Under the pieces are notes generated by a model. It had not been told where the DNA came from. It did no database searches and worked only from the letters and a program-made list of their open reading frames with translations. Below are positions 1 to 64,000 of a stretch of DNA of 64,000 bases, piece by piece; positions within the stretch are counted from its first letter, which is position 1, and each line of letters begins with the position of its first letter. The DNA is taken from positions 1 through 64,000 of IMG/VR virus record IMGVR_UViG_3300009370_001679; one strand, written 5' to 3'. This DNA comes from a virus. The position numbers and the translations under genes were made by a program.

Positions 1-1327
1 TAGACTTAATAATAATGCTGATGATGCCAGTATGATATATGCAGAGGCTGGTGCAGATGTTAAGTTATACTACAATGGTAGTGCAAAAATGGAGACCACA
101 AACACCGGTATTGATGTGAGTGGTAATCTAGTATTAAATACAGATGCATCCCTGATTAAGTTCGGCGTTGATTCTGAAATTACCCTTACTCATGTACATG
201 ACTCAGGACTAACGTTGAGTCATACGGCTGGCGGGGACAATAAACCTATTTTATTGACGCTAGCCACGGGTGAAACAACGCTTATAGCCGACGAGGTACT
301 GTCTAAAATAGCATTTCAAGCACCATCGGAAGCTTCTGGTGGAGATTCAGTAGAGGTGGCGGCTGCTATACAGGCGGTAGCAGAAGGAGCGTTTAATACA
401 ACTTCTAACGCAACCCGTTTAGAGTTTATGACTGGCTCTAGCGAGGCAGCTACTGCTAAGGTTACGATTACAAGCGATGGTCATATCGTTCCTAGTACTA
501 CCAATACAATTGACTTAGGAACTTCAAGCGTTGAATTTAAAGACGCCTATTTTGACGGTACTGTAACTTCAGATGCTTTTGCTGGACCTCTTACGGGCAA
601 CGTTACGGGCGATGCTTCTGGTAGTTCGGGTAGTTGTACGGGTAACGCCGCCACCTCCACGCTGGCAACCAGTATTACGGTCAGCGCTAACAATACTGCC
701 GATGAAACCGTTTATCCGCTCTTTGTAGACGGGGCGACGGGATCTCAGGGCGCTGAGACTGACACAGGATTAACATATAATCCTAGCACGGGGCTTCTTA
801 CGGCCGCCGGATTTAGTGGGCCGTTGACCGGCAACGTTACGGGCAACGCAAGCGGTACCGCTCTGACTGTTACACAAGCCGCTCAATCAGCAATTACATC
901 AGTAGGAACCCTAACTAGCGTGGTTGTTGCCGATGGGGGAAATATTGGCTCTGCTTCTGATACCGACGCTATGGCCATCTCTTCTGGTGGAAATGTTACT
1001 TTCTCTAAAGCAACCAAGCCCGCCCTTAAAGCCAATTCAGATGGGGCTACAATTACGTTTGATGTAAATGAAGCAAACGTGCATACGGTTACTCTGGGTG
1101 ACAATAGAACGCTCGCCATATCAAATGAAACCGCTGGTCAAAAATTTATACTTAGATTACAGCAAGACGCCACCGGCAGTAGGACAGTCACTTGGTTTAG
1201 TACAATTAAATGGGCTGGAGGTTCTGCTCCCACCTTGACTACTACGGCAAATAAGGCAGATGTAGTTGGATTTCTTGTTACGGGAACAGATACATATGAT
1301 GGATTCGTAGTAGGACAAAATATATAA
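1..1327 (+). CDS. Tail fibre protein, C-terminal part (runs off left edge)
   Basis: The reading frame is open from the first full codon at position 2, so the first in-frame ATG (32) is probably internal and the true start lies outside the window. The visible 440 or so residues are rich in Gly, Ser, Thr and Asn. They begin with a stretch (LYYNGSAKMETTNTGIDVSG) typical of fibres in marine phages, where such segments precede trimeric beta-structured fibre stems. Two copies of a GPLTGNVTG-type repeat lie at about 585-620 and 820-855. A more globular C-terminal region of about 100 residues may be the tip. The stop overlaps the next start (TAATG), so the two are translationally coupled. Role in host attachment is inferred from composition and context, not from a recognised catalytic or receptor-binding domain. 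Confidence 0.7.
   Translation, partial: RLNNNADDASMIYAEAGADVKLYYNGSAKMETTNTGIDVSGNLVLNTDASLIKFGVDSEITLTHVHDSGLTLSHTAGGDNKPILLTLATGETTLIADEVLSKIAFQAPSEASGGDSVEVAAAIQAVAEGAFNTTSNATRLEFMTGSSEAATAKVTITSDGHIVPSTTNTIDLGTSSVEFKDAYFDGTVTSDAFAGPLTGNVTGDASGSSGSCTGNAATSTLATSITVSANNTADETVYPLFVDGATGSQGAETDTGLTYNPSTGLLTAAGFSGPLTGNVTGNASGTALTVTQAAQSAITSVGTLTSVVVADGGNIGSASDTDAMAISSGGNVTFSKATKPALKANSDGATITFDVNEANVHTVTLGDNRTLAISNETAGQKFILRLQQDATGSRTVTWFSTIKWAGGSAPTLTTTANKADVVGFLVTGTDTYDGFVVGQNI
583..856 (+). repeat. Duplicated GPLTGNVTG segment in fibre gene
   Basis: Two copies of an approximately 38-bp segment (about 583-622 and 818-855) share an identical 15-bp core, GGCAACGTTACGGGC, and encode nearly the same peptide. 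This is an internal repeat of a fibre stem rather than a mobile or regulatory repeat. Confidence 0.6.
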
Positions 1328-1848
1328 TGACACAATATGCAAGACCAGACAGCGATGTTTCTGATGGAAACTGGTATAATTCAGCCGGGAACCAAACCAA
1401 TCTTTATTCATATGTAGATGAAACAAGCGCGAGTGACTCAGACTATATTTATGCTGATGATAATTTTGGTTCTACCGAAACATGCATTCTAGGGCTTGGT
1501 AGCGTGACAGACCCTAGCAGCGCTACTTTACATAAGTTTACCGTTAGAGCTAAGGAGAATAGTGGTTTTGGAGGAGTAGACTTTATAGTAACATTACAGC
1601 AGGGTGGCAGCGATATAGCTACGTCATCGACCCATGCTCCGTCTTCCAGTTTTGCAAACTTCACAACAACACTGAGTGCATCACAAGCTAATTCCATTAC
1701 TGATTATGGTGCTCTTAGATTAAAGATAGAGGCGACTGATAATTTTGGAACAGGGGCTAGAACTTCAGTGTCTCACGCATACTTTGAGTGCCCAGACGCC
1801 AGTGTGGCAGCTGTTAGCAATCCAGCATTTTTATTATTTTTAGATTAA
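1327..1848 (+). CDS. Putative virion protein, beta-rich
   Basis: This 173-residue protein has no family that I recognise. It is rich in Ser, Thr, Asp and aromatic residues, has no signal peptide or membrane segment, and looks beta-structured. Its ATG overlaps the stop of the fibre gene by one base, and an AGGA lies about 11 bases upstream, so it is co-translated with the fibre. Position directly after a fibre suggests a fibre-associated or adhesin-tip protein, possibly a carbohydrate-binding sandwich. That is inference from context alone. It is the last gene before a promoter-like motif at 1851. Confidence 0.5.
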   Translation: MTQYARPDSDVSDGNWYNSAGNQTNLYSYVDETSASDSDYIYADDNFGSTETCILGLGSVTDPSSATLHKFTVRAKENSGFGGVDFIVTLQQGGSDIATSSTHAPSSSFANFTTTLSASQANSITDYGALRLKIEATDNFGTGARTSVSHAYFECPDASVAAVSNPAFLLFLD

Positions 1849-1850
1849 AC

Positions 1851-1863
1851 GTTGTGTATATAA
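1851..1863 (+). promoter_or_regulatory. Putative late promoter P1 (GTTGTGTATATAA)
   Basis: The 58-bp gap before the next gene contains GTTGTGTATATAA, a variant of the TTTTGTGTATA motif found in four other rightward intergenic gaps. It lies about 45 bp before the start codon at 1907. No -35 TTGACA-like box is visible. Confidence 0.55.
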
Positions 1864-1906
1864 CATTAAGCGATTGGTAACATTTTAACTTAAAAGGGGG
1901 CTATAA

Positions 1907-2467
1907 ATGAGTTTTTCAGCAGCCCCATTTTCGTCGGCACCCTTTTCTTCTGTACCGGTAGTTAGCACAACAACTATTTCAGGGGCTGCCAGTATTTCGG
2001 CATCAGTCGCAGTTTCTGCTGCTGGATCAACCAAGAAAAGCGCAGCTGCATCTATCTCAGGCTCCATAGCAGTTTCTGTTACTGCGAAAGCTAAGAACAC
2101 TGGCGCGACATCTATAACGGCAACAATCTCAGTCACCAAAGCAGAGGCGATGACCAAGAAACTTGGATCTGCCTCTATATCGGGTTCAATTTCCACCGCA
2201 ACAACGGGAACCGTCAAAAGGTTTGCCGCCTCTAGCCTGACCGCTAGTGCAACCATATCTGCTGCTGGTACCGTCTCCGATAACATCCTTGGCGCAGCTT
2301 CATTGCTTACTAGCTCTAGCATTTCGGTTGCTGGAAAAATAAGTCAATTCCCAGATACCGAAGAGTTTATTGTGTATATCAATACGGATATAGGCAAGAT
2401 TGCGTCTATTAATACAGCAAAAAATGTGGACGCTAGCATAGAAACATTAAGAATATTTGAGGGGTAA
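1907..2467 (+). CDS. Ala/Ser-rich repeat protein, putative fibre or virion decoration
   Basis: This 186-residue protein starts at an ATG with a strong AAAGGGGG ribosome site. After a short Ser/Pro leader it consists of about six imperfect 20-22-residue repeats (residues about 26-149). Each has an SISGSIAVS-like core followed by a basic turn, predicting regularly stacked short beta strands. The last 40 residues differ and could be a folding or attachment domain. Repeats of this type occur in marine phage structural proteins, but I know no function for them. It is first in a unit headed by the motif at 1851 and is followed two bases later by another small gene. Confidence 0.55.
   Translation: MSFSAAPFSSAPFSSVPVVSTTTISGAASISASVAVSAAGSTKKSAAASISGSIAVSVTAKAKNTGATSITATISVTKAEAMTKKLGSASISGSISTATTGTVKRFAASSLTASATISAAGTVSDNILGAASLLTSSSISVAGKISQFPDTEEFIVYINTDIGKIASINTAKNVDASIETLRIFEG
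1982..2350 (+). repeat. Six tandem 20-22-codon repeats
   Basis: The coding sequence repeats a 60-66-bp unit about six times, diverged at DNA level but clear in the protein: Ala/Ser, Ser-Ile, a small residue, a hydrophobic strand, then Lys-rich or Gly turns. This is an in-gene protein repeat. Confidence 0.6.
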
Positions 2468-2469
2468 CT

Positions 2470-2778
2470 ATGGCATCTAACGAAATACATGTTAACGATA
2501 TAGGGACTACTTTCCAACTAACGTTCAAAGACGACGGCTCTGTTGTTGATATTAGCTCTGCCACTATTACTATAATGCTTCAGGGGCCCGACGATGCGAC
2601 ACTATCAAAAACTGGCGTTCTTGTTAATACTGGTACTGATGGAAAAGCTAAATATGTAACAGTTTCTGGAGACTTATCTTCCCCGGGAACTTGGAAACTT
2701 CAGGGAAAACTCGTGATTGGGGCTACCACCTATTTTAGTGATGTCCATACTTTTATGGTTCATAAGAATTTAGTATAA
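2470..2778 (+). CDS. Small Ig-like or baseplate-type structural protein
   Basis: This 102-residue protein has a GAGGGG ribosome site and begins two bases after the preceding stop. It reads as one beta sandwich: a strand with TTFQLTFKDDGSVVDIS, then SSATITIMLQGP, a central turn, and a C-terminal strand ending in DVHTFMVHKNLV. The pattern resembles the N-terminal domain of siphophage upper-baseplate (BppU-like) proteins and other phage Ig-like modules, a similarity judged by eye only. It may link a fibre to the virion. There are no cysteines, no membrane segment and no enzyme motif. Confidence 0.45.
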   Translation: MASNEIHVNDIGTTFQLTFKDDGSVVDISSATITIMLQGPDDATLSKTGVLVNTGTDGKAKYVTVSGDLSSPGTWKLQGKLVIGATTYFSDVHTFMVHKNLV

Positions 2779-2790
2779 AGGGATAAGCAT

Positions 2791-3852
2791 ATGGCCAATG
2801 TAGCAAAAACGATAGGCACAACAGGGCGAGACTATAGCACTATAGCTGCTTGGGAATCTGATTTGTCCGACACCAGTATTTATGCGTCTGGAGCTGATGC
2901 AGAGGGAGATTGTTATGATGACAGTGATTTTACTGAAAATGTATCTATCACTGGAACGTTTGATCTTTCAAGCATAACCCTGACAGCTGACCCATCTGCT
3001 AGACACGACGGAACAATTGGATCGGGAGTCGTTATTAAACCCTCAAGCCCAACTTCTTATGTTATTAATGTCCATGAAAGCAACACTACCATTTCTTGGT
3101 TAGAAATAAACGGAAATGATAGCGGTGCATACGGCGTGAAATTTAACACGGGGCTCTCTAGTATTTTTGTTCAGAACTGTTTAATGCATAACTTTGGAAG
3201 CACATCTGACGCTTCTACAGATGTTTACGTTATGAGAAATCTTAGCCCTACGAATTTTACTAATAATTTTATTTTTAATAACACTAGCGGGTCAAGCGCA
3301 GATCTTTTTGTTCATCATTCTTCTACTTCGGTGGCGTCTTATGCGTACAACAATACATATTATCATAACAACGTGGGAGACAATAGCTCAAACAACGGGT
3401 ATATATTTTATGGTACTTTAAACAATGCGGGCTCTGTAGCTAAGAACCTAGTGATATTAAGATATGATAATAACTACTGGGACGCTAAACATGGTAGTGC
3501 TACTTTAGACTATTGGGGTGCGGTTGGGGCTATAACTGGAGTAAGCAATGTCACAACAGATACATACGCCAACTCTTTTATTGACACCTCTACTAGCGAT
3601 CCTGATTTACACTTAAAGACTGGCTGTAATTTTATAGGGGCGGCTGTAGATTTAGGGACAACACCCACAAATGTAGAAATAGATATTAATGCTAACAATA
3701 GGGATTCTGCTGGAGTTACGTGGGACTTAGGTGCTCATGAATTCGAGCTTCCCATTGCTTCCACAGGGAAAAAGATAAAAGCGAATACGAGATTTCACCT
3801 TTTTCATGGCGTGGAAGGTTTTGGGGCCTTTTCTACCGAGTTTAACTTTTAA
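2791..3852 (+). CDS. Putative tail spike, right-handed beta-helix
   Basis: This 353-residue protein has an AAGGGA ribosome site. The N-terminus (GTTGRDYSTIAAWESDL) is a common opening of secreted or viral parallel beta-helix proteins. It is followed by runs with short strands and Asn/Ser/Asp turns (WLEINGNDSGAYGVKF, NNFIFNNTSGSS, YNNTYYHNNVGDNS), as in pectate-lyase-like folds. No catalytic residues can be assigned by eye. Such proteins often bind or cleave surface polysaccharide in phages. Here it is encoded just before the connector genes and is the last gene before the second promoter-like motif. Enzymatic activity is unproven. Confidence 0.6.
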   Translation: MANVAKTIGTTGRDYSTIAAWESDLSDTSIYASGADAEGDCYDDSDFTENVSITGTFDLSSITLTADPSARHDGTIGSGVVIKPSSPTSYVINVHESNTTISWLEINGNDSGAYGVKFNTGLSSIFVQNCLMHNFGSTSDASTDVYVMRNLSPTNFTNNFIFNNTSGSSADLFVHHSSTSVASYAYNNTYYHNNVGDNSSNNGYIFYGTLNNAGSVAKNLVILRYDNNYWDAKHGSATLDYWGAVGAITGVSNVTTDTYANSFIDTSTSDPDLHLKTGCNFIGAAVDLGTTPTNVEIDINANNRDSAGVTWDLGAHEFELPIASTGKKIKANTRFHLFHGVEGFGAFSTEFNF

Positions 3853-3868
3853 TATTATTTATAGGACA

Positions 3869-3880
3869 TTTTGTGTATAG
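3869..3880 (+). promoter_or_regulatory. Putative late promoter P2 (TTTTGTGTATAG)
   Basis: The 65-bp gap between the spike gene and the next start has TTTTGTGTATAG about 38 bp before the ATG at 3918, in a very AT-rich setting. It is a full match to the shared motif and has no conserved -35 element. Confidence 0.6.
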
Positions 3881-3917
3881 TTAGATAGTATTAACTTTAT
3901 TTAGAAAGGAAATTATA

Positions 3918-4427
3918 ATGGCTTGGACAACAGATTTGGTTCTTTTTGTCAGAACGCTAATTGGAGATTTAGATAGCTCCAAATATGCGGACTCTAGACT
4001 AGAGCAGATTATAGCTGTAGCCGCCTATAAGGTGTACGATCAAGCTGATTTTAATTATACATACGTAGTAGATATTGCAACAAAAGAAATTACCCCAGAT
4101 CCAGTAGATAACAAAGATACGGATTTCACTGTGCTTACAGCTTATCAGGCTGCCTGTATTATCTTGGGGAGCGAAGTAAAGACAGAATCGGCAAACTCCC
4201 TATCTTTAAGAGATGGCCCTTCTGCTATTGATCTTAGGGGTGTATCAACAGCCCTGAATAGTTTATATCAAGATCTTTCTACAAAATTTGAAGAGTTAAT
4301 GAATACTTATAAAACAACTAACAGCATACACGGTCAGGCAGTTCTTGGTCCTTATAGTCCCGGAAGCGCTGGTATCGGAAATTCTTACGGGTACGGTGGT
4401 CGATCAGGCTCTGTATTTGGAAATTAA
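3918..4427 (+). CDS. Putative head-tail connector (adaptor-like)
   Basis: This 169-residue protein has an AAAGGA ribosome site and is first after promoter motif P2. The N-terminus (VRTLIGDLDSSKYADSRLEQ, then IIAVAAYKVYDQ) resembles phage gp6-type connector adaptors. In those, a short helix, a D-x-D/N-x-Y/W turn and a second helix open an all-helical protein that sits under the portal. The middle is helical (about residues 70-135) and the last 35 residues are Gly/Ser/Tyr-rich and probably flexible. A zinc-finger protein and two neck-like proteins follow, supporting a connector region. The assignment rests on pattern and order only. Confidence 0.45.
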   Translation: MAWTTDLVLFVRTLIGDLDSSKYADSRLEQIIAVAAYKVYDQADFNYTYVVDIATKEITPDPVDNKDTDFTVLTAYQAACIILGSEVKTESANSLSLRDGPSAIDLRGVSTALNSLYQDLSTKFEELMNTYKTTNSIHGQAVLGPYSPGSAGIGNSYGYGGRSGSVFGN

Positions 4428-4443
4428 TAAAAGGAGATAAATA

Positions 4444-4671
4444 ATGGCTATAGACGTAGCACAAAAAGCTAAAACTGGTGATGATCAGCCGAATGGTGGA
4501 GAAGGTATTGTTGGTGTCGCAGGAGCTAAAGGCTTAACTGCCGCCAATAAAATTGATTCCAATCATTCTGTTTCTGCTGGAAAATCAGCATCTTTAATTG
4601 ACCAACCAATAGACGTAATGTATTCAAATCTCAAAGATAGATTTGATGATTATAATACTTATAGCGCATAA
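4444..4671 (+). CDS. Small hypothetical virion-region protein
   Basis: This 75-residue protein has a strong AAAAGGAG ribosome site, so it is probably real. It is Gly/Ala/Ser/Asp-rich with low hydrophobicity, has no membrane segment, and ends in an acidic and aromatic helix-like piece (NLKDRFDDYNTY). I recognise no family. Its place inside the connector genes suggests a small head or neck accessory protein. Confidence 0.45.
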   Translation: MAIDVAQKAKTGDDQPNGGEGIVGVAGAKGLTAANKIDSNHSVSAGKSASLIDQPIDVMYSNLKDRFDDYNTYSA

Positions 4672-4682
4672 GGAGAACTAAT

Positions 4683-4976
4683 ATGGCAGCCGTACCAAAT
4701 TTTTTAACCGGCAGAAAAAGCAGTATCGGCACAACTGCTCTGCAACTAACAACGACTAGCCATGTATCGCGTGGTGTTCAAATTATAGCTGACTCTACTA
4801 ACGCAGTTAAGATTTATGTAGGTCTTTCTACGGTTACTACTGATGCCGCAGATGGAACCGATGGGTTCCCATTAGCTGCCGGAGAAAGTATTGTGATTCC
4901 GGTTAGTGATCCCAGTTTAGTGTATGTTAGAGCCCCAAGTGGAACTAGTTCAAAAGTATTCTTTATAGCGGTATAA
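4683..4976 (+). CDS. Small beta-rich virion protein
   Basis: This 97-residue protein has an AAGGAG ribosome site. It reads as one small beta barrel or sandwich: IGTTALQLTTTSHVSRGVQI, then NAVKIYVGL, DGFPLAAGESIVIPV and SLVYVRAPSGTSSKVFFIAV. Similar short proteins occur in phage head and tail regions, where they decorate or cap the virion. That role is inferred here. It lies between a small unknown gene and the zinc-finger connector-region gene, with no gap large enough for a separate promoter. Confidence 0.5.
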   Translation: MAAVPNFLTGRKSSIGTTALQLTTTSHVSRGVQIIADSTNAVKIYVGLSTVTTDAADGTDGFPLAAGESIVIPVSDPSLVYVRAPSGTSSKVFFIAV

Positions 4977-4979
4977 AAT

Positions 4980-5492
4980 ATGCCTATAGTAATCCCTACA
5001 GGCGTTTTTAACGTCTATAATGAGGCGGTCACTCTTTTTGAGAGGGTCGCCACATTGGTATATCCAGAAAAAAAAGAGCAGTGCCCTAACTGTTATTTGG
5101 ATACTCTAGGTACTCGCACGCGATCTGTTAGCGTATACAAGACTGGTGGTCCTTATCCTTTTGGCAGAGGTATGCCGTGCCCTTACTGTGATGGGAAGGG
5201 ATACAAGGCTATTGAAGTTGAAGAGGACGTGAATATTAGAATATACTGGGAACCTCGCCAATGGAAAGATATTGGCATGTCTATAAATTTACCAGAGGGC
5301 TCAATACAGGTAATATCAAAAATGACAGACTTACCAAAGCTAGATAAGGCTAAATATCTAATACCTAAGTCTTATGGGGATATAAGTAATTACCACACGA
5401 TGCAGTTTACTAAGGCTAGTGCCGCTTATCCTCAGGGGTTTAAGCAAAACCCAGAGAAGTACGCCGTTACCTTTTGGACAAGGAATGGATAA
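4980..5492 (+). CDS. Zinc-ribbon protein in the connector region
   Basis: This 170-residue protein starts three bases after the previous stop with no clear Shine-Dalgarno, suggesting translational coupling. It has two CxxC knuckles, C35/C38 (CPNC) and C67/C70 (CPYCDGKGY, a DnaJ-like turn), which should bind one zinc ion. The C-terminal 95 residues are beta-rich (VNIRIYWEPRQWKDIG, then INLPEGSIQVISKM) and may form a small barrel, as in head-closure or stopper proteins. Zinc-knuckle proteins of this size occur in the neck gene block of some large phages. The connector role is inferred from neighbours. Confidence 0.45.
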   Translation: MPIVIPTGVFNVYNEAVTLFERVATLVYPEKKEQCPNCYLDTLGTRTRSVSVYKTGGPYPFGRGMPCPYCDGKGYKAIEVEEDVNIRIYWEPRQWKDIGMSINLPEGSIQVISKMTDLPKLDKAKYLIPKSYGDISNYHTMQFTKASAAYPQGFKQNPEKYAVTFWTRNG

Positions 5493-5494
5493 CA

Positions 5495-6115
5495 ATGGCT
5501 AACATTAAACTAATACAGAGTGTCGCCCAAATAGAGAAAGAGATTATGCAAGCTCTTATTAAAGAGGTTAATTATGTCTTTAGAAACTCTATGGGTAAAA
5601 TGCTATCGCCAATAAGAAGGATCGTTTCGTCTGCAATAGAATCAAGTCCAGTGATATCATCGCTAAATGGAGGCGTTCTTAGAGCTGACTTTGGTATCCC
5701 TAAAGGCAAAGACGTCACAAGCGCGATTGTTGCGTCTGTTGCAAATTCCACAGTCATTAGTATGAAAAGATTTTCAGTCGCAGGTAAAAAGATTTCGGGC
5801 GGCCTCTTTGTATATGTACAGCCTTCTAGCTTTGCTAATTTATTATCTCTATCAGTCGGAGAGGTTATTACAGAAAAGGGAACACGATTACCTTGGCTAG
5901 ACTGGTTGCTTAATCTGGGAGATCAGGTCATTATTGCTGATTTTGGGGTTGAATATACAAACGCCGGAAGAAGTGGTGCTGGTCACATGACATCGCAGGC
6001 GAGGCCCTTTAAGGTTAATACTAGTTTCTCTGGAACTACCGGAAATAACTTTATTACCAGAGCGCTAGATAGCCATGTGGGCGAAATCGCTAAGGTTATA
6101 GAGAGGAGTATATAA
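5495..6115 (+). CDS. Putative neck or tail-completion protein
   Basis: I place the start at the ATG at 5495, with AAGGA ten bases upstream, rather than the in-frame TTG at 5474 that would overlap the previous gene. The product is 206 residues. A long N-terminal helix (residues about 5-30) is followed by SPIRRIVSSAIESSP, then alternating strands, a tryptophan-containing loop (LPWLDWLLNLGD) and a terminal helix. Helix plus beta-sheet with a conserved-looking amphipathic start is common in HK97 gp10-like tail-completion proteins. No enzyme motif is seen. Its stop overlaps the next ATG by one base. Confidence 0.45.
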   Translation: MANIKLIQSVAQIEKEIMQALIKEVNYVFRNSMGKMLSPIRRIVSSAIESSPVISSLNGGVLRADFGIPKGKDVTSAIVASVANSTVISMKRFSVAGKKISGGLFVYVQPSSFANLLSLSVGEVITEKGTRLPWLDWLLNLGDQVIIADFGVEYTNAGRSGAGHMTSQARPFKVNTSFSGTTGNNFITRALDSHVGEIAKVIERSI

Positions 6116-7107
6116 TGGCAGAAAACGAACAATATAAACATCTAAATGCAATTGCAAACACACAAGATGCCAATCTGTCAAATACCCTTCTAGAAAACTT
6201 TATATCTTTTTATGATTGGGGCTTTACTGATGTCGGCGCCTTCTATAATATAGAAATCCCTCAGTCTGGCATCTATGGTGGAGATAGACATAAGCTCCGT
6301 GCTATTGATGATCCTAATTATACAGATGGTCAGGCATGGGAAGCTTATCGTTCTAACTGGGTCTGGGAAACAGGAGTGTTGAACTCAGAGCAGCCTATAC
6401 GTATTTCTGGCGTTTTTGTTGGGGGTACGTTTAGGGCTACCGGCAACGTAGAACAGCCCTATCACATAAATTATCCAGACGGTAGAGTTATTTTTGATAC
6501 TGCTATTTCTACCAGTACTGAAGTTAAACTAGAATATGCACATAAATGGGTTAATGTTATTCCGGCAGAGGGTGTGCCTTGGTTTAGGCAAATTCAGCAA
6601 GGCTCTTTTAGGTCTGATAATGGAACATTTACACAGTTTGGCTCTGGAGACTGGGCACAGTTAGGTCAAACCAGAGTTCAGCTACCCGCTATTGCTGTAG
6701 AGATAGACCCTACAAAATCATTACAGGGCTATCAATTAGGTGGTGGACAGTTAATAAATTCAGACGTAGTTTTCTATGTTGTTGCAGAAAATCACTGGGA
6801 ATGTAGCAATTTAATGGATCAAATAGCCTATCAAAACGATAGAAATATTTGGTTGTTTGATACAAATAAAATAGCTATATCTGGGGTATATCCCTTTGAT
6901 TACAGGGGAGAGCTTAATGAGCACGCCCTACCTAGCGGTCTTTACCCTCAGTTAGTAGATGATGCTCCAAACCCAGACGACACCTCTTATAATTTTAGGT
7001 ACAGAAGATGCTTTATAAGCGACACAAGAGCGCAACCTATAACAGAAGTATCACCAGATCTATACATGGGAACAGTTCGATGTTCCACGCAAGTTAAAGC
7101 AATATAG
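6115..7107 (+). CDS. Putative tail or neck structural protein
   Basis: This 330-residue protein has a strong GAGAGGAG ribosome site and overlaps the previous stop by one base. It is rich in Trp, Tyr and Asp with beta-strand patterning. A segment reading PYHINYPDGRVIFDTAIS followed by VKLEYAHKWVNVIP resembles structural beta domains of tail terminator or neck proteins. No cysteine cluster, membrane segment or catalytic motif is present. It is the last gene before the promoter motif that drives the tail tube gene, so it may close the connector/tail-completion block. The exact role is unknown. Confidence 0.4.
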   Translation: MAENEQYKHLNAIANTQDANLSNTLLENFISFYDWGFTDVGAFYNIEIPQSGIYGGDRHKLRAIDDPNYTDGQAWEAYRSNWVWETGVLNSEQPIRISGVFVGGTFRATGNVEQPYHINYPDGRVIFDTAISTSTEVKLEYAHKWVNVIPAEGVPWFRQIQQGSFRSDNGTFTQFGSGDWAQLGQTRVQLPAIAVEIDPTKSLQGYQLGGGQLINSDVVFYVVAENHWECSNLMDQIAYQNDRNIWLFDTNKIAISGVYPFDYRGELNEHALPSGLYPQLVDDAPNPDDTSYNFRYRRCFISDTRAQPITEVSPDLYMGTVRCSTQVKAI

Positions 7108-7122
7108 CTCATTTTTTATGTT

Positions 7123-7136
7123 TTTTGTGTATATAT
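7123..7136 (+). promoter_or_regulatory. Putative late promoter P3 (TTTTGTGTATATAT)
   Basis: TTTTGTGTATATAT lies in the 84-bp gap before the tail tube gene, about 56 bp upstream of its ATG. It is a full match to the shared motif and is preceded by a T-rich run. Its position before what should be one of the most abundant late proteins supports a promoter role. Confidence 0.65.
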
Positions 7137-7191
7137 TTATAACCAAGCCAGAGGTGGATAGTTATACATATATGTTAACAAGGAGACAATT

Positions 7192-8220
7192 ATGGCGCTG
7201 AATAATAGAATTTTCTATGCGTGTCAAGCAGTCGCAATCTGTAAAGAGGGTCATACCCCTTTAGCGGGATTGGGTGCAAACGCTGCGATGATAAAAGGTG
7301 TCCAGTCGGTTGGTATCACGAGTAACTTTACTCTTGACCAAGCGTTCGAGTTGGGCCAAATTGAAATCTACGAGAACTCGGAAGAAATTGCCGACATCGA
7401 AGTTACAATTGAAAAAGTTATTGACGGGGAGAAGCTTATTTATGGAGCGGCTTGTGGTAATAGTGTCAAAACTGACATGGTTGCAGCGGGCAAAAACAAA
7501 TGTGATATCTACTTAGGTATCTATACAGACGCAGATTCTACAACGGATAGTGATGCACCACTTCAAGTTGTAATGTGTTCTGGTATGTTTATTAGCTCTG
7601 TTTCTTACACTTATCCCTCTGATGGTAATGCTACAGAATCATGTTCCTTTGTTGGAAATGATAAATTCTGGACAGACAATACCGCCGGTGTTGTGCCAAA
7701 TCCAAAAACTAGTTACGGTTCTCCGGCAAGTGGTTTTGATGGTACTGACACTCCAGCATCTGGTCTTGTAAGAAGAACAAATGTTGATGTTGAAAACTGT
7801 ACCCTTCCTACAGCCGTGAAGTCACAATCTTCAGGTGCCGGTGGAAAGAGTCAGGGTCATCATATCGTAAGTATGAGTGCAAGTACTGACTTTGGTCGTG
7901 AAAGCATCATGGAACTCGGTAAATTTGGTCCTTATCACAGATACGCAGGCTTCCCAGTTGAAGTAACTAGCGAATTTGAGGTAACGGCAGCTAGTGGTGA
8001 CTTGGTTAATGTTTCAGGTAGTCATCCTAACCTTCCCGCCGTTGGCGAGCAGATTACACTCAAAGATGATGCCGGTACGGTTATTGACTTAGGTGCTAAG
8101 AACAAGCTATCTTCGGTTTCTTACTCTGGTGGTGACACTGGTGGTGGAAACGCAACAGTTACTTATTCTTACTCGACTTTCAATACGTTCAACATCAATG
8201 GTGGTGGAACTTACTGGTAG
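7192..8220 (+). CDS. Putative major tail tube protein
   Basis: This 342-residue protein has its own promoter motif and a strong AAGGAG ribosome site. The first 150 residues carry the pattern of tail tube proteins: a hydrophobic GVQSVGITSNFTLDQAFELG segment, then QIEIYENSEEIADIEVTIEK, which would be the strand-turn-strand that lines the tube, followed by a DIYLGIY strand. The C-terminal 90 residues (EFEVTAASGDLVNVSG onward) look like an added Ig-like decoration domain. Synteny agrees: chaperone-like genes and then the tape measure follow. No sheath gene precedes it. Identification is by pattern and order, not by database match. Confidence 0.6.
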   Translation: MALNNRIFYACQAVAICKEGHTPLAGLGANAAMIKGVQSVGITSNFTLDQAFELGQIEIYENSEEIADIEVTIEKVIDGEKLIYGAACGNSVKTDMVAAGKNKCDIYLGIYTDADSTTDSDAPLQVVMCSGMFISSVSYTYPSDGNATESCSFVGNDKFWTDNTAGVVPNPKTSYGSPASGFDGTDTPASGLVRRTNVDVENCTLPTAVKSQSSGAGGKSQGHHIVSMSASTDFGRESIMELGKFGPYHRYAGFPVEVTSEFEVTAASGDLVNVSGSHPNLPAVGEQITLKDDAGTVIDLGAKNKLSSVSYSGGDTGGGNATVTYSYSTFNTFNINGGGTYW

Positions 8221-8238
8221 TAGATAATTCGCGATAGT

Positions 8239-8269
8239 CGCTAGCACACAATTCGGGACGTGTGCAGCG
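8239..8269 (+). other. RNA hairpin after the tail tube gene
   Basis: In the 93-bp gap after the tube gene, GCACAC (8244-8249) pairs with GTGTGC (8260-8265), and CGC/GCG extend the stem across small bulges. An A-rich run rather than a U-tract follows on the rightward strand, so it is not a standard terminator. It could protect the tube mRNA or lower expression of downstream genes. Confidence 0.4.
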
Positions 8270-8313
8270 GCAAGCGAAAAAAAAGACGTTGGAATGGATT
8301 AAGGAAGGTTTAG

Positions 8314-9363
8314 ATGTCAAACATAGATATCGAAAAAGCTTTATATAGAATTATACAAGGTCGCTTGCGCTATAAGGTGCGAGACGGCCTTGTTCTATAT
8401 ATACATGAGCCTACACCAGAGATAATCTATGAGTCTTATGATGTTTATGATGAAGCTTACGAAAAGGCCTACTGGAGAGGTGTCTACGTCAAAGAAGAAG
8501 TCCTCCCCATACTCTTAGAAAATAATTACTGGAGCCCTTTAGACGACAAAGAGGCAGAAAAAGTTCAGAAGCAGATTGAAGATAAAAAGCTAGAAGCCTT
8601 TAAGCAGTTCGTCCACAAGAAGCAGCTCGCCGCCATTAAGAGGGAGATATTCTACCTAGAGAAAAAATGGCAAAAGCTATATCTAAAAAAGAATTCGCTA
8701 GACCATATAACGTGTGCGGGGTGCGCAGACCTAACTAGAAACCAATGGCTTATTGGCAAGACGACAAGATTTCCCGATGGAGCTCTCTATGATTGGAAAG
8801 AAGCCTCTATTCCCAGCGCTACGAACTATAGAGCCTCTAACGCTATTTCACAAGAGATGTATAGGTCTGTCGCTAGGTCTGATACTTGGCGAGGAATGTG
8901 GGGTGCGGGCAAGGGAACAGAAATATTTGGAGTGCCCTTTTCTAGAATTACGCAAGAACAAGCCAGACTTTGTATGTATGCTAGAATGTATGACAACGTG
9001 GCGGAAAGTCCAGAAGCCCCCACAGAGGAAATAATAGCGGATGATATTTGTCTTGATGGGTGGTTCATAGATCAGAAGAAAAAACAAGATAAGCAGAAAA
9101 AGCAAAACCAAGTTGACGGGATGATCTCGAATGATAAGATTAGAAATTCCGGAGAGGTATTTGTTATGGCTCAAGACAACGAAGACGCCCAACAAATATA
9201 TGACCTTAATGATGGGATGGCCAGAAGCACGGTAAAACAGAGACAAGCACAGATAGAAGGGCAAGAGGATCTGATGAAGTTCCAAGAGCTTGCAGACGTT
9301 AAACAAGACATATCAATACAAAGACAACAACAGTTTAGTCAATCACTTAAAAATAGGAGATAA
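8314..9363 (+). CDS. Coiled-coil tail-assembly-region protein
   Basis: This 349-residue protein has an AAGGAAGG ribosome site. Residues about 1-60 include a LRYKVRDGLVLYIHEPTPE segment that may form a small domain. Residues about 88-130 form a Lys/Glu-rich helix (KKQLAAIKREIFYLEKKWQK), and the C-terminal 100 residues are Gln/Lys/Asp-rich and probably helical. Its place between tail tube and tape measure is the usual site of tail assembly chaperones, so a chaperone role is plausible. The product is, however, longer than typical chaperones and no family was recognised. A single CxxC (CAGC) occurs near residue 135. Confidence 0.4.
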   Translation: MSNIDIEKALYRIIQGRLRYKVRDGLVLYIHEPTPEIIYESYDVYDEAYEKAYWRGVYVKEEVLPILLENNYWSPLDDKEAEKVQKQIEDKKLEAFKQFVHKKQLAAIKREIFYLEKKWQKLYLKKNSLDHITCAGCADLTRNQWLIGKTTRFPDGALYDWKEASIPSATNYRASNAISQEMYRSVARSDTWRGMWGAGKGTEIFGVPFSRITQEQARLCMYARMYDNVAESPEAPTEEIIADDICLDGWFIDQKKKQDKQKKQNQVDGMISNDKIRNSGEVFVMAQDNEDAQQIYDLNDGMARSTVKQRQAQIEGQEDLMKFQELADVKQDISIQRQQQFSQSLKNRR

Positions 9364-9374
9364 AGGAATGAAAA

Positions 9375-9737
9375 ATGGATGATTACAATGCTTTACTGAA
9401 GCAGTCTCTTGATCTAAAAGGCAAGAGACAGGAAAAGTATAAAGAGCTATCGAAGGATAGACTGTATAAAATAGCTAAGAAAAAAATACAGACAACTATG
9501 ATCGGCGCTTTAGATACGATAGAGAAGAGCTTTGGTTTTTTGTGGGAATCTGATGAAGAATTAACTAATGAGCAAGTTCAACTTAAAGCTATTTTTGAAG
9601 ATGCTCGATCACAAATTCTAGATCGGGGAAATACCCAAATGAGAAACCTAGAGGCGGAAATGACGCAGTACGACATTTCTTGGAACAGACACACAATTAA
9701 TTTACCAGTAATAGAAAGAGGAGAAGATAATGAGTGA
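9375..9737 (+). CDS. Small helical protein upstream of tape measure
   Basis: This 120-residue charged, helical protein (many Lys, Glu, Gln) has an AAAGGA ribosome site and overlaps the following gene by eight bases. It has no cysteines or membrane segment. Pairs of overlapping small genes directly before the tape measure commonly encode tail assembly chaperones in siphophages. Here both frames have their own ribosome site and no programmed frameshift is needed. Function is inferred from position only. Confidence 0.45.
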   Translation: MDDYNALLKQSLDLKGKRQEKYKELSKDRLYKIAKKKIQTTMIGALDTIEKSFGFLWESDEELTNEQVQLKAIFEDARSQILDRGNTQMRNLEAEMTQYDISWNRHTINLPVIERGEDNE

Positions 9738-10734
9738 CAAGAAGGATAAAGATTTTGTAGAGGTTAACGCTAAAGACAAGAACGACAATGACGTTACTGT
9801 CTGGGTTAAAAGACCTTCTACGGCAGAGTATAAGGATTCTCAGATTGAGTATAATAAGGCTTTTCGCGAAGCGTTAGAAGGCGGAGCTATTCTTAAGAAA
9901 AAGCTTGGCGAATACATGAGGTCTCAGGGGCTTTGGGATGATGCTAAAGATTCTGAAGAAAAGAGACTTCTTGCGGCAGTAGCAAAAGAAGAGGGCAAGC
10001 TCAAAAAGGGTGGTATCCCTCTTGAAGATGCTAAACAGATCGCGCTTGACTTGAGAAAGACTCGCGCTAAATTTAGAACCCTAATCGCGGAGAGAACTTT
10101 GTTGGACTCTAATACCGTTGAGGGCCAATCTGACAATGCTCGCTTTAATGCTCTAGTAACACTCTGTGTTTTGGATACAGACAAGGTTACGCCAGTGTTT
10201 GAAGACTTGGCTCAGTATGATAAAAAGGGTGACGAGCCTTGGGCCATTGAAGCCGCTAGTGAGTTAGCTTCTTTGATTTATGAGTTAGATCCTAATTATG
10301 ATAATACTCTTGAAGAAAACAAATTCCTCAAGAATTATAACTTTGCTAATAAAGAAAATGAGCTGATTAATTCTGACGGGCATGCAATTTTTCTAGATCA
10401 GGAAACAGGCAAAGAACACCTGATCGAAACAGAAGGTATGCGATTTGTTGCTTATCGCACAGAAGAAGGTTATCAAAAGCAGGATGAAGAAGATAGATAT
10501 TTCGTTAATAAAGACGGAGTTGAAATTGATGAAGATGGTAATCCTGTTGTAGATGATTTTGTTCCATTCTTGGACGATTCTGGTAAGCCTATCCCTGTGC
10601 CTATTAGCGCAGAAGAGGCAGAAAAAGCTGCGGAAGAAGCCGAAACCGCTGAAGAAGAGGCTGAGACAGCTGAGGGCGAAGAAACCACACCAAAAAAGCG
10701 TGGTAGACCAAAAAAGACTGAAGAAGTTACATAA
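9730..10734 (+). CDS. Putative tail assembly chaperone with acidic and AT-hook-like tail
   Basis: This 334-residue protein has a strong AGAGGAG ribosome site and overlaps the previous gene. Residues 1-200 are helical with a compact start (NDVTVWVKRPSTAEYKDSQI) and likely form the folded part. Residues about 285-318 are a Glu/Ala run (EEAEKAAEEAETAEEEAE), followed by a basic KKRGRPKKT, which matches the core of an AT-hook. An acidic run and basic tail could serve as a disordered holder for hydrophobic tape-measure segments, or the tail could touch DNA. The stop codon is immediately followed by promoter motif P4. Two A-AAA-AAG heptamers near the end lead only to quick stops. Confidence 0.5.
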   Translation: MSDKKDKDFVEVNAKDKNDNDVTVWVKRPSTAEYKDSQIEYNKAFREALEGGAILKKKLGEYMRSQGLWDDAKDSEEKRLLAAVAKEEGKLKKGGIPLEDAKQIALDLRKTRAKFRTLIAERTLLDSNTVEGQSDNARFNALVTLCVLDTDKVTPVFEDLAQYDKKGDEPWAIEAASELASLIYELDPNYDNTLEENKFLKNYNFANKENELINSDGHAIFLDQETGKEHLIETEGMRFVAYRTEEGYQKQDEEDRYFVNKDGVEIDEDGNPVVDDFVPFLDDSGKPIPVPISAEEAEKAAEEAETAEEEAETAEGEETTPKKRGRPKKTEEVT

Positions 10735-10748
10735 TTTTGTGTATATAG
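10735..10748 (+). promoter_or_regulatory. Putative late promoter P4 (TTTTGTGTATATAG)
   Basis: TTTTGTGTATATAG begins at the base after the TAA of the preceding gene and lies about 90 bp before the tape-measure ATG. It matches P2 and P3 fully. A terminator hairpin lies between it and the gene it should serve. Confidence 0.6.
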
Positions 10749-10762
10749 ACGTGGACAGTCTT

Positions 10763-10812
10763 AAAGGGGTAGCAAACGATACATATGTGTATTTCGAGCT
10801 GCCCCTTTTTTT
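10763..10812 (+). terminator. Intrinsic terminator or attenuator before the tape measure
   Basis: AAAGGGGTAGC (10763-10773) pairs with GCTGCCCCTTT (10798-10808) over 11 bp with one G-U pair. A second small stem (ATACA/TGTAT) sits inside the loop, and a run of seven T ends the structure. It has the form of a rho-independent terminator. It lies just downstream of promoter motif P4, so it could end the tube-gene transcript, act as an attenuator, or define a leader RNA of about 50-60 nt. Confidence 0.7.
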
Positions 10813-10839
10813 ATATCAAGCAGAGCATGAGAGGAGAAT

Positions 10840-13800
10840 ATGGCATCTAAATTCAATTTAACAGCGCAGTTGAGCTTGGCGCCTCCTACAAATGTTCCTC
10901 AGATAGTTAGACAGGTTAACCAGCAACTTCAGGGCATTTCGATGAACATTAACCCTGTTGTTAATGCCAAATCTCTTAACCAAGCAAATCAGGCTGTTCA
11001 GAGGGTTGGAGTAAGTGCAAAGGTTACTTCCAAAAATCTAAATACTGCTGCCGGTTCGGCAAGCAGCTTGGGTTCTGCGTTAGGTGCGGCGGCTAGAAGG
11101 TTCGCCTCTATTACGTTGGCTACGGGTTTCTTCTTAGCCTTGACTAGAGCTCTAGGTTCTGCTGTTGGTAGGGCTATCGAGTTTGAGAAAGAGATGTTGA
11201 AAATTTCTCAGGTTACTGGTAAATCGGTGCGGTCACTTAGGGATCTCAGTAATGAGGTAACAAGACTGTCTGGTAATCTAGGTGTATCCTCCGAAGAATT
11301 ATTAAATGCTGCGAGAACTTTATCTCAGGCAGGTTTTGCTGCCGACAAGGTAACTGGGGCGCTGAAGGTTTTAGCTCAGACTGATTTAGCTGCTACGTTT
11401 GATAACATTAAAGACACGACAGAAGGCGCTATAGCTATTCTTAGTCAGTTTAGAAAAGAAGTTCGGGCGGCGGGCGGAGAAGTTCAGTTCTTAGAAATGG
11501 CTATGGACTCCATTAACGCAGTCTCTAAGAGTTTTGCTGTCGAGTCTGCCGACCTTATCTCTGTGGTCAGAAGGACTGGTGGTGTATTCGAGGCTGCCGG
11601 TGGTAAGCTAAATGAATTGATTGCCTTGTTTACATCTGTTCGTGCGACAACCCGTGAAACCGCTGATACTATTGCCACTGGTTTTAGAACTATCTTTACT
11701 CGTATCCAGAGGTCTGAAACTATTGATAGCCTTAGAGAGCTAGGTATTGTTCTCCAAGACACAGAGGGTAAATTTGTTGGTCCAATGGAGGCTATAGCAA
11801 GACTCTCTGCTGGATTACAGGCTCTTGATCCGAGAGACTTTAGGTTTAATGAAATCGTAGAACAGCTTGGTGGATTCCGCCAAATTGGTAAGGTTATCCC
11901 TCTTATTAAACAGTATACCACGTCTACTGAGGCCTTAGCGGTAGCGAATAACGCGATGGGTTCTACCGCTAGAGATGCAGGTATTGCTCAACAGGGTCTT
12001 GGCAACCAGTTTGCACAGCTGAAAGAAAAGTTTGATGCCACTGTTCGTTCTTTGGCTGATAGTGATACATTTCAAACCCTAGCCACATCGGCAATTAAAA
12101 TGGCTGAAGCCATATTGAGAATTGTTGATGCTCTTGAGCCATTGCTTCCTATGTTGACTGCTCTGGCGGCATTTAAGTTAGGTCAAATTGCAATTCCGGC
12201 GTTTGGTAAATTTGCCGGTATTGGCGCAAATGCGGGTGGTAAAATACACGGCTTCGCTGGTGGTGGTATGGTTCCCGGTCGAGGAAATAGAGATACAGTT
12301 CCGGCGATGTTAGAGCCCGGTGAGTTCGTTATGCGCAAATCCGCAGTCAAGAAAATTGGCGCGAACAATATGGCGGAGATGAATGCTAAAGGGTATGCTT
12401 CTGGGGGTCAGGTTTATGAGCAGAATTATGGCGCGGCGATTCTGACGCCCACATCCTCTAAAGGTGACTGGAGCGGAGGATATACACAGATCTCGGAAGA
12501 GCAATCAGTTCCTATTGGGGGCTATAAGCTTGGAGACTCTAAAGGCAGAACCGCGCTTGAGGCATCATGGAATATAGTAAGAAACCGAATGCGATCAACC
12601 CCAGAGGAGCTTACGTTTAAGGAGTTTGAGCCATTTGCTATGAAGGAACTGGCCAAGCAAACTCCCATGATAGCGAAGTCTAGTCCAAACCAAGGTGTCT
12701 ATCAAGCTTTTGAGCAGGGTATACAAGACGGTATAATAGAGGGAACAAGACTTGCTGCCGTTAACGTGTCTAAACAGATACCGGGCACGACAGTTAGCAC
12801 ACCTGAGTCCGGGTCTCAAATCGAGAGCTTTATGGCATCTATTAATCAGGGCGCTAAAGGTAATATGTTTGAGCAGGTAATGGATGCTTTCGGAGAGCCT
12901 TTTGATCAGAGAGAGCCAGATCCGACAAAACCATTTGACTATATGCCGGGACAGTTTGGCCCTCTGAGGAAGGGGTTTAGTAATATTCTTGCTAAGGCCC
13001 AGCATATAGAAGCAAAAGCCTCTCAGACGAAAGCAGCGCCAGCCAAGATGGGACCCAAAGTGCTTGCGCAAAGAGCTCGCTATGCTCCTAACGATCAAAA
13101 CTTTCTAGGCAACGTGCAGGAGAAACTTATTCCACTATTAGCCAAAAAGCGGGACCAAGAGGTTCCAGCGGGCGCGATTCCGAAAAAAGGAAAAGGTACA
13201 AAAAAACCGAGTGGAGGGGTAATGCACACCATGCCCTCCACTGCGGGGCTAGCCAACTCTCATTTTGGTGGCAAGATAGGATATTACGCTAAGGGAGGCA
13301 AGACCGATACTGTTCCCGCAATGCTTACGCCCGGTGAGTTTGTACTGAAGAAAAGCGCCGCTCAGGGTATAGGTTATTCCAACCTTCATAGAATGAATCA
13401 ATCTAATGGTGTTAATGGATATGCCGCCGGTGGTATTGTTACTGGGACAAGAGGGTTTTACGGGAATGGAGTGCCCGGTGGAGGCGCGTCTATAGGAACT
13501 ATTCCCGGCATAGAAAGCGCATCTAAAGGCTTTACACAACTTGCTAAAAGTATAGGGGATCTTGTTGGACAGCTGATAAGAGCTGGCGAATCTATTACAT
13601 TGGGCGCAAATTCAGCGTCTGAAAAGCTGGTTCAGGGTGCAAATGTACTTGGGCCGGAACTCAGTCAGGCAGGTCAGGCATTTATAGGTTTGCCCGCAAC
13701 GATTTTGAACCTGTTGGATGATGGAGCAGTTCAGCTCGGAACTGGCCTAGCAGACGCCGCCAAAGGAATAGGCTCTATAGACAATATAATGATAAAAGCC

Positions 13801-16800
13801 CTTACAGCATCATTAGCCCCTTTCACAGCAGCTATGGCAGATGCTTCCAAGGGAATTAGCGCTGTTGACAACATAATGAACACCACTATGACAGGAGCAA
13901 TGGCACCACTCAAAACATCACTGTCATTGCTTGATGGAGAATTTAAGAAGTTTGGTAAAGAGCTAATGCTTAAGCTCAAATATTTTGATATTTTAAAGAA
14001 AGCCAATACTGATCTAGTTACCGTTATGAACGATCTCGGCAAGAAGCTTATAGAAAAGGGTGATGATTTTGACATATTGAAACCGCCTATTGCCACTGTC
14101 GAGCAGGCACTTATTAGGGTTTCTAATTACCTGAACAACTTTTATCAGATCTTTACGCCACTTGCGGGGGCTGTGCGGCAACTTTCTGTCGCCATGCAGA
14201 ATCAGGCGGCAACAATAACTGCAAGCGGTGCAGGAGTTGCGGCAGGAGCGGGCGGTGCGGCACTACAGGGGCCCATGACTCAGCTAGCCGCGAACATGTC
14301 TATGGCAGCCAAAAGAATGAGCAATATTGCAGTCATTGGTGCTAGCCTTCAGCAGGCGATGGCTAATTTGGTTACGTCCCTTAATTCGGGTAAAGGTAGT
14401 ATAAATAATATAACTATTAATTCCGCAGCCACAGCTCAGGAATTAGCCGAGCTAAAGGCTGAACTAGCAAAGGCCCAAGCTAGAATATTAGAGCTGGAAA
14501 CTGCCGCAGCGCAAGCCTCCACCCAAATGAAAAAGACTGGCGCTAGTGGTGGCGCAGCCGCCGGAGGCATGATGATGGGTGGTGGTGGTGGTGGCCAAAT
14601 GGGGAACAACCTGATGATGGCGGGCATGGCGGCGGGAATGGTTGCCCAGAGTATGGACGGACTGAACGACAAAACAAAAACTTTCGTGACAGATATTACT
14701 ATGATTGGTATGATGTTGGGAATGGTTGCAATGTCCTTTGCTCCTATGTTAAAGGGCCTGTTTATGGTGGCTGGATCTTCGACCACAGCCGCTGCGGCAC
14801 TTTCCGCACAGACTGCGGCGACAGCTGTTGAAGTTGCGGCATCTGAAGCGGCGACTTTAGCAGATATGCAGAAGGCAGGTGCCGGATTCGCCGCATCCGC
14901 GATAGATGCACAGAAAACGGTTGCCGGTGGTGCTGCTACCATAGCCGATAGACTCAAAGCCCTTGCTGCCGCCGATGCGGCGAAGGCAGATAAAATGAAA
15001 GCCGGTGCCGCCATGCTGGCAGGCGGAATTATGGTAGGTCTTGCGATAGCCGCCACTTATGTTATAATGAGAAGTAAGGCGCTTGGTGAACAGGCGAAAA
15101 AGCTAACCGAGGAATATCAAGATTCTATAAAAGAGTTGCAGGAGGGTGGCGCAGGTACGAATCTCGCAGACGCTCAGGCTAAAGTTAGAGCTGCCCTTCA
15201 GAAAGAGGCAGAAGCCGCTGGGGCTACATTCAGTGGGTTCGTTTCTGCTATTGCGGCGACTATTGTAGTTATCGCCGCTGCGGTCGGTCTGTTTTTCGCG
15301 GGGATTGCCACGGGCGGTCTGGCTTGGGCGGCTGCGGCAGCCATTTTTATTGCGGCAGCTGGAGTTGCTGGAGCGGAAATGGGGGCGGCGTTTGCAACGG
15401 CTGAGGAGGCGATAGGGGCGTCTACTGACGCTTTAGTAGCATCAACGTTCTATGCCGCCACAGCTCTGAACGGACTTACTGCGGCAAACCAAGCTATGGA
15501 ACTTGAGCAGCTTAGCGGCGTTGCGTTAATGGAGAGACAAGGACAGGCTTTTGACGACTTCTATGCTTCTTCTCTCCAAGCCGCCGGAGCTATGGCGTCT
15601 TTTCAGGGGATGGAAGCTGGTATGGATCAGGAGTTCAGGGGTGAGATGGAGGACTCAGACGTCTTTGAGGCCGTCAAGGATGGTGGGATTGATGCAATGA
15701 AGGAGTTAAGTCAGGCATGGTTTAAAATGGCTTCCGACATGAAGAACGGCATGAATGGCGCTGTAGACGAAATGATCGAAGGTGGCGCGTCTATCAGAGA
15801 CGCGATGGATAGCGCCGAAATACAGGGTCAGCTTAAAAAATACGGAGCTGCTGTCGAGATGGCTACACGACTCCAGATGATGATGAGTGGACTCCAAAAA
15901 CAACAAGCCAAACAAGAGTTGGGGCTTGCTGGCATGACAGATGAAGAAATGTCTCGGGCTCAGCGCCTTCAGGTGATGGCGAGGGAAAAAGAGCTTATAG
16001 ATAAGGCGTCCGCTGACACAGCCAAGAAAGCGTCAGATGCTCAAGAAAAATCAATGAACGACAGGCTAGAGGCTGACGCAAAAGCGAAAAAGGCTGCGGC
16101 AGAAAAGCTCGCTGCGGACATAGCTCTCGCAAAACAGGCATATCGATCTGCTTTAGCGTTAAGCACGTTTGAGGTTGCCATGGTTGGGCTGAGCGGCGCG
16201 ATGAGTATGGCAGATATGGAATTTGGGGCCCTTACTGGCAGTATAAAACAGTTTAAATCAGTTAACGATAAGCTGATTGCCACCTTAGCCTCTGGAAACG
16301 TTTCTCCCGAAGCTGAACAAGCAGCAATGGCTACGGCTGGCCAATTTGGACTAGAGAGGGAGACAGTCGCTCTTATTCAAAAAATGAAAGATAACGAAAA
16401 AATACGAAAAGTATTGACCGAAAAGGGGATGGAGGCATTTAGTGGAACGCTTGAGGAGAGCGCAGCAAATTTAAGGTTTGATGAATTCATGAGAGATCAG
16501 GGTATTGATCTGTCTGGACTTGACGCTGACATAAGAGCAGAAATTATGAATATGCTAGAGGATGGGCTTCAGCCGGGCGAGATTGAAGAAATCATGAATA
16601 AAATCAATGGCGCCAATGAAGAGCAGATAAAGGTGCTTGCGGAACTAGCCAAAGCACAGAATGATTACGTTGGCGCCCTGTTTAAATTTGGTGGTGAGGT
16701 AGTAAAGCTCAATGAACTATATGCTAAGGCTATTAGTAATGTAATTAGCGTCCAGCTAAAGGGAGCAGAGCGCCTAGCTAAGGCTCAGGGAAGAGATATG

Positions 16801-19800
16801 ACCGTGGGAGATGTTAGGGCGGCAGAAGAAGCTAAAAGAAGAGCTCCATTACAGGCAAGAGGTCTTGTTGGAGGTGGAGTCGGCGCTACACAAATACAGC
16901 TAGAAAGAAACAGACAGAAGGCTAGGGATCTGGCCGATAGAGTTAAGGCAGAGGCTGAGGGCGGTCAAGACGCAGAAACAATAACCAAGCTACAAAACGA
17001 ACAAAAAGACCTAGCCTCTGAGACCAACGCTCTTACGGCGAACCTTAAGAAACTTTCAGATCAGTCTAAGTTGGCCGCCGCCATTATGGGCGAGATAGAT
17101 AAAGAAAAGGGAAAACGGGAGACAATAAGAGGTTTAATCTCCGAGTTTACCTTTGCTAGTAATCAGGGCCGGAAGGATATGGATAGGAATTTCATGGCTC
17201 TCCAGAGGGTGATGGAGACTGGGAGCTTGAATAGTATTCCGGACGAGATGAGGTCTGCTGTTGGAGGGTTATTAGGCACCCTTGAGAATATAGCGATTGG
17301 GCCACAAGGTCAAACGGGTGGAGAAATCAAGAAGATGCTAGAGATGCAGATGGCTAACCAGCTTAAGATTAGAGCTACTGGTAGGCCGCTTACTGCGGAA
17401 GAGATGCAGAGAATATTTGATAAAACAACAAAAGAAGAGAAACTTATAGATGACCTAAAAGCTCTTAATGCCGAAGAGGTTGCGGCGGCGACGGCTCTCG
17501 CTGATCATCAAGCAGATAAGATTGACGACTTGTTGGTGGGAATTGAGAGACTCATTGCAACCCTAGAGGCTGCGCAAGCGAATGCTGGTAATGCGGCACA
17601 AGGTGCGATGCAGCAGATGCAAAACCCTATGCATGGAGGGTTAATTCAGGGATTCGCAGAGGGCGGAACAGCTTCTTCGTCTGCAACTTCTTTAGCCGCT
17701 GGGACTTCTGGAGTAAGCTCTTCGGCAAAAGCGGCAAGTTACACATCAAGCGGTAAAAATATGTTCCAGCCGCGAGGCACAGACACTGTTCCTGCTATGC
17801 TTACCCCGGGTGAGTTTGTTATGCAGAAGAGCGCAGTGGACAGCATTGGTGTAGCAACCCTAAGCGCTATGAATAAAGGTGAGAAGCCTATCTATAGGCA
17901 GGGGGGTGGTCCTGTTTCAACGAGCTGGATGAACTTTAACCAAGAGGATCTTACTCTGGGTGCCACTATGATGGGTGGAAGCATAACAGGGATAATTAAC
18001 GATGTTATAAAAGGTATAACAGAAACCGTCGCCAATGTCGGAGCCTTGAAATTTAGTGATTTTAAGGGTCTTACCGGTTCGGATGTAATAGCAGAAGATA
18101 CAGGATACAGGCTTGATGGCTGGGACGATTTTGTCATGAGTGGCGGTAAAAGTATGTCTGTTAGCGGCGGCTCTTTACATAGGGCTGCTCTTAAAAGACA
18201 AAGAACAAGGTCTGCACTCGAAGAATGGTTTGAGATACGTGCTTGGGGTCCGCGCATAGGTAATCCTGCGGTAGCGGCAGCAATGCTGGAAGACCTCTAT
18301 AAGAGAAAAGATTACATGCAAGCCATTCGTGCTCATAGGTTCTTTTATAATAAAAAATATCCAGACGGAGGAAGCATAGGAAACAATAAAAATAGTGGAG
18401 CCTTTGATTATTGGAATATGTCAGCGGCGGTAGGGGCAGACGCTATAAATGATGCGTTAGCAGCAAGCGAGGAAGCAGCGCGGTATCTTACTACCAACCA
18501 AACAGAAGGAGAGGTTGGCGCGGTTCAAAGCATATCGTTTGCTGAGGATATAAGGAAAAGGTATGCTGGGGGGCCCGCAAGGGGCGTGGCGGCAGGTCTT
18601 GCTGAAGATCCGAACACTGCGGTAACATTGGCAGAGGCTAGCAATTACCGGAGTGTTCAGAAGACGCTGCCTGAGCTTAGAAGAGTCTACCAAGAATATA
18701 GGACAAATGGTCAAAATATATGGGGATCAAATAAAAACATATTGTATTCAGGTGAAGACAAAGGAGCCAAGAATAGCATGGGCATGCCTTACCCCCTTAA
18801 AACAGAAGGGTCCTCGCCAAAACTTTTTGTCCCAGATCCTAGTTTGGCCTCGCAGAAACTGAAGAACCCGGGCGATCCACAGTATGCGTGGATGAGTGGC
18901 CCTAACTTTAGAACGAGTAAGTCTGTTCTCGGGACGGACAACGAGGCAGCGTACTACGAGTCGCTATTGGACGATAGCAAATTTGCTATAGTGGGAAATA
19001 GGATGGCGGAGATAAGCGGTATCGTTCGGTCCGCCACAAAATCGGCATCTTCTGCTTATGGTAGCTTTTTGCACAACAATTTATTTACCGATGAGATGGC
19101 GGGAATGCTTAAAGAGTTTTATACAGATCCAAATGCAGCGACCGCAGAAAATCAGGTAAATCAAATAGCTGAAAAATTACAGAGGGCCTCAAATTCGGGT
19201 GCATGGCAAGGGGGAGACCCCAATGCGATCTTAGCTGCTGTGGTATTTAACCAACTAAGCAAGTTGCCGGGCATTAGTGATGCTATAGAGAACACGACTG
19301 GGTTTAACCAAGGACCTGCTGTTGGCAGTGAGACGGCAGATAAATTTGCAGGGGCACTTGGTTATGTTCCTTGGCGATTAGATGATCCATCTTTGATGAA
19401 TAAAAACATTATAAAAGCTGTTGAGGATAGACGGAATGATGCGGGGCGGAGAATGATGGGGGCAGGCTTGATAACTGCGGATTGGGGTGCGGAGTTTAAA
19501 GCTCTTTGGAAGGGCGAGGACGATAAAACCATTTCGGCAAGTTTCGTTGCGGATAAAATGACTGCTCTTCTTCGTGAGATAGAAGGGCCCGGCGGAAATG
19601 ACATAATGGGAGCGGGTCTTTTAGGTGCCATCCAACAACAACAAGCAGACGCTGCCGCCGACGCAGCAGCACAAGAAGCCGCCGCTGTGGAAGAGGTTGA
19701 AGGTAGGGTCGTGCCAAATCTAGATGTTTTCTATGGCGGTGATGCTCAAAAAGCACAGGCTTTACTGACGGCTCTTGGAGAATATCCGGGTCGCGACAAA

Positions 19801-21567
19801 GCACCAAAAGGTATATATCGAATGCCAGCATACTCAGGATTACGCGGAGAGAAGGGTGTCATTGATGAAAAAACGGGCAACCCAAGGCGAATCTTCGCCA
19901 TAACAGATATCAAGCGTAATAAAGATCATTTTGATGCAATGTTCCCGTTCTTTAAGGAACTCAGTAACGAGATTTTGGGTATGGCAGGACAGGGCTATAT
20001 TACGTCAGCTTCTACGGATGGAGGTGTTGGGTTTAATCCACAGAAAATGGCAGACCTTGGCGGAGCAATAGGTGGGGCGAGTAGGGATGCTCTAGCGCGT
20101 TGGTCAACGCTGGAGGATGTATCCAGTTGGTATGGTAAAGACGGACTCCCAGATAGAGAAGCAGAGAAGATGATTGGCCTGTTTTGGAATTTTAAAAAGG
20201 TAAACACAGCTCTTAAAAAGATGCAGGGAAATGCACGAACAGCAATGCGAATGGCTGAGGAGCAAAATAACGGAATGTGGGCTAGATCTGGCCTGTTTGG
20301 TGGCGATGTCAAAAATTATCCAGACTGGCTGAAACCCGCACAAAGAAATCAACCAAACCAACAACCAAACCAACAACCAAACCAACCCCAGCAGATTCCC
20401 CAACAAAACGCACAAGGCCAACAATTCGCAACGGGTGGCCCAGTAGGAATAGACTGGTCTCCAAGAGGAACTGACACCGTTCCCGCGATGCTAACACCCG
20501 GCGAGTTTGTTATGAGAAAATCCGCCGTAGACAAGTACGGCATAGGCTTTATGGCTGCTATTAATGAAGGCAGAGGAGGTTCTGGAGGATATATGCACGA
20601 AGGTGGTGTTGCTAGTGTTTCACAGTTTGGAGATGTCGCTACTGCCCCCAAAGCAGATCCTGCCATAGCCAAGATTGAGAAAACCGGAACTGCGACATGG
20701 GATAAGATGACCAAAATGGACAATGGTATGCAAGCCCCTATGTCAGACATTAGCGCCATTAAAGCTACTACCTTAGCAACAAACGAAACTACCGCAGGTA
20801 TGTCGAATTCATTCCCCACTCTGAATGACTTATTGCAAGGTATGAGAAGTAAGATAGCTGATATATGGGACAATGTTGGGGGGCCTGCTCCTGCCGCAGC
20901 TTATGCACCAGCCGATATCGATGTCACCGCGATAGTTGCTGAGCTGAAAGTGCTCGCCCAGAGCGCTATTAAAAATCGGAATCAAAACTTTACGAATGTC
21001 ACCGGACTCGCCAATATGCTGATGGAATTGCATCCGCTTCAACTGATGGCGATGCCCAACTTTTTCGCCACAGGAGGTATGGCTAGAGGAACCGACACTG
21101 TTCCCGCAATGTTAACTCCCGGCGAATTTGTAATGAAGAAAAGCGCTGTTGATAAGTATGGCGTAGGCTTTATGAGAAGCCTTAATAATGGTGCCTCTCC
21201 TACATCAAGGTCAAGAGGTGTACAATACCTTCACGATGGAGGTTCTGCGGTGGGTGGTGGCGGAGGCCTCTTTGCAGGGGTCGGAGATATTGTTTCTTCA
21301 ATTAGTGACTCTTTATCCGCCTTTACGCAAGCTTTTAGCTTATTTAGTGGGCTTTCTAGCATGCTAAGCAATACAATTAATAGTATGGCAGACATGAATA
21401 TAACCCATAATATTAACATTAATGGAAGTTTAGCTATTCCCGGATTCTCACAAGAGGACATTGATGGTATAATTGCGAACATATCAAATGGGGTTACTCG
21501 TGGAGTAGACGAGAAAATAAAGCAAGCTTTTGCAAAGCGAGATACAGACAACGAGAACAGAACATAA
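10840..21567 (+). CDS. Giant tail tape measure protein (TP901-like)
   Basis: This 3575-residue protein has an AGAGGAG ribosome site. Residues about 115-430 match the TP901-type tape-measure core (EFEKEMLKISQVTGKSVRSL, LRELGIVLQDTEGKF, EIVEQLGGFRQIGKVIPLI). Hydrophobic segments lie at about 88-110, 1288-1312, 1392-1412 and 1471-1513, which could cross the host membrane during DNA entry. A coiled coil lies at about 1200-1225. Five dispersed copies of a DTVPAMLTPGEFVM module occur, and an Asn/Gln/Pro linker lies near residue 3170. Tape length sets tail length. At the usual rule of about 0.15 nm per residue this predicts roughly 530 nm, an inference that ignores processing. It overlaps the next gene by one base. 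Confidence 0.95.
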   Translation: MASKFNLTAQLSLAPPTNVPQIVRQVNQQLQGISMNINPVVNAKSLNQANQAVQRVGVSAKVTSKNLNTAAGSASSLGSALGAAARRFASITLATGFFLALTRALGSAVGRAIEFEKEMLKISQVTGKSVRSLRDLSNEVTRLSGNLGVSSEELLNAARTLSQAGFAADKVTGALKVLAQTDLAATFDNIKDTTEGAIAILSQFRKEVRAAGGEVQFLEMAMDSINAVSKSFAVESADLISVVRRTGGVFEAAGGKLNELIALFTSVRATTRETADTIATGFRTIFTRIQRSETIDSLRELGIVLQDTEGKFVGPMEAIARLSAGLQALDPRDFRFNEIVEQLGGFRQIGKVIPLIKQYTTSTEALAVANNAMGSTARDAGIAQQGLGNQFAQLKEKFDATVRSLADSDTFQTLATSAIKMAEAILRIVDALEPLLPMLTALAAFKLGQIAIPAFGKFAGIGANAGGKIHGFAGGGMVPGRGNRDTVPAMLEPGEFVMRKSAVKKIGANNMAEMNAKGYASGGQVYEQNYGAAILTPTSSKGDWSGGYTQISEEQSVPIGGYKLGDSKGRTALEASWNIVRNRMRSTPEELTFKEFEPFAMKELAKQTPMIAKSSPNQGVYQAFEQGIQDGIIEGTRLAAVNVSKQIPGTTVSTPESGSQIESFMASINQGAKGNMFEQVMDAFGEPFDQREPDPTKPFDYMPGQFGPLRKGFSNILAKAQHIEAKASQTKAAPAKMGPKVLAQRARYAPNDQNFLGNVQEKLIPLLAKKRDQEVPAGAIPKKGKGTKKPSGGVMHTMPSTAGLANSHFGGKIGYYAKGGKTDTVPAMLTPGEFVLKKSAAQGIGYSNLHRMNQSNGVNGYAAGGIVTGTRGFYGNGVPGGGASIGTIPGIESASKGFTQLAKSIGDLVGQLIRAGESITLGANSASEKLVQGANVLGPELSQAGQAFIGLPATILNLLDDGAVQLGTGLADAAKGIGSIDNIMIKALTASLAPFTAAMADASKGISAVDNIMNTTMTGAMAPLKTSLSLLDGEFKKFGKELMLKLKYFDILKKANTDLVTVMNDLGKKLIEKGDDFDILKPPIATVEQALIRVSNYLNNFYQIFTPLAGAVRQLSVAMQNQAATITASGAGVAAGAGGAALQGPMTQLAANMSMAAKRMSNIAVIGASLQQAMANLVTSLNSGKGSINNITINSAATAQELAELKAELAKAQARILELETAAAQASTQMKKTGASGGAAAGGMMMGGGGGGQMGNNLMMAGMAAGMVAQSMDGLNDKTKTFVTDITMIGMMLGMVAMSFAPMLKGLFMVAGSSTTAAAALSAQTAATAVEVAASEAATLADMQKAGAGFAASAIDAQKTVAGGAATIADRLKALAAADAAKADKMKAGAAMLAGGIMVGLAIAATYVIMRSKALGEQAKKLTEEYQDSIKELQEGGAGTNLADAQAKVRAALQKEAEAAGATFSGFVSAIAATIVVIAAAVGLFFAGIATGGLAWAAAAAIFIAAAGVAGAEMGAAFATAEEAIGASTDALVASTFYAATALNGLTAANQAMELEQLSGVALMERQGQAFDDFYASSLQAAGAMASFQGMEAGMDQEFRGEMEDSDVFEAVKDGGIDAMKELSQAWFKMASDMKNGMNGAVDEMIEGGASIRDAMDSAEIQGQLKKYGAAVEMATRLQMMMSGLQKQQAKQELGLAGMTDEEMSRAQRLQVMAREKELIDKASADTAKKASDAQEKSMNDRLEADAKAKKAAAEKLAADIALAKQAYRSALALSTFEVAMVGLSGAMSMADMEFGALTGSIKQFKSVNDKLIATLASGNVSPEAEQAAMATAGQFGLERETVALIQKMKDNEKIRKVLTEKGMEAFSGTLEESAANLRFDEFMRDQGIDLSGLDADIRAEIMNMLEDGLQPGEIEEIMNKINGANEEQIKVLAELAKAQNDYVGALFKFGGEVVKLNELYAKAISNVISVQLKGAERLAKAQGRDMTVGDVRAAEEAKRRAPLQARGLVGGGVGATQIQLERNRQKARDLADRVKAEAEGGQDAETITKLQNEQKDLASETNALTANLKKLSDQSKLAAAIMGEIDKEKGKRETIRGLISEFTFASNQGRKDMDRNFMALQRVMETGSLNSIPDEMRSAVGGLLGTLENIAIGPQGQTGGEIKKMLEMQMANQLKIRATGRPLTAEEMQRIFDKTTKEEKLIDDLKALNAEEVAAATALADHQADKIDDLLVGIERLIATLEAAQANAGNAAQGAMQQMQNPMHGGLIQGFAEGGTASSSATSLAAGTSGVSSSAKAASYTSSGKNMFQPRGTDTVPAMLTPGEFVMQKSAVDSIGVATLSAMNKGEKPIYRQGGGPVSTSWMNFNQEDLTLGATMMGGSITGIINDVIKGITETVANVGALKFSDFKGLTGSDVIAEDTGYRLDGWDDFVMSGGKSMSVSGGSLHRAALKRQRTRSALEEWFEIRAWGPRIGNPAVAAAMLEDLYKRKDYMQAIRAHRFFYNKKYPDGGSIGNNKNSGAFDYWNMSAAVGADAINDALAASEEAARYLTTNQTEGEVGAVQSISFAEDIRKRYAGGPARGVAAGLAEDPNTAVTLAEASNYRSVQKTLPELRRVYQEYRTNGQNIWGSNKNILYSGEDKGAKNSMGMPYPLKTEGSSPKLFVPDPSLASQKLKNPGDPQYAWMSGPNFRTSKSVLGTDNEAAYYESLLDDSKFAIVGNRMAEISGIVRSATKSASSAYGSFLHNNLFTDEMAGMLKEFYTDPNAATAENQVNQIAEKLQRASNSGAWQGGDPNAILAAVVFNQLSKLPGISDAIENTTGFNQGPAVGSETADKFAGALGYVPWRLDDPSLMNKNIIKAVEDRRNDAGRRMMGAGLITADWGAEFKALWKGEDDKTISASFVADKMTALLREIEGPGGNDIMGAGLLGAIQQQQADAAADAAAQEAAAVEEVEGRVVPNLDVFYGGDAQKAQALLTALGEYPGRDKAPKGIYRMPAYSGLRGEKGVIDEKTGNPRRIFAITDIKRNKDHFDAMFPFFKELSNEILGMAGQGYITSASTDGGVGFNPQKMADLGGAIGGASRDALARWSTLEDVSSWYGKDGLPDREAEKMIGLFWNFKKVNTALKKMQGNARTAMRMAEEQNNGMWARSGLFGGDVKNYPDWLKPAQRNQPNQQPNQQPNQPQQIPQQNAQGQQFATGGPVGIDWSPRGTDTVPAMLTPGEFVMRKSAVDKYGIGFMAAINEGRGGSGGYMHEGGVASVSQFGDVATAPKADPAIAKIEKTGTATWDKMTKMDNGMQAPMSDISAIKATTLATNETTAGMSNSFPTLNDLLQGMRSKIADIWDNVGGPAPAAAYAPADIDVTAIVAELKVLAQSAIKNRNQNFTNVTGLANMLMELHPLQLMAMPNFFATGGMARGTDTVPAMLTPGEFVMKKSAVDKYGVGFMRSLNNGASPTSRSRGVQYLHDGGSAVGGGGGLFAGVGDIVSSISDSLSAFTQAFSLFSGLSSMLSNTINSMADMNITHNININGSLAIPGFSQEDIDGIIANISNGVTRGVDEKIKQAFAKRDTDNENRT
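12283..12348 (+). repeat. DTVPAML module, copy 1
   Basis: Tape-measure residues 482-503 (GNRDTVPAMLEPGEFVMRKS core). This is the most diverged copy at its start and is preceded by FAGGGMVPGR. Confidence 0.8.
13297..13362 (+). repeat. DTVPAML module, copy 2
   Basis: Tape-measure residues 820-841 (TDTVPAMLTPGEFVLKKSAA), preceded by a YAKGG turn. Confidence 0.8.
17776..17838 (+). repeat. DTVPAML module, copy 3
   Basis: Tape-measure residues 2313-2333 (TDTVPAMLTPGEFVMQKSAV). It follows a Ser/Ala-rich linker and a FAEGG turn. Confidence 0.8.
20350..20385 (+). repeat. Three perfect 12-bp repeats (CAACCAAACCAA)
   Basis: Three exact tandem copies encode an Asn-Gln-Pro-rich linker in the tape measure just before module copy 4. 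The array is a slippage-prone site and could vary in copy number between relatives. Confidence 0.8.
20467..20529 (+). repeat. DTVPAML module, copy 4
   Basis: Tape-measure residues 3210-3230 (TDTVPAMLTPGEFVMRKSAV), preceded by FATGG and followed by DKYGIGFM. Confidence 0.8.
21088..21150 (+). repeat. DTVPAML module, copy 5
   Basis: Tape-measure residues 3417-3437 (TDTVPAMLTPGEFVMKKSAV), preceded by FATGG and followed by DKYGVGFM. It is the closest relative of copy 4. Confidence 0.8.
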
Positions 21568-24500
21568 TGGCAAATATAAAATCCACAAAATCATTACATA
21601 TACAGAATGATCAGACCGATGCTGCGGGTGTATACCAGCGCAATCGGGGTATGGATTTATTTCTAGAAGCTCCCGGCGGAATTCAGCAGTTTACAAACTT
21701 TGACGCCAAGGTTGCGTCTTATAATAACAATGACGCAGAGGTTAGAGCAGGACTCTTTGATAGTCCGTATAGATACCTTGAGCTGGAAAGACAGTATGAT
21801 GGTACCGCCACTATGCCTTTCGAGTATGATAATGGCCAGTACTACCCAAGCGACATAAAGATTCTTGATGATATAGCTGTCGTTTCCTATAAAGAGCATA
21901 GCCAGAGAGTTTATCTTATCAATGAGACTATGAAAACTGGACATGTCATCGTAAAAGTTACATATGATAAGGTGGGCGAAGATGAAGTTTTTAATGATGT
22001 TGACCTTAATAGTGGGTTGGTTTTTGCGAATGTTGGAACTGCGGCTAGAAACTTAACAGAGTTTGCCGGTGCAAGCAATATAGTGGGGAGTAATTCTGGT
22101 GTAGAGTCTGGATATAGTATTAGCCCCACCGGAGATGTCGCTGTAGACTTAGGGATAGGCTGTACTACCACAACATCTGATGAAGATTGCACCGTGTTTG
22201 GTGGTGATACATGGACATGGAGTGGGGGAACATGGGTTCAACAAACATTTACAGGATGTGGAGCATGTTTGGACCCATCGTCCGCGACCAGCTGTGGGTG
22301 TGATTCTATGCCACCAGTCGCTCCCGGCACATACGATGGTGAGGGTGGAACCGGAACATGTGCTGCCAAAACAGAAGTAGTTTGCGACCCATTTGTAGAA
22401 GATGATGATGGTACTGATGTCAAGAAGAGGGTTAATGAGGGGGTTCAAGATTGCGCAGGCCCAACAATGCCCGCAGATGCGCTAGAGAATAAAGAAGGGG
22501 GTATATTCTTTAGTCAGGTAAAGAACAAAAAGGGCGAAATCATTGACGTTCTTCAGGGGCTTGTAGTTGATTTTAGCGAGAAGTCAACACCTAGCGATGC
22601 AACACTGTTAAGTCTTAGGTCAAGGCATGACTCTAATTTGATATGGGTAGATGAGTGCGCCGAGGATACAGTGACTTATTATTATAAGGTTCCCTGCCAA
22701 GTGGTTGATTCTTTTTACTGGCAGATAGGACAGAAGACCCAGTGTGGAAGAGTGGATATCTTTGAGCGTCGTAGCGGGACCATAACAGCTGTTGACGGAA
22801 ATAAGATTACGGTAACAGGCCCCACTGGAGACAGTGAACTGATAATTGATGGTTTTGACACTAATCTACTGAATGACTACGATAGAATTAAAATTGTTTC
22901 GGGGGTAAACGAAACCCCAAAAGATCACGTCCATCCTATTAACGGAATCAAATATGTTAAACGAACAGCTAATGGTGATACTGAATATTATATATATGAT
23001 GATGAAAACTTAACACAGGAAACAGACACCTCCTCTCTTAAAAGCACCGATGGTTTACTATGGGCTTTTCATCCCGATGACTCTGACTTTGGGGTTTGGA
23101 GATATAAGACCACATTATTTTCCCCTAACGGTCTCAATGGAGACGGAGTGACGGGTCGCGGAAGAACACCCTACGTAAATCAGGGCGGCGTAGGCCAAAT
23201 AGCAGGCTACACAGGAGGGTATTACAGTGGGGGAAATGACACCGATATTCGCAACGCTTTAGATTTAATGGCGTGGGGATATAGGTTTGGTCAAGCAATA
23301 GATATTATAAAACAGCCCGGCACTGATTATTACTGGCTTGCTATTAGTGAGTTGGGGAATATAGCTAATTCAGATAGTGGAATGGATTATTTTGGGCGGG
23401 TTCAAGGGTCTCAGAATAGTCTCGCTCTCTCAAAATCGGTTTTAATAACTGATAAAGATGGCAACCCCGTTTTAGATGAAAATGGTCTTCGTCAAACAGA
23501 GATGCGGGGCATTTCTCTAGATGAAGCAATTGAATTCGGTCTAGACCCTAAACTTCCCGGACTGGCTAGCATGTTTATAAATCACATTACTGGTAAATAT
23601 GATGAGCAAATCGATTGGAACCACACAGAACACTATTCTTACGGCGGGGTAGAGCAAGACCAGAGCAACAGGGCTTCGGGTAAAATCACCTCTATTTTGT
23701 CTCCCTATGGGTACCAAGTTCTAAAACCTAAACATTTAGGGTATGGAAGGGTTTGGCTTTATAAGATAAACATGAATAGTGCTGACTCTGCTATTTCCTC
23801 AATAGGAACCGCTGAGGAGATTAACGCAGCTACAAGAAATGGTCACATTTCAGAGCCACCATTATGCATGGGTGATTACATTGCTGGTTTAACGGATGTC
23901 GATTTTCCTACCAATGTTGAGGGATTGGATGGCTATGGTTATTCCATCTTTTCAAAGTTGGGGTATTTGTACTGGTTTAGAGCGTGGATTTCTAACCTTA
24001 AATCTGGAACGGTTGGAGGTTTTAGTGGGCATGCTAAGGCGCACCACAGGGGGTCGTTTGATAAATGGAACTATAATTCTGGATATCCCAAGAAGTGGGC
24101 GCCTTCATGGTCTTCCGACGAAGAAGACACAGATGAATATGGAAATCCGGGCGGGTTTGATTCGGGTATGGATATTGATCTGCCCGGCGGCGGAACGATG
24201 GGCGGCATGATGGGTGATATGGGCGGTGGTGGTGATGGTGATGGTGGTGATGGTGGTGATGGCGAAACCAAGACCATCGGCCGTGGTGGCGTTACAAACC
24301 TGTTCTTTATTGAATCGCAGAGGTTCGTCAATGAGCTAGTTATGTATAAAGGCGAGTTCGGTTCGGTATTTGGCACGGCCAATGTTAATTTTTTTCCAGA
24401 TGATATACTACAATTTTTTAGGACTAACGAGACTCCGTATGCCCCCTATGCAACATCTGCTGATATCCTAACTAACGGTTTTAAGTTCGCTGACGGGTTT

Positions 24501-27500
24501 GGTTTTAATATATGCATGAAGGTTGACGACGTTACAAACGGAAGTAAGCCAATAATAGCTATTTCAAATACCGCATTCCCATATCTACCCCCTGTTAGTA
24601 GATCTACAGACGGTGCTCTTGATTCATTGCAGAAATATTTAGACAGGCTTAAAAGAAAGGGGTATGAAGACGCAAACACTCAGGACTTTATAGACAGGCA
24701 CACTAAGACGAATGAGTTTATTATAGATTTTCTTAGCGATGGAAGTGGAGAAGCTATAGATCTTGGTAGCCTTTCTAGAAATGGCTCAATTTTTATACAT
24801 AATTGCAACCAACAGGTAAACACTCAGGAGTTAGATCATACACTGAGAGTCTCTCGACGCGACTTTCATCTCCCCGAAGACCCTCGAAAGGGTTGGTGGA
24901 GCGGGAAGGATACCCTGTATAACAAATATTTTTATGAGTACAATTATTGGTATGGGAATCCCCCATCGATGATGTTTAGGGATGGATCGCTTCTTGTTGG
25001 CACAGATGAGGGACGCATTAAAGTATTTAAAGAGGGGTCTCTATCAACACACAGATGTAAGCGCACAAAGCCAGATTCATACTATACTTTACATAGTAAA
25101 TTTATTACCATTGGTGATGTCGATTACCTTCTGCCAAAGCCGGGGTATGCTGGAACATTCGCCGGTGATCCTAAACAGCCCGTAGAATCTTCAGGATATA
25201 GGTATTTTACCGACGAAGATAAAAAACACATGAGAAAAGGCGCATTTTCAAATAGGGGAATGGTCGGCGATAGTGGTACCTTCGAGGGGGGTGTGGATTA
25301 TCTCGATACGTGGGTATGGAACGCAAGCTCTAAATCACCACAGATATATAATATTGAGGGTGGTCGTGAGTGGAGAGTAACTAATCGTCAACCGATATCC
25401 CAGTTTATACCCATGATAGTGGAAGATGATAAACCGGCAGATTTCGTTTCTGTTTATCGTAACTATTCCCACTACTATATCAATCCTACTAGCGATATTC
25501 TCACAACCCCCATTATGCCAGTATTGGGAGATAACACATCTGGGCAATCAGCAACAAGTCCTTATGCCATAAGTAACCAGACAGATCCAAGGGTTCAAGA
25601 CAAAGACCAAAGAAATATATTGCTTGGTCAGCCTTTTGGGTATACATTTAGGTGTGATAATAGACTTCTTATAGTTCATGGAGCTTCTTATACTAATGAG
25701 TTTGATACTGTAGGTAATGATATAGCCCATAGGTTATATCTATACGAGGTGAATAAGAATGGGTTTTTTGACTTCTTTCAGAAGATAACTCCAGCGACCA
25801 GTAATTTGGCCAACGGGACTATCCCTAAAGATGGTGTTCAGAATGTTCGCCGTAGAGTTGATTATGGGTCAACCACAAAGGACACTCCAGAGGAATCTAC
25901 ACCAGAATATGTCAATGTCTTTCCCGAAGGAGCTATGACTTTTGAGGAGAAGAACGAAGAAAGCAGGACAATAGCATACCTAATGACAAATATGTATGAT
26001 GCCCTATCTGGGATGTTGGTATTGATGACCCCTTACGGGAAGGCGGTATTTGACGATAGTGGGGCAGCCAAGAGCTATGAATTTGTCGGCGACCAGAGGA
26101 GCGTTCAGATATCCCCCTATTTCTCATTTACAGAAGAGTTTAATGCAAAAAATCCATATAACCTTAACAATATGTACTCATATCGTGAGGGTCTTGGCAT
26201 TGATTACCCTGCAAATATTTATGATATAAATGATGAACATGGCGGTTTGTGCGCTTTCTATAACATAGAAACTAACTCATCACAATACAACTCAATTAGA
26301 ATATTAAAAAGTGTAAAATTTACAGTTGATGTAGCAGAAAATGTTACCATTAAGGGTGCGGATGACACTGACGTTACTCAAGTTTTGCCGATTTTAACAT
26401 TCTATAAAGACGACCCTAGAAAGACAATAACACAAACGGGAGTTACTGATGTGATAGGGGGCGGAACCAAGCTGCCTTATGGGCCTAATTCGGCGAACAA
26501 TCCTAACTCGCCACACAATCCTCTCTACGCTGATGGACTTCAAGATAGCGCAGCCCTAATAAAATATCCTACTTATGCCAGAACCAGTGTGGCTGGAGAT
26601 CAGGGTTGGCGCGGAACAGTAATTATAGATGGGCCCGAAATATCTGTTTTTGCTGCAAATGGATCATTAATTAAGGGTTCTAGTGACAACAAGACTATTC
26701 TTTATAATGATGGAAATGGATATACAGATGGGTCTTACAGTCAAACGTTTGATGATGTAAACAAGGCTAGCTTTGATTCTAGAGCTCAGGTTGAAAGCAC
26801 TTTAGTTGTAGGTCTGATGTCTCACAATACTCAAACTTCAGACTTTGACGGAACCTATAGAACGAAGTGGGTAGCTGGGGACGAGGATACTGGAACATGG
26901 GGTCAAGAACTTAACTATATTCCATACAGTAAGCCATTTGATATTTCCTCCAACGTGCACTCATTTATAAATAAAGCTAAAATATCATCTGTTGAGTTTA
27001 CTTATAAGGACTATGATCTTGGAGATTTAAGGAGGTTTCGGTGTGCGACTTTCAGAGAGAGTCAACACGGCCCCCTAACCAAACCTTTTGCTGATGGCTT
27101 CAGGCAGCCGGGCACTGAAGGGTTTTTAAGAATGGGAAAATCTAAAACCCCTGCGTTTTTTGATACAGAGGGCATAGTTCTTAGTGGGACAAATAGTGAA
27201 TCTATACAGATAATAGAATCTGTTAGTTATGATTATTGGGGCCCTAACTATATTCAATACGTTTCGGACCCGATTAGTCATGCTTCAGATATTCAAAAAC
27301 CAGAGTTCTTGAGTCTCTCAATATTTTCTGCACCCCAAAGCTCTGAAAGCTTTAATATGTCAACATCTGGCCATATTGCCTCTAGTGGATTGATTCCTAC
27401 TTATATAGGTGGTGTTGCGAGTCATTCTGAGAGTATGCCTCTTAAAATCGGATCTACTCCAGTTGTGAATTATTTAGGGCTATCCCTTCCTGTGCCATTT

Positions 27501-30500
27501 GGGTTTAAGTGTGACGGAATGTCTCTGTTTACCCCAACAGCGTTTGGTACAAGCATAGCTAGCGGCATGTCGGCTCAATTTCCGGGCGGAACTGGTGTAG
27601 ATAAAGGCATGGCATTATCTATAGGTATGCCGCATAACAGCGGTGGAATGAAGCTTGCAATGGGTCAGGCAGCTTTGGGTAGTGGCAATATGAATGTTGC
27701 AATGTCTGGAGTGTATGGCTCTTACAATAGTATACCATGCATAGAGGGTAATCTATACCTCAACGCTACCTATGTCAATAACGGCAATATGCCTTTAAAC
27801 TTAGGTAGGCTTTCAGACAGCGGAAATATGCCACTATATATGAGAACACCAGATCCGGCTTCTGGGGTGGTGAATTTGGCTATTAATACAGAGCCATTTA
27901 ATAGTAATAATGCTTCATACCCCTCTGGGCTTCATCTTCGTCAAAAGGGGTTTGCAGAAAAGACAGCAAATACAAACTTGTATATTGGCGAGCAGGCCAG
28001 CGAAGCTTCTGCACCTTTATTCTTAATGCAACCACACAGGATTCCGTTTATAGACCCGCAATCTCCGGCGACCTATGAGGGAGACGACACATCTCAAATA
28101 CCAACACTTTACGTTTCTGGAGCCGCTGTTCCTACTGCTAATAGTTTAGATGATAATTTTCATCATCAAAAACAGATGGTTCAGGAAAATTCACAGTTTG
28201 ACTATAGCTCTAACGCAGAGACTATTATTTCTTACAATAGCTCGAACTCTCTGTCTAGAAACACTTTAAGCCCGAGCAACACGGCAGACTATGGGGTAAA
28301 AAGAATATCCAAAGTCGGAAGCAGTCTGGAGAATTACAATGGGTTGGGTACAAACTCTTTCTATAACAATGAAATGTCTAGGCAGGCAATAGATTCAAAT
28401 GGAACATATTTAGCGGTTGGTACGAATTCTAGTGTTCTATCCGACGATCCATCTTTGCAGATTTTCGACGTTTTAAATGAAAGCTCTGTCAGGTTAGCGT
28501 ATACATACACTGAGTTTGAGGAAGACCTTTTAGATTTGGGAATCTCTGATGCTGGTCAGATTATGTTCTATTATAAGGATGTTAAGGTCTCACCAGAAAA
28601 TAAAATAGCCGTTTCTATAAGAGCTCAGTTTGATCAACATGTTTCTGATATGATATTCATATTAGAGGAACAAGCGTTCGATAGGATATCAACAACAAAA
28701 ACTGATTTTGATGAGTGCGCAATAAAACCTCAAAAACGACTTAGTGTTAGCGTTGAATCTTTTGAGAGGTGGAAAATCACATCAGTATTTACTTCTAGCT
28801 CTTGGAAAGAAACGACCAGTGCAGATAAGATTCTGAATAGGGTTATGGGCGAGTCTATATCTTGGAAGGGCGAAGATTTATACTACGGAAAACAAAGCAC
28901 GCGGTTTGCCAATGTTTACGCTAGGTATGAATCGGATGATTATGCAACAGAAAACAAAGCGTTTGGGTTTGGTGACACGAGCGATGCTACGAACTACAAC
29001 AAAAATATAAACAACATACCGACAGGAACAAAGACTGGGTTTGGAGCAAAAATTCAGCTTGCGGGAGACTTCGCTTTTGTTGGTGCTCCATTGCTCGACC
29101 CATATATTGCAAACAATAATCTTTCTGCTGTTAATGCCGCATCGCCAGATGGAGCTGTTTATATATTCAAATATGATAGCGGATGGTCGTATGTTGATGC
29201 AATTTATAGTGGTGGATTAATATCTTCTGCTATTGCAGGGGTGGATAGCTGTGCTTATGATGCAAAACTGTTTGGGTATGATTTAGATTATGATTCCACA
29301 TCCGGATACCTATCTGTGGGCGAACCAATGTCTAACACGGTATATCAGTTTAATATTAGCTCTACGGGAACGCCTTCGCTATTGAATTCTTACTCTAGTA
29401 CAGACAGCAAGTTTGGAACTTTTGTTAATTCTGTATCGGCAGGACTGATAACAAATACAAAGTCTAAAATACAAGATGTAGTATACTCTCAAGATTTTGA
29501 GTTCTCAACAGAAGAAATAGAATCCGAAATCCAGCAATATGTGCCCGGCGTCAATGTTATAAACAGCGTTTCTCACGAGATAGTGTCAGTCCAGAGGGCC
29601 ACCCTTACTGGCAAAGAAAAGCTGTTGGTGGCGCGAGATTTTGAGGTCAATTACGGCGCTGGGAGGGTCAAGAAAATACAAAAGATATCACTCTTGAACC
29701 TGCACGATATAAACGGCACGCTGTATATCTCTGGCCCGGGACCTGTTTCTGATTCACTAAACCTAAGTATGCCCATTCCTTCAGGAGGAGCTACTGGAGA
29801 CTTAGGTATAACATTCGGGTCAATCGGGACTGGCGTTGCGATGCCGTTACATCTAAGTAATTACATTGGTAGCGGGGAAGCTCCGCTACATATGAGAGGG
29901 CCATTGGAAATCCCAGTGCCCCTCTATATGAGCGCCGACTATACAGATACCACATCAGAGACTTCGCTAGTTACGGAGGGGCCAGTTTATGCTAGCGGCA
30001 CTTCTGACCTTAGCATTGAGGGTAAAACCGCTCGGGCCCTATCTTCCTCAATGTTTGTTCTTGGGGGAACAGAGGCGGGTGGAGGAATGGCGCAAATGGG
30101 AGTGTCTATGAGGATTGCTCAGGTTGACCTTTATCCTACATCTGGCCAGCAAGATGTTCTAATTGCCGGAATCGGAGACGGAATCGGAAGCGCTACGGCT
30201 ACCCCTTCTCTTTATCTTGGTGCTGGAGATTATGGGCCTGCTAGCGGCACAAGCCTTCTAAGAATGGAAGGGCCTCCATCAGCAACCGTTAGCGCCTCCA
30301 AAGGCTTGGCAATCATTACAGATCCCGCGTCGGGAGTGTTTGAGACCGTAGCCACCCTGATGATACCTAACACTCAAACCACAGACGTGAATGGTAGAAT
30401 ACTTAAAGCATCAGAGTCGTTATACTTGAGTTCTACTGCTCCAAATTCTGGAAACATGAACTTGGTTGTATGGAGAGAGGGTATTGGTGGCGGAAAAGAG

Positions 30501-30671
30501 CTGGATGCAAACACCAGCCTGATGTTAACTAGCATTACATCGACATCAGACATAAATGTGTATATGTCAGGGGGATATATATCTACAGGCACAGCAAGTC
30601 TTGCAATTCCATCCGGTATATCGTTACCTAGTGGAAATCCAGAGTTGTTCATAAGAGGTTATAGCGAGTAA
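21567..30671 (+). CDS. Giant tail-tip or fibre protein with beta-propeller-like and short-strand repeats
   Basis: This 3034-residue protein is coupled to the tape measure by a TAATG overlap. The N-terminal 900 residues are Tyr/Asp/Gly-rich with scattered cysteines (about residues 190-300). A Met/Gly/Asp linker of low complexity lies near residues 870-900. Residues about 1910-2165 and 2710-3030 are arrays of short strands built on SGNMPLYM-like units (NMPLNLGRL, APLHMRGPL, VPLYMSAD), a pattern of phage fibres. Between them (about 2270-2610) are FG-GAP-like repeats: FGAKIQLAGDFAFVGAP with GAVYIF, then YLSVGEP. These suggest an integrin-type beta-propeller. Position after the tape measure fits a distal tail or central fibre protein. 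Receptor binding is inferred. Confidence 0.6.
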   Translation: MANIKSTKSLHIQNDQTDAAGVYQRNRGMDLFLEAPGGIQQFTNFDAKVASYNNNDAEVRAGLFDSPYRYLELERQYDGTATMPFEYDNGQYYPSDIKILDDIAVVSYKEHSQRVYLINETMKTGHVIVKVTYDKVGEDEVFNDVDLNSGLVFANVGTAARNLTEFAGASNIVGSNSGVESGYSISPTGDVAVDLGIGCTTTTSDEDCTVFGGDTWTWSGGTWVQQTFTGCGACLDPSSATSCGCDSMPPVAPGTYDGEGGTGTCAAKTEVVCDPFVEDDDGTDVKKRVNEGVQDCAGPTMPADALENKEGGIFFSQVKNKKGEIIDVLQGLVVDFSEKSTPSDATLLSLRSRHDSNLIWVDECAEDTVTYYYKVPCQVVDSFYWQIGQKTQCGRVDIFERRSGTITAVDGNKITVTGPTGDSELIIDGFDTNLLNDYDRIKIVSGVNETPKDHVHPINGIKYVKRTANGDTEYYIYDDENLTQETDTSSLKSTDGLLWAFHPDDSDFGVWRYKTTLFSPNGLNGDGVTGRGRTPYVNQGGVGQIAGYTGGYYSGGNDTDIRNALDLMAWGYRFGQAIDIIKQPGTDYYWLAISELGNIANSDSGMDYFGRVQGSQNSLALSKSVLITDKDGNPVLDENGLRQTEMRGISLDEAIEFGLDPKLPGLASMFINHITGKYDEQIDWNHTEHYSYGGVEQDQSNRASGKITSILSPYGYQVLKPKHLGYGRVWLYKINMNSADSAISSIGTAEEINAATRNGHISEPPLCMGDYIAGLTDVDFPTNVEGLDGYGYSIFSKLGYLYWFRAWISNLKSGTVGGFSGHAKAHHRGSFDKWNYNSGYPKKWAPSWSSDEEDTDEYGNPGGFDSGMDIDLPGGGTMGGMMGDMGGGGDGDGGDGGDGETKTIGRGGVTNLFFIESQRFVNELVMYKGEFGSVFGTANVNFFPDDILQFFRTNETPYAPYATSADILTNGFKFADGFGFNICMKVDDVTNGSKPIIAISNTAFPYLPPVSRSTDGALDSLQKYLDRLKRKGYEDANTQDFIDRHTKTNEFIIDFLSDGSGEAIDLGSLSRNGSIFIHNCNQQVNTQELDHTLRVSRRDFHLPEDPRKGWWSGKDTLYNKYFYEYNYWYGNPPSMMFRDGSLLVGTDEGRIKVFKEGSLSTHRCKRTKPDSYYTLHSKFITIGDVDYLLPKPGYAGTFAGDPKQPVESSGYRYFTDEDKKHMRKGAFSNRGMVGDSGTFEGGVDYLDTWVWNASSKSPQIYNIEGGREWRVTNRQPISQFIPMIVEDDKPADFVSVYRNYSHYYINPTSDILTTPIMPVLGDNTSGQSATSPYAISNQTDPRVQDKDQRNILLGQPFGYTFRCDNRLLIVHGASYTNEFDTVGNDIAHRLYLYEVNKNGFFDFFQKITPATSNLANGTIPKDGVQNVRRRVDYGSTTKDTPEESTPEYVNVFPEGAMTFEEKNEESRTIAYLMTNMYDALSGMLVLMTPYGKAVFDDSGAAKSYEFVGDQRSVQISPYFSFTEEFNAKNPYNLNNMYSYREGLGIDYPANIYDINDEHGGLCAFYNIETNSSQYNSIRILKSVKFTVDVAENVTIKGADDTDVTQVLPILTFYKDDPRKTITQTGVTDVIGGGTKLPYGPNSANNPNSPHNPLYADGLQDSAALIKYPTYARTSVAGDQGWRGTVIIDGPEISVFAANGSLIKGSSDNKTILYNDGNGYTDGSYSQTFDDVNKASFDSRAQVESTLVVGLMSHNTQTSDFDGTYRTKWVAGDEDTGTWGQELNYIPYSKPFDISSNVHSFINKAKISSVEFTYKDYDLGDLRRFRCATFRESQHGPLTKPFADGFRQPGTEGFLRMGKSKTPAFFDTEGIVLSGTNSESIQIIESVSYDYWGPNYIQYVSDPISHASDIQKPEFLSLSIFSAPQSSESFNMSTSGHIASSGLIPTYIGGVASHSESMPLKIGSTPVVNYLGLSLPVPFGFKCDGMSLFTPTAFGTSIASGMSAQFPGGTGVDKGMALSIGMPHNSGGMKLAMGQAALGSGNMNVAMSGVYGSYNSIPCIEGNLYLNATYVNNGNMPLNLGRLSDSGNMPLYMRTPDPASGVVNLAINTEPFNSNNASYPSGLHLRQKGFAEKTANTNLYIGEQASEASAPLFLMQPHRIPFIDPQSPATYEGDDTSQIPTLYVSGAAVPTANSLDDNFHHQKQMVQENSQFDYSSNAETIISYNSSNSLSRNTLSPSNTADYGVKRISKVGSSLENYNGLGTNSFYNNEMSRQAIDSNGTYLAVGTNSSVLSDDPSLQIFDVLNESSVRLAYTYTEFEEDLLDLGISDAGQIMFYYKDVKVSPENKIAVSIRAQFDQHVSDMIFILEEQAFDRISTTKTDFDECAIKPQKRLSVSVESFERWKITSVFTSSSWKETTSADKILNRVMGESISWKGEDLYYGKQSTRFANVYARYESDDYATENKAFGFGDTSDATNYNKNINNIPTGTKTGFGAKIQLAGDFAFVGAPLLDPYIANNNLSAVNAASPDGAVYIFKYDSGWSYVDAIYSGGLISSAIAGVDSCAYDAKLFGYDLDYDSTSGYLSVGEPMSNTVYQFNISSTGTPSLLNSYSSTDSKFGTFVNSVSAGLITNTKSKIQDVVYSQDFEFSTEEIESEIQQYVPGVNVINSVSHEIVSVQRATLTGKEKLLVARDFEVNYGAGRVKKIQKISLLNLHDINGTLYISGPGPVSDSLNLSMPIPSGGATGDLGITFGSIGTGVAMPLHLSNYIGSGEAPLHMRGPLEIPVPLYMSADYTDTTSETSLVTEGPVYASGTSDLSIEGKTARALSSSMFVLGGTEAGGGMAQMGVSMRIAQVDLYPTSGQQDVLIAGIGDGIGSATATPSLYLGAGDYGPASGTSLLRMEGPPSATVSASKGLAIITDPASGVFETVATLMIPNTQTTDVNGRILKASESLYLSSTAPNSGNMNLVVWREGIGGGKELDANTSLMLTSITSTSDINVYMSGGYISTGTASLAIPSGISLPSGNPELFIRGYSE
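24226..24262 (+). repeat. GGTGAT-type simple repeat
   Basis: A run of GGT and GAT codons encodes a Gly/Asp linker in the giant tail protein. It is a low-complexity, slippage-prone tract between two folded regions. Confidence 0.7.
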
Positions 30672-30682
30672 GGAGTTAATTT

Positions 30683-32158
30683 ATGGCGGTTACATTTAAT
30701 CCAGTTGGGGGAGACTCAATCACAATCGGCGGTACAGCCGCTACGGGGCCTTTTCCTAAATATTCAGTTTCTACCGAAAGGGTAGAGGCGTCGGACGGCA
30801 CCCTTATAGATATGATATACAGCATATCTGTAACTGGTCAGGTTATAGCTAGTGGAGACATGACAACTGCTGGTGCCAGACAGGATAGTTTACATGCTGC
30901 AATGATAGCTAAATTAGCAGCTATGGAAAACGAGGTTCCCGTTGGAACTCTGGAGATTGTTGCTTATGGTGGGCTTTCTAATGTTTTGCAGTTTAATGAC
31001 GCAACACTCACAGGTATAAGCTTTGGCGAGCAAGATGATGAAACCGCCGGAACCCAAGTTGGGGATTATACTTTTGAGTTCACCGCCCACAAAAGAAGTT
31101 CTACTAAAACTGGTAGTTCGTACAGCCTAGTTAGCGCGGAAGAGAGTTGGGATATATCTGAGAACGCTGAGCGATATTATGTAAGTAATGATTTCACCAA
31201 CCTCCCCAGCAAGACTTATACTATAACCCATACAGTAAGCGCAACCGGATATAACAAAATCACAGACACTACCTTCAATGATTCTGGATGGGCTCAAGCT
31301 AAAGATTGGGTTCTCAGTAGGTTGGTTACTACTCCCGCAACAACCATTGAAACAAATGTCGCCGGTAAAGAAAGGTTCACTGATTTTCAGGGGATCTACA
31401 TGGGCGAAAGCTCTGGCGACTTTATTGATCTAAGCACCGATAGCGCATACAACCATAGTCGAGTAGCGCAGTCAGACCTTCCCGGCGGCTCATATTCTGT
31501 CACAGAGACATGGTATATATCTAAACTCGCGGTCACGCATGATTTTGATATGTCGCTAGATACGGGAGAAGACGGAATAACCAATGTTACAGTTAATGGT
31601 AGCATACAGGGGCTTAACACATCTTCTTTTGCTACAAGATCTGAAGATAAAATTACACAGGCGGAGGGCGTTCTTGATAATTGTTTAACTCAGGCTTATG
31701 GGTTAGCAAATACCTTTTATCAAGCAACTATTACGTCTGCTACACCTCTTAGTACCTCAGAAATGTCTAAAAGTGTATCTAAAAATAGAACAACTGGTGT
31801 TATAACCTATAGTTTAAGCTATAATGATAATGAGTTAGAGTCAGATGATACAATAACTGAAAGTCTTCAAATTTCAGACGATAACGAAGATCGGTCAAAC
31901 AATGTTGTTGCCATAATACAAATTATAGGTAAAACTGATGGCCCTATTTTTCAGAACATGGGAACAACCACTGAAAGGAAAAGGAGTGCAAGCTTGGAAT
32001 GGACAATGAAAAGAGCTAATAGGAGCAGTAAGCCCTCTGCGGATGCTCTCGCTGCTGTTAATGCGTATAAACCTACAGGAGCGTATCAGCTGAGTAAGTC
32101 AGAAAGTTGGACACCCTCAACTGGCGGATATTCTTTATCAATAGAATGGACATATTAG
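30683..32158 (+). CDS. Tail-tip structural protein
   Basis: This 491-residue protein has an AAGGAG ribosome site. It is Ser/Thr-rich and beta-structured throughout, and two parts resemble each other: YSISVTGQVIASGDMTTAG near residue 50 and FDMSLDTGEDGITNVTVNGS near residue 290. This suggests two related sandwich or tube-like domains. Basic, Ser-rich segments connect them. Rings with duplicated tube-like domains (distal tail proteins) follow the tape measure in siphophages, so a tail-tip ring is a reasonable guess. No enzyme motif, cysteine cluster or membrane segment is seen. Confidence 0.45.
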   Translation: MAVTFNPVGGDSITIGGTAATGPFPKYSVSTERVEASDGTLIDMIYSISVTGQVIASGDMTTAGARQDSLHAAMIAKLAAMENEVPVGTLEIVAYGGLSNVLQFNDATLTGISFGEQDDETAGTQVGDYTFEFTAHKRSSTKTGSSYSLVSAEESWDISENAERYYVSNDFTNLPSKTYTITHTVSATGYNKITDTTFNDSGWAQAKDWVLSRLVTTPATTIETNVAGKERFTDFQGIYMGESSGDFIDLSTDSAYNHSRVAQSDLPGGSYSVTETWYISKLAVTHDFDMSLDTGEDGITNVTVNGSIQGLNTSSFATRSEDKITQAEGVLDNCLTQAYGLANTFYQATITSATPLSTSEMSKSVSKNRTTGVITYSLSYNDNELESDDTITESLQISDDNEDRSNNVVAIIQIIGKTDGPIFQNMGTTTERKRSASLEWTMKRANRSSKPSADALAAVNAYKPTGAYQLSKSESWTPSTGGYSLSIEWTY

Positions 32159-32159
32159 C

Positions 32160-35100
32160 ATGGTACAATTAACAGAGCCTTTAAAAATGTTCGGCGTATA
32201 TGTCGAATCTTTTACGTCGTCGGTTGGATATGGTGCGGAATCCAGCACTATGCAGATGACCCTCGTAGAAGATCCAGACGATAACATTACAATAAAGCAC
32301 TCTCTTGATGGTGGAGCTACATTTGTAGATGGGTTTCCAGAGGTTGGCACAGTGTGCCAGTTTGCTTTTGAGGGGTTTGAGTTTGTAGGCATATTCCAGA
32401 GGTATAACTATTCTGAGTCTACTGGTGGTAGAAAGTATGACGTAACTTTTGAGTCTCCATCTAAAATTCTTGATGGCGTACAGGTTATATTGAGTGGGTT
32501 TGAGGGTACTGGATTTTGGGATAAACCATTTTACCCTTCTACTGACTGGAATTTCACTAGCCAACTTAACAATGTTTATAACCCCTTTGGTATTAAAGAA
32601 AACTACACTTGGGGAGGAACGTTTGGCTATTCTGATTATAACTCAGCTGGCTTTCCTGTTGTAGACGACCCAAACCAAACAGGGTTGGCGGCTAAGGGTC
32701 TCCTCACCATGATAGAGGAGATATCTCAGTCTAAGTATACTTACGACAATCCAAACGGAGCCGCGATACATACTTCAGTTAACTCTAGCGGTGAAGAACT
32801 GATAGGTGGGCCTATATGTTATGGCGACAGTAAATTTGTCATAGACTTTGGAAATCTAAAAACTATTGTGCCGGATTTCTTTAGGCTAAAAGGGCCCACC
32901 AAAAGTATAAATGCTATACTTCAAGAGTGCTGTGAATTGATTGTTCATGATTATGTTACGATCATAGACCCTGTATATACCCAACAGCAAACAGGATACA
33001 GTACTGGTACCACCACTGGTTTTGCTCCCGGTGTTCCGCAGGGTCAATACAAAAAGGTTATTAGAAATGGTGTGGTTCCAATTCAATATGATGTAGATGG
33101 GAACGTTACAGGGCCGGTAATATCTTTTAAGTATTTAGATAAGTCTGAGCAGCCCAGACCGGGCGTTGTCGCAGACCTTGTTGCGGCGGCAAAACAAAAC
33201 GATACTCTTATTTCTGCTAATAATGGTCAGGAATATGCTGATGTCGTTACACAAAAAATGATTATTGGAGATCAAGCTACTCGCGTATGGGAAGCGGGTA
33301 TGGAATATCTTATTCCCGCATATGGAAAAGATCTTAACGGTAACTGGCTATTAGGAACGGGGTTTGGCGATCAAGATTTCGCTCCAGTGGCGCTCGCTAA
33401 TGGTGCAGTGTATCAGGCTCGTATTCAGGAGTTTAGGTCTGCAATGTCGGGGTTTGAGCAGTGGCAATTATATCATGAGCTAGGGGGATTTTATGGGTAT
33501 AGCAATGTGGGCAACCCTCTTTACGGTTCAATAGCTATGGGTACTTCGGCAGCTATTACCGGCTTTCTCCAAAACAGGATGCCGGGCCCAGCTTTGATGG
33601 CTGGCTTTAATGGAGATTGGCATAGAAGGGTGGCAATGGAGGGGAGGGGGGGCATTGAAGGTTCGGGTCGCAGTATGCAAAAAGAGATATTTGACGCGGT
33701 TTTAAATACGGCTACAAACTATTGGGGCAAGACTTACTTTGTATTGCTTCCCGTAGAGCCGGGCGGCTATGATAACAATATTAGATATAAGAATGCATTT
33801 GAAACAGAAGCAGCTTGGGAAATAACTGATGCTGGTTGGGACCCTGATTTTCGTGTTAAAGACATAAGTATGTATAATGATGAGGGCGCACTAAAAGCTT
33901 GCGCCGGATATTATCCCTCTATTTCATCAGGCAGAGCAAGTGCAGCCAAGATGAAAGATTTTGGGAATATAGAAAAAACTGTACCTTATACACTTCCCGG
34001 ATCTACCACGCTAGTAGGGTCAGAGATAAAGGTTGATAAGCAGATCTACTGGATGAATAATCCATACCATCAGAATAATAATAATCCATATGATGATGTA
34101 AGTGCTATGGTACATATAGAGTGTCCACAAGTATGGGAATTTGACCCTAATGCAAGCGAAAAGGCCGCTTTAGATTCCACGATGAACCTCGGGGCATTCT
34201 CGGCTGCATTCCAAGGCGCTCCCGGGTTTATCGGAAAAGTCGATGTACAGGGTAAGCAATTCACTCAGGAGGTGGAAGATGATGATGGCAATAAGTTTAC
34301 GATACCATACAACACATCTAGTTATTCAACATTTGAAAACGAGATGATGGCAATGAGATATGCGCCAAGGGCTGTTAGGCCTTTTAAGGTTTCAATTCCT
34401 CAAAAGAGCAATCGCTATAGCTGGGGTCCTTGGTATAGGTTTAGCACTAAAATAGGTAAGGCTGAGGTAGAACAAAACAGTCAGTTAAAACCTGAAACAT
34501 TTGGAAGTAGAGCGCTTTTAGATAAAGCCGGTGCGGCTTTAACTTATGCTGGAACTGCTGATTTATATGCTTCTGAGTCTGGGTCTGTTGATTTAGCCGA
34601 ATTCCCACAATATAATATCGCAGATAGGTTTAATACAAATGGCCCATATATTACAAAGATGGATGTCTCCGTTGGTACGGGTGGGATTACTACAAAATAT
34701 CAGTTCTCTACATGGACTAGGAATTTTGGTAAGATAGCTAAGTATAATATTGACCGAATAGCGAAGATAAACAAAGATAGAATTAAGGCCCAGAAAGAGG
34801 GAACTGTCGCTCAGTTTAGCACTAATCAAAAGAGCTCTGCAAATGCATTACAGCAGCATGCCAATGTCCTTAATCCCATAGATACAAACTTCATGAGTGG
34901 ACTTCAGGTTCCTGCTCTTCCCGCTGGCGGCGCTAACTCCAATTCGCTTGGGTCAACTGTTATGTCTATGTCTACAAAAAATGCGGCGTCTTTACATTGG
35001 TCTTCTGGTCGAGGTGTTAGCTTTCACGGAAAGAATGCGCCCAGTTATAACTTTAGCTTTGGATGTACTCCCGAGCAGCTATTCTCTCCGGTCGGCATAA

Positions 35101-35942
35101 GAAAAGCACCCACCGAGGGAAAAGATCCGCAAGGCAATCCAGACATTCTACCTTACGTTTGGGAGCCGACTAAGGGGGAAAATATAGATGAAGATGCCGA
35201 TACGTCTGGTGGAGCAGATCATTTTTATAACCAGCACGTATCTCCTACTTCCAGAGATTTAGACCCATATGCTTTGAGTAGGGATGATCCAAATATGCCT
35301 GCGAGAATGAAAGAATTCGTTAAGCTTGATTTTGGGGCAGTTCTGATGGATGACTTTGATTGGCTAATTGGTAAGAGTCCCCTTACGGGCGAAACAAACA
35401 ACATGCATCTATCTTTCAATGGTAATACTGTTCCCAGCGATGTTGACGAGGTGAGGACATTTGGTTTGCGTGGCCCACTACTACTGTCTGGATGGGGTTA
35501 TGACGTTATGGGGCATCCTGTTCCCGGAAAGAAAGATGGTAATTTTGAACCAGTTAATCCCGCAGAAAATAGAGCGAGCTGGAAAACCGGCCCTGTTGAT
35601 TTAAAATGGGACGATGAGCGTCAGGTTTGGGCTGGTGGACTTCAGTTTGTAGAGGGGATTCTTGAAACCATAATTAATCCAGCAGAGGACCCCATTGATA
35701 AGCCAGACACTACGGGCACAATGAAAGTATATAGACGTACTAATAAGGGTGCGGAGATGGAATGGAGCGAGGAAGACGAGCATGGAGAGTATGGAATTAT
35801 AACCCTTACAAACCGCGATGCTTCTTTGTCTGTTGATCCTGATGCTGCCGCATATAAGATATATGTAATGGCGGTGAGGATTAACCAAGAGTGGCGTGTG
35901 GTTTATGTAAGTTGCGATAACTTTGAAGCGCCGGAGGAATAA
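32160..35942 (+). CDS. Putative tail hub protein (gp27/Tal-like start)
   Basis: This 1260-residue protein starts one base after the previous stop with little Shine-Dalgarno, implying coupling. The N-terminal 130 residues (TVCQFAFEGFEFVGIFQRYN, then YDVTFESPSKILDGVQVIL) read like the start of phage hub proteins, where related beta domains form the ring at the tail tip. A large central region has Tyr/Gly/Asn-rich loops. Residues about 1180-1255 (MKVYRRTNKGAEMEW through YKIYVMAVRINQEWRVVYVS) resemble an Ig or fibronectin-like domain. There are no peptidase or lysozyme signatures that I can name. Tail hub is the best guess from pattern and order. Confidence 0.5.
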   Translation: MVQLTEPLKMFGVYVESFTSSVGYGAESSTMQMTLVEDPDDNITIKHSLDGGATFVDGFPEVGTVCQFAFEGFEFVGIFQRYNYSESTGGRKYDVTFESPSKILDGVQVILSGFEGTGFWDKPFYPSTDWNFTSQLNNVYNPFGIKENYTWGGTFGYSDYNSAGFPVVDDPNQTGLAAKGLLTMIEEISQSKYTYDNPNGAAIHTSVNSSGEELIGGPICYGDSKFVIDFGNLKTIVPDFFRLKGPTKSINAILQECCELIVHDYVTIIDPVYTQQQTGYSTGTTTGFAPGVPQGQYKKVIRNGVVPIQYDVDGNVTGPVISFKYLDKSEQPRPGVVADLVAAAKQNDTLISANNGQEYADVVTQKMIIGDQATRVWEAGMEYLIPAYGKDLNGNWLLGTGFGDQDFAPVALANGAVYQARIQEFRSAMSGFEQWQLYHELGGFYGYSNVGNPLYGSIAMGTSAAITGFLQNRMPGPALMAGFNGDWHRRVAMEGRGGIEGSGRSMQKEIFDAVLNTATNYWGKTYFVLLPVEPGGYDNNIRYKNAFETEAAWEITDAGWDPDFRVKDISMYNDEGALKACAGYYPSISSGRASAAKMKDFGNIEKTVPYTLPGSTTLVGSEIKVDKQIYWMNNPYHQNNNNPYDDVSAMVHIECPQVWEFDPNASEKAALDSTMNLGAFSAAFQGAPGFIGKVDVQGKQFTQEVEDDDGNKFTIPYNTSSYSTFENEMMAMRYAPRAVRPFKVSIPQKSNRYSWGPWYRFSTKIGKAEVEQNSQLKPETFGSRALLDKAGAALTYAGTADLYASESGSVDLAEFPQYNIADRFNTNGPYITKMDVSVGTGGITTKYQFSTWTRNFGKIAKYNIDRIAKINKDRIKAQKEGTVAQFSTNQKSSANALQQHANVLNPIDTNFMSGLQVPALPAGGANSNSLGSTVMSMSTKNAASLHWSSGRGVSFHGKNAPSYNFSFGCTPEQLFSPVGIRKAPTEGKDPQGNPDILPYVWEPTKGENIDEDADTSGGADHFYNQHVSPTSRDLDPYALSRDDPNMPARMKEFVKLDFGAVLMDDFDWLIGKSPLTGETNNMHLSFNGNTVPSDVDEVRTFGLRGPLLLSGWGYDVMGHPVPGKKDGNFEPVNPAENRASWKTGPVDLKWDDERQVWAGGLQFVEGILETIINPAEDPIDKPDTTGTMKVYRRTNKGAEMEWSEEDEHGEYGIITLTNRDASLSVDPDAAAYKIYVMAVRINQEWRVVYVSCDNFEAPEE

Positions 35943-35945
35943 ATC

Positions 35946-38042
35946 ATGGGAAGACCAGCATGTAGCTCCTGCTGTAAGGTTCAACCGTTTGTACCCACGA
36001 AGAAAAAGGGGTGCCGCAAGGAGGATTTTAAGGTCTATTATAAATATGGGGCGGGCGGATGGAAGACATCTAATGAATATGCCGCCTATTTAGCGAGAGG
36101 AGGTAAGAATTCTGGCTTTAAGAGCTTGCAAGAAATAAAGTATGTCTCTAGTAAATCTGATTATGGTGAGTATGCGTCGGAGCTAAACTGCTGGAACTTT
36201 CCTAAGGCTTTCTTTGAGGAAGGCAAGACTATAGATGAGATTGATGAAGAGTTTCAAGCTGGAAACCCAAATTACGGTGTTCATATTCCGAAATTTTGGG
36301 TTATTACACTTGGTGATGATGATGAAAAAAAGATAGTGGTGACTAAACAGCTTTCTGGTAAAAAGAACTATGCATATTTTAGCGTAAGCGGCCTAGACAA
36401 GCAATATTTTCCTAGTGGACATAATTGGTATAGCTGGGAAGACTGGCCTAAATACTTTCCTAGAGATTATTGGACTCAACCGGAGCCTAGCGATTTCTCA
36501 TATGAAGCCACGACTTACGTGGCGGTTTGGACTACTGATATACACTATAGGGGCAAACAAATATTCTACGGTTCTAAATGCATACCTTATAAAAAAGAAT
36601 ATCGGCTCTACAACTTCGGTAGCCCTACCACCGCAGAGGTCTACACTCAGAATATACTAAGGTTTCTTGGCTCGCCCATCTACGAGCTTGATCCCTATGC
36701 TAATTTTAACTATTGCCTTACATTTCCGTTTTTTGCGTTCGATAGCAGTACCAACAGTACTGTACGATTAAACGGCAATACGCATTATTTTCATGCTGGC
36801 GAGGATTGTAATGTTGTTGGACCTCCAGATGGAACAATAGAGGATAACGATATAGAGTTTTATCATGCAGATAAAGAACTATTCACCAAAATAAGTGTAG
36901 AGTCTAAAGACTTCATAGTGTTTAACCCATACTCTGAAGGGGAGGAGCTCGGGAGAGAGGTAACAGATGACGAGCTTGCGGAATACAAAGGAGACACGCT
37001 AAAAGAGCAGGAAGAACTTGTTGACACCCCATTCTTTCAATATGTCGATAATAAAATACGTCTTGAGTCAGACCTACCTCAATATATAATAGCAGAGGAT
37101 GAGCCTCTGGAGGGGATGGTGGAATTCCCAGAGGGTTGGCCCAGAATTGATGGAGAGCCCGGTAAATCAGTTGAAACATTTAAAGAGTATATGGAGAAGG
37201 GTAGAGAGGAAGTTATTTTTGTGTCGTTTAGGACGAAGAGAGGTGCTGATGCATCTGGGATAGATATTGAAGAAGGTATGGAGGTCTATCATCCTGTGGG
37301 GTCTGACGACAAATATACTATTACCGACATAATAGAGTGGGGGCCAGACACTAAGCCCACCAAGGTCAAGCTTAGCAACGGCAGCGTAGTTAATGTGTCA
37401 GAGATTGAGTTGCTACAAGACGCGCTTTATTACGCCATGAATGAGCGTACATATTATTTACAGTTGATATATCTGAAATCTTTAGGCGGAGATTTTTATA
37501 ATCCATTCAAATATAGGGTTACGCAGATTGACTTTACCAACCCAGATATTGACATAGACTGTGTAGAAGATGAAGTTGCAGGGCAGCCAAAAATGGGCGG
37601 AGACGAAAACCCGACCTATATAACGATAACGCAGGACTATTCGTGGGGCAAGGTAGACAAAGATAAAAAGGAAAAAGGCTCATATTTGAGGCTATCTGAA
37701 GGAAACCCTATAACTCTAGATCTTGACGATCCGGTTCCAATGAGCCTAAAGGATGATATTGTCCTTACCAGTTCGGCCGAGTTTAGGTATAACCCAAAGA
37801 GCAGTGACAACAATATTTTTGCTAGTTTTGATAAGCTATATCCAGCAGAAGACTCTTGGACTATAAATTTTCCTGAAACAACTGGTGAGACGCAAGATTT
37901 TTTATTCAATATAGATGACGGCAGCGAGGTAGTATGGTTCACCAACAAACAGCTACCTAAAAGCGGGTATTTCTTTGGCAATTTTGTCAATTTAACATTT
38001 TACTTACAGGAAATAGACGAATGGAAAAACGAGCAGATATAG
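35946..38042 (+). CDS. Tail-tip protein with N-terminal cysteine cluster
   Basis: This 698-residue protein has a GGAGGAA ribosome site. It opens with CSSCC near residues 7-11 and another Cys near 22, in a basic context that could bind metal or form disulfides. The rest is Tyr/Trp/Asp/Glu-rich and acidic, with no recognised domain. A middle region (residues about 430-480, YHPVGSDDKYTITDIIEWGP) reads like a small beta barrel of the KOW/SH3 sort found in adaptor proteins. It overlaps the next gene by 22 bases. Its place next to the hub gene suggests a tail-tip or adhesin component. Confidence 0.45.
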   Translation: MGRPACSSCCKVQPFVPTKKKGCRKEDFKVYYKYGAGGWKTSNEYAAYLARGGKNSGFKSLQEIKYVSSKSDYGEYASELNCWNFPKAFFEEGKTIDEIDEEFQAGNPNYGVHIPKFWVITLGDDDEKKIVVTKQLSGKKNYAYFSVSGLDKQYFPSGHNWYSWEDWPKYFPRDYWTQPEPSDFSYEATTYVAVWTTDIHYRGKQIFYGSKCIPYKKEYRLYNFGSPTTAEVYTQNILRFLGSPIYELDPYANFNYCLTFPFFAFDSSTNSTVRLNGNTHYFHAGEDCNVVGPPDGTIEDNDIEFYHADKELFTKISVESKDFIVFNPYSEGEELGREVTDDELAEYKGDTLKEQEELVDTPFFQYVDNKIRLESDLPQYIIAEDEPLEGMVEFPEGWPRIDGEPGKSVETFKEYMEKGREEVIFVSFRTKRGADASGIDIEEGMEVYHPVGSDDKYTITDIIEWGPDTKPTKVKLSNGSVVNVSEIELLQDALYYAMNERTYYLQLIYLKSLGGDFYNPFKYRVTQIDFTNPDIDIDCVEDEVAGQPKMGGDENPTYITITQDYSWGKVDKDKKEKGSYLRLSEGNPITLDLDDPVPMSLKDDIVLTSSAEFRYNPKSSDNNIFASFDKLYPAEDSWTINFPETTGETQDFLFNIDDGSEVVWFTNKQLPKSGYFFGNFVNLTFYLQEIDEWKNEQI

Positions 38043-39766
38043 GCATTAGGGGGCAAGATTTTTTTGGTCATTGCCCACAGTGTGGTACCTCATGTGAAGA
38101 TGAAATAATTAGTCTTGCAAACAAGTTTTGTGAAGGCTTTGTTGCCGAAGCAGGCGATGAAAGTAACAACATCTGGTATGAGATCGTAGAAGAACCCGTG
38201 GGTTGTAACCGAGATAACGGAGACTATTGGGCGTGGACGTACTTTGGCCACATATGTGCTGACCCGTTTCATAATGATCCGTGTGAGAATAGACCGAATA
38301 CTTATGGTAGTCTATTCGAGGGCTGGACGACTTATGACCCTCGGGGAGTTTGGACTCCAATGATTCTTGGGGGAGGGCTAGATGAGGGAGATGGATACAC
38401 AGGTCTCGGCAAAGGCCAATTTCAGTCCAATCAGCGATGGAAATTAACAAATAACTGTAATTATGACTCCTATACAGGCTGCGGCAAGCCTGTCAGCACC
38501 ACAATACCGGGACAATATGGTTCACCCACGTTTGCTGGCAGTATAACGGTAGAAGAATATCACAATGGAAAAAGACAGGTAGAGCTAGGTACATGCTACC
38601 CTCTAGACCCGAGGTGTTCCGAAACAGTATTAGACGCGGATGGAAATCCTGTTACTAGAGGCGGCACAACAATACTAGGAAAAGTATATGACGTATTTAA
38701 CATACAAAATCAATTTGATATCTTTCCCGTCTGTGGTGAGATGGAGGTGCAGGACAGTGGCGATTATTATTATGAGTTTGAGCGCGCCGGAACATTCCAA
38801 TCCCTTGATTCGACTAACGAGCTCTTCTTTCTGCTTCTGAAGTCGGTTTGTTCAGACACATCTATTTCTGAACGGTCTCAACACCCCCATATAGTTGGAA
38901 CCAATAGCCGGAGCAGCGGTAACTTTTGGATCAATCGTGGCGAAAATAGAAGTAGGCAGTTTGATAACCATGAAGAAGTTAAGAAAATCGGGCTCCGCAG
39001 GGAAATCTCTGTAGCAAAGCTTGGCAGCATAACGGAAGTCTATACTTGTGAGGAGTGTGAATATAATAATGACTGGCCCCATGAAGAAACTCAAGAATGC
39101 GTTAATATAATAACTAAGTATAGAGTGTCTCCAGTCTCTGGGTCGTTATTGTACGGCGCCACGTATGACACACTTGAGGAGGCTTTTGATGATCTGAAAT
39201 CGGAAGGAGGCATCCCCTTTTTTGGGTCGTCCAGCTACTTGTCGGGGATGGGTAAAGCTGCTTATAAATATTTAGGTCGAGAGGTAGGTTCCGGATTATT
39301 ATGTGACTCTCAGGTTCTGGCATATGGGAAAACAACGGTTACGCCGTTAAGTCTTCCATCCGACCCACAGCCCGCCGAACCATCCAGTAGCTGGAACAGG
39401 TATTTATATAGCAATCCGGGCCTACCAGAAGACCTTGAGTCTACATTAGGTCGAGAGGTCCGTATTTCATACGGAATCGGTGCCGTCCTACAGGGTCTAA
39501 ATGGAGCCATCAACCTAAACGGTTTCAATGTGTCTACAAATGACGACGCTTTTGATCTTAGTTCTACAGAAAAGTATTATCCTGTTAGTGGCTATTCTCT
39601 AATAGGGGTAGAATTTTATCAAGCGCACCTTTCTTATAACAGCGATGGTGCGGCTATAAATAAAGAGTGGCCTCTTGAGTTTACACGAATATACCAAAAA
39701 CAGCTTGACTTCAACGGCAAAACAATAGACATTCCACCAATGACAACCACTATAACTTTAAAATAA
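38021..39766 (+). CDS. Cysteine-rich tail-tip protein
   Basis: This 581-residue protein begins inside the preceding gene, with AGGAAA upstream. It contains about 20 cysteines, including CPQCGTSC at the start and a CEECEY near residue 350, an unusually high number for a virion protein. These may form zinc knuckles or disulfides. The remainder is Gly/Ser/Tyr-rich and beta-like, ending in strands (FTRIYQKQLDFNGKTIDIP). I recognise no family. Tail-tip location is inferred from gene order, and the cysteines suggest a compact, stabilised host-contact structure. Confidence 0.45.
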   Translation: MEKRADIGIRGQDFFGHCPQCGTSCEDEIISLANKFCEGFVAEAGDESNNIWYEIVEEPVGCNRDNGDYWAWTYFGHICADPFHNDPCENRPNTYGSLFEGWTTYDPRGVWTPMILGGGLDEGDGYTGLGKGQFQSNQRWKLTNNCNYDSYTGCGKPVSTTIPGQYGSPTFAGSITVEEYHNGKRQVELGTCYPLDPRCSETVLDADGNPVTRGGTTILGKVYDVFNIQNQFDIFPVCGEMEVQDSGDYYYEFERAGTFQSLDSTNELFFLLLKSVCSDTSISERSQHPHIVGTNSRSSGNFWINRGENRSRQFDNHEEVKKIGLRREISVAKLGSITEVYTCEECEYNNDWPHEETQECVNIITKYRVSPVSGSLLYGATYDTLEEAFDDLKSEGGIPFFGSSSYLSGMGKAAYKYLGREVGSGLLCDSQVLAYGKTTVTPLSLPSDPQPAEPSSSWNRYLYSNPGLPEDLESTLGREVRISYGIGAVLQGLNGAINLNGFNVSTNDDAFDLSSTEKYYPVSGYSLIGVEFYQAHLSYNSDGAAINKEWPLEFTRIYQKQLDFNGKTIDIPPMTTTITLK

Positions 39767-39776
39767 GGAATTGAAC

Positions 39777-40178
39777 ATGCGAACATGCAAAGAGTGCTCA
39801 GCGAGATTAGTGTGTCATGGTAGCTGTATATGTGCGACCTGTGGGATTCTAAATATGTCTGAGCCACCAATAGAAACGGAACCACCGACAGAACCCGCAG
39901 AGGAGCAAAAAATGCCTTCTGTATTTAAGCAGGCGAAAAACTTTGCTACGTCGGCGGCAAAGCATGTGATGAATAGAGGGCAAAACGTACCTGAGAACTT
40001 AAAAAACGCCCGATTAGAGATATGTAGTGGTTGCGATAAGCTCTCTGGAGATAGATGCTCTGAGTGTGGATGTGTGGTATCAATAAAGGCTGCGTGGGCC
40101 TCAGAAGAGTGTCCAATAGGGAAATGGGAGCGATACGAGCAAACTAGAGGAAAGTGTGGAGGATGTGGAGGAAAATAA
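39777..40178 (+). CDS. Small cysteine-rich zinc-finger protein
   Basis: I choose the ATG at 39777 (AAGGA just upstream) over a TTG six bases earlier. The 133-residue product has 14 cysteines: an N-terminal set (C4, C7, C13, C17, C19, C22), a linker of Pro/Glu, then a C-terminal domain (C83, C86, C94, C97, C99, C112) with the CSGCDKLSGDRCSECGC pattern and a CPIGKW end, and a CGGCGG tail. The C-terminal domain is a small zinc module that I have seen in many phages without known function. A second ATG at 39912 has a strong GAGGAG and would give the zinc module alone (88 residues). Confidence 0.55.
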   Translation: MRTCKECSARLVCHGSCICATCGILNMSEPPIETEPPTEPAEEQKMPSVFKQAKNFATSAAKHVMNRGQNVPENLKNARLEICSGCDKLSGDRCSECGCVVSIKAAWASEECPIGKWERYEQTRGKCGGCGGK

Positions 40179-40204
40179 CTTAAAATTTAACTTAAAACTA
40201 GGCA

Positions 40205-40216
40205 TTTTGTGTATTA
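40205..40216 (+). promoter_or_regulatory. Putative late promoter P5 (TTTTGTGTATTA)
   Basis: TTTTGTGTATTA lies in the 80-bp gap before the stand-alone structural gene, about 43 bp upstream of its ATG. The spacing is like that of P1 and P2, and a terminator lies after the single gene. Confidence 0.6.
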
Positions 40217-40258
40217 CATTATATAGGTGCCCTTAGATGCAAAAAAGGAGATATTATA

Positions 40259-41197
40259 ATGGCAGAAATCACATTTGGTATAGGAACACAGCAAAATATT
40301 GTTGGTTCTGGTTTAGGATTTTACGGTGCCACGTTTGGCTCATCGGTCCAAATCGGATCGTTCCAAGACTCAACATACGTAACTAATGCCGCTGGAACAG
40401 CACAAGGCCCAGCAGCTACGAACATAAAATTTAGTACACCGGGCTCTGGTGAGCCTAGTACAGTAGGGTCAGGTATTCCCCTGACTAAGATGAATTCTGG
40501 AAACAGAACTTTCCATGTTAACTTTGACCACAGCTCTGATGTCAATGTGCAAAACTGTCAGCTAAGAATATATGATAGAACAGACACTAACTTCCCAGCC
40601 TCTGGTGTTGTAACCAAAGTAGCAGAAATTGTTAACTTTGATGGTAAAACAACGGCAGCTTGGACGTCAAGCAACGGCTCTGATAATGTTGCTTATAATA
40701 GTAATTGCTATGGTTCTGGAGACATGTTTTGGTGGGGAGCTCCTTGGCCAGATGCAGGTACATGGCGAGCTGCACAAAACTATTACGATAACTCTTCTGG
40801 CGTTAGATTCCGGAACTTTACCCAGACTGAAGCAACAGCTGGTAATGGTAATGGCGACGAAAGACTTGGTGTAGTAACTGGTGACACTGAAACTGTCGGA
40901 GGTACTGGAGTAGTGGTTCCACTCTTCAATTCTCCCGGTAGTGGTGGGCACTTTGTTAACTCTATTAATACAGATGTTTCCGCCGTACAGCCCAAATGGT
41001 TGCAATACTACGACAGTACGAACAGAGATACCGCAGCTGGCGGAACACCAAATCTCGGAACAAAAACCACGACCAATACTTTTGGCGGAACTGGCTTAGC
41101 AAAAAGACATACTTGGTATGCTGCTCTTTCTGCATCTCCTCTTAGTATCGGTTCTAAGACGCAATATGGACTGTATGTATCTCTAGAGTACCTATAA
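40259..41197 (+). CDS. Abundant structural protein, single-gene transcript
   Basis: This 312-residue protein has a very strong AAAAAGGAG ribosome site, its own promoter motif and its own terminator, which together mark a highly expressed product. It is Gly/Ser/Thr/Asn-rich with many aromatics and beta patterning (NRTFHVNFDHSSDVNVQNCQ, KTQYGLYVSLEYL at the end), and has three Cys at most. No family is recognised. Independent, strong expression suggests a protein needed in many copies: a capsid decoration, a tail or whisker adhesin, or a second tube-type protein. Fold prediction would be the way to choose among these. Confidence 0.55.
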   Translation: MAEITFGIGTQQNIVGSGLGFYGATFGSSVQIGSFQDSTYVTNAAGTAQGPAATNIKFSTPGSGEPSTVGSGIPLTKMNSGNRTFHVNFDHSSDVNVQNCQLRIYDRTDTNFPASGVVTKVAEIVNFDGKTTAAWTSSNGSDNVAYNSNCYGSGDMFWWGAPWPDAGTWRAAQNYYDNSSGVRFRNFTQTEATAGNGNGDERLGVVTGDTETVGGTGVVVPLFNSPGSGGHFVNSINTDVSAVQPKWLQYYDSTNRDTAAGGTPNLGTKTTTNTFGGTGLAKRHTWYAALSASPLSIGSKTQYGLYVSLEYL

Positions 41198-41221
41198 AGC
41201 TTGAGCCTTTTGGTCCATTAT

Positions 41222-41253
41222 AAAGCCCTTCACTCGCGTGTGGGGCTTTTTTT
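41222..41253 (+). terminator. Rightward intrinsic terminator
   Basis: AAAGCCC (41222-41228) pairs with GGGCTTT in the 3' arm, around a 13-base loop, and seven T follow. It ends the rightward virion arm. Confidence 0.8.
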
Positions 41254-41259
41254 ATGCAC

Positions 41260-41294
41260 AAAAAAACCCCGCCCAAGAATTAACTTGAGCGAGG
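41260..41294 (-). terminator. Leftward intrinsic terminator
   Basis: On the minus strand CCTCGCTCAAG pairs with CTTGGGCGGGG (11 bp with two G-U pairs, six-base loop), followed by a T-run (A-run on the plus strand at 41260-41266). It ends the leftward arm 23 bases after the last gene. Confidence 0.8.
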
Positions 41295-41316
41295 TAGCCC
41301 TAACCGGAGCTTCCCT

Positions 41317-41646
41317 TTATTCAAGGGATTTGGTCTTAGGATTCCACTTCTGCCAACCGCCATTATCGATCCAGTTGCCATCAGCATCTTTTCTTCGGGG
41401 GAATAAACCACCGCCCTGCTTGTTTGCACCAAACTGAAGTTTAGCATTACAGTCCATACATCGCAGCTCGTAGTACTCGTTACCTTCATTTTCTCTTACG
41501 ACAAAACGTAGGTTTTCAGAACCACACTTCCCACAGGCAGATTCGCCGAATACTTCCTGAAAGACAGCAATCTGTTTCCAGACGTCTCGTACTGTCTCAC
41601 CATCAAATTCTACGCTCAGCTTGCTTAAATTATAGTTTACCTTCAT
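41317..41646 (-). CDS. Zinc-ribbon protein of the replication/recombination arm
   Basis: I choose the ATG at 41646, which has GGAG about ten bases upstream, over a TTG 15 bases earlier. The 109-residue product has one zinc ribbon, C38/C41 (CGKCGSE) and C63/C66 (CMDCNAKL), with a beta hairpin between (LRFVVRENEGNEYYELRC). The C-terminus (GGGLFPRR onward) is basic and Trp-containing. Proteins of this kind sit next to single-strand annealing genes in a number of phages. Here the putative annealing gene ends two bases upstream, so a DNA-contacting helper role is likely but unproven. Confidence 0.55.
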   Translation of the reverse strand: MKVNYNLSKLSVEFDGETVRDVWKQIAVFQEVFGESACGKCGSENLRFVVRENEGNEYYELRCMDCNAKLQFGANKQGGGLFPRRKDADGNWIDNGGWQKWNPKTKSLE

Positions 41647-41648
41647 CT

Positions 41649-42422
41649 TTATGATCTCCAATTCTTGTTATAGCCCAGTATGTTTTCAGGTATAACTTGC
41701 TGTTTAGTTTGATACTTGTTAAGGACTCCGAGCATTGCGGCAGCTTTGGTTTTCTCCACTATCTCAATTGACTCATAATCGCCCTCTCCAGAATTTACAA
41801 ACTTCATGACATTGATATCTAGTTGTCTACACTTGTTATCAATAAAATTAATTTGTGAAGAGCTTACAATAGCGCCTTCATCCCATTCCCCATCGGTGGG
41901 GTTATCCTTTTGTACACTTTGTTGAACAATAGATACAATATCTTTTCTTGCCAATTCCTCAGCAGCTAAACATCGCACCTTTAATGCTTTTCTAAGTGCC
42001 CTTCCTTCTGCTCGCGTACTCGCTGTGGCAACAGGGTGTGCACAGAATAAATCATCTGTGTTCCCATGCCATACGTCTGCAACTTCCTTAAAAACCCTTA
42101 GCTCTCCAGAGTTCATCCAGTTGAAAACAACCTTATAAACTACCGTAGCTCTTCCGGGCCCATTTCCGTCCATAGCTGGAAAAACCTGATCGGGGCCAGA
42201 CTCAATTACGTCACCAAGCAATAGCTCAGATACACGTCTTAGTCCAGCACAAATAGGGTTTTTGTCTATCAGCTCATTCCTTTGAAAATGTGACATCACA
42301 TAATCGCTCCAACCTTCACTACCGTAAGCTACTGCGTCTGAATCCGTTTCCTCTTCTGGAATCAAAACATCTTCGGTAATACTATCAACATCAAATAATT
42401 CTGTTTCAACTTGCTCTGGCAT
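41649..42422 (-). CDS. Putative single-strand annealing protein (ERF/Rad52-like, tentative)
   Basis: The start is placed at the ATG at 42422 (GGAG about 11 bases upstream), directly after the endonuclease stop, giving 257 residues. An acidic N-terminus is followed by a mixed alpha/beta core. The core has strands (ATVVYKVVFNWM, LRVFKEVADVW) and a helix ATASTRAEGRALRKALKVRC at about 132-151, which resembles the helix of ERF/Rad52-type annealing proteins. A separate C-terminal domain (about 187-240, SSSQINFIDNKCRQLDI) is like the small helical ends of those proteins. Location next to a zinc-ribbon gene and near replication genes supports DNA recombination. The family call is by eye and uncertain. 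Confidence 0.45.
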   Translation of the reverse strand: MPEQVETELFDVDSITEDVLIPEEETDSDAVAYGSEGWSDYVMSHFQRNELIDKNPICAGLRRVSELLLGDVIESGPDQVFPAMDGNGPGRATVVYKVVFNWMNSGELRVFKEVADVWHGNTDDLFCAHPVATASTRAEGRALRKALKVRCLAAEELARKDIVSIVQQSVQKDNPTDGEWDEGAIVSSSQINFIDNKCRQLDINVMKFVNSGEGDYESIEIVEKTKAAAMLGVLNKYQTKQQVIPENILGYNKNWRS

Positions 42423-42423
42423 A

Positions 42424-43194
42424 TCAACAAATCTCCAATTCAATAAGTCTTTTGTTCTTAGATGGGAATTTTTTCTCTACTTGCTGAAGAACAGGTTCAA
42501 CAAGTTCCCACAACCTTCTACCAACCGAACGGGTGAACGTAGGGCATAGGTACTTTACTCTAATTACACAATAGCCTCTTTTGACAAGAACGCCATTCTT
42601 AATTATATCGTGTTTTACATAACCCCGTAACATCTTTTCTCCAAAAACTGGCTCAAAGTGTTGGGGCCCATCTACCTCTATTATAGTCGAAAGCTCGGGC
42701 AAAAACAAGTCCATTTCATATTTTGTACCTTCTATTAGGTCTTTTTTATGAAGGATAACTTCCCTGCCTGATGCGTGAATTTTTTCATAAAGGAGTCTTT
42801 CGGGCTTTGAACCTTCCTTGATTGTTAGCAATAAAGCTTTAGCCGCCTTACTGCGTAACTCCTCCTTGTCGTGATCAGACATGTTTTCCCATTGCTCTTT
42901 AGCAAGGGCAGATCTGCGTTTACGTTCTTTTTTTGGCAAGTCCGCCCACGCCTTTTCCAGACTGATACTAATTTTATCTTTAACCTTTTCGGTTCTAGTC
43001 TTTCCCTTTGTTGGGTGGGAATGTCTACCAGACTTTAAAGCCTCTTTTTGAGCCTCGCTTTTGCTGCGTAACTCAACACCATTAGATATTAACACTCTGC
43101 GTATTTTATTGGGATACGTGTCAAAGTTATCTGCAATGGCTTTCGTGCTTAGGTTATTTTTTGTATACATTTCTATTACTGTTTTTACGTCCAT
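42424..43194 (-). CDS. Free-standing homing endonuclease (EDxHD type)
   Basis: This 256-residue protein has a GGAG ribosome site. Residues 1-40 form a helix-turn-helix of the resolvase sort (AIADNFDTYPNKIRRVL). Residues about 60-125 are basic NUMOD3-like helices. Residues 155-215 are a nuclease related to Vsr and the PD-(D/E)xK superfamily: Asp162, then EVDGPQH (173-179) and KHD (194-196), with GYCVIRVKY as the final strand. This arrangement is that of the EDxHD family exemplified by I-Bth0305I. It lies between the putative annealing gene and the sugar cluster, overlaps both neighbours closely, and is not inside an intron or intein that I can see. Confidence 0.75.
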   Translation of the reverse strand: MDVKTVIEMYTKNNLSTKAIADNFDTYPNKIRRVLISNGVELRSKSEAQKEALKSGRHSHPTKGKTRTEKVKDKISISLEKAWADLPKKERKRRSALAKEQWENMSDHDKEELRSKAAKALLLTIKEGSKPERLLYEKIHASGREVILHKKDLIEGTKYEMDLFLPELSTIIEVDGPQHFEPVFGEKMLRGYVKHDIIKNGVLVKRGYCVIRVKYLCPTFTRSVGRRLWELVEPVLQQVEKKFPSKNKRLIELEIC

Positions 43195-43646
43195 AGTATT
43201 TTCTCCATTTTCTCCATGTCCCAGTCATCAACGACACCTGCGACTTTTTTGTTAGAGTAGTTTTCAAACAGCTCCTTGTGGGAGTAGCTTCTAGTTATTA
43301 TATTAAGTTCCGGGTTTCTTACAACAGATGAAACATAGTTAAAGTCCATCGGCTTCCTTAACCATTCTAAGTCCCATAGATATAGGAATTTCTTGGCATT
43401 GTTCTTTGTCTTTATCATCATGTTCGCACAATCAACACTTGTCGCAATCGCGACCCCATCAAATTTAGCATAATAAGAAATATTCATACATGCGAAAAAT
43501 GGTGTTATTGGAGCCGCACTTAATGTGCTATAAAAACACATAGGTGAACAGTCCGTATTCTCCTTCATTTTATTAAAAGCCTTTATAAGGTAATAAGACT
43601 CTTGTGAGGTTGACAGTGTTTCAATTATCGCCGCTATCTTTTTCAT
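43185..43646 (-). CDS. Short glycosyltransferase-like protein, possibly truncated
   Basis: This 153-residue protein overlaps the upstream gene by four bases (ATGA). The pattern of alternating strands and helices, with YLWDLEWLRKPMDFNYVSSV and KKVAGVVDDWDMEKMEKIL, resembles the N-terminal Rossmann half of GT-B glycosyltransferases. The nucleotide-sugar-binding half is missing. It may be a remnant, an accessory subunit, or a small family of its own. Frame integrity and ribosome site suggest it is still expressed. The endonuclease gene beginning at its 3' end may have arrived at this boundary. Confidence 0.45.
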   Translation of the reverse strand: MKKIAAIIETLSTSQESYYLIKAFNKMKENTDCSPMCFYSTLSAAPITPFFACMNISYYAKFDGVAIATSVDCANMMIKTKNNAKKFLYLWDLEWLRKPMDFNYVSSVVRNPELNIITRSYSHKELFENYSNKKVAGVVDDWDMEKMEKILWT

Positions 43647-44404
43647 GCTAGTATTTTGTTCTTCCAGTAAGAGAATGACAATTTATTAAGTTTATATTCT
43701 TTGGTTTGCATATCCTTGTATTCTTTTTTAAGTCTATCCTCTGTGACCTCATTCCAGTCCTCGATAAACAACACGGGCAAACCTTCTAGGCACTCATGAG
43801 TTATGTATTTTTTAACAATAGGAATACACCCAAGATACAGAGCCTCCCATATTCTGTGTGTATCTATCCCGTTTCCTCTTGGGCACAGGCAAAAAGCATA
43901 CTCTCGCAAGTGATTGACATATCTTTCAAAATTTTGTCCGTTTATAGATAGCCCATAGTCTGCAAAAACTGTCCCTAAATGCAATTTGTGCAATAAATCG
44001 TGCCTCTCTTCATGTGTCGATGGGTTAAACTGGGTAAAAGCCCGCACCTTTCTATTGCCTAAAAGTGGGGCGTTTTTCATTATATTTCTTTTTTGAGGGT
44101 GCCAGTGGTTATTCTCTAATCCAATGGGCAGAGGGTGGACTCTAGGGTGCTTAAAACCGAGGTTTTGAGCATACCAAACAACTAAATTATCGGGCACTTT
44201 ACACTCTTTTATCTCTACATCACTATTATGTGTCAATAGCTTAAACTGATTGTCTGGATGCTTGAGAATAAAATCCAATACCTCTTCATGATTATCAGAG
44301 GCTGTGTACATTAAAGACACGCTTTTTTTGGGAATTTTTTCACCAAATTTAAAATCACATGTATTTTTAAACTTTTCTCCATCTACCTCATCTACAGGGT
44401 ACAT
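43643..44404 (-). CDS. Exostosin-like glycosyltransferase
   Basis: This 253-residue protein starts inside the upstream gene after a GCAGGAG. It contains the signature of the exostosin (GT47-like) family at residues 172-197: CLCPRGNGIDTHRIWEALYL followed by GCIPIV. In that family this segment binds the nucleotide sugar. The length is that of a compact single-domain version. It has no membrane anchor and would act in the cytoplasm on a glycan or protein acceptor. A second exostosin-like gene lies at 47153-47977. Confidence 0.8.
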   Translation of the reverse strand: MYPVDEVDGEKFKNTCDFKFGEKIPKKSVSLMYTASDNHEEVLDFILKHPDNQFKLLTHNSDVEIKECKVPDNLVVWYAQNLGFKHPRVHPLPIGLENNHWHPQKRNIMKNAPLLGNRKVRAFTQFNPSTHEERHDLLHKLHLGTVFADYGLSINGQNFERYVNHLREYAFCLCPRGNGIDTHRIWEALYLGCIPIVKKYITHECLEGLPVLFIEDWNEVTEDRLKKEYKDMQTKEYKLNKLSFSYWKNKILA

Positions 44405-45075
44405 TCATACACTCCTGCTGTGCTTAACTGGCTGCATAGATATGGGTTAGTGTGCCAAACCTTTAAGTTGTTTTCTTTAAAGTGATAGTTGAGTTCCCAA
44501 TCAATAGAAGTGCATATTGTGGTGAATGTGCCGAGAACCTTCTCTGCCGCACCTTTTGTTAGAGCATAGGAAGATGTGCAGTTCGTGGCGGGATGGTCAA
44601 CGAGCAATAGGTTTCTATAAGACCCGCAAACTCTATCGGCAACAAGGCTATGGTCAAAACCCCCACCAAAGAACAGGGCGTCATGGGGAACCCCTTCTGC
44701 TGTATGTAGAGAGTTAATAATATCTTTTTTGGTTCCGTGAAACACAACATCGTCTTCCAAAAAGACTGCATTATCATAATCAGAAGATACCAAGTCTTCC
44801 ATACATTTTATATGTTTTATACATAAGGATATATGCCCCATCGTTGGCCCTTTATACCCATCATAATCGACCTCCTCATACATACCTAAAGTTCTCTCTT
44901 TAAAGAGATCTAAATCAGTGGTACAATATGTGTCGATGACGGCTTCTGATAATTCATTTTTATCATAGTCAGTATACCATGTGGCCTCAATTTCCATCTC
45001 CTCTAGAATAGGCTCTAGCCTAGCTCGCCGCTCAACGTTCTTTTTGTAGTGCATAACATAAAATTTTGTCTTCAT
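44392..45075 (-). CDS. GT25-family glycosyltransferase
   Basis: This 227-residue protein matches the pattern of LPS-type GT25 enzymes: an N-terminal strand with MHYKKNVERRARL, GHISLCIKHIKCME at 80-93 and a catalytic LEDDV at 106-110. The DD would bind the metal and the nucleotide sugar. The C-terminal region (DWELNYHFKEN onward) fits the acceptor side. Such enzymes often add galactose or other hexoses to lipopolysaccharide, although the donor here cannot be read from sequence. The start codon follows the preceding stop directly (TAAATG). Confidence 0.75.
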   Translation of the reverse strand: MKTKFYVMHYKKNVERRARLEPILEEMEIEATWYTDYDKNELSEAVIDTYCTTDLDLFKERTLGMYEEVDYDGYKGPTMGHISLCIKHIKCMEDLVSSDYDNAVFLEDDVVFHGTKKDIINSLHTAEGVPHDALFFGGGFDHSLVADRVCGSYRNLLLVDHPATNCTSSYALTKGAAEKVLGTFTTICTSIDWELNYHFKENNLKVWHTNPYLCSQLSTAGVYECTL

Positions 45076-46233
45076 TTATACCATCCTGTTGATTATAGAA
45101 CAAATTCTCTTAATGTCTTTATACCTTAGGTCTTGGTGATTGGGAATATACATTCCATATTTTTCCACAATGTTCGCATTGACCATTGGCTCTTCCCCAT
45201 AGAGGTTGACCCATGCTGGCTGAAGACCCATGCTACCAGCTACAAGAGGGCGACACTCAATTTTTTTATTGTTTAACTCCCTGTAAACTTCTTGCTTATT
45301 TTCCAAGATAAGAGGAAAACCCATGTTAGATATAACCTCTTGAGTTCTCTCCGGCTTTGGAAACCAGATTTTTTGATTTAAGTTATTATAATAGTCGTAA
45401 TAGTTTTCCTCGCGCGTTCTTGATATATGGTTTATTTTAGGTATCTGGTTAAGACCTATGAAAGCTTGTAGGTCTGTTGCCCTCAAGTTGAATCCTGCGT
45501 AGTAAAATTTATATAGCGAATCAAAGTCGTCCACTCCATATTTCTGTCTATATTTTTCTTTAGAGTCTTGGCTTAGGTCTCTATCCCAACCGTGACTTCT
45601 AATCATCTTTACAACGTCCGCAAAATCGCTATTATCGGTACAAACCATCCCTCCCTCAATAGTTGAGATATGATGGCCAAAGTAAAACGAAAATGAGCTA
45701 GCGAAACCAAACGTGCCAAGCATCTTGCCGGACGTTCTAGATCCTAAGCTTTCGCAGGTATCTTCAATTACCAGTATGTCATTCTGGTTGCATATTTTGA
45801 TAATCTTCTCTATAGAGGAGTCAAGTCCTAATACATGTACGAGCATAACTGCGGCAGGCTGCTCTTTAATTATAATCTCCGATAGATGATCGACATCCAG
45901 CCCTAAGTTTTTCATATTGCAGTCACAGAGTATCGGGTCTAAACCAAACTGTATAGCAGGAAAGATAGTTGTTGACCAAGAAACCTGCGGAACTACTATC
46001 TTGGAGTTTCTAAGAAGCCCCATCTGCTTGAGGGCGGACACTATTAAAAGGTTTGCCGAAGAACCAGAATTACAATATATGGAATGTTTACACCCTAGAT
46101 ATTCGGAGAATTTTTCCTCGAACTCTACTGTCTTAGCCCCTTTTGTTAATTGAGGCATTTTTCTTAGCCAGCCGATAAGAGAGTTTATATCCCTTTCGTC
46201 TATAATGTCTGAACATAGTTTAATTGGTTTCAT
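45076..46233 (-). CDS. colD: ColD-like PLP-dependent 3-dehydratase (3-deoxysugar synthesis)
   Basis: This 385-residue protein belongs to the DegT/DnrJ/EryC1/StrS fold: NSGSSANLL at 55-63 for the cofactor phosphate and IEDTCESLG at 156-164 for the pyridine ring. Where aminotransferases have the PLP-binding Lys, it has FYFGHHISTIEGG, with His187-His188. That His is the mark of the dehydratases ColD (GDP-4-keto-6-deoxymannose to its 3-deoxy product) and RfbH. Length is close to ColD (388) and lacks the iron-sulfur region of RfbH. In the colitose pathway ColC follows, and a homologue of it (51182-52168) is present here. Substrate is inferred. Confidence 0.8.
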   Translation of the reverse strand: MKPIKLCSDIIDERDINSLIGWLRKMPQLTKGAKTVEFEEKFSEYLGCKHSIYCNSGSSANLLIVSALKQMGLLRNSKIVVPQVSWSTTIFPAIQFGLDPILCDCNMKNLGLDVDHLSEIIIKEQPAAVMLVHVLGLDSSIEKIIKICNQNDILVIEDTCESLGSRTSGKMLGTFGFASSFSFYFGHHISTIEGGMVCTDNSDFADVVKMIRSHGWDRDLSQDSKEKYRQKYGVDDFDSLYKFYYAGFNLRATDLQAFIGLNQIPKINHISRTREENYYDYYNNLNQKIWFPKPERTQEVISNMGFPLILENKQEVYRELNNKKIECRPLVAGSMGLQPAWVNLYGEEPMVNANIVEKYGMYIPNHQDLRYKDIKRICSIINRMV

Positions 46234-47156
46234 AGCTCTAGCACCGTTTTGAATTTCTCCAATAGGAACTCTGGGTTAGCACAGTCGGGAATTTTGTTGT
46301 CTGGAAAGCATGACTGACTCTGAATCTCTTGGAACAGGTCAGGTTTATTATATATACCAAGAACGGCCTCGTTTAGTTCATCTATATTGTTAAATCTTCT
46401 AGCATGAATGAAGGCGCCCTCATTAAATTCTTCACCCACATCTGGACAGCCCCAATATATTGGTATTACCCCTTTAGATAGTGGATGTATTAGTTTTTCA
46501 GTTATCCACCCGTCAGCCTCACCATTATCAAAACATAGGTTAAACTTAAAGTCATTAATATACTCTAGCTTGTCTTTTTCATCTCCTCCTATGGAGGGCA
46601 TATTTGTAAAGGCTCGACCTCTACTTTCTACCAAAAGGCCGTTCTCTACGCCGAACCCTATAAACTCAGGGTACACTTCGGCTCTCAGCGCCATATCGTT
46701 ATTTGTTAATACACAGCAGAACTTTTTCTTTTCCGTGTAGTCGGGAGGATTTAGCAACAACTCTGGTGAAACAAGAAAGGCTTGGTTCCTTCCTTGAACA
46801 TATTGGTTTCCAAACCAGTCTACATACATAGCCCATAGTGGTATTCGCACGTTTCTATTATCGTCAAACTTGCAGGACGAAAAAGAGAAATCGCAGCTAC
46901 TGTAGTCTGGGTCTCCCGTTCTATCAATTGACTCTACGAGCCAGTGGATAATCTTAGCTCGCCCCTTCATTCCATCCGTTAGGCTTGCTGCCGACGGAGA
47001 CTGATGATCTGGCGGAGAGCTCTGGCAAACGATAATGTCTGGATTGTTTTCATCAACAATAACATTATATTCTAATGACAGGGTGTTGGTGATTATATTG
47101 TCATGCTTAAAGAAGCCGCCCCACATGTTTTTAAAATCTATTTTTATCTGCTTCAT
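46230..47156 (-). CDS. GT10 fucosyltransferase-like enzyme
   Basis: This 308-residue protein carries the GT10 alpha-1,3-fucosyltransferase core: FKFNLCFDNGEADGWITEKL at 203-222, then GVIPIYWGCPDV at 229-240. It is nearest to the bacterial (Helicobacter-like) type, where the same region binds GDP-fucose. The usual FEN is FDN here, a conservative change. It overlaps the ColD-like gene by four bases (ATGA), which links transferase and donor synthesis. Fucosyltransferases can accept the related GDP-colitose, so either sugar could be used. Acceptor unknown. Confidence 0.85.
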   Translation of the reverse strand: MKQIKIDFKNMWGGFFKHDNIITNTLSLEYNVIVDENNPDIIVCQSSPPDHQSPSAASLTDGMKGRAKIIHWLVESIDRTGDPDYSSCDFSFSSCKFDDNRNVRIPLWAMYVDWFGNQYVQGRNQAFLVSPELLLNPPDYTEKKKFCCVLTNNDMALRAEVYPEFIGFGVENGLLVESRGRAFTNMPSIGGDEKDKLEYINDFKFNLCFDNGEADGWITEKLIHPLSKGVIPIYWGCPDVGEEFNEGAFIHARRFNNIDELNEAVLGIYNKPDLFQEIQSQSCFPDNKIPDCANPEFLLEKFKTVLEL

Positions 47157-47977
47157 TTTTCAATCCTTTTAAACATATATTCCGCAAGCCTTTCTGGAGA
47201 ACAAAAGTGTTCGTACCACAGCTTGGCGGCATTAGAATGGTATTCCAACACCTCTTCTTCTCTTCCTAAGATGAAGTCTACTGTTCTAGTCAGCTCTGCC
47301 CATCCAGCGTCCATTGGGAACGCCGGAGCTGCGTTATACATTGGGGTTTGTGGCATCCCCACATTTATTACTATACACCCCGCGCACATAGCTTCAAAAA
47401 ATCTAAAACTTTCCTTGCTACCTGAGCCAATGGGCACCAACGCTATCTTGGTATCATTCATCACATCGCAGTAGCTGTCTATAGCGTCTCCGTTATTCCA
47501 GCCCTCATACCACAAGACATGACTATTGTAATTTGGTCGCTCGCCATGTAATCTGTCTACAGCCTGTCTAAAGTTCACCCTAGTATAGGGGTCAAACTGG
47601 CCCATCCAAGACCAGTCTCTTGTTCTTTTTGTTATCGGAATATCCTGACTAGCAAACCCTTCGAGGCAACCTAAGGGCAATGGGCTAACTCTATTTATGT
47701 TCTTTACCGATGTCTGATCTGTGGGTGTTCCCATAGGTGCGTACTGCTTGAATATGTGCACATACGAGTCATCCTGTGTTTGGTCAGGAACATTGTGTGC
47801 CTCATCTGATGTAGATATTAATATTTTTGGATACTTTGTTTCTTTCGGCATCTCATGATTCCATACCTGCAAGATAAAAGAATAATCATTTTTCAGCTTC
47901 TTGGATAGTATCTCGACAGCCTCTTGATACACATAGCTGTCCGGATTTTGTTCAATAAGGTTAATTATTTCAGACAT
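47153..47977 (-). CDS. Second exostosin-like glycosyltransferase
   Basis: This 274-residue protein has the family segment at 177-203: KIALVPIGSGSKESFRFFEA followed by MCAGCIVI, where Ser/Lys/Glu and the following helix meet the nucleotide sugar. The N-terminal half is alpha/beta with DWSWMGQFDPYTR before the donor half, as in GT47-like enzymes. It overlaps both neighbours by a few bases. It differs clearly from the exostosin-like gene at 43643, so the two are probably not recent duplicates. Confidence 0.75.
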   Translation of the reverse strand: MSEIINLIEQNPDSYVYQEAVEILSKKLKNDYSFILQVWNHEMPKETKYPKILISTSDEAHNVPDQTQDDSYVHIFKQYAPMGTPTDQTSVKNINRVSPLPLGCLEGFASQDIPITKRTRDWSWMGQFDPYTRVNFRQAVDRLHGERPNYNSHVLWYEGWNNGDAIDSYCDVMNDTKIALVPIGSGSKESFRFFEAMCAGCIVINVGMPQTPMYNAAPAFPMDAGWAELTRTVDFILGREEEVLEYHSNAAKLWYEHFCSPERLAEYMFKRIEK

Positions 47978-48833
47978 CTATAAAACCCTCCAAGTTTTTA
48001 CTATGTACATGTAGATTAAAAATTGGGTGTTTCATTCCATCTGACCCAATGGCATATGGCTTATCTGTAAACTCTGCCCCTATTTTATTATTTCTAAGTA
48101 GCGCGCCTATCATATGTTTAGGGTCTGTAAACCCAGATTCATGCCCGTTATTTGTACCGCCTAGATATTGACCATAGGAGCCGGGATCAAACACGAAGTC
48201 CTTTTCTCCAATTTCAGGTACTGTCTTGAAGGCTTCAAACATCTCACACTTGTGAGCCACATGCAGGAGCGACATTTCGCTTACGTGATCAAATCCAAAC
48301 TTGTTTATCAGTACCTGCTCCCCAAGAGCCAGCACTTCGTTTAAAAACTTGCATAGATAAACAATGAGCACAGGCATTGGGATGTGGACAAAAGCAAACG
48401 TAACTTGATCGACCGACATTGGTGTAAGGCTTATCCTATTAGACTGTGGAACGCCGTCAAGGTCGTGGTATAAAAGAACGTCATTTTCAAAGTGAAAGAC
48501 ATCGTACAGTCTATTCTTGTCTATATACTCGCTGAGATAGTATATTCTTTCACAGGTTCTATGCCAGAACAGCTCAGGGCTAGGATGGGTCGTGTTAGGC
48601 GTTCCGTGTCTTTTAAACCAGCATAGATTGTTAAACTCTTTAAGGGTGGTGCCATCCTTTAGTGAGTCCTGAGGGACCCAGTTTACATCAATATCTTTAA
48701 AAAATGGCTGGTCATCTTTACATATAAAATCTATAGTAACGTCAGGATTTGTCTTGCGAGCTTGCGCTAGTGAAATTTGTGTATATGCCGGTAATTCTCC
48801 GCCATCTGAAATAAATGTGTTAACTATTCTCAT
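47970..48833 (-). CDS. GT-A-like glycosyltransferase
   Basis: This 287-residue protein starts with a strand typical of GT-A folds (RIVNTFISDGG). It has FHFENDVLLYHDL at 113-125, where the E-N-D plays the part of a DxD-type metal site. A later NLHVHSKNLEGF may close the active site. I do not recognise a numbered family, but similar proteins occur in large-phage glycosylation clusters. Donor and acceptor are unknown. It overlaps the exostosin-like gene by eight bases. Confidence 0.6.
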   Translation of the reverse strand: MRIVNTFISDGGELPAYTQISLAQARKTNPDVTIDFICKDDQPFFKDIDVNWVPQDSLKDGTTLKEFNNLCWFKRHGTPNTTHPSPELFWHRTCERIYYLSEYIDKNRLYDVFHFENDVLLYHDLDGVPQSNRISLTPMSVDQVTFAFVHIPMPVLIVYLCKFLNEVLALGEQVLINKFGFDHVSEMSLLHVAHKCEMFEAFKTVPEIGEKDFVFDPGSYGQYLGGTNNGHESGFTDPKHMIGALLRNNKIGAEFTDKPYAIGSDGMKHPIFNLHVHSKNLEGFIDV

Positions 48834-48834
48834 C

Positions 48835-49611
48835 CTAAAATATACTCCCTTCTTTAGGTTCTATTTTCTTGCTAGAGTCTCTGAAGTATGAGTGTTCAAG
48901 CTTTCCGTCAATAGCCTCCACATACCAATTGTATTTTAATATCTCTTTCGTGGTACTCTCCCGCCTCTCGTCCTCGATAGCAGAAAATATTTTATGTTCA
49001 TCGTTAGCATATTTAAACTGTAGGTTATTCTTTTCGATCTCTTCGTCTGCTATAAAAATCGCATCTACTCCTGATGCCGCCACTAAAGTGTACCCCATCC
49101 AGTTCAATAGATCTTTTGCTGCCGTTATGCTGCAACCATAGCGGCTGTCGCCAGACCAGACCCAATCTTTTCGGTGGATTTGTATTATAGTGCGAGGAGG
49201 AGGGATTTCCGGATTAAACTCTATGGATACCACTCTAGGTTTAAATTTTTCCAAATCCACGCTTCCAGCTACCCAGAAATCCTCTCCATCAATATCTATG
49301 GATAAAAAATCAAATACTCTCGGAACCTTGTACTTTTCTAGCAGCTCATTTATGTTTTCTGCGGAAACAAACTCATTTTTTAGATCATAAATAGCCTCTG
49401 GGTTTTCTGTGCCGTCCATTAGTAAGCCGTCAAACCCTAGAGTTTTTCTTAGGTAGATAGAGTTACCCCGTCCTGTATCTGTGCCATTTGATCCAAACTC
49501 AACAAAATACTTGTTGGTAACACCTATTAGTTCAAAAATTTTCTCCAAAATACCATCTTGGTAAAATTGTGAAAAAACACGCTTCTCAAAATTAAATAAA
49601 TTTATTTCCAT
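48835..49611 (-). CDS. FkbM-family methyltransferase
   Basis: This 258-residue protein has the SAM-binding glycine loop FVEFGSNGTDTGRGN at 36-50, GLLMDGTENPEA (the acidic residue that would hold the ribose) at 62-73, and LSIDIDGEDFW at 103-113, which is the FkbM/Methyltransf_21 signature. Members methylate sugar hydroxyls in glycolipids and O-antigens. With glycosyltransferases on both sides, O-methylation of a glycan is the likely role, for example capping a chain. It has no membrane segment. Confidence 0.8.
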   Translation of the reverse strand: MEINLFNFEKRVFSQFYQDGILEKIFELIGVTNKYFVEFGSNGTDTGRGNSIYLRKTLGFDGLLMDGTENPEAIYDLKNEFVSAENINELLEKYKVPRVFDFLSIDIDGEDFWVAGSVDLEKFKPRVVSIEFNPEIPPPRTIIQIHRKDWVWSGDSRYGCSITAAKDLLNWMGYTLVAASGVDAIFIADEEIEKNNLQFKYANDEHKIFSAIEDERRESTTKEILKYNWYVEAIDGKLEHSYFRDSSKKIEPKEGSIF

Positions 49612-49612
49612 G

Positions 49613-50335
49613 CTATGTCCAGCTATGAATTGTAAAAAGGTCTACGTCTTCAGTTCTATTTTCGTCAACTATTTGTTTTATCTCTTCTCCAGACCAAGGT
49701 TCGTTACTGTACCTTCCGTACATTTTGGTTTTAGTGAGCTGTGAGCCATAAAGATTCGGGTGGTTTTTTGTGATATAATTACCATAGGTCTCAAATTCTG
49801 ACAGGAGGCAGTCATCAGACATAAGTGCATTAATAGCAAGAACCAAATGATCTTTGTTTGGTATCATTTCTGCGCATATATTTTTATCAAAAACCATGAA
49901 GTCGTTAATAAATGTATGGTCAACCTGCCTGCTTAACCCAAAATAAAGCTCCATAAAGTTAAAGTATGGCTCATGGTGTTGATCTCTATCGCTAACAAAA
50001 AAGTTTGGTTTGCCGTCTTTAAATATATCAATAGGCCTGTTGAATATGAGGTCAGAATCTACACATAGATAAAGGTCGTTTTCCGTAAAGTCTTGAAACA
50101 GTTTGACAAGCTGTTGGTATATCCAGTTAGACCGCCTGTATTTTATAGTGGCTTTATTTATTTGGACTGCATCTTCGTCCTTGATGCCCGTGGCAATACT
50201 TCCCCCTAGACCATCTGGAGTTATTACATATATGTTTTCTGGTGATGGGTTAAGATGTTCTAAGCATGAATTTAAACAAAACTGTAGCTTTACATAATCT
50301 TTAGGGTGTGATGGTATTATAAGATCGTATTTCAT
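49613..50335 (-). CDS. DUF6492-like glycosyltransferase
   Basis: The start is set at the ATG at 50335, which overlaps the stop of the upstream gene (ATGA) and has AAAGGGG before it, giving 240 residues. It has KYDLIIPSHPKDY at the start, then WIYQQLVKLF at 71-80 and the metal-site CVDSDLIFNRP at 91-101, the pattern of the DUF6492 GT-A family. Sugar specificity is unknown. The coupled start implies it is made in step with the gene upstream. Confidence 0.7.
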   Translation of the reverse strand: MKYDLIIPSHPKDYVKLQFCLNSCLEHLNPSPENIYVITPDGLGGSIATGIKDEDAVQINKATIKYRRSNWIYQQLVKLFQDFTENDLYLCVDSDLIFNRPIDIFKDGKPNFFVSDRDQHHEPYFNFMELYFGLSRQVDHTFINDFMVFDKNICAEMIPNKDHLVLAINALMSDDCLLSEFETYGNYITKNHPNLYGSQLTKTKMYGRYSNEPWSGEEIKQIVDENRTEDVDLFTIHSWT

Positions 50336-51204
50336 TCTAACCCCTTTAATATATCTATCTCTTGGTGAGGACAAGCAATATTGCCAAACGGAATCTTTGA
50401 GAGGGATAATCTTTTTCCCTGCTTGAAATATTTACATAGCTCTTCCGAGGAATACGAATAGGTGTCGCCATTTCTGTTTTGTATGGTTTCTTGAACTCTG
50501 TTATTTGGGCTATTCACAACGCAACTCTCTCTTGGGGCCGCCATCATCGGTGGAAGATCAAAGAAGAACCTTTGTAGCTTTCCTTCAAACTCATTGGGTG
50601 TTTGCTGCCAAGGGTTTTTTGTGTTGTATTTATTTAGGACGTCTAATTCTTCACAGTATGGCTCTAGCGTACTCCTCTCAAATATATGGCCGTCTACAGA
50701 AAGGGGGTACGCCCAATAGCCTCCTACAGGGATTGCTGTACGATTCCATATTATGAACTGACCCTTTCCTCTTGACCCTACCTGAGTAGGCATAGCGTCC
50801 TGCCTCATGATTCCATCTCCGTAGTCTCTAAGTGTCGTATTTTTACCCAACCTAAGGGAGATGCACGAATAGAGAGACTCATTACTAAACAGGGTATCAA
50901 TATCGTCAATATTGAATTCAACATACCTATATATTACGTCGTCATCCGTGAAAAAAGAAATATATTTAGATTTCGCGGAAGAAACTAAAGACCTAATATC
51001 TTCAAATATTGAAGACTTCTGTTTTACAAAATCTACCGCTGGATGCTCGACAGATAGTTGCGTATAGGTATCCTCATGGTCTTCGCTGGATGTAGCATAT
51101 AACACAATAACCTTAGAGCAGCACCTCCAGTTTTTGTTAATACTTTTGAGCGTAAGGTCAAGCTGTAGGGCTCTATCTTTACTAAATACTATCGAGGTAA
51201 GCAT
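50332..51204 (-). CDS. GT-A glycosyltransferase (GT2-like)
   Basis: I choose the ATG at 51204 because GAGGAG lies just upstream. It overlaps the end of the GDP-fucose-synthase gene by 23 bases and gives a 290-residue product. The first strand SIVFSKDRALQLDLTLKS and the metal site FFTDDDVIYR (DDD at 87-89) fit GT2-like GT-A enzymes. The C-terminal half is less conserved and may bind the acceptor (MMAAPRESCVVNSPNNRVQE). Donor unknown. Confidence 0.65.
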   Translation of the reverse strand: MLTSIVFSKDRALQLDLTLKSINKNWRCCSKVIVLYATSSEDHEDTYTQLSVEHPAVDFVKQKSSIFEDIRSLVSSAKSKYISFFTDDDVIYRYVEFNIDDIDTLFSNESLYSCISLRLGKNTTLRDYGDGIMRQDAMPTQVGSRGKGQFIIWNRTAIPVGGYWAYPLSVDGHIFERSTLEPYCEELDVLNKYNTKNPWQQTPNEFEGKLQRFFFDLPPMMAAPRESCVVNSPNNRVQETIQNRNGDTYSYSSEELCKYFKQGKRLSLSKIPFGNIACPHQEIDILKGLE

Positions 51205-52168
51205 CAAACTCCTCTGCATTGGTCTTGAACCATTCTATAGTTTTCTCTAGCCCCTCGTATAGGCCCACAGTAGGGCTGTATCCAAGCCATTCTTTTGCTC
51301 GGTTAATGCTCAAGCACCTTCTAGGCTGACCATCAGGGTATTCAGAGTTAAATCTTATTTTACCGTCATAGCCCATAATTTCAGCAATAGAAAGGGCTAG
51401 ATGTTTTATCATCACCTCTCCCCCTGTCCCAATGTTGATAGGTTCTGCGGATACGTCTTTCTCCAAAGACAGCCTAATAGCTTCTGCGCAGTCATCTATA
51501 TAGAGAAACTCTCGGCTTGCCTTGCCTGTTCCCCAAATCTCCACAGCATCTTCTTTTTTGTAAAAACTCTTATTGTTTTTAACGTCACGCATTGCCTTAT
51601 GGAACTTAAGTATCAGGGCGGGTATAACATGACTGCTAGCAGGATCAAAATTGTCTTCCGGCCCGTACATATTTACCGGAATCAGGTTAACACCATTGAA
51701 GTCATACTGCTCTTTGTATGACATTATTAATTGCATCAGGCTTTTCTTTGCCACTCCATAAGGGGCGTTTGTTTCTTCTGGGTATCCGTTCCATATATCT
51801 TCTTCTTTAAATGGGACAGGAGTAAACTTTGGGTATGAGCACACCGTTCCAACCATGATAAACTTTTCAACAGAGCCTAGCTTTCTGCACGCCTCAATTA
51901 GGTTAGCCCCCATAATGAGATTATTATACATATATAATCCCGGATTTGCTTTATTGGCTCCAATACCTCCGACGGTAGCGGCTAGGTGAACAACAGCAAC
52001 GGGCTTAGCATACCCTAGTAAGTCATCGACCTCTGATGCTATTGTTAAATCATAACTACTACCTACGGCGACAATGTTTTTATATCCGTTTTCTTTAAGG
52101 TTTCGATATACGGCTTTACCTAAAAACCCAGTACCTCCAGTAACTAAAACTGATTTTTTCTTAAACAT
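51182..52168 (-). CDS. fcl: GDP-L-fucose synthase homologue (or GDP-colitose synthase)
   Basis: This 328-residue extended SDR has TGGTGFLG (10-17) for NADP, VGTVCSYP with Thr108 and Cys110, APYGVAKK with Tyr137 and Lys141, and SHVIPAL with His180. These correspond to the catalytic Ser/Thr, Cys, Tyr, Lys and His of GDP-fucose synthases (Fcl/WcaG), which epimerise and reduce GDP-4-keto-6-deoxymannose. ColC, which makes GDP-colitose from the ColD product, is a homologue of Fcl, and the ColD-like gene lies 5 kb away in the same operon. Sequence does not tell the two apart. Gmd is not in the window, so the substrate may come from the host or another phage gene. Confidence 0.85.
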   Translation of the reverse strand: MFKKKSVLVTGGTGFLGKAVYRNLKENGYKNIVAVGSSYDLTIASEVDDLLGYAKPVAVVHLAATVGGIGANKANPGLYMYNNLIMGANLIEACRKLGSVEKFIMVGTVCSYPKFTPVPFKEEDIWNGYPEETNAPYGVAKKSLMQLIMSYKEQYDFNGVNLIPVNMYGPEDNFDPASSHVIPALILKFHKAMRDVKNNKSFYKKEDAVEIWGTGKASREFLYIDDCAEAIRLSLEKDVSAEPINIGTGGEVMIKHLALSIAEIMGYDGKIRFNSEYPDGQPRRCLSINRAKEWLGYSPTVGLYEGLEKTIEWFKTNAEEFDAYLDSI

Positions 52169-53207
52169 CTATATGCTCCTTGGCTTGATTCCAGCCTTTT
52201 ATAATATTTTGAGCTTCCTGTTCATATCCGAAATAGCCTAGTATTTGAGCAACTCGGTGGAAGCTAGTATGGTTGTCCAAAATGAACTTCCTGCCTGTGA
52301 TTGCAATTTCTTTTCTCTCTTCCTCATGAGACAGATAATAATCAATCTTCTCTTTAAAGTCGTCTGGTGAATCAGCAAAAACAACACCGTTGCCATTGAA
52401 GATTTTACTTATCCCTTCTATATTATCAGAGATACAGAACCCTCCAGCACATAATATTTTGAAGCATCTCTCATTAATATCAAACCCGAATTCGTGGGCG
52501 TGGGGCTCGCTTAGGTTTGGGCAAATTTTTGCAGAGATAAATAAATCTTTGGCTTTTTCATCTGCTAAATATCCGCAGTATTGGTTGGCGTTAGGCCAAG
52601 GTTGATTTCCAAATATTTTGACATTATATCTACCAGTGGGATACAGTAGGGGGGTAAGGTACTTATCTATAATAATACCTTTATATGGCCAGTACCCGCC
52701 AAGAAAACCTATGTCGCAAGAAAGAGCTTCGTCAAACGCCGGAGTAACATACTCATGTACATTTGCGCACATTATGAGCGATTTAGCGTCAACACCTATC
52801 GACTTGAACTTTGAGTGCGTTTGGTCTACGGCATACTGGCTATAATGGATATGTACAAAGTCTGGCTTGCCCGTCTCGTCTTTAAGTTTCTTTAGTATGT
52901 CTTTTTCTTTCTCTGAGGAATACAGGACATTAAATCTAGGGTCTGCCTCAAAGTCTCCCCAATCTCCGGCTCTTAGCCCGACTTTTAAGTGAGGTCTTTC
53001 GTATATACATTTAATTAGGGGCGAATCTAAATTGTAAGACTGTCCTAAGAAAATATCTGGCTCGAAAGTATCAAACGCATCAAAGGCTGAAACCTCTTTG
53101 CAATGCCAAAAAGAAGCCTCAATTCCACACTCATTAAATGCCCTTAACCAAGACTGTCTCTGAAAGTAATGGGCATGCAGTCCATCGCTAGCAATTAAAA
53201 TTTTCAT
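52161..53207 (-). CDS. CgeB-like GT-B glycosyltransferase
   Basis: This 348-residue protein begins KILIASDGLHAHYFQRQSW, the usual GT-B opening. The second half has IGFLGGYWPYKG, INERCFKILCAGGFCISDN and a late helix DFKEKIDYYLSHEEERKEIA, matching the pattern of CgeB-like enzymes and their glycosyl-transferase 1_2 C-terminal domain. The E-R-x-F-K-x-x-A/C segment binds the donor nucleotide. No membrane segment. It overlaps both neighbours by a few bases. Confidence 0.75.
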   Translation of the reverse strand: MKILIASDGLHAHYFQRQSWLRAFNECGIEASFWHCKEVSAFDAFDTFEPDIFLGQSYNLDSPLIKCIYERPHLKVGLRAGDWGDFEADPRFNVLYSSEKEKDILKKLKDETGKPDFVHIHYSQYAVDQTHSKFKSIGVDAKSLIMCANVHEYVTPAFDEALSCDIGFLGGYWPYKGIIIDKYLTPLLYPTGRYNVKIFGNQPWPNANQYCGYLADEKAKDLFISAKICPNLSEPHAHEFGFDINERCFKILCAGGFCISDNIEGISKIFNGNGVVFADSPDDFKEKIDYYLSHEEERKEIAITGRKFILDNHTSFHRVAQILGYFGYEQEAQNIIKGWNQAKEHIDV

Positions 53208-53898
53208 TCTTTATATCCTTCATGCAGTCTATTTCAACGATAGACATGTTGTCTGGCTCGTAAACCTTTATAGTTCCGCCTCTACTTATTATAGAGTTAA
53301 TAACCTCAAAAGCCAACAGTGTTTTTGTTTCATTGGCTGCTTTTGAGCAAATTTGCCGCAGTATAGCAAACTCTTTTCCCGTCAAGAAAGCGATCTGGCA
53401 CCACTTGGTGTCTAGTCCGTAGGATAATATGCTTGCCTTGTCGTTGACAACAGTAACCCCAACCTCTTTCTCTCTCATCTTATTCTTGTTATCTACAACG
53501 ATAAATGACCTAGAAAAGTCTGCTGAGTTGATGGTTTTAATATCAAAATATAAATCCCCATGAAAGAACAAAACACTATTACTGGTTATGTTGTTTACTA
53601 TTAGCCTTAGGGTTTCAAAAGGCCCAGTCGTATCGTGTAGTTGGTTTTCTACAAACCTGACTTCGCCGGGAAATTTTTTAAGTATTCTGTTCGCTTCTAC
53701 CCCTATACCAACCACAATCTCTGGCTCATGAAAAACCGAATTCACTGTATCCAACTGGTGTTGCAATAAAAACTTTGGCCCCACTTTAAGTAAGGCTCTA
53801 GGCTCATGGGACTTTATCCTACTGCCTGTTCCGGCAGATAAAATGCCGACACTGGTATTAAGAGGTTCCTTTTTTATTTTTTGTGTAAATCTACTCAT
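53188..53898 (-). CDS. Sugar nucleotidyltransferase
   Basis: This 236-residue protein has the NTP-transferase signature SAGTGSRIKSHEPRALLKVG at 21-40 and a second metal-site strand VLFFHGDLYFD at 109-119. The length and the single Rossmann-type domain fit small nucleotidyltransferases such as LicC or the GlmU N-terminal domain. Such enzymes make NDP-activated sugars or CDP-choline-like donors. Which donor is unknown. Here it would supply an activated substrate for the neighbouring transferases. Confidence 0.8.
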   Translation of the reverse strand: MSRFTQKIKKEPLNTSVGILSAGTGSRIKSHEPRALLKVGPKFLLQHQLDTVNSVFHEPEIVVGIGVEANRILKKFPGEVRFVENQLHDTTGPFETLRLIVNNITSNSVLFFHGDLYFDIKTINSADFSRSFIVVDNKNKMREKEVGVTVVNDKASILSYGLDTKWCQIAFLTGKEFAILRQICSKAANETKTLLAFEVINSIISRGGTIKVYEPDNMSIVEIDCMKDIKNENFNC

Positions 53899-54694
53899 CT
53901 CTAGAGTTTATCTTCTCCATATTTTCTACAAATATACCCTGTGTCATTCTCATGGATTGGTTCTGCCCTGTTTCTCTAACGAAAGATAGGGGCTGTGGAA
54001 CATGAACCATCATGCAAATTCTTGAGAGTCTAAGCCATAAGTCGTAATCCTCTGTGCATCCAATAAAGCCCTGAGATGCTGGGCCATGTAAATTACTATC
54101 ATAAAATTCCTTTTTTTCTGGTAGCAGTATTTCTTGTAAACATCTTTTCTTTATAACTCCAGCGCTATGAACTATACACTGTTGATGTAACCCCCTTAGA
54201 GAGTATGGGTGTTTATATTCGTATTTCTTATAATCGTTACCATCATAAGTTTTATGTATAACATAGTCAGAGTACGTGACTCCAATATCTTCATACTCCA
54301 TAAGTTTTTCAACCTGTATAGATATTTTATTATAAGCATACATATCATCAGCATCTAGTATAGCAAAAACATCAGCCCACTCCCAAGCTTCCCAGATGGC
54401 AACGTTTCTTGCGGTGCTAGCCCCAGAATTATCAATTCTAAAAGCCGTTAATCCGTCCATCTCTCTGTGCTCAATTGGCCCCTCATAGTAAGGAGTACTT
54501 AGGGTCTTTTTTGATATTGCGTTTGCTGCAAACGTAGATATCTTTTCCCAAGAGTCATCAGAAGATCCGTCATCTAAAACAAAAACTCTGAGCTCTCCCT
54601 TGTAGTCTTGGTCTAAAGCGCTATGTATAGCCTCCAAGACAAATTCTCCATAATTGTAGTTGCTGATTATGACAGCAACTTTAGGCAGTACCAT
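53891..54694 (-). CDS. GT2-family glycosyltransferase
   Basis: I choose the ATG at 54694, inside the end of the upstream gene and preceded by GGAAGGAG, giving 267 residues. It has the full GT2 signature: VAVIISNYNYGEFVLEAIHS, LDDGSSDD at 40-47, GASTARNVAI at 91-100, and the metal site AILDADDMYA at 111-120. A later CTEDYDLWLRLS carries the catalytic-base ED. No membrane segment is evident, so the product is probably a soluble glycan-chain enzyme. Confidence 0.9.
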   Translation of the reverse strand: MVLPKVAVIISNYNYGEFVLEAIHSALDQDYKGELRVFVLDDGSSDDSWEKISTFAANAISKKTLSTPYYEGPIEHREMDGLTAFRIDNSGASTARNVAIWEAWEWADVFAILDADDMYAYNKISIQVEKLMEYEDIGVTYSDYVIHKTYDGNDYKKYEYKHPYSLRGLHQQCIVHSAGVIKKRCLQEILLPEKKEFYDSNLHGPASQGFIGCTEDYDLWLRLSRICMMVHVPQPLSFVRETGQNQSMRMTQGIFVENMEKINSRDE

Positions 54695-55490
54695 TGATGA
54701 ACTCCTTCCACTCGCAAACATTGTCGGGATTGTCAGAGGCCATAAGCTCAACCTTTTCAATAAAGTTAATTCTAACCTTCTCTTTAGTTTTAGGGTCTAC
54801 CAACCCCTTATTGCCATCAAGAAACTTATATACGGCTGACTGGAATATCATACCGTTCATTTTTTCGTATGGTTTCACAAGCACTAAACGCTTCATATCT
54901 ATATTCATTCTGTCGTCTATCTTTTCAAATAGGTTTTCAGGTATATCCTCCCCAGAAGTTGTTACAAAAACCCAGCCATTCTTAGCATGTCTAAACGCTT
55001 CACCCACTAGAAATAAGTCCATCTGACCAACGAGGCTCAGCACAATATGGTACTCGGTTTCTTCAAAGTCAAATTCGGTAGCAAGCAGAGCCTGTATCTC
55101 TTCGTTGTATTCAACGCCCGGATTAATAATGACTATGTATCGAGGCGCGCCACGGGTTTGGTTTTTAATTTGCTTTATTGTATACTTAAGGTCTTCTATG
55201 GCGTTATCAGAGCCGGTATCTAGAAACACAAACATCCCAATACGTGGAAAAACCTCACTAAGAACTGTTTGTCTTAAATTCTTCTTCTCTTCTTTAGACA
55301 GAACCTTCTTCCACTCTTTAGGTCTATAGGTATTACAAAATCTATCGAAAACAAACTCAAACTTGCCTCCTTCAGTTTTTCCAGCCTTTTCCGGATTTAG
55401 CAACTCCACTCTATTTAGCTTGCAGCCGATTTGCTTTTTATTTCTATACTCGGCAAATACGCAGCCTTTGCAATGTGTCTCAACCCTCAT
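54681..55490 (-). CDS. Glycosyltransferase-like protein with N-terminal Cys cluster
   Basis: This 269-residue protein has Cys7, Cys10, Cys23 and Cys52 in the first 55 residues (CKGCVFAE, GCKLNRVE, FCNTYRP), a likely zinc or Fe-S site. The following 200 residues look like a GT-A fold, with MFVFLDTGSDNAIEDLKYTI, RYIVIINPG and WVFVTTSGEDIPENLFEKID. A standard DxD is not obvious, so catalysis is uncertain. A scaffold or acceptor-binding role for the metal site is a guess. Confidence 0.55.
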   Translation of the reverse strand: MRVETHCKGCVFAEYRNKKQIGCKLNRVELLNPEKAGKTEGGKFEFVFDRFCNTYRPKEWKKVLSKEEKKNLRQTVLSEVFPRIGMFVFLDTGSDNAIEDLKYTIKQIKNQTRGAPRYIVIINPGVEYNEEIQALLATEFDFEETEYHIVLSLVGQMDLFLVGEAFRHAKNGWVFVTTSGEDIPENLFEKIDDRMNIDMKRLVLVKPYEKMNGMIFQSAVYKFLDGNKGLVDPKTKEKVRINFIEKVELMASDNPDNVCEWKEFINGTA

Positions 55491-55917
55491 TATTGCTTCT
55501 CCTTGCTGTTATGATTGATTGCATAGTTTCACTACTGATAAATTGCTCTTCTATCCTTAGTCCCAGTTCCTCCAGCCTATCTGCTATGGTCTCTATATTT
55601 AGGACAGAGGCTATCGAACCAGATGTATCAAACAGTAAGTCATTTATGTCTTGAACGCCCATTCCCATCTTGTTGTAATGGTGGCATATCATGTCTATAT
55701 CTTTTTCATAAATAATTATCCTGCCGTTAATCCTAAGTTTTGACACAACCTTATTCAGTACTGGGCCAAGTTCAATATATGGAAAAGAGGTGAGCATTGA
55801 GTCTATAATGATTTCTATGGCTTCTGAATCATCGACAAAAAGATCAATTGATGATATATCGCTCACCCATATATGATTTGACTCAGAGGGTTTCCTGTTA
55901 GACAATATGATTTTCAT
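55480..55917 (-). CDS. Methyltransferase-like protein lacking the SAM loop
   Basis: This 145-residue protein resembles the C-terminal part of class I methyltransferases: IELGPVLNKVVSKLRINGRI, then IIYEKD and a late strand (EEQFISSETMQSIITARR). The glycine-rich SAM loop expected at the start is absent (residues 1-40 are KIILSNRKPSESNHIWVSDI and an acidic strand). It may be a decayed copy, a partner subunit, or a protein that kept the fold for another use. It is in frame and coupled to both neighbours. Confidence 0.45.
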   Translation of the reverse strand: MKIILSNRKPSESNHIWVSDISSIDLFVDDSEAIEIIIDSMLTSFPYIELGPVLNKVVSKLRINGRIIIYEKDIDMICHHYNKMGMGVQDINDLLFDTSGSIASVLNIETIADRLEELGLRIEEQFISSETMQSIITARRSNNEG

Positions 55918-55919
55918 GT

Positions 55920-56942
55920 TTATTTCCTGTAATTTTGTATAACGTTAAAAAATTGTTTATTCCAACTCTCAACAAATCGGTCTAGATTGAACTCATTTAT
56001 AATTGTGGCTTTTGCGTTGTCTCCCAATCTTCTGGCTTCGTCAGGATTGTTAAGGAGATACTCGCAATGACTCCTAAGCTCATCTTTTGTGTTGCCGAGA
56101 AGACCGTTTTCTCCGTCCTGTATAATTTCGGGTATCATACAGTTGTTGGTGCTAACTATAGCGCACCCGCAAGCCATAGCCTCCATTAATACTGTTGGTA
56201 CGGGAGAGTGAATAGATGTGTTCAGAAAGATAGAAGACTTCTTATACTCTTCTCTTAAGACCTCAAGACTGGAAGCGGGTTCAGATAATCCGGGACTGCT
56301 GCCAAGAACTTTTATGGGAAGTTGATCGGGAGAGTTAAATCCAACTGTTTGTTGCCATAGGTTCCAGCCACAGCACCAGTCCCTGTTTGGCCAATCGTTG
56401 ACTACAGATATACAGACATTTTCGCGGTCATATGAATCGCCACCGCTCCAGAAATCAGTATCTATTCCATGTTCAATAAAAGAAGTAGTGTTGGATAAAT
56501 TTTTCCCCCATTCCTCCATATTGTATCGAGATATAAAGCTGTCATGATCGACCTCAATAGCATTAAAGCTAGCAATCTGTGAACTAACATCAAACCGAAT
56601 ATCTGGTAAAACATGTGTGTGTCGCAAGATAGGTATATTGAAAAGCTGTTGAATTTGTTTGGCGGTCATAATTCTTTCGCAGCTTGTGTGGCAAAGAATT
56701 AAATCAAAGTTAATATGCCAAGGCACGATATCAATCTCTTGATAGTTTGTGGGAATTAAGCCATAGTCTGTATTCCATGTTTTTCCATGATTCATAGAAT
56801 AGAAATTATGTCCTGTTTTGCATAGACCCTGTTCGTATCTTTCGTGCGTACAAAATGTCAATATATTAAGCGCATCTCCTTCGCTTAAGGTAGACCTTCT
56901 CATCATAGACCTTACAGACTGTTGGCTCGCGGTACTACTCAT
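55920..56942 (-). CDS. GT4-like glycosyltransferase
   Basis: This 340-residue protein is a GT-B enzyme: a donor domain with IEHGIDTDFWSG, IKVLGSSPGLSEPASS, and the nucleotide-binding VLMEAMACGCAIVSTNNCMI, in which Glu contacts the ribose as in GT4 members, and a final helix (NLDRFVESWNKQFFN). The N-terminal acceptor domain starts with ALNILTFCTHERYEQGLCKT. The start shown overlaps the upstream gene by eight bases. Sugar unknown. Confidence 0.8.
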   Translation of the reverse strand: MSSTASQQSVRSMMRRSTLSEGDALNILTFCTHERYEQGLCKTGHNFYSMNHGKTWNTDYGLIPTNYQEIDIVPWHINFDLILCHTSCERIMTAKQIQQLFNIPILRHTHVLPDIRFDVSSQIASFNAIEVDHDSFISRYNMEEWGKNLSNTTSFIEHGIDTDFWSGGDSYDRENVCISVVNDWPNRDWCCGWNLWQQTVGFNSPDQLPIKVLGSSPGLSEPASSLEVLREEYKKSSIFLNTSIHSPVPTVLMEAMACGCAIVSTNNCMIPEIIQDGENGLLGNTKDELRSHCEYLLNNPDEARRLGDNAKATIINEFNLDRFVESWNKQFFNVIQNYRK

Positions 56943-58041
56943 ATAACAACTCCTTTAGTTTTTTGCCAATACACTTTATATCGTATTCTCTAGCCTTAGC
57001 CATAGAATCATCTTTTTTGGCATTGTATTCTTTTGGGTTATTCTTGTAAGTCTCATAAGCCACCCTCATTATAGAGCATAGCGACTCCAAGTCTGGCTCC
57101 ATCCATCTGGTAAGCGATGTATACACACTGTCCATCGAGTCTGTTGCCATGTAGCATGGGGCTGGAGACGATGGAACTTTCCACCCCACACAGAAATCAT
57201 CCATACCAGTATTAGCTGTATGTATAACAGGTATGCCCATAGCCATAGACTCTAGTGCCGGTATGCACCAAGCCTCTCCAAAACTAGGCATAACAAAACA
57301 GTCGCACTTATCCATCAGTGAGTGTAGGTGCCTACTTTCCAGATGCCCTGTTATAGCAATTTCTTTTCTGTAGTTCTTTCTTATTTTAAGCGCTCGTCTT
57401 ACATTGCCTGAAAGGGTGTCGAAATATTTAAGCGTCTCATCGTGACTATATCCCGGCTTACTCAGCTTCAAGAATAGGTTAACAGGTTCTGACGGGTGAA
57501 ACTCTGTATGAAAAGCCCGTAACAAAGTTTCAATATTTTTTCTCTTGACCATCTCCCCGACAAAGCAGAAGTTAAAACACCCACTAAACTCCCCTACGTT
57601 TGCGCAGTCTTCTATGTTTTGATAATCTTCCATAGGTAGACATAGCGGTGCTAACTTAACGGGGATTGTTACTCCGCTTTTCTGGGAGGCTGTTATCATC
57701 TGATTGTTAGGAACCCACGCTTCGTCAAGCAAGTTTATATGTTTGTGCCACATAGTCTCTGAAAAAGTCGCTGTTTCAGTATAGAAGATACCTATGTTTT
57801 TGAATCTTGAGTTGTAAGAGTATAGCGGCGGAAGTGTGTGTTGAATACAAACATCTACGCCCTGTTCGCTCTGCCCCTCTAACTCCGCAATTCTTTGGTT
57901 GCTAGTATTGTGCGAGTCATTAAAGGTGATAGCTCTAGGCACAACATTTACTCCAGCAGAATCTAAAGCCAATATATTATTGAAGCAAGCGTTTCCCCAC
58001 CCCGTTCTGTCGTTATAGTTTCCTATATAGAGAACTTTCAT
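56935..58041 (-). CDS. GT4-family glycosyltransferase
   Basis: This 368-residue protein has a full GT-B architecture: KVLYIGNYNDRTGWGNACFN at the start, CFNFCFVGEMVKRKNIETLL (the family G-x-x-x-x-K-N) and the donor-binding PALESMAMGIPVIHTANTG. The length is typical for a family member. It overlaps the next gene upstream by four bases. A mannosyl- or glucosyl-type transferase is likely, but the sugar is not known. Confidence 0.9.
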   Translation of the reverse strand: MKVLYIGNYNDRTGWGNACFNNILALDSAGVNVVPRAITFNDSHNTSNQRIAELEGQSEQGVDVCIQHTLPPLYSYNSRFKNIGIFYTETATFSETMWHKHINLLDEAWVPNNQMITASQKSGVTIPVKLAPLCLPMEDYQNIEDCANVGEFSGCFNFCFVGEMVKRKNIETLLRAFHTEFHPSEPVNLFLKLSKPGYSHDETLKYFDTLSGNVRRALKIRKNYRKEIAITGHLESRHLHSLMDKCDCFVMPSFGEAWCIPALESMAMGIPVIHTANTGMDDFCVGWKVPSSPAPCYMATDSMDSVYTSLTRWMEPDLESLCSIMRVAYETYKNNPKEYNAKKDDSMAKAREYDIKCIGKKLKELLYE

Positions 58042-59690
58042 CGTTGCCCTCCTTGGATTTTATTAGCCCTAATTTTTTCCCACTCGTTGTGCATCTCTCT
58101 CATTTTGGCCATATGGGTATATGCCAAGTTGACATCAAACTTACCCCAATTTCTTATGTTGTTGTTGAGGTGTGATTCATTGAAATAGAAATCAACATTT
58201 GTACTACTAGCGGTACACTTATACGTAATATCCCTCAGTGTTCTTTTCCACATATGGTTGCCAATCCAGTCTGGTCTTCGTAGAACATGACTAAAGAGGA
58301 AATCTACCTGCTCTTTGATGCTAAGGTTTGGCGGGATTTCAGTAGCGGATGGTAATATTCTTGGAGCGGAAAGCCATGTCTCGGCGTGATTTCTAACTGG
58401 CGTCTTCTCAAAATAATCTGCCCATTTGCTCGCAGTATCATCCCAGCTATATCGAGAAAGCGTGCTCTGCCTCATGTTATAGCCCGCCTGTTTACGTTTT
58501 TCATCGCTGGTATTGTAGAGGTCAGTAATATGCTGTAGCGCTACTTTGTTATCTGGGATAGCCCTATTACACCCCGTCTCACATTCCATTTGAAGGTAGC
58601 TTACCGGAACCTTGAAAGCCCCAATATTGTCTGCGACAGACTGCATAGCGGAATAGTCAACGGTAATGACGGGAACTCCCGACTGAGACGCTTCTAGTTG
58701 GGGCATGCCAAACCCTTCACTATTTGCATATTGTATATATACATCAAACAGGCTGTATATTTGCGCAAGTTCATCTCTTTCTATTTTATTGTTTATGCCA
58801 ACAAGCTCTCTTGTAAAGTTTGCGCACTGATAGCAATGATTAATAACATCATTAAAAAATGAGGCATTAATATGACCGCACTTCTTGCACCTGTATGTAA
58901 ATAAAACCCTATTGGTTAACCCATACTCTTGAAGAAGCTGAGGTATTTCCCAACCAATGTCAGGATAAGATGTGTGGCAATAAAGATATGCATTGGGAGC
59001 ATCGTTAGAGTCCAGAAACTCCCTGAATGTTTTAAACAAATCTGGAAACAGTTTTCTTCGCTGGTTCCTCATTACCGTACCAAGAATAAACGAATCTTCA
59101 GCTAGCCCAAAATTTAATTTATGCGAGATCTTGTCATGAACAATATCAAACTCCTGACTAGCACAGGGAGATGCTATATCTATAAAGTTCAAATCTTGGC
59201 ATTGCCCTAAGAGAACATCTTTGCCGAACTCGGAGTACGCAAACACGGCGTCTGCACTAGCGAAGGTGTCCATCCACTGGTTGTTTTGGGGGGCGGCGTC
59301 TACTGTCGGCATTATGCACCAATTAAAGAAATCTCGAAACGGAGTTCTTTGCTGGAATTCAAACATCCACCAGTCTCGTATGTCTACAACAAAGTCGGGC
59401 ATAAAGTCTAGCAAGACATGATTAAATGTATACTCACCAAATTCATACGATGGCTGTGACTTGTACTCATCCCACTCTGGACTGCCTTTTACGGGCTGGT
59501 TTGGAAATATAGTCCAATTACAGTTCTTGGCCTCTTTATTTGCCCTTGCTTGGTCTACATAACAGGCAAGCTCGGCAACCTCAAATCTAGGGTCTACACT
59601 CAGGCGAGAAAGAACCTCTTTTGTATATACAGAATACCCTGTAGGCAAGAAGTGTCCCTCTGAGCAGAAAAGTATTTTTTTACGTCTCAT
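58038..59690 (-). CDS. GT4-like glycosyltransferase with inserted zinc ribbon
   Basis: This 550-residue protein begins with KILFCSEGHFLPTGYSVYTK and has LGTVMRNQRRKLFPDLFKTF for the donor-domain start and GFGMPQLEASQSGVPVITVD for nucleotide-sugar binding, a GT4 pattern. Between these, Cys268/Cys271 (CKKCGH) and Cys286/Cys289 (CYQC) form a four-cysteine zinc ribbon inserted inside the donor domain. A further 130 residues at the C-terminus are not explained. It is the first gene of the sugar cluster after the sigma factor, which it overlaps by 11 bases. Confidence 0.8.
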   Translation of the reverse strand: MRRKKILFCSEGHFLPTGYSVYTKEVLSRLSVDPRFEVAELACYVDQARANKEAKNCNWTIFPNQPVKGSPEWDEYKSQPSYEFGEYTFNHVLLDFMPDFVVDIRDWWMFEFQQRTPFRDFFNWCIMPTVDAAPQNNQWMDTFASADAVFAYSEFGKDVLLGQCQDLNFIDIASPCASQEFDIVHDKISHKLNFGLAEDSFILGTVMRNQRRKLFPDLFKTFREFLDSNDAPNAYLYCHTSYPDIGWEIPQLLQEYGLTNRVLFTYRCKKCGHINASFFNDVINHCYQCANFTRELVGINNKIERDELAQIYSLFDVYIQYANSEGFGMPQLEASQSGVPVITVDYSAMQSVADNIGAFKVPVSYLQMECETGCNRAIPDNKVALQHITDLYNTSDEKRKQAGYNMRQSTLSRYSWDDTASKWADYFEKTPVRNHAETWLSAPRILPSATEIPPNLSIKEQVDFLFSHVLRRPDWIGNHMWKRTLRDITYKCTASSTNVDFYFNESHLNNNIRNWGKFDVNLAYTHMAKMREMHNEWEKIRANKIQGGQR

Positions 59691-60159
59691 GTCTTCTTAT
59701 TTTTCCTATTGCTGAGTATAGTAAACTATAGTATTCATTCTTTGAGAGGAAAAGCTCTCCGCAAATATCTTTTCTGGTATATCCTCTCGATTTAAAATCC
59801 AGTATTTTTCTTTCCATCGGTAACAGCTTATTCTTGTACGCGGCTAACAAACTCTGGAACTCCAGCATGTGGTGATCCTCTGTGTATTCAGACGGCGTGG
59901 CTATTTCTAGTTTTGATAGGCTCTGCCAGTCGCTCTCTTTCTTTAGAAATTTTATTAGGTGGTTTCTAACAGAGGAAAACATATAATTCCTGAGTGGGCC
60001 AATTTCAGCGTCATAATTTTTAATTGCCTGTAGGGAGCCCAAAAAAGCAACCTGAAGCAAGTCCTCAAACTCATAAGATTCAGACTGATCATTAAACTTT
60101 GTAACAAGATATATAATTACATCTAGGTTGTCGTCGATGCTCGCTTTAGTTCTGATCAT
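59680..60159 (-). CDS. Phage-encoded RNA polymerase sigma factor
   Basis: This 159-residue protein has a sigma region 2 at about 31-74 (FEDLLQVAFLGSLQAIKNYD and LRNYMFSSVRNHLIKFLKK) and a region 4 at about 112-155 (LLPMERKILDFKSRGYTRKD, then KNEYYSLLYSAIGKIRR). The two are joined by a short linker without region 3, as in ECF or SigH-type and T4 gp55-type factors. It would redirect host RNA polymerase. The repeated TTTTGTGTATA motif before late virion genes is the obvious candidate target. It overlaps SSB by 14 bases and is made with the replication genes, before late expression, as expected of a late regulator. Confidence 0.85.
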   Translation of the reverse strand: MIRTKASIDDNLDVIIYLVTKFNDQSESYEFEDLLQVAFLGSLQAIKNYDAEIGPLRNYMFSSVRNHLIKFLKKESDWQSLSKLEIATPSEYTEDHHMLEFQSLLAAYKNKLLPMERKILDFKSRGYTRKDICGELFLSKNEYYSLLYSAIGKIRRHET

Positions 60160-60487
60160 TCGGTCTTTCTTTTTCGTTGAAAATCTTAAAGCTCTGTACT
60201 CTGAAATTTATTTTTTGTTTGTTTTCACCTTGTGAGTTAGTCCATTTTTGCTGCCTAGCAGAGGCGTGGATAGCGATAATCTGGCCCTTTTTACAGATTT
60301 TATGTATGGTTGTTCCTCCACTATCCCAAGCCTCGAACTCAAAAAAATCCACTCGCTTCTTTTTATTACCCTCTTTATCTCTGCGGTATTCCTCAACGGC
60401 AAGAGAAAAGGTTACAAGCTGGGTATTCCCAACATCCCTTATTTCAGGGTCGGCAGTAAACCTTCCCACAAAGTTACAGTTATTCAT
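60146..60487 (-). CDS. ssb: Single-stranded DNA-binding protein
   Basis: This 113-residue OB-fold SSB starts NNCNFVGRFTADPEIRDVGN, the usual opening (a strand, then G-R-x-x-x-D-P-E). It has the strand TQLVTFSLAVEEYRRDKEG and the core VDFFEFEAWDSGGTTIHKIC and IIAIHASARQQKW. It is shorter than bacterial SSB because it has only the OB domain. It ends ERPNDQN and lacks the acidic tip (DDDIPF) that recruits partners in bacteria. It lies between the polymerase and the sigma factor. Confidence 0.95.
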   Translation of the reverse strand: MNNCNFVGRFTADPEIRDVGNTQLVTFSLAVEEYRRDKEGNKKKRVDFFEFEAWDSGGTTIHKICKKGQIIAIHASARQQKWTNSQGENKQKINFRVQSFKIFNEKERPNDQN

Positions 60488-60533
60488 TTACAATCTCCAA
60501 TAATGTATGTATATAGAAGATTATAGCCTATTA
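60488..60533 (-). promoter_or_regulatory. Possible promoter for ssb and sigma (weak)
   Basis: This is the largest gap of the leftward arm (46 bp). On the minus strand it contains TATAAT followed by an AT-rich stretch and TTGGAGATTG, the ssb ribosome site. No convincing -35 element is seen in the preceding coding DNA, so a promoter is only a possibility. Confidence 0.25.
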
Positions 60534-62087
60534 TTACGCTTGAGACACTTTGTTAATGACCAAACTTGTATCTTTTTTGCTGGATACTTGACCAAAGGCA
60601 ACAATTGTATTGCCTTCATATAGAATTTCCTTGAATTTGCCATATGTCTCAGGAAATATAACGGCAGAGTCAAGGGTTGCTGTAGAGTCTTCCACCGACA
60701 AGAAAGCCATAATCTGGCCCGGATTTTTACCGTTCTTTGTGGCATATTCTCGCAAGGAGTTTATATGGATTGCTACGTTTACCTTGCCCGTTCTACCGTT
60801 AACTATCTCTTTACATGTACAATTAACCGCCGCACTTTGTATGGCATCAGTTTTGGAGAAGGTTAGCGCCACGCCCATATATTTGTTTTCTGCATCTGCA
60901 ATCCAGTTAGGGTGGTCAGTAAGGTCAAACGGCGGAGACTCGATAATATTTCGGACATCAAACACTTTGATTAGTCTGTTAGAATTTATCTTTAGGTTAT
61001 TTATCATGTTATCTATAGCGGCAATTATAGAATCGTCTGGATTGTAGTTATTAGACAGCCATTCTCTTTCTCTAATGGACAAGTCTCTATAGCTCTTGTA
61101 TTCATAAAGAAGGGCATTTCTATGTTTAGTATTATTTTTACCATTAAAAGCGCCAACAGTAATGAGTGCCTCAATGCATGTCTTGTTTACTTTTAGACCT
61201 AAATTAAATAGAGTGTCTAACCAAGTGAACTCAGCAAAAGTTTTGCCTAGCTTTTCTTCTAGCTCTGGAACCAAATCCAACATCTTCTTGGTTTCAGCCG
61301 TACCAACACCTTTAATGTTTGTAATGCCAAAGTATATATTGCTTTCTGCCGCAGTAAAGGATGGATAGAAGTGCCCTAGTCTGGGAGGTAGGGTCTCTAT
61401 GTCATATAGCTTTGCGTCAGACACAAGCTCTTTGATTTCCACCTGTTGGTCGGGCTTTCTTTCTGAGTGATTGAGGTAAGACTCAAAGAACCTCATCTTT
61501 CTGTGAACCTTACAGTATGCACTTCTGTAGGCGTTAACAGCATAAGAAACAGCATGAGATTTATTAAACGCATAGCGATTAGATTTTTCAATCCAGCCAA
61601 AAATTTCTTCCGCTATCTCTTTATTAAGACCCTCAGTGCTTGTCACTCCAGACAGGAAAGATTTTTTAACCTTTGCCATCAAGCCCGCTTTCTTCTTACC
61701 GATAGCCTTACGGAGGTTGTCCGCTTCTTTTAGATCGAATCCAGCAAGCTGCTGGGCAATTTTCATGGACTGCTCTTGGTATACAAGAACCCCATAGGTT
61801 TCACTAAGGATTGGCTCAAGGCTCGGATGAAGATATTTGACTTCATCAATACCAGCTTTCCTATCTACGTAGTGCTGAGTCATGGACTTGCCCTCAGTAA
61901 AAGCCTTTAGACAGCCGGGCCTAATCAATGAAATAAGAGCCGACAGCTCTTCTATGCTACGAGGCTTAACTCGCCTCGCCCAAGACCTACCAAGTTGAGA
62001 CTCTAGCTGGAATACCCCTTTGGTTCTTCCGTCGCAAATCAAGTCCCACACTTTGTCATCATCAAAATCGTCAATATTAAATATCAT
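60534..62087 (-). CDS. dnaE: DNA polymerase III alpha subunit, C-terminal half (split)
   Basis: This 517-residue protein starts at an ATG that overlaps the sulfotransferase stop (ATGA), with GGGAAGAAG upstream. It aligns by eye with the second half of DnaE: GVFQLES (24-30), LISLIRPG, YGVLVYQEQSMKIAQQLAGF (98-117), RKAIGKKK (126-133), FNKSHAVSYA (174-183), a helix-hairpin-helix IKGVG (258-262), and an OB-like end. It thus supplies fingers, DNA-binding and OB parts. It lacks the PHP and palm domains, which lie on a separate gene at the right edge of the window. The tau-binding C-terminal region of bacterial DnaE is not evident. Confidence 0.9.
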   Translation of the reverse strand: MIFNIDDFDDDKVWDLICDGRTKGVFQLESQLGRSWARRVKPRSIEELSALISLIRPGCLKAFTEGKSMTQHYVDRKAGIDEVKYLHPSLEPILSETYGVLVYQEQSMKIAQQLAGFDLKEADNLRKAIGKKKAGLMAKVKKSFLSGVTSTEGLNKEIAEEIFGWIEKSNRYAFNKSHAVSYAVNAYRSAYCKVHRKMRFFESYLNHSERKPDQQVEIKELVSDAKLYDIETLPPRLGHFYPSFTAAESNIYFGITNIKGVGTAETKKMLDLVPELEEKLGKTFAEFTWLDTLFNLGLKVNKTCIEALITVGAFNGKNNTKHRNALLYEYKSYRDLSIREREWLSNNYNPDDSIIAAIDNMINNLKINSNRLIKVFDVRNIIESPPFDLTDHPNWIADAENKYMGVALTFSKTDAIQSAAVNCTCKEIVNGRTGKVNVAIHINSLREYATKNGKNPGQIMAFLSVEDSTATLDSAVIFPETYGKFKEILYEGNTIVAFGQVSSKKDTSLVINKVSQA

Positions 62088-62761
62088 TCAACTTCTTCCC
62101 ACCTTGCTGTAAATTCCTTAAATTCCTTTTGTAGCCCTTTTATCGTCTGATTATCAAATATATTTTGAGCGGTTTTAGGTTCTGGATTTTGAATATGGGC
62201 GCCATGAATCCCAGACTTGTCATCAATACAGCTAAAATCATTACCGATTTTTGCTTGAATACCCCGATGAGAACTTATGGAAAAATCTCTTTCTATTAAA
62301 TCTCTACGCTCTTTATCTATGGTGCTATTGAAACGATTCTCTAGCTTTTTAAAAATATAGTCAAAGTTATTCCAAAAGGATTCATACTTAAGAATAACAA
62401 CATCTTTACCATCATCGCGAATAGAGTCAACAAACTCCCAAAAACTACGATGATGGCCTAAACTCTCATGGCAAACAGGCATATGTTCTTCTTGCTTCTT
62501 TTTTGAAATTCTCACAAGAGAAGCCGCTGTATCTATAGGGTTTCTTATAGTGCATATAGCAGGTAACTCTTTGGTGGGAAAATGACTAACCCCCTGAACC
62601 CTACATCCAAATACCCAAATATTATAGTCGATTGGATGGAAGTAGTGAACTTCAGAAAAAACATTTCTTAATATTCTATTTACTAACGTTGACCCGCTAC
62701 GAGAGATTGACCACTGTAAAACCGTTTTCTCTATGATAGGATTAAACGTAGAATTCGCCAT
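62084..62761 (-). CDS. PAPS-dependent sulfotransferase
   Basis: I choose the ATG at 62761 over an in-frame TTG at 62779, giving 225 residues. Residues 20-27 are SRSGSTLV, the 5'-phosphosulfate loop that binds PAPS. Residues 73-81 are RNPIDTAAS, the 3'-phosphate-binding strand and helix of carbohydrate and protein sulfotransferases. It would place sulfate on a sugar hydroxyl or tyrosine, most likely in the phage glycan cluster. It is unusual in lying between the two halves of the split polymerase, and the start overlaps the exonuclease end by 20 bases. Confidence 0.8.
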   Translation of the reverse strand: MANSTFNPIIEKTVLQWSISRSGSTLVNRILRNVFSEVHYFHPIDYNIWVFGCRVQGVSHFPTKELPAICTIRNPIDTAASLVRISKKKQEEHMPVCHESLGHHRSFWEFVDSIRDDGKDVVILKYESFWNNFDYIFKKLENRFNSTIDKERRDLIERDFSISSHRGIQAKIGNDFSCIDDKSGIHGAHIQNPEPKTAQNIFDNQTIKGLQKEFKEFTARWEEVE

Positions 62762-63431
62762 TTGCAAATGCTTTCTCAAACTTAGTCTTCTGTGAAATGT
62801 TTCTTTGAAACTTCAGGAACTTAATGAGGATATTTGCCGTATCCTTTACGTCTTGAAGGGCGTCGTGAGCGTTCTCTTTGCTCTCTTCTGGGAATCCCAT
62901 ATACTCTCGCAGGAAGTCCATGCTGATACTCTTAAAGTCTCGATTGTTTTCTGTCCAAGAGAATACCATATCCATCAAGTCGAGCTTGAAGATCGGATTG
63001 AAGATAGACTGCCGACCTCTAGTATCGGTAGTGCCGTACATCTCGCACATTCTCTGAGCAATAGGTAAGTCAAAACCAATAATATTATATCCAGCGGCTA
63101 TAGGTGCAGTATAAGACGAGCCTCTGAAGTTGAACTTATTACAGAAGTCCTCAAACTTTTTCCATACTGTTTTTGGCAATGGGGCTTTAGCAAGAGCTTT
63201 TCTGTTCTTGCCAGTAATCTCTAACGCTTCCTCCTCTAGTGGGTCAACTCCGGCTTCAATAGCTTTCTTATCGTCAATGATAGGTCTAATCTCACTATTA
63301 AAAATTCCGCCCGGCTGAATTGTTAGCTTACGCCCGTGTAGAGCGATAGCCGCAATCTGTGTTGGTTGTGTTGTGAGCGGGTTTCTAGAGCCTGTCTCAA
63401 AGTCAAACACAATTATATCTCTAAAATTCAT
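62742..63431 (-). CDS. DEDDh 3'-5' exonuclease (DnaQ-like)
   Basis: This 229-residue protein has Exo I FDFETG (Asp10, Glu12), Exo II YNIIGFDLPI (Asp121) and Exo III HDALQDVKDTA (His189, Asp194), the DEDDh set. These are the catalytic residues of DnaQ/ExoX-type nucleases. With the polymerase halves on both sides, it most likely proofreads for the phage DnaE, a function that bacterial DnaE also takes from a separate epsilon subunit. It overlaps a small protein by four bases. Confidence 0.9.
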   Translation of the reverse strand: MNFRDIIVFDFETGSRNPLTTQPTQIAAIALHGRKLTIQPGGIFNSEIRPIIDDKKAIEAGVDPLEEEALEITGKNRKALAKAPLPKTVWKKFEDFCNKFNFRGSSYTAPIAAGYNIIGFDLPIAQRMCEMYGTTDTRGRQSIFNPIFKLDLMDMVFSWTENNRDFKSISMDFLREYMGFPEESKENAHDALQDVKDTANILIKFLKFQRNISQKTKFEKAFANGEFYV

Positions 63432-63655
63432 TTAAGTGATCCTTTTAATTCAACAAACTTGTTAACAGCTTCATCTATGTCTTTAAAGATTTCGCTATAC
63501 TTACAACGAGGGTTATCTGAGTGTACCTGATAAGCACCAGTAACATACCCTTTATATTGTGGTAGAAAATGTCTCAAATCGCACAAGCTTATGCTTTTAG
63601 ATTCAATGGCGCAGCCAGAAAAAATGACCGACTTGTAATCCCGCTTAATACTCAT
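63428..63655 (-). CDS. Small hypothetical protein between polymerase halves
   Basis: This 75-residue protein has AAGGAG upstream (inside the end of the N-terminal DnaE fragment) and ends in the next gene by a four-base overlap. It has alternating strand and helix patterning (YKSVIFSGCAIESKSISLCD, then DIDEAVNKFVELKG) with no known motif. Its place between the polymerase fragment and the exonuclease suggests a replication accessory role, but nothing in the sequence shows one. Confidence 0.45.
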   Translation of the reverse strand: MSIKRDYKSVIFSGCAIESKSISLCDLRHFLPQYKGYVTGAYQVHSDNPRCKYSEIFKDIDEAVNKFVELKGSLK

Positions 63656-63657
63656 TC

Positions 63658-64000
63658 TTACTCCTTAATTTCCATGATTTTACTAAGTAGGTCAATACCC
63701 AGTATATCAAATTTAACATGTCCTTGATCTTCTAAATCGCCCATTTCAAAACCGGCGATGAGATTTTTACTTTTATCTTTAACCATAGGACAAACTTTAT
63801 TTAGTTTATTTGCTGATATAATAACTCCAGCAGCGTGTTTCCCTTGAGATTTTATCGTACCTTCAATGTCAATTGCTTGCTGAAAAATTGCTGCGAACGG
63901 GCCAACTAGATCATTATCACTATTTAGCTTACACCACCTATCTAGAACTTCTGGCTGATAAGCAAGTGTCCATCGAATTAGTGAGCCTTCACCGCTTTCC
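63658..64000 (-). CDS. dnaE: DNA polymerase III alpha subunit, N-terminal fragment (end of gene, partial)
   Basis: On the minus strand the frame entering at the right edge reads 113 residues to a TAA at 63658-63660. The translation contains KSQGKHAAGVIIS and FEMGDLEDQGHVKFDILGID, the palm segments of DnaE that lead to the third catalytic Asp (D555 region in E. coli, KFDFLGL). The gene then stops after LLSKIMEIKE, before the fingers. The matching second half starts at 62087. The rest of PHP and palm, with the first two catalytic Asp residues, would lie outside the window. The stop is a clean TAA and the next gene follows after two bases. Confidence 0.85.
   Translation of the reverse strand, partial: ESGEGSLIRWTLAYQPEVLDRWCKLNSDNDLVGPFAAIFQQAIDIEGTIKSQGKHAAGVIISANKLNKVCPMVKDKSKNLIAGFEMGDLEDQGHVKFDILGIDLLSKIMEIKE

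Follow-up and report, generated by a model that had tools for sequence, protein, structure and literature searches.

A phage glycosyltransferase operon with predicted genes for making a GDP-3,6-dideoxyhexose, probably GDP-L-colitose

The window, i.e. the whole stretch of DNA that was analysed, covers 64,000 nucleotides (positions 1 to 64,000) of IMG/VR record IMGVR_UViG_3300009370_001679, a linear, incomplete and metagenomic record of 78.6 kb (G000 below). Inside a densely packed glycosyltransferase operon, three complete minus-strand open reading frames encode a ColD-type protein (Pfam DegT, 1.2e-67), a GT10 glycosyltransferase (PF00852, 6.8e-13) and an epimerase-reductase of the SDR type (Pfam Epimerase, 2.4e-55). 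The genes of the region are the following:

43643..44404, minus strand: exostosin/RXYLT1-type glycosyltransferase
44392..45075, minus strand: GT25-type glycosyltransferase adjoining the ColD gene
45076..46233, minus strand: predicted ColD-type PLP/PMP-dependent GDP-4-keto-6-deoxymannose 3-dehydratase, 385 aa, full-length, predicted catalytic His187
46230..47156, minus strand: GT10 (fucosyltransferase-fold) glycosyltransferase, 308 aa, candidate colitosyl- or fucosyltransferase, overlapping the ColD gene by 4 bp
47153..47977, minus strand: glycosyltransferase-like protein of the same operon (weak Glyco_trans_1_2 / RXYLT1_C match)
47970..48833, minus strand: operon protein that matches no Pfam family; conserved in L109 (51%)
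48835..49611, minus strand: FkbM-type methyltransferase, which may O-methylate a sugar; not present in the L109 stretch
49613..50374, minus strand: DUF6492 protein of the operon
50332..51219, minus strand: operon protein with no match in Pfam; 51% identity between the sister phages, from fast divergence or a swap
51182..52168, minus strand: GDP-fucose-synthase/ColC-type epimerase-reductase (SDR), 328 aa, candidate ColC
52161..53207, minus strand: glycosyltransferase (Glyco_trans_1_2)
53188..53898, minus strand: putative MobA-like nucleotidyltransferase (NTP_transf_3), conserved in L109

The sugar block is flanked by genes for DNA polymerase III, a RecA-like protein and large structural proteins, and the same block was found in divergent phages; the viral record L109 retains most of the part running from the SDR to the ColD gene. 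Between G000 and its sister phage, dN/dS was 0.05 for ColD, 0.09 for the SDR and 0.10 for GT10 (the latter from only 7 changes), which means that the three genes are maintained, ColD under purifying selection.

The best solved-structure match of the 45076-46233 product was ColD (203.8 bits, 4e-59), compared with 147.8 bits (4e-42) for E1/RfbH and 132 bits for perosamine synthase. Its identity to E. coli ColD is only 32%, which counts against the colitose reading. The residue standing in for the PLP lysine was placed by alignment with ColD of E. coli O55, whose gene was located by position in strain CB9615, and with deposited variants that have Lys or Asn at this position. It is the first His of the motif FGHHISTIEGG, i.e. 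His187, which is aligned with His188 of ColD (G186-H187-H188 in the window protein, S187-H188-H189 in ColD). The first-pass annotation had described a ColD-like dehydratase with a diagnostic His-His, at His188 as in E. coli. The His-His pair is real, as are the match of about 200 bits to ColD and the replacement of Lys by His, but the numbers do not coincide, and His188 of the window protein is the second His of the pair. Among the aligned homologues, 176 of 179 have His at the PLP-lysine position.

Two types of 3-dehydratases have been characterised (PMC8987622). ColD acts on a GDP-sugar, without Fe-S cluster, and its PMP is regenerated by glutamate, while the E1/SpnQ type uses CDP or dTDP sugars, a [2Fe-2S] cluster and a partner reductase. 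Of the four cysteines that hold the Fe-S cluster in the RfbH/SpnQ type, the alignment of the 179 homologues shows only one, Cys160 in the window protein, to be present there and in ColD; at the other three positions both proteins have a different residue. A FastTree phylogeny grouped the window protein and E. coli ColD in a single clade of 164 members (support 0.98), with the Fe-S proteins RfbH and SpnQ outside. Within this clade, the subgroup of the window protein is mostly viral, with 42-62% identity to it across 80 sampled loci, and relatives are encoded on at least 574 viral stretches.

Gene neighbourhoods are the best guide to which nucleotide sugar would be used. Gmd was found within 3 kb in 48 of the 80 viral ColD-like loci, and an Fcl-like SDR in 50. 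The matched control consisted of viral loci encoding the Fe-S RfbH known from phage S-H68; in none of the 80 was either gene present within 3 kb (0/80 for both). These control loci are closely interrelated and do not represent 80 independent cases, yet the contrast is clear; a further control set, of lysine-type DegT enzymes, yielded few, mixed loci. Among 50 related viral records, 31 contained a strong Gmd (E 1e-115 or better), and none had a match above 22 bits to RfbF, the glucose-1-phosphate cytidylyltransferase. On plasmids of bacteria and archaea (Haladaptatus, Chelatococcus, Sulfitobacter and Streptomyces), homologues share an operon with gmd and fcl, and in cyanophages S-CAM7 and ACG-2014f the genes gmd, fcl, ColD-like and GT11 stand in a row. 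The GDP route is thus strongly supported by gene context. Because phylogeny, the missing Fe-S ligands and the linkage to Gmd and Fcl, with its matched control, all point the same way, the ColD-type enzyme would be expected to act on a GDP-4-keto-6-deoxy sugar. We consider it very probable that the 45076-46233 product is a GDP-sugar C3-dehydratase, and the choice of a GDP- over a CDP-sugar in the first-pass annotation is borne out at this level.

In the SDR, the catalytic T/S-C-Y-K-H residues that mark the GDP-fucose-synthase family are all in place (here TCYKH). It is 35% identical to E. coli Fcl (207 bits) and 32% identical to ColC of E. coli O55 (152 bits), hence slightly nearer Fcl, and it may still work like ColC. 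The earlier proposal of a GDP-fucose synthase homologue serving as ColC therefore stands as regards family and catalytic residues, but not as regards closeness to ColC. The SDR forms a separate small clade with those of L109, L181, L066 and L075, and at the bacterial locus L075 ColD has two SDRs around it, one of the ColC type and one of the window type, an arrangement that also counts against the colitose reading. In most other viral ColD loci, the SDR is a different Fcl-like one, outside the Fcl and ColC group. As G000 has a single SDR, and only two were detected in the sister phage G002 (Gmd and the Fcl-like one), the available sequence holds no second reductase. Attributing the ColC step to this SDR is thus a matter of parsimony, no other reductase being encoded; since it is nearer Fcl, GDP-fucose is a live alternative, and it is by inference that we arrive at colitose itself.

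The GT10 gene, already reported in the first-pass annotation, proved to be a complete open reading frame, and its product matches H. pylori FucT at 5.6e-17. The C-terminal domain and the N..TEK donor motif are present (FNLCFDNGEADGWITEK, compared with FNLCFENTQGYGYVTEK in H. pylori FucT); the motif common to both proteins reads FNLCFDN......TEK, and a Trp occupies the position of FucT Tyr246. The 4-bp overlap between GT10 and ColD is found in three divergent phages, being kept in L109 (57/62% identical) and L111 (65/60%). WbgN, the E. coli colitosyltransferase, gave no significant match to the window GT10. In E. coli O55 it is annotated as an alpha-1,2-fucosyltransferase. It takes GDP-colitose and tolerates GDP-fucose (PMC12723683), showing that one enzyme can accept both donors. 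We infer that GDP-colitose may be a donor of the phage GT10.

A search for gmd in the rest of the genome, as the first-pass annotation had suggested, detected neither gmd nor manC in the 78.6 kb of G000, and PF00483, the ManC/HddC-type nucleotidyltransferase, was absent from the phage records. The sister phage G002 (IMGVR_UViG_3300025133_005699, 105.8 kb), whose ColD is 96% identical to that of the window, carries a gmd gene (6171-7337, product of 388 aa) a short way upstream of that for the terminase large subunit at 9381. In this Gmd, which has two insertions, the S-E and Y-K motifs known from the E. coli enzyme are intact (T133-E135-Y157-K161). G000 ends inside a repeat-rich gene matching ∼18-22 kb of G002, and the terminase arm is missing from it. 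As no terminase match was found in G000, G001, G006, G007 or G008, the missing gmd in these records is uninformative. The lack of gmd in G000 speaks against the colitose reading, and so does that of a strong Gmd in the 105-kb record L109, though L109 has no terminase match either. G001 is identical to G002 over the 17 kb compared, and is no independent case. With Gmd, the GDP-fucose-synthase/ColC homologue, ColD and GT10, the sister phage would need only GDP-mannose from its host. The earlier expectation that Gmd and ManC come from elsewhere thus agrees with their absence from G000, but a host Gmd is not needed for the sister phage.

The enzyme families, the catalytic residues, the linkage of the genes and the gmd of the sister phage are seen in the sequence. 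From these the following route is proposed. Gmd, encoded by the sister phage and probably also by the unassembled arm of G000, or else by the host, would convert host GDP-mannose into GDP-4-keto-6-deoxymannose. With PMP supplied from glutamate, the ColD-type enzyme would use His187 as acid/base to remove the C3 hydroxyl; ammonia would then be released by hydrolysis, leaving GDP-4-keto-3,6-dideoxymannose. The single Fcl/ColC-type SDR would invert C5 and reduce C4, yielding GDP-L-colitose (3-deoxy-GDP-L-fucose), and the co-translated GT10 would move the sugar onto a glycan that the neighbouring glycosyltransferases assemble. The substrates, the role of the SDR as ColC and the donor of GT10 are the predicted part. 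We favour, on balance and with some reserve, the full route, in which the phage carries, in this cluster, a branch leading to a GDP-3,6-dideoxyhexose, with GDP-L-colitose as the most likely product.

The most serious competitor, unlikely in our view but with a real share of the probability, is a split use of the genes: the SDR would make GDP-L-fucose for GT10, and another reductase, of the host, would turn GDP-4-keto-3,6-dideoxymannose into a different 3,6-dideoxyhexose. The higher score of the SDR against Fcl than against ColC, its distance of 5 kb from ColD, the membership of GT10 in a fucosyltransferase family, and an extra small SDR beside ColD in some bacterial relatives are all in line with such a division. 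The SDR content of G000 and G002 is not, and the gene that GT10 overlaps is ColD rather than the SDR. We regard it as improbable that the ColD-like enzyme acts on GDP-6-deoxy-4-keto-heptose and, like its counterpart in Campylobacter jejuni HS:5, leads to a 3,6-dideoxyheptose. The C3-dehydratases of C. jejuni are 62-67% identical to ColD and yet use heptose (PMC10440746), so that a heptose substrate is compatible with the sequence, and a nucleotidyltransferase gene lies nearby. No HddC-like one (PF00483) was found in the phage records, however; the phage SDR is of the bifunctional Fcl type, whereas C. jejuni employs a separate epimerase and reductase, and the usual neighbours are a Gmd-type dehydratase and Fcl.

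An RfbH/E1-type enzyme of a CDP-sugar pathway, or a SpnQ-type one of a dTDP-sugar pathway, could be suspected from annotation: RfbH is the top listed NCBIfam model for the window protein, albeit at 221 bits, far below the cut-off of 423, and the S-CAM7 homologue is labelled CDP-4-keto-6-deoxy-D-glucose-3-dehydrase. The missing Fe-S ligands, the position in the tree, the lack of RfbF in the 50 related records and the control loci, where Gmd never accompanied true viral RfbH, largely refute this reading, which was rejected as very improbable. The DegT/DnrJ fold is also that of ordinary sugar 4-aminotransferases of the perosamine-synthase kind, and lysine-type DegT enzymes do occur in phages (L004, L006). 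With His in place of the internal-aldimine Lys in nearly all 179 homologues, an aminotransferase is hardly to be expected here and was likewise rejected. Finally, the state of the record, metagenomic, linear and incomplete, raises the question of degenerate genes or of host-derived debris in a mis-binned contig. Given a dN/dS of ∼0.05, the recurrence of the block in divergent phages and the phage genes on its flanks, we give this the least credence of all.

The pathway is known, from bacterial surface coats; what is new is the phage setting, the Gmd of the sister phage and the pairing with GT10. As in the colitose pathway of E. coli O55 (gmd, colD/WbdK, colC, WbgN), there are a Gmd, a His-type ColD without Fe-S ligands, an Fcl-family SDR and a fucosyltransferase-like transferase. 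Unlike in O55, the genes are phage-borne, ColD and the SDR show the divergence described above, GT10 takes the place of the alpha-1,2-fucosyltransferase-type WbgN, and manB/manC were not found. Cyanophages S-CAM7 and ACG-2014f also combine gmd, fcl, a ColD-like gene and a fucosyltransferase, but theirs is a GT11, their ColD is 33-35% identical to that of the window, and their gene products go by the labels hypothetical, aminotransferase or CDP-sugar dehydrase. The C. jejuni HS:5 pathway to GDP-3,6-dideoxyheptose shares the ColD-family GDP-sugar C3-dehydratase, and differs by its heptose substrate, its separate epimerase and reductase and its HddA/HddC genes (PMC10440746). The E1/RfbH and SpnQ enzymes share the DegT fold and the His for Lys, and differ by their [2Fe-2S] ligands, partner reductase and CDP- or dTDP-sugars. 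Genes for GDP-fucose (gmd and fcl) are known in cyanophages P-SSM2 and S-SCSM1, in an account that mentions no colitose branch (PMC9602691). Searches of an open-access library of papers turned up no description of a colitose pathway in phages.

As to the host, DUF1501 genes are present in G000, G002 and L111, and a DUF1559 pilin-like gene in G006. Searched against sampled genomes, the phage DUF1501 protein gave 171 matches in a planctomycete (the best one 58% identical), 14 in a verrucomicrobial genome, 1 in Chryseobacterium and 0 in an assembly labelled Nocardioides. On the basis of these genes and counts, a planctomycete host is our best guess. The remodelling of host O-antigen LPS to block superinfection, put forward in the first-pass annotation, is therefore unsupported.

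The colitose-like pathway appears to be widespread in viruses and under-recognised there. It is conceivable, although we would not count on it, that the large, mostly viral ColD branch, often accompanied by its own Fcl/ColC-like reductases, makes GDP-L-colitose in many phages, and that the GT10 of the window phage group is a colitosyltransferase whose sugar coats the surface of the host or the virions. Should this hold, phages too would produce 3,6-dideoxy sugars, which are seen as signatures of bacterial O-antigens, and the labels 'aminotransferase' or 'CDP-sugar dehydrase' now carried by hundreds of viral proteins would have to be re-read as GDP-sugar 3-dehydratase. New enzymes would then become available from these phages, namely ColD, ColC and perhaps a colitosyltransferase of family GT10, and the idea that a phage-installed sugar masks receptors or decorates virions would become directly testable.

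Comparison of the sugar operon with the sister phage (IMGVR_UViG_3300025133_005699) gave uneven values. From the GT10 gene to the DUF6492 gene (window 46230-50374), synonymous divergence was only 0.03-0.12, and it was about 0.3 for ColD and the SDR; gene 50332-51219 was just 51% identical. The low divergence of the GT10-DUF6492 segment, together with the 51% identity of gene 50332-51219, indicates that the operon has apparently recombined internally.

Relatives of the dehydratase, and other genes of this phage's record and of related ones, are located as follows (L-handles are stretches of sequence records).

L016:612-1268 (G002, the sister phage): short DegT-family protein, 218 aa
L021 = KU686212.1 164022-165155: S-CAM7 protein labelled CDP-4-keto-6-deoxy-D-glucose-3-dehydrase in GenBank
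L020:17335-18549 = G000 (the 78.6-kb record) 77334-78548: DUF1501 protein
L019:2974-5475 (G002): tandem DUF1501 proteins
L195:9690-10622 (G006, a related phage): DUF1559 pilin-like gene

The DegT-family protein of G002 is far below the usual 360-400 aa. The S-CAM7 protein lacks the RfbH cysteine cluster and its gene lies in a gmd-fcl operon; its GenBank name is probably wrong. Among bacteria, the loci with the closest relatives of phage ColD (L029-L047) often have two genes directly ahead of ColD, one for a small RmlD-like SDR and one of the GT2 type (e.g. L035:6315-7962); in some loci gmd-fcl comes after ColD. The loci with the RmlD-like SDR perhaps make a different dideoxy sugar.

In the region covered by window 60534-63999 and L020:535-5236, DNA polymerase III alpha is apparently split into two ORFs. 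A DnaQ-like exonuclease lies between them; G000 alone also has a weak sulfotransferase-like gene there, which is absent from the sister phage.

The phage DUF1501 proteins, also found in phage stretch L111, have a start resembling a twin-arginine signal (MKRREFLTSTAG), and one planctomycete genome gave 171 matches to the phage protein, the top one at 58%. DUF1559 pilin-like genes are typical of Planctomycetes, so the one in G006 supports a planctomycete host.

Follow-up and report, generated by a model that had tools for sequence, protein, structure and literature searches.

A C-family replicative DNA polymerase encoded as two genes in a family of uncultured phages

To our knowledge, replicative DNA polymerases almost always carry catalysis on a single chain. 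In the 64-kb stretch of DNA analyzed here (64,000 nucleotides, hereafter the window, taken from an IMG/VR virus record of 78.6 kb), the gene for a DnaE polymerase stops shortly after the palm and the fingers are encoded by a second gene on the same strand, which raises the question of whether the locus holds a broken gene or an enzyme made in two pieces. The virus family with this split dnaE is large, uncultured and mostly marine, with bacteria as hosts. We compared the locus with those of relatives, of which 80 make up the first set fetched and ~150 distinct N-half sequences the overall count, and read the N-half gene past the window edge.

Anatomy of the divided dnaE locus

The features of the locus, from right to left, are:
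63658..64000, minus strand: dnaE-N, 3' part, encoding PHP, palm and thumb (PF02811, E 6.5e-24; PF07733, E 2.6e-70)
63428..63655, minus strand: sm, a small conserved protein of 75 aa, whose start lies 2 bp past the dnaE-N stop
62742..63431, minus strand: DEDDh 3'-5' exonuclease (epsilon/DnaQ-like), 229 aa (PF00929, E 8.9e-12; phrog_192, E 3.7e-21)
62741..62746, minus strand: TTTAAT, left copy of a 6-bp repeat that brackets the sulfotransferase insertion (from the sequence)
62084..62779, minus strand: sulfotransferase-like gene (PF00685 below cutoff, E 0.0082)
62076..62081, minus strand: TTTAAT, right copy of the same repeat (from the sequence)
60534..62087, minus strand: dnaE-C, encoding fingers, HhH and OB, 517 aa (PF17657, E 2.8e-47; PF14579, E 7.6e-07)
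60146..60487, minus strand: SSB gene, the conserved downstream flank (PF00436, E 2e-17)

At full length dnaE-N encodes 525 aa and extends to record position 65235 (L002:5053-6630, equal to record 63658-65235). This complete gene contains the PHP domain and the motifs GPGRGSAAG, PDIDLDV and KFD (KFDILG), with all three catalytic Asp intact, as the first-pass annotation had required of the sequence further right. Its product ends at 63658 with KFDILGIDLLSKIMEIKE followed by the stop, 15 residues past the third Asp (family median ~18), while that of dnaE-C (60534-62087) begins with MIFNIDDFDDDKVWDLICDGRTKGVFQLES, 23 residues ahead of GVFQLES. An AF2 model of dnaE-C (pLDDT 90.4, pTM 0.82) has the predicted fold of DnaE fingers and OB, with Foldseek matches to DnaE 4iqj (E 8e-22) and to 7pu7 (TMq 0.68). 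The two halves align with residues 235-563 and 591-899 of E. coli alpha and with 377-628 and 650-946 of Taq, and palm and fingers occur in one copy each in the record. By these alignments, N and C placed end to end amount to a normal DnaE that is divided at the palm/fingers boundary and lacks almost no sequence, which bears out the original reading of two complementary genes lacking a short linker. Little sequence appears to have been lost at the cut, because the palm-fingers linkers of fused relatives are ordinary ones of 43-48 residues. The palm, fingers, HhH and OB of a DnaE-type polymerase are all present, although not on a single polypeptide. The C chain terminates after the OB domain, and no QxxLF-type clamp-binding motif was recognized by eye in the C-half alignment.

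Cyanobacterial DnaE (Ssp/Npu) is likewise encoded by two genes, and a split intein ligates its halves. The cyanobacterial cut falls within the fingers, whereas the present one lies between palm and fingers, just past the third Asp as first noted, and lacks IntN/IntC sequences. Rejoining, either by a trans-splicing split intein or by introns spliced at the RNA level, draws some plausibility from split inteins and free-standing endonucleases that do occur in dnaE of this family, at the FNK/SHS site (L160, L257, L269, L279, L302). At the palm/fingers cut itself, however, N ends too soon to accommodate an intein and C starts without one, in agreement with the initial annotation; length and sequence thus rule out an intein here, those elsewhere in relatives serving as positive controls. 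A search of positions 59500-64000 returned no Rfam match and therefore no known intron, and the halves are separated by at least the exonuclease gene and usually by two complete genes. We regard rejoining as extremely improbable. A similar combination is found in phage MIJ3, where a split PolB gene is accompanied by a split intein and an HNH gene (PMC6892783), and reportedly among the "fractured genes" of Dassa (2009). The resemblance to MIJ3 extends to the split inteins and free endonucleases of the five relatives above, which occupy another dnaE site, but not to the intein-free palm/fingers cut.

The exonuclease gene overlaps sm by 4 bp (ATGA) and contains the RNase_T motifs DxE, mid-sequence Asp and HxxxxD as FDFETG, GYNIIGFD and HDALQD. 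Its phrog_192 match is annotated as "DNA polymerase exonuclease subunit", and the protein is likely the proofreading subunit. The predicted fold of sm is helix-strand-strand-helix-strand-strand-helix (mean pLDDT 89.6), for which neither PDB nor BFVD gave a significant match. Three genes had originally been placed between the halves; sm and the exonuclease do belong to a conserved operon, while the sulfotransferase is particular to this record. None of 80 relatives carries a sulfotransferase, and the gene, which sits just within the dnaE-C start, is a recent insertion. Its true start is likely the ATG at 62761, the position of the dnaE-C start codon in relatives, and its leader MANSTFN is common to their dnaE-C. 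Uniqueness to the record and the flanking TTTAAT repeats rule it out as a component of the system.

Conservation of the cut and constraint on the halves

The record is metagenome-derived, as are, without exception, the relatives with the palm/fingers split, and a sequencing, frameshift or assembly error or a misjoined contig had to be considered. The same stop and start region nevertheless recurs in 80/80 relatives, which come from many independent assemblies and have complete genes in the gap, and in ~150 distinct N sequences overall. This conservation of the cut rules out a frameshift or assembly error, a danger raised from the outset, and leaves error in general a negligible probability. 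C-half identity across relatives is mostly 42-95%, and the usual order is N, the ~75-aa protein, the DEDDh exonuclease and C; sm is absent from one subgroup, and 54 of the 80 have no insert of any kind in the operon. Judged by its distribution, the split is a lasting, inherited arrangement.

Both halves are under strong purifying selection, with dN/dS against the nearest relative of 0.047 for N and 0.051 for C (0.005 for the exonuclease). Among N-type ORFs, PDxDxD is retained in 228/229 and GxGRGS in 227/229, and LRKAxGKK and FQL[ED] are found in 205 of 209 ORFs with fingers. Most of the ORFs that deviate come from unsplit outgroups, and L212 is a further exception for GxGRGS. A second intact polymerase was searched for elsewhere: the 16 records checked (67-154 kb) have a single palm and a single fingers copy and contain no PolA, PolB or phage beta clamp, leaving the split DnaE as the only DNA polymerase found in them.

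These observations bear on whether the locus is a decaying pseudogene in a phage replicated by the host polymerase, its fragments being relics or serving other roles. Such decay could explain why the PHP domain, although detected by PF02811, has lost its metal ligands in the subclade of the window; they are retained in L160, L136, L079, L037 and others. Polymerases that rely on a separate exonuclease, E. coli alpha among them, are, however, known to have lost these ligands. The catalytic motifs of palm and fingers are intact, each half has a dN/dS of ~0.05, and the operon is conserved together with SSB (SSB-like genes also lie downstream in L148, L159 and L160), with RecA, DnaB and primase genes in the same record. 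We consider decay very improbable.

A probable two-chain polymerase and its known counterparts

The reading we favor, with a probability of roughly 0.85, is that the replicative C-family DnaE consists of two chains which assemble non-covalently and work with a separate exonuclease proofreader. The proposal of the first-pass annotation, a functional DnaE of two chains whose genes flank that of the exonuclease, gains support because the arrangement is conserved in ~150 relatives, is under purifying selection, keeps its catalytic residues and stands without another polymerase. DnaE-N would supply PHP, palm and thumb with the three catalytic Asp, and DnaE-C the fingers, HhH and OB. Both chains would be translated from one compact operon and assemble afterwards, the DEDDh exonuclease acting as a separate proofreading subunit and the ~75-aa protein possibly as an assembly factor or one more small subunit. 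A more elaborate proposal, in which the replicase core is multi-subunit and permanently two-chain, sm and the exonuclease are obligatory bridges between palm and fingers, and gene order is selected for co-translational assembly, seems to us rather unlikely.

Two-piece phage polymerases are already known. According to PMC2988022, gp43 (PolB) of the Aeromonas T4-like phages 25 and 44RR is split without an intein; phage 25 carries an endonuclease gene where the two parts separate, and its gp43A and gp43B co-purify and polymerize (Petrov et al. 2010). There too a phage replicative polymerase is encoded as two polypeptides without an intein; unlike that family B enzyme, ours is of family C, has a conserved small protein and an exonuclease gene in the gap, and marks a large, old clade. 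In group 2.2 jumbo phages, a minimal Pol III alpha is split into N- and C-terminal proteins predicted to reconstitute the enzyme (Iyer et al. 2021, PMC7824862). Those phages share with ours a C-family catalytic module in two proteins. Their version, however, lacks other Pol III domains, has its genes far apart and accompanies a family B polymerase (PMC7824862), while the polymerase described here retains PHP, HhH and OB, its two genes share an operon, and neither PolB nor PolA was found alongside it.

Among the best matches listed from an isolate phage collection, the split arrangement is absent; no isolate matched closely at the DNA level, and the top DnaE matches listed are only ~25-34% identical. 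A literature search of incomplete coverage returned no account of the order N, sm, exonuclease, C. Bacillus phage Jayan (PQ299153), a single isolate, has DnaE in two ORFs with a small ORF between, but the cut is inside the N-half with no exonuclease between, and may be an intron or insertion.

A large and diverse phage family has kept its sole recognizable polymerase cut between palm and fingers across deep divergence. Together with uncut and differently cut lineages, it offers a natural series on how essential enzymes become split, bearing on whether breaks at domain boundaries change processivity or fidelity and on the recruitment of proofreading subunits. Biochemistry and engineering also gain a natural two-piece Pol III, in which a replicase working in pieces is directly testable. 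For annotation, the lesson is that a "DnaE" gene of half length in a virome should not be taken for a broken one.

Fused lineages and the origin of the split

Beside the same split, the search of relatives recovered lineages with fused palm and fingers. In the best tree, palm-split sequences form one clade with a single state change and the fused lineages lie outside it, with weak support (69/60). This careful tree omits L158 and L157, because the former is a long branch and the latter fragmentary; the quick tree left the placement of L160 unresolved. In L160 and L241, dnaE is uncut at palm/fingers and sm and the exonuclease lie upstream of it. In L148 and L159 the cut falls before the OB domain instead, and both genes again lie between the pieces. 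Collection scans seeded with L148 or L136 recovered nothing beyond the seeds themselves.

Because the position of sm and the exonuclease is permuted among lineages, tandem duplication with reciprocal loss explains the split best. In the ancestor, sm and the exonuclease would have adjoined an uncut dnaE, and duplication followed by reciprocal partial loss would have placed them between complementary halves. This is probably the history, although we infer it without a surviving intermediate. Alternatively, a homing endonuclease may have invaded dnaE and been lost, with later capture of sm and the exonuclease. This mechanism is known from T4-like phages, where it has been proposed for gp43 or nrdA, and Endonuclease VII-like, HNH_3 and T5orf172 genes do lie at operon junctions in some relatives; the 54 insert-free operons, however, count against it, as does the presence of sm and the exonuclease beside uncut dnaE, but upstream, in L160 and L241, and a single invasion site would not suffice for the second cut before OB. 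We regard it as possible but the less probable course. Homing invasion would concern history only and is compatible with a two-chain enzyme.

The dnaE genes and the genes between them

The replicative polymerase DnaE is encoded in this 78,605-base IMG/VR virus record, whose positions 1-64000 form the window, by two complete and complementary genes, separated by a small protein gene (sm, ~75 aa), a DEDDh exonuclease gene and a sulfotransferase gene:

Record positions 63658-65235, minus strand: dnaE-N, complete, 525 aa, with PHP (PF02811) and DnaE palm (PF07733) domains
60534-62087, minus strand: dnaE-C, with fingers (PF17657), HhH (PF14579) and an OB fold at its end
62746-62741 and 62081-62076, minus strand: TTTAAT repeats flanking the sulfotransferase gene

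The first-pass annotation had proposed this split from the window alone, and reading dnaE-N rightwards past the window edge bears it out: the gene is complete, with its PHP domain and the motifs GPGRGSAAG, PDIDLDV and KFD, and its 3' end at 63658 encodes KFDILGIDLLSKIMEIKE followed by a stop. dnaE-C begins with MIFNIDDFDDDKVWDLICDGRTKGVFQLES. The N and C halves align in turn to positions 235-563 and 591-899 of E. coli alpha, 377-628 and 650-946 of Taq alpha, and 245-610 and 627-1055 of phrog_405. In the established structure of E. coli alpha the split falls at the palm/fingers domain boundary. Predicted alone, the dnaE-C half folds confidently (pLDDT 90.4, pTM 0.82), and bacterial DnaE chains rank highest among its structural matches (4iqj, E 8e-22; 7pu7, TM 0.68 on the query).

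The exonuclease carries the DEDDh motifs and matches a "DNA polymerase exonuclease subunit". For the sm product, modelling predicts a small fold of the order helix-strand-strand-helix-strand-strand-helix (pLDDT 89.6); neither the PDB nor the viral structure library gave a significant match to it. These two genes keep their order in the first 80 relatives recovered; the sulfotransferase (a weak PF00685 match), also counted in the gap at first, is found in none of them. Its N-terminus, MANSTFN, is the dnaE-C start in relatives, and this leader together with the flanking TTTAAT repeats indicates insertion just inside the dnaE-C start. Other relatives have endonucleases (Endonuclease VII-like, HNH_3, T5orf172) or genes of sugar metabolism at a minimum of one of the three operon junctions, and the region is an insertion hotspot. 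Endonuclease VII-like genes occupy the exonuclease/dnaE-C junction in seven loci (L040:9631-10011, L036, L041, L042, L060, L071 and L075), most beginning with dnaE-C's own leader, MKRxLQMxxxTF/TY.

Conservation and origin of the palm/fingers cut

Searching viral contigs with the dnaE-C half recovered 80 loci (42-95% identical). Palm and fingers lie on separate genes in all 80, always in the one-strand order dnaE-N, sm, exonuclease, dnaE-C, with nothing further between the halves in 54. Further scans raised the total to ~150 distinct N sequences whose fingers lie on another gene; sm is undetected in about 29 of these. Across the family the median distance from the third catalytic Asp to the end of the N chain is 18 residues. 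Comparison with the nearest relative gives dN/dS values of 0.047 (dnaE-N), 0.051 (dnaE-C), 0.005 (exonuclease) and 0.27 (sm). Each of 16 records of 67-154 kb has exactly one palm and one fingers; no family A or family B polymerase or beta clamp was found in them, an absence that is not absolute because the records may be incomplete. The same cut occurs in contigs binned to Chitinophagia, Lokiarchaeota, SAR202 and Flavobacteriales MAGs (L232-L236), which are probably viral contigs within cellular bins.

Other layouts occur among relatives:

L148:6558-12111 and L159:8001-13758: dnaE cut after fingers/HhH and before the OB domain

Here a fused palm-fingers gene (854-860 aa) is followed by sm, other genes, the exonuclease, other genes and a separate OB gene (~170 aa); the L159 layout recurs in L310-L314 with an identical protein. 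In L160 and L241 (a 158.5-kb contig), sm and the exonuclease lie directly upstream of a dnaE with palm and fingers fused. The flanking genes are shared, with PD-(D/E)XK-type genes upstream and SSB downstream. In Bacillus phage Jayan (PQ299153; L157:3980-7387), DnaE is annotated as a pair of ORFs separated by a small one, the cut falling inside the N-half.

A tree built from palm plus fingers (889 columns), with uncut phage DnaE as the root, has L148/L159 as its earliest branch (100/100), followed by L160. All palm-cut sequences form one weakly supported clade (69/60) with one state change; a separate, quick tree does not settle where L160 belongs. A single ancient cut is the parsimonious reading. 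Several lineages keep their PHP ligands intact, whereas the window's subclade has lost them, independently of the cut. The sm-exonuclease pair lies before N, between N and fingers, or between fingers and OB, depending on lineage. One tandem duplication of sm-exonuclease-dnaE, with differing reciprocal losses, could have produced these permuted positions; no intermediate of this route was seen among the relatives.

Inteins in the dnaE family

L160:7198-11884, L241, L257:10479-14112, L269:11515-14340, L279:3530-6443 and L302:10698-13554: split intein at FN(K/R)/SHS of the fingers
L084:8001-10394 and L261:10331-12679: contiguous intein of ~250 aa that includes an HNH-like endonuclease region, at RPG/C of the fingers

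The split-intein site (FNR/SHS in L160 and L241) is only a few residues from where the cyanobacterial dnaE intein sits, and the intein halves are separated by a NUMOD3/DUF559-like endonuclease gene that stands free. Combined with the palm/fingers cut in L257, L269, L279 and L302, this leaves dnaE in three pieces. Inteins are thus recognizable in this family, and none is present at the palm/fingers cut, as first noted for the window.

A putative two-chain replicase and its surroundings

The N and C chains most likely associate non-covalently as a DnaE-like replicase, with proofreading supplied by the separate exonuclease. A 2-bp gap and ATGA overlaps at the operon junctions suggest translational coupling. 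Split phage polymerases are already known: the closest functional proof for two-chain assembly comes from a family B enzyme, gp43A/43B in Aeromonas phage 25, whose chains purify together and polymerise (PMC2988022); jumbo phages encode a minimal split Pol III alpha from distant genes, with PolB alongside (PMC7824862); and a split-intein PolB occurs in phage (PMC6892783). A bacterial Pol III alpha survey lists only intein-split or frameshift-fragmented genes, some likely errors (PMC3919608). The conserved dnaE-N/sm/exonuclease/dnaE-C operon, a well-supported sequence feature, was not found reported in the part of the literature covered.

Downstream of SSB and sigma-70-like genes, three adjoining glycosyltransferase-like genes occupy 55920-59690; L148, L159 and L160 have similar ones. 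Beyond the window, the record encodes a full DUF1501 protein (77334-78548, L002:18729-19943; PF07394, E 2e-101), a family typical of Planctomycetota and a possible hint of the host.
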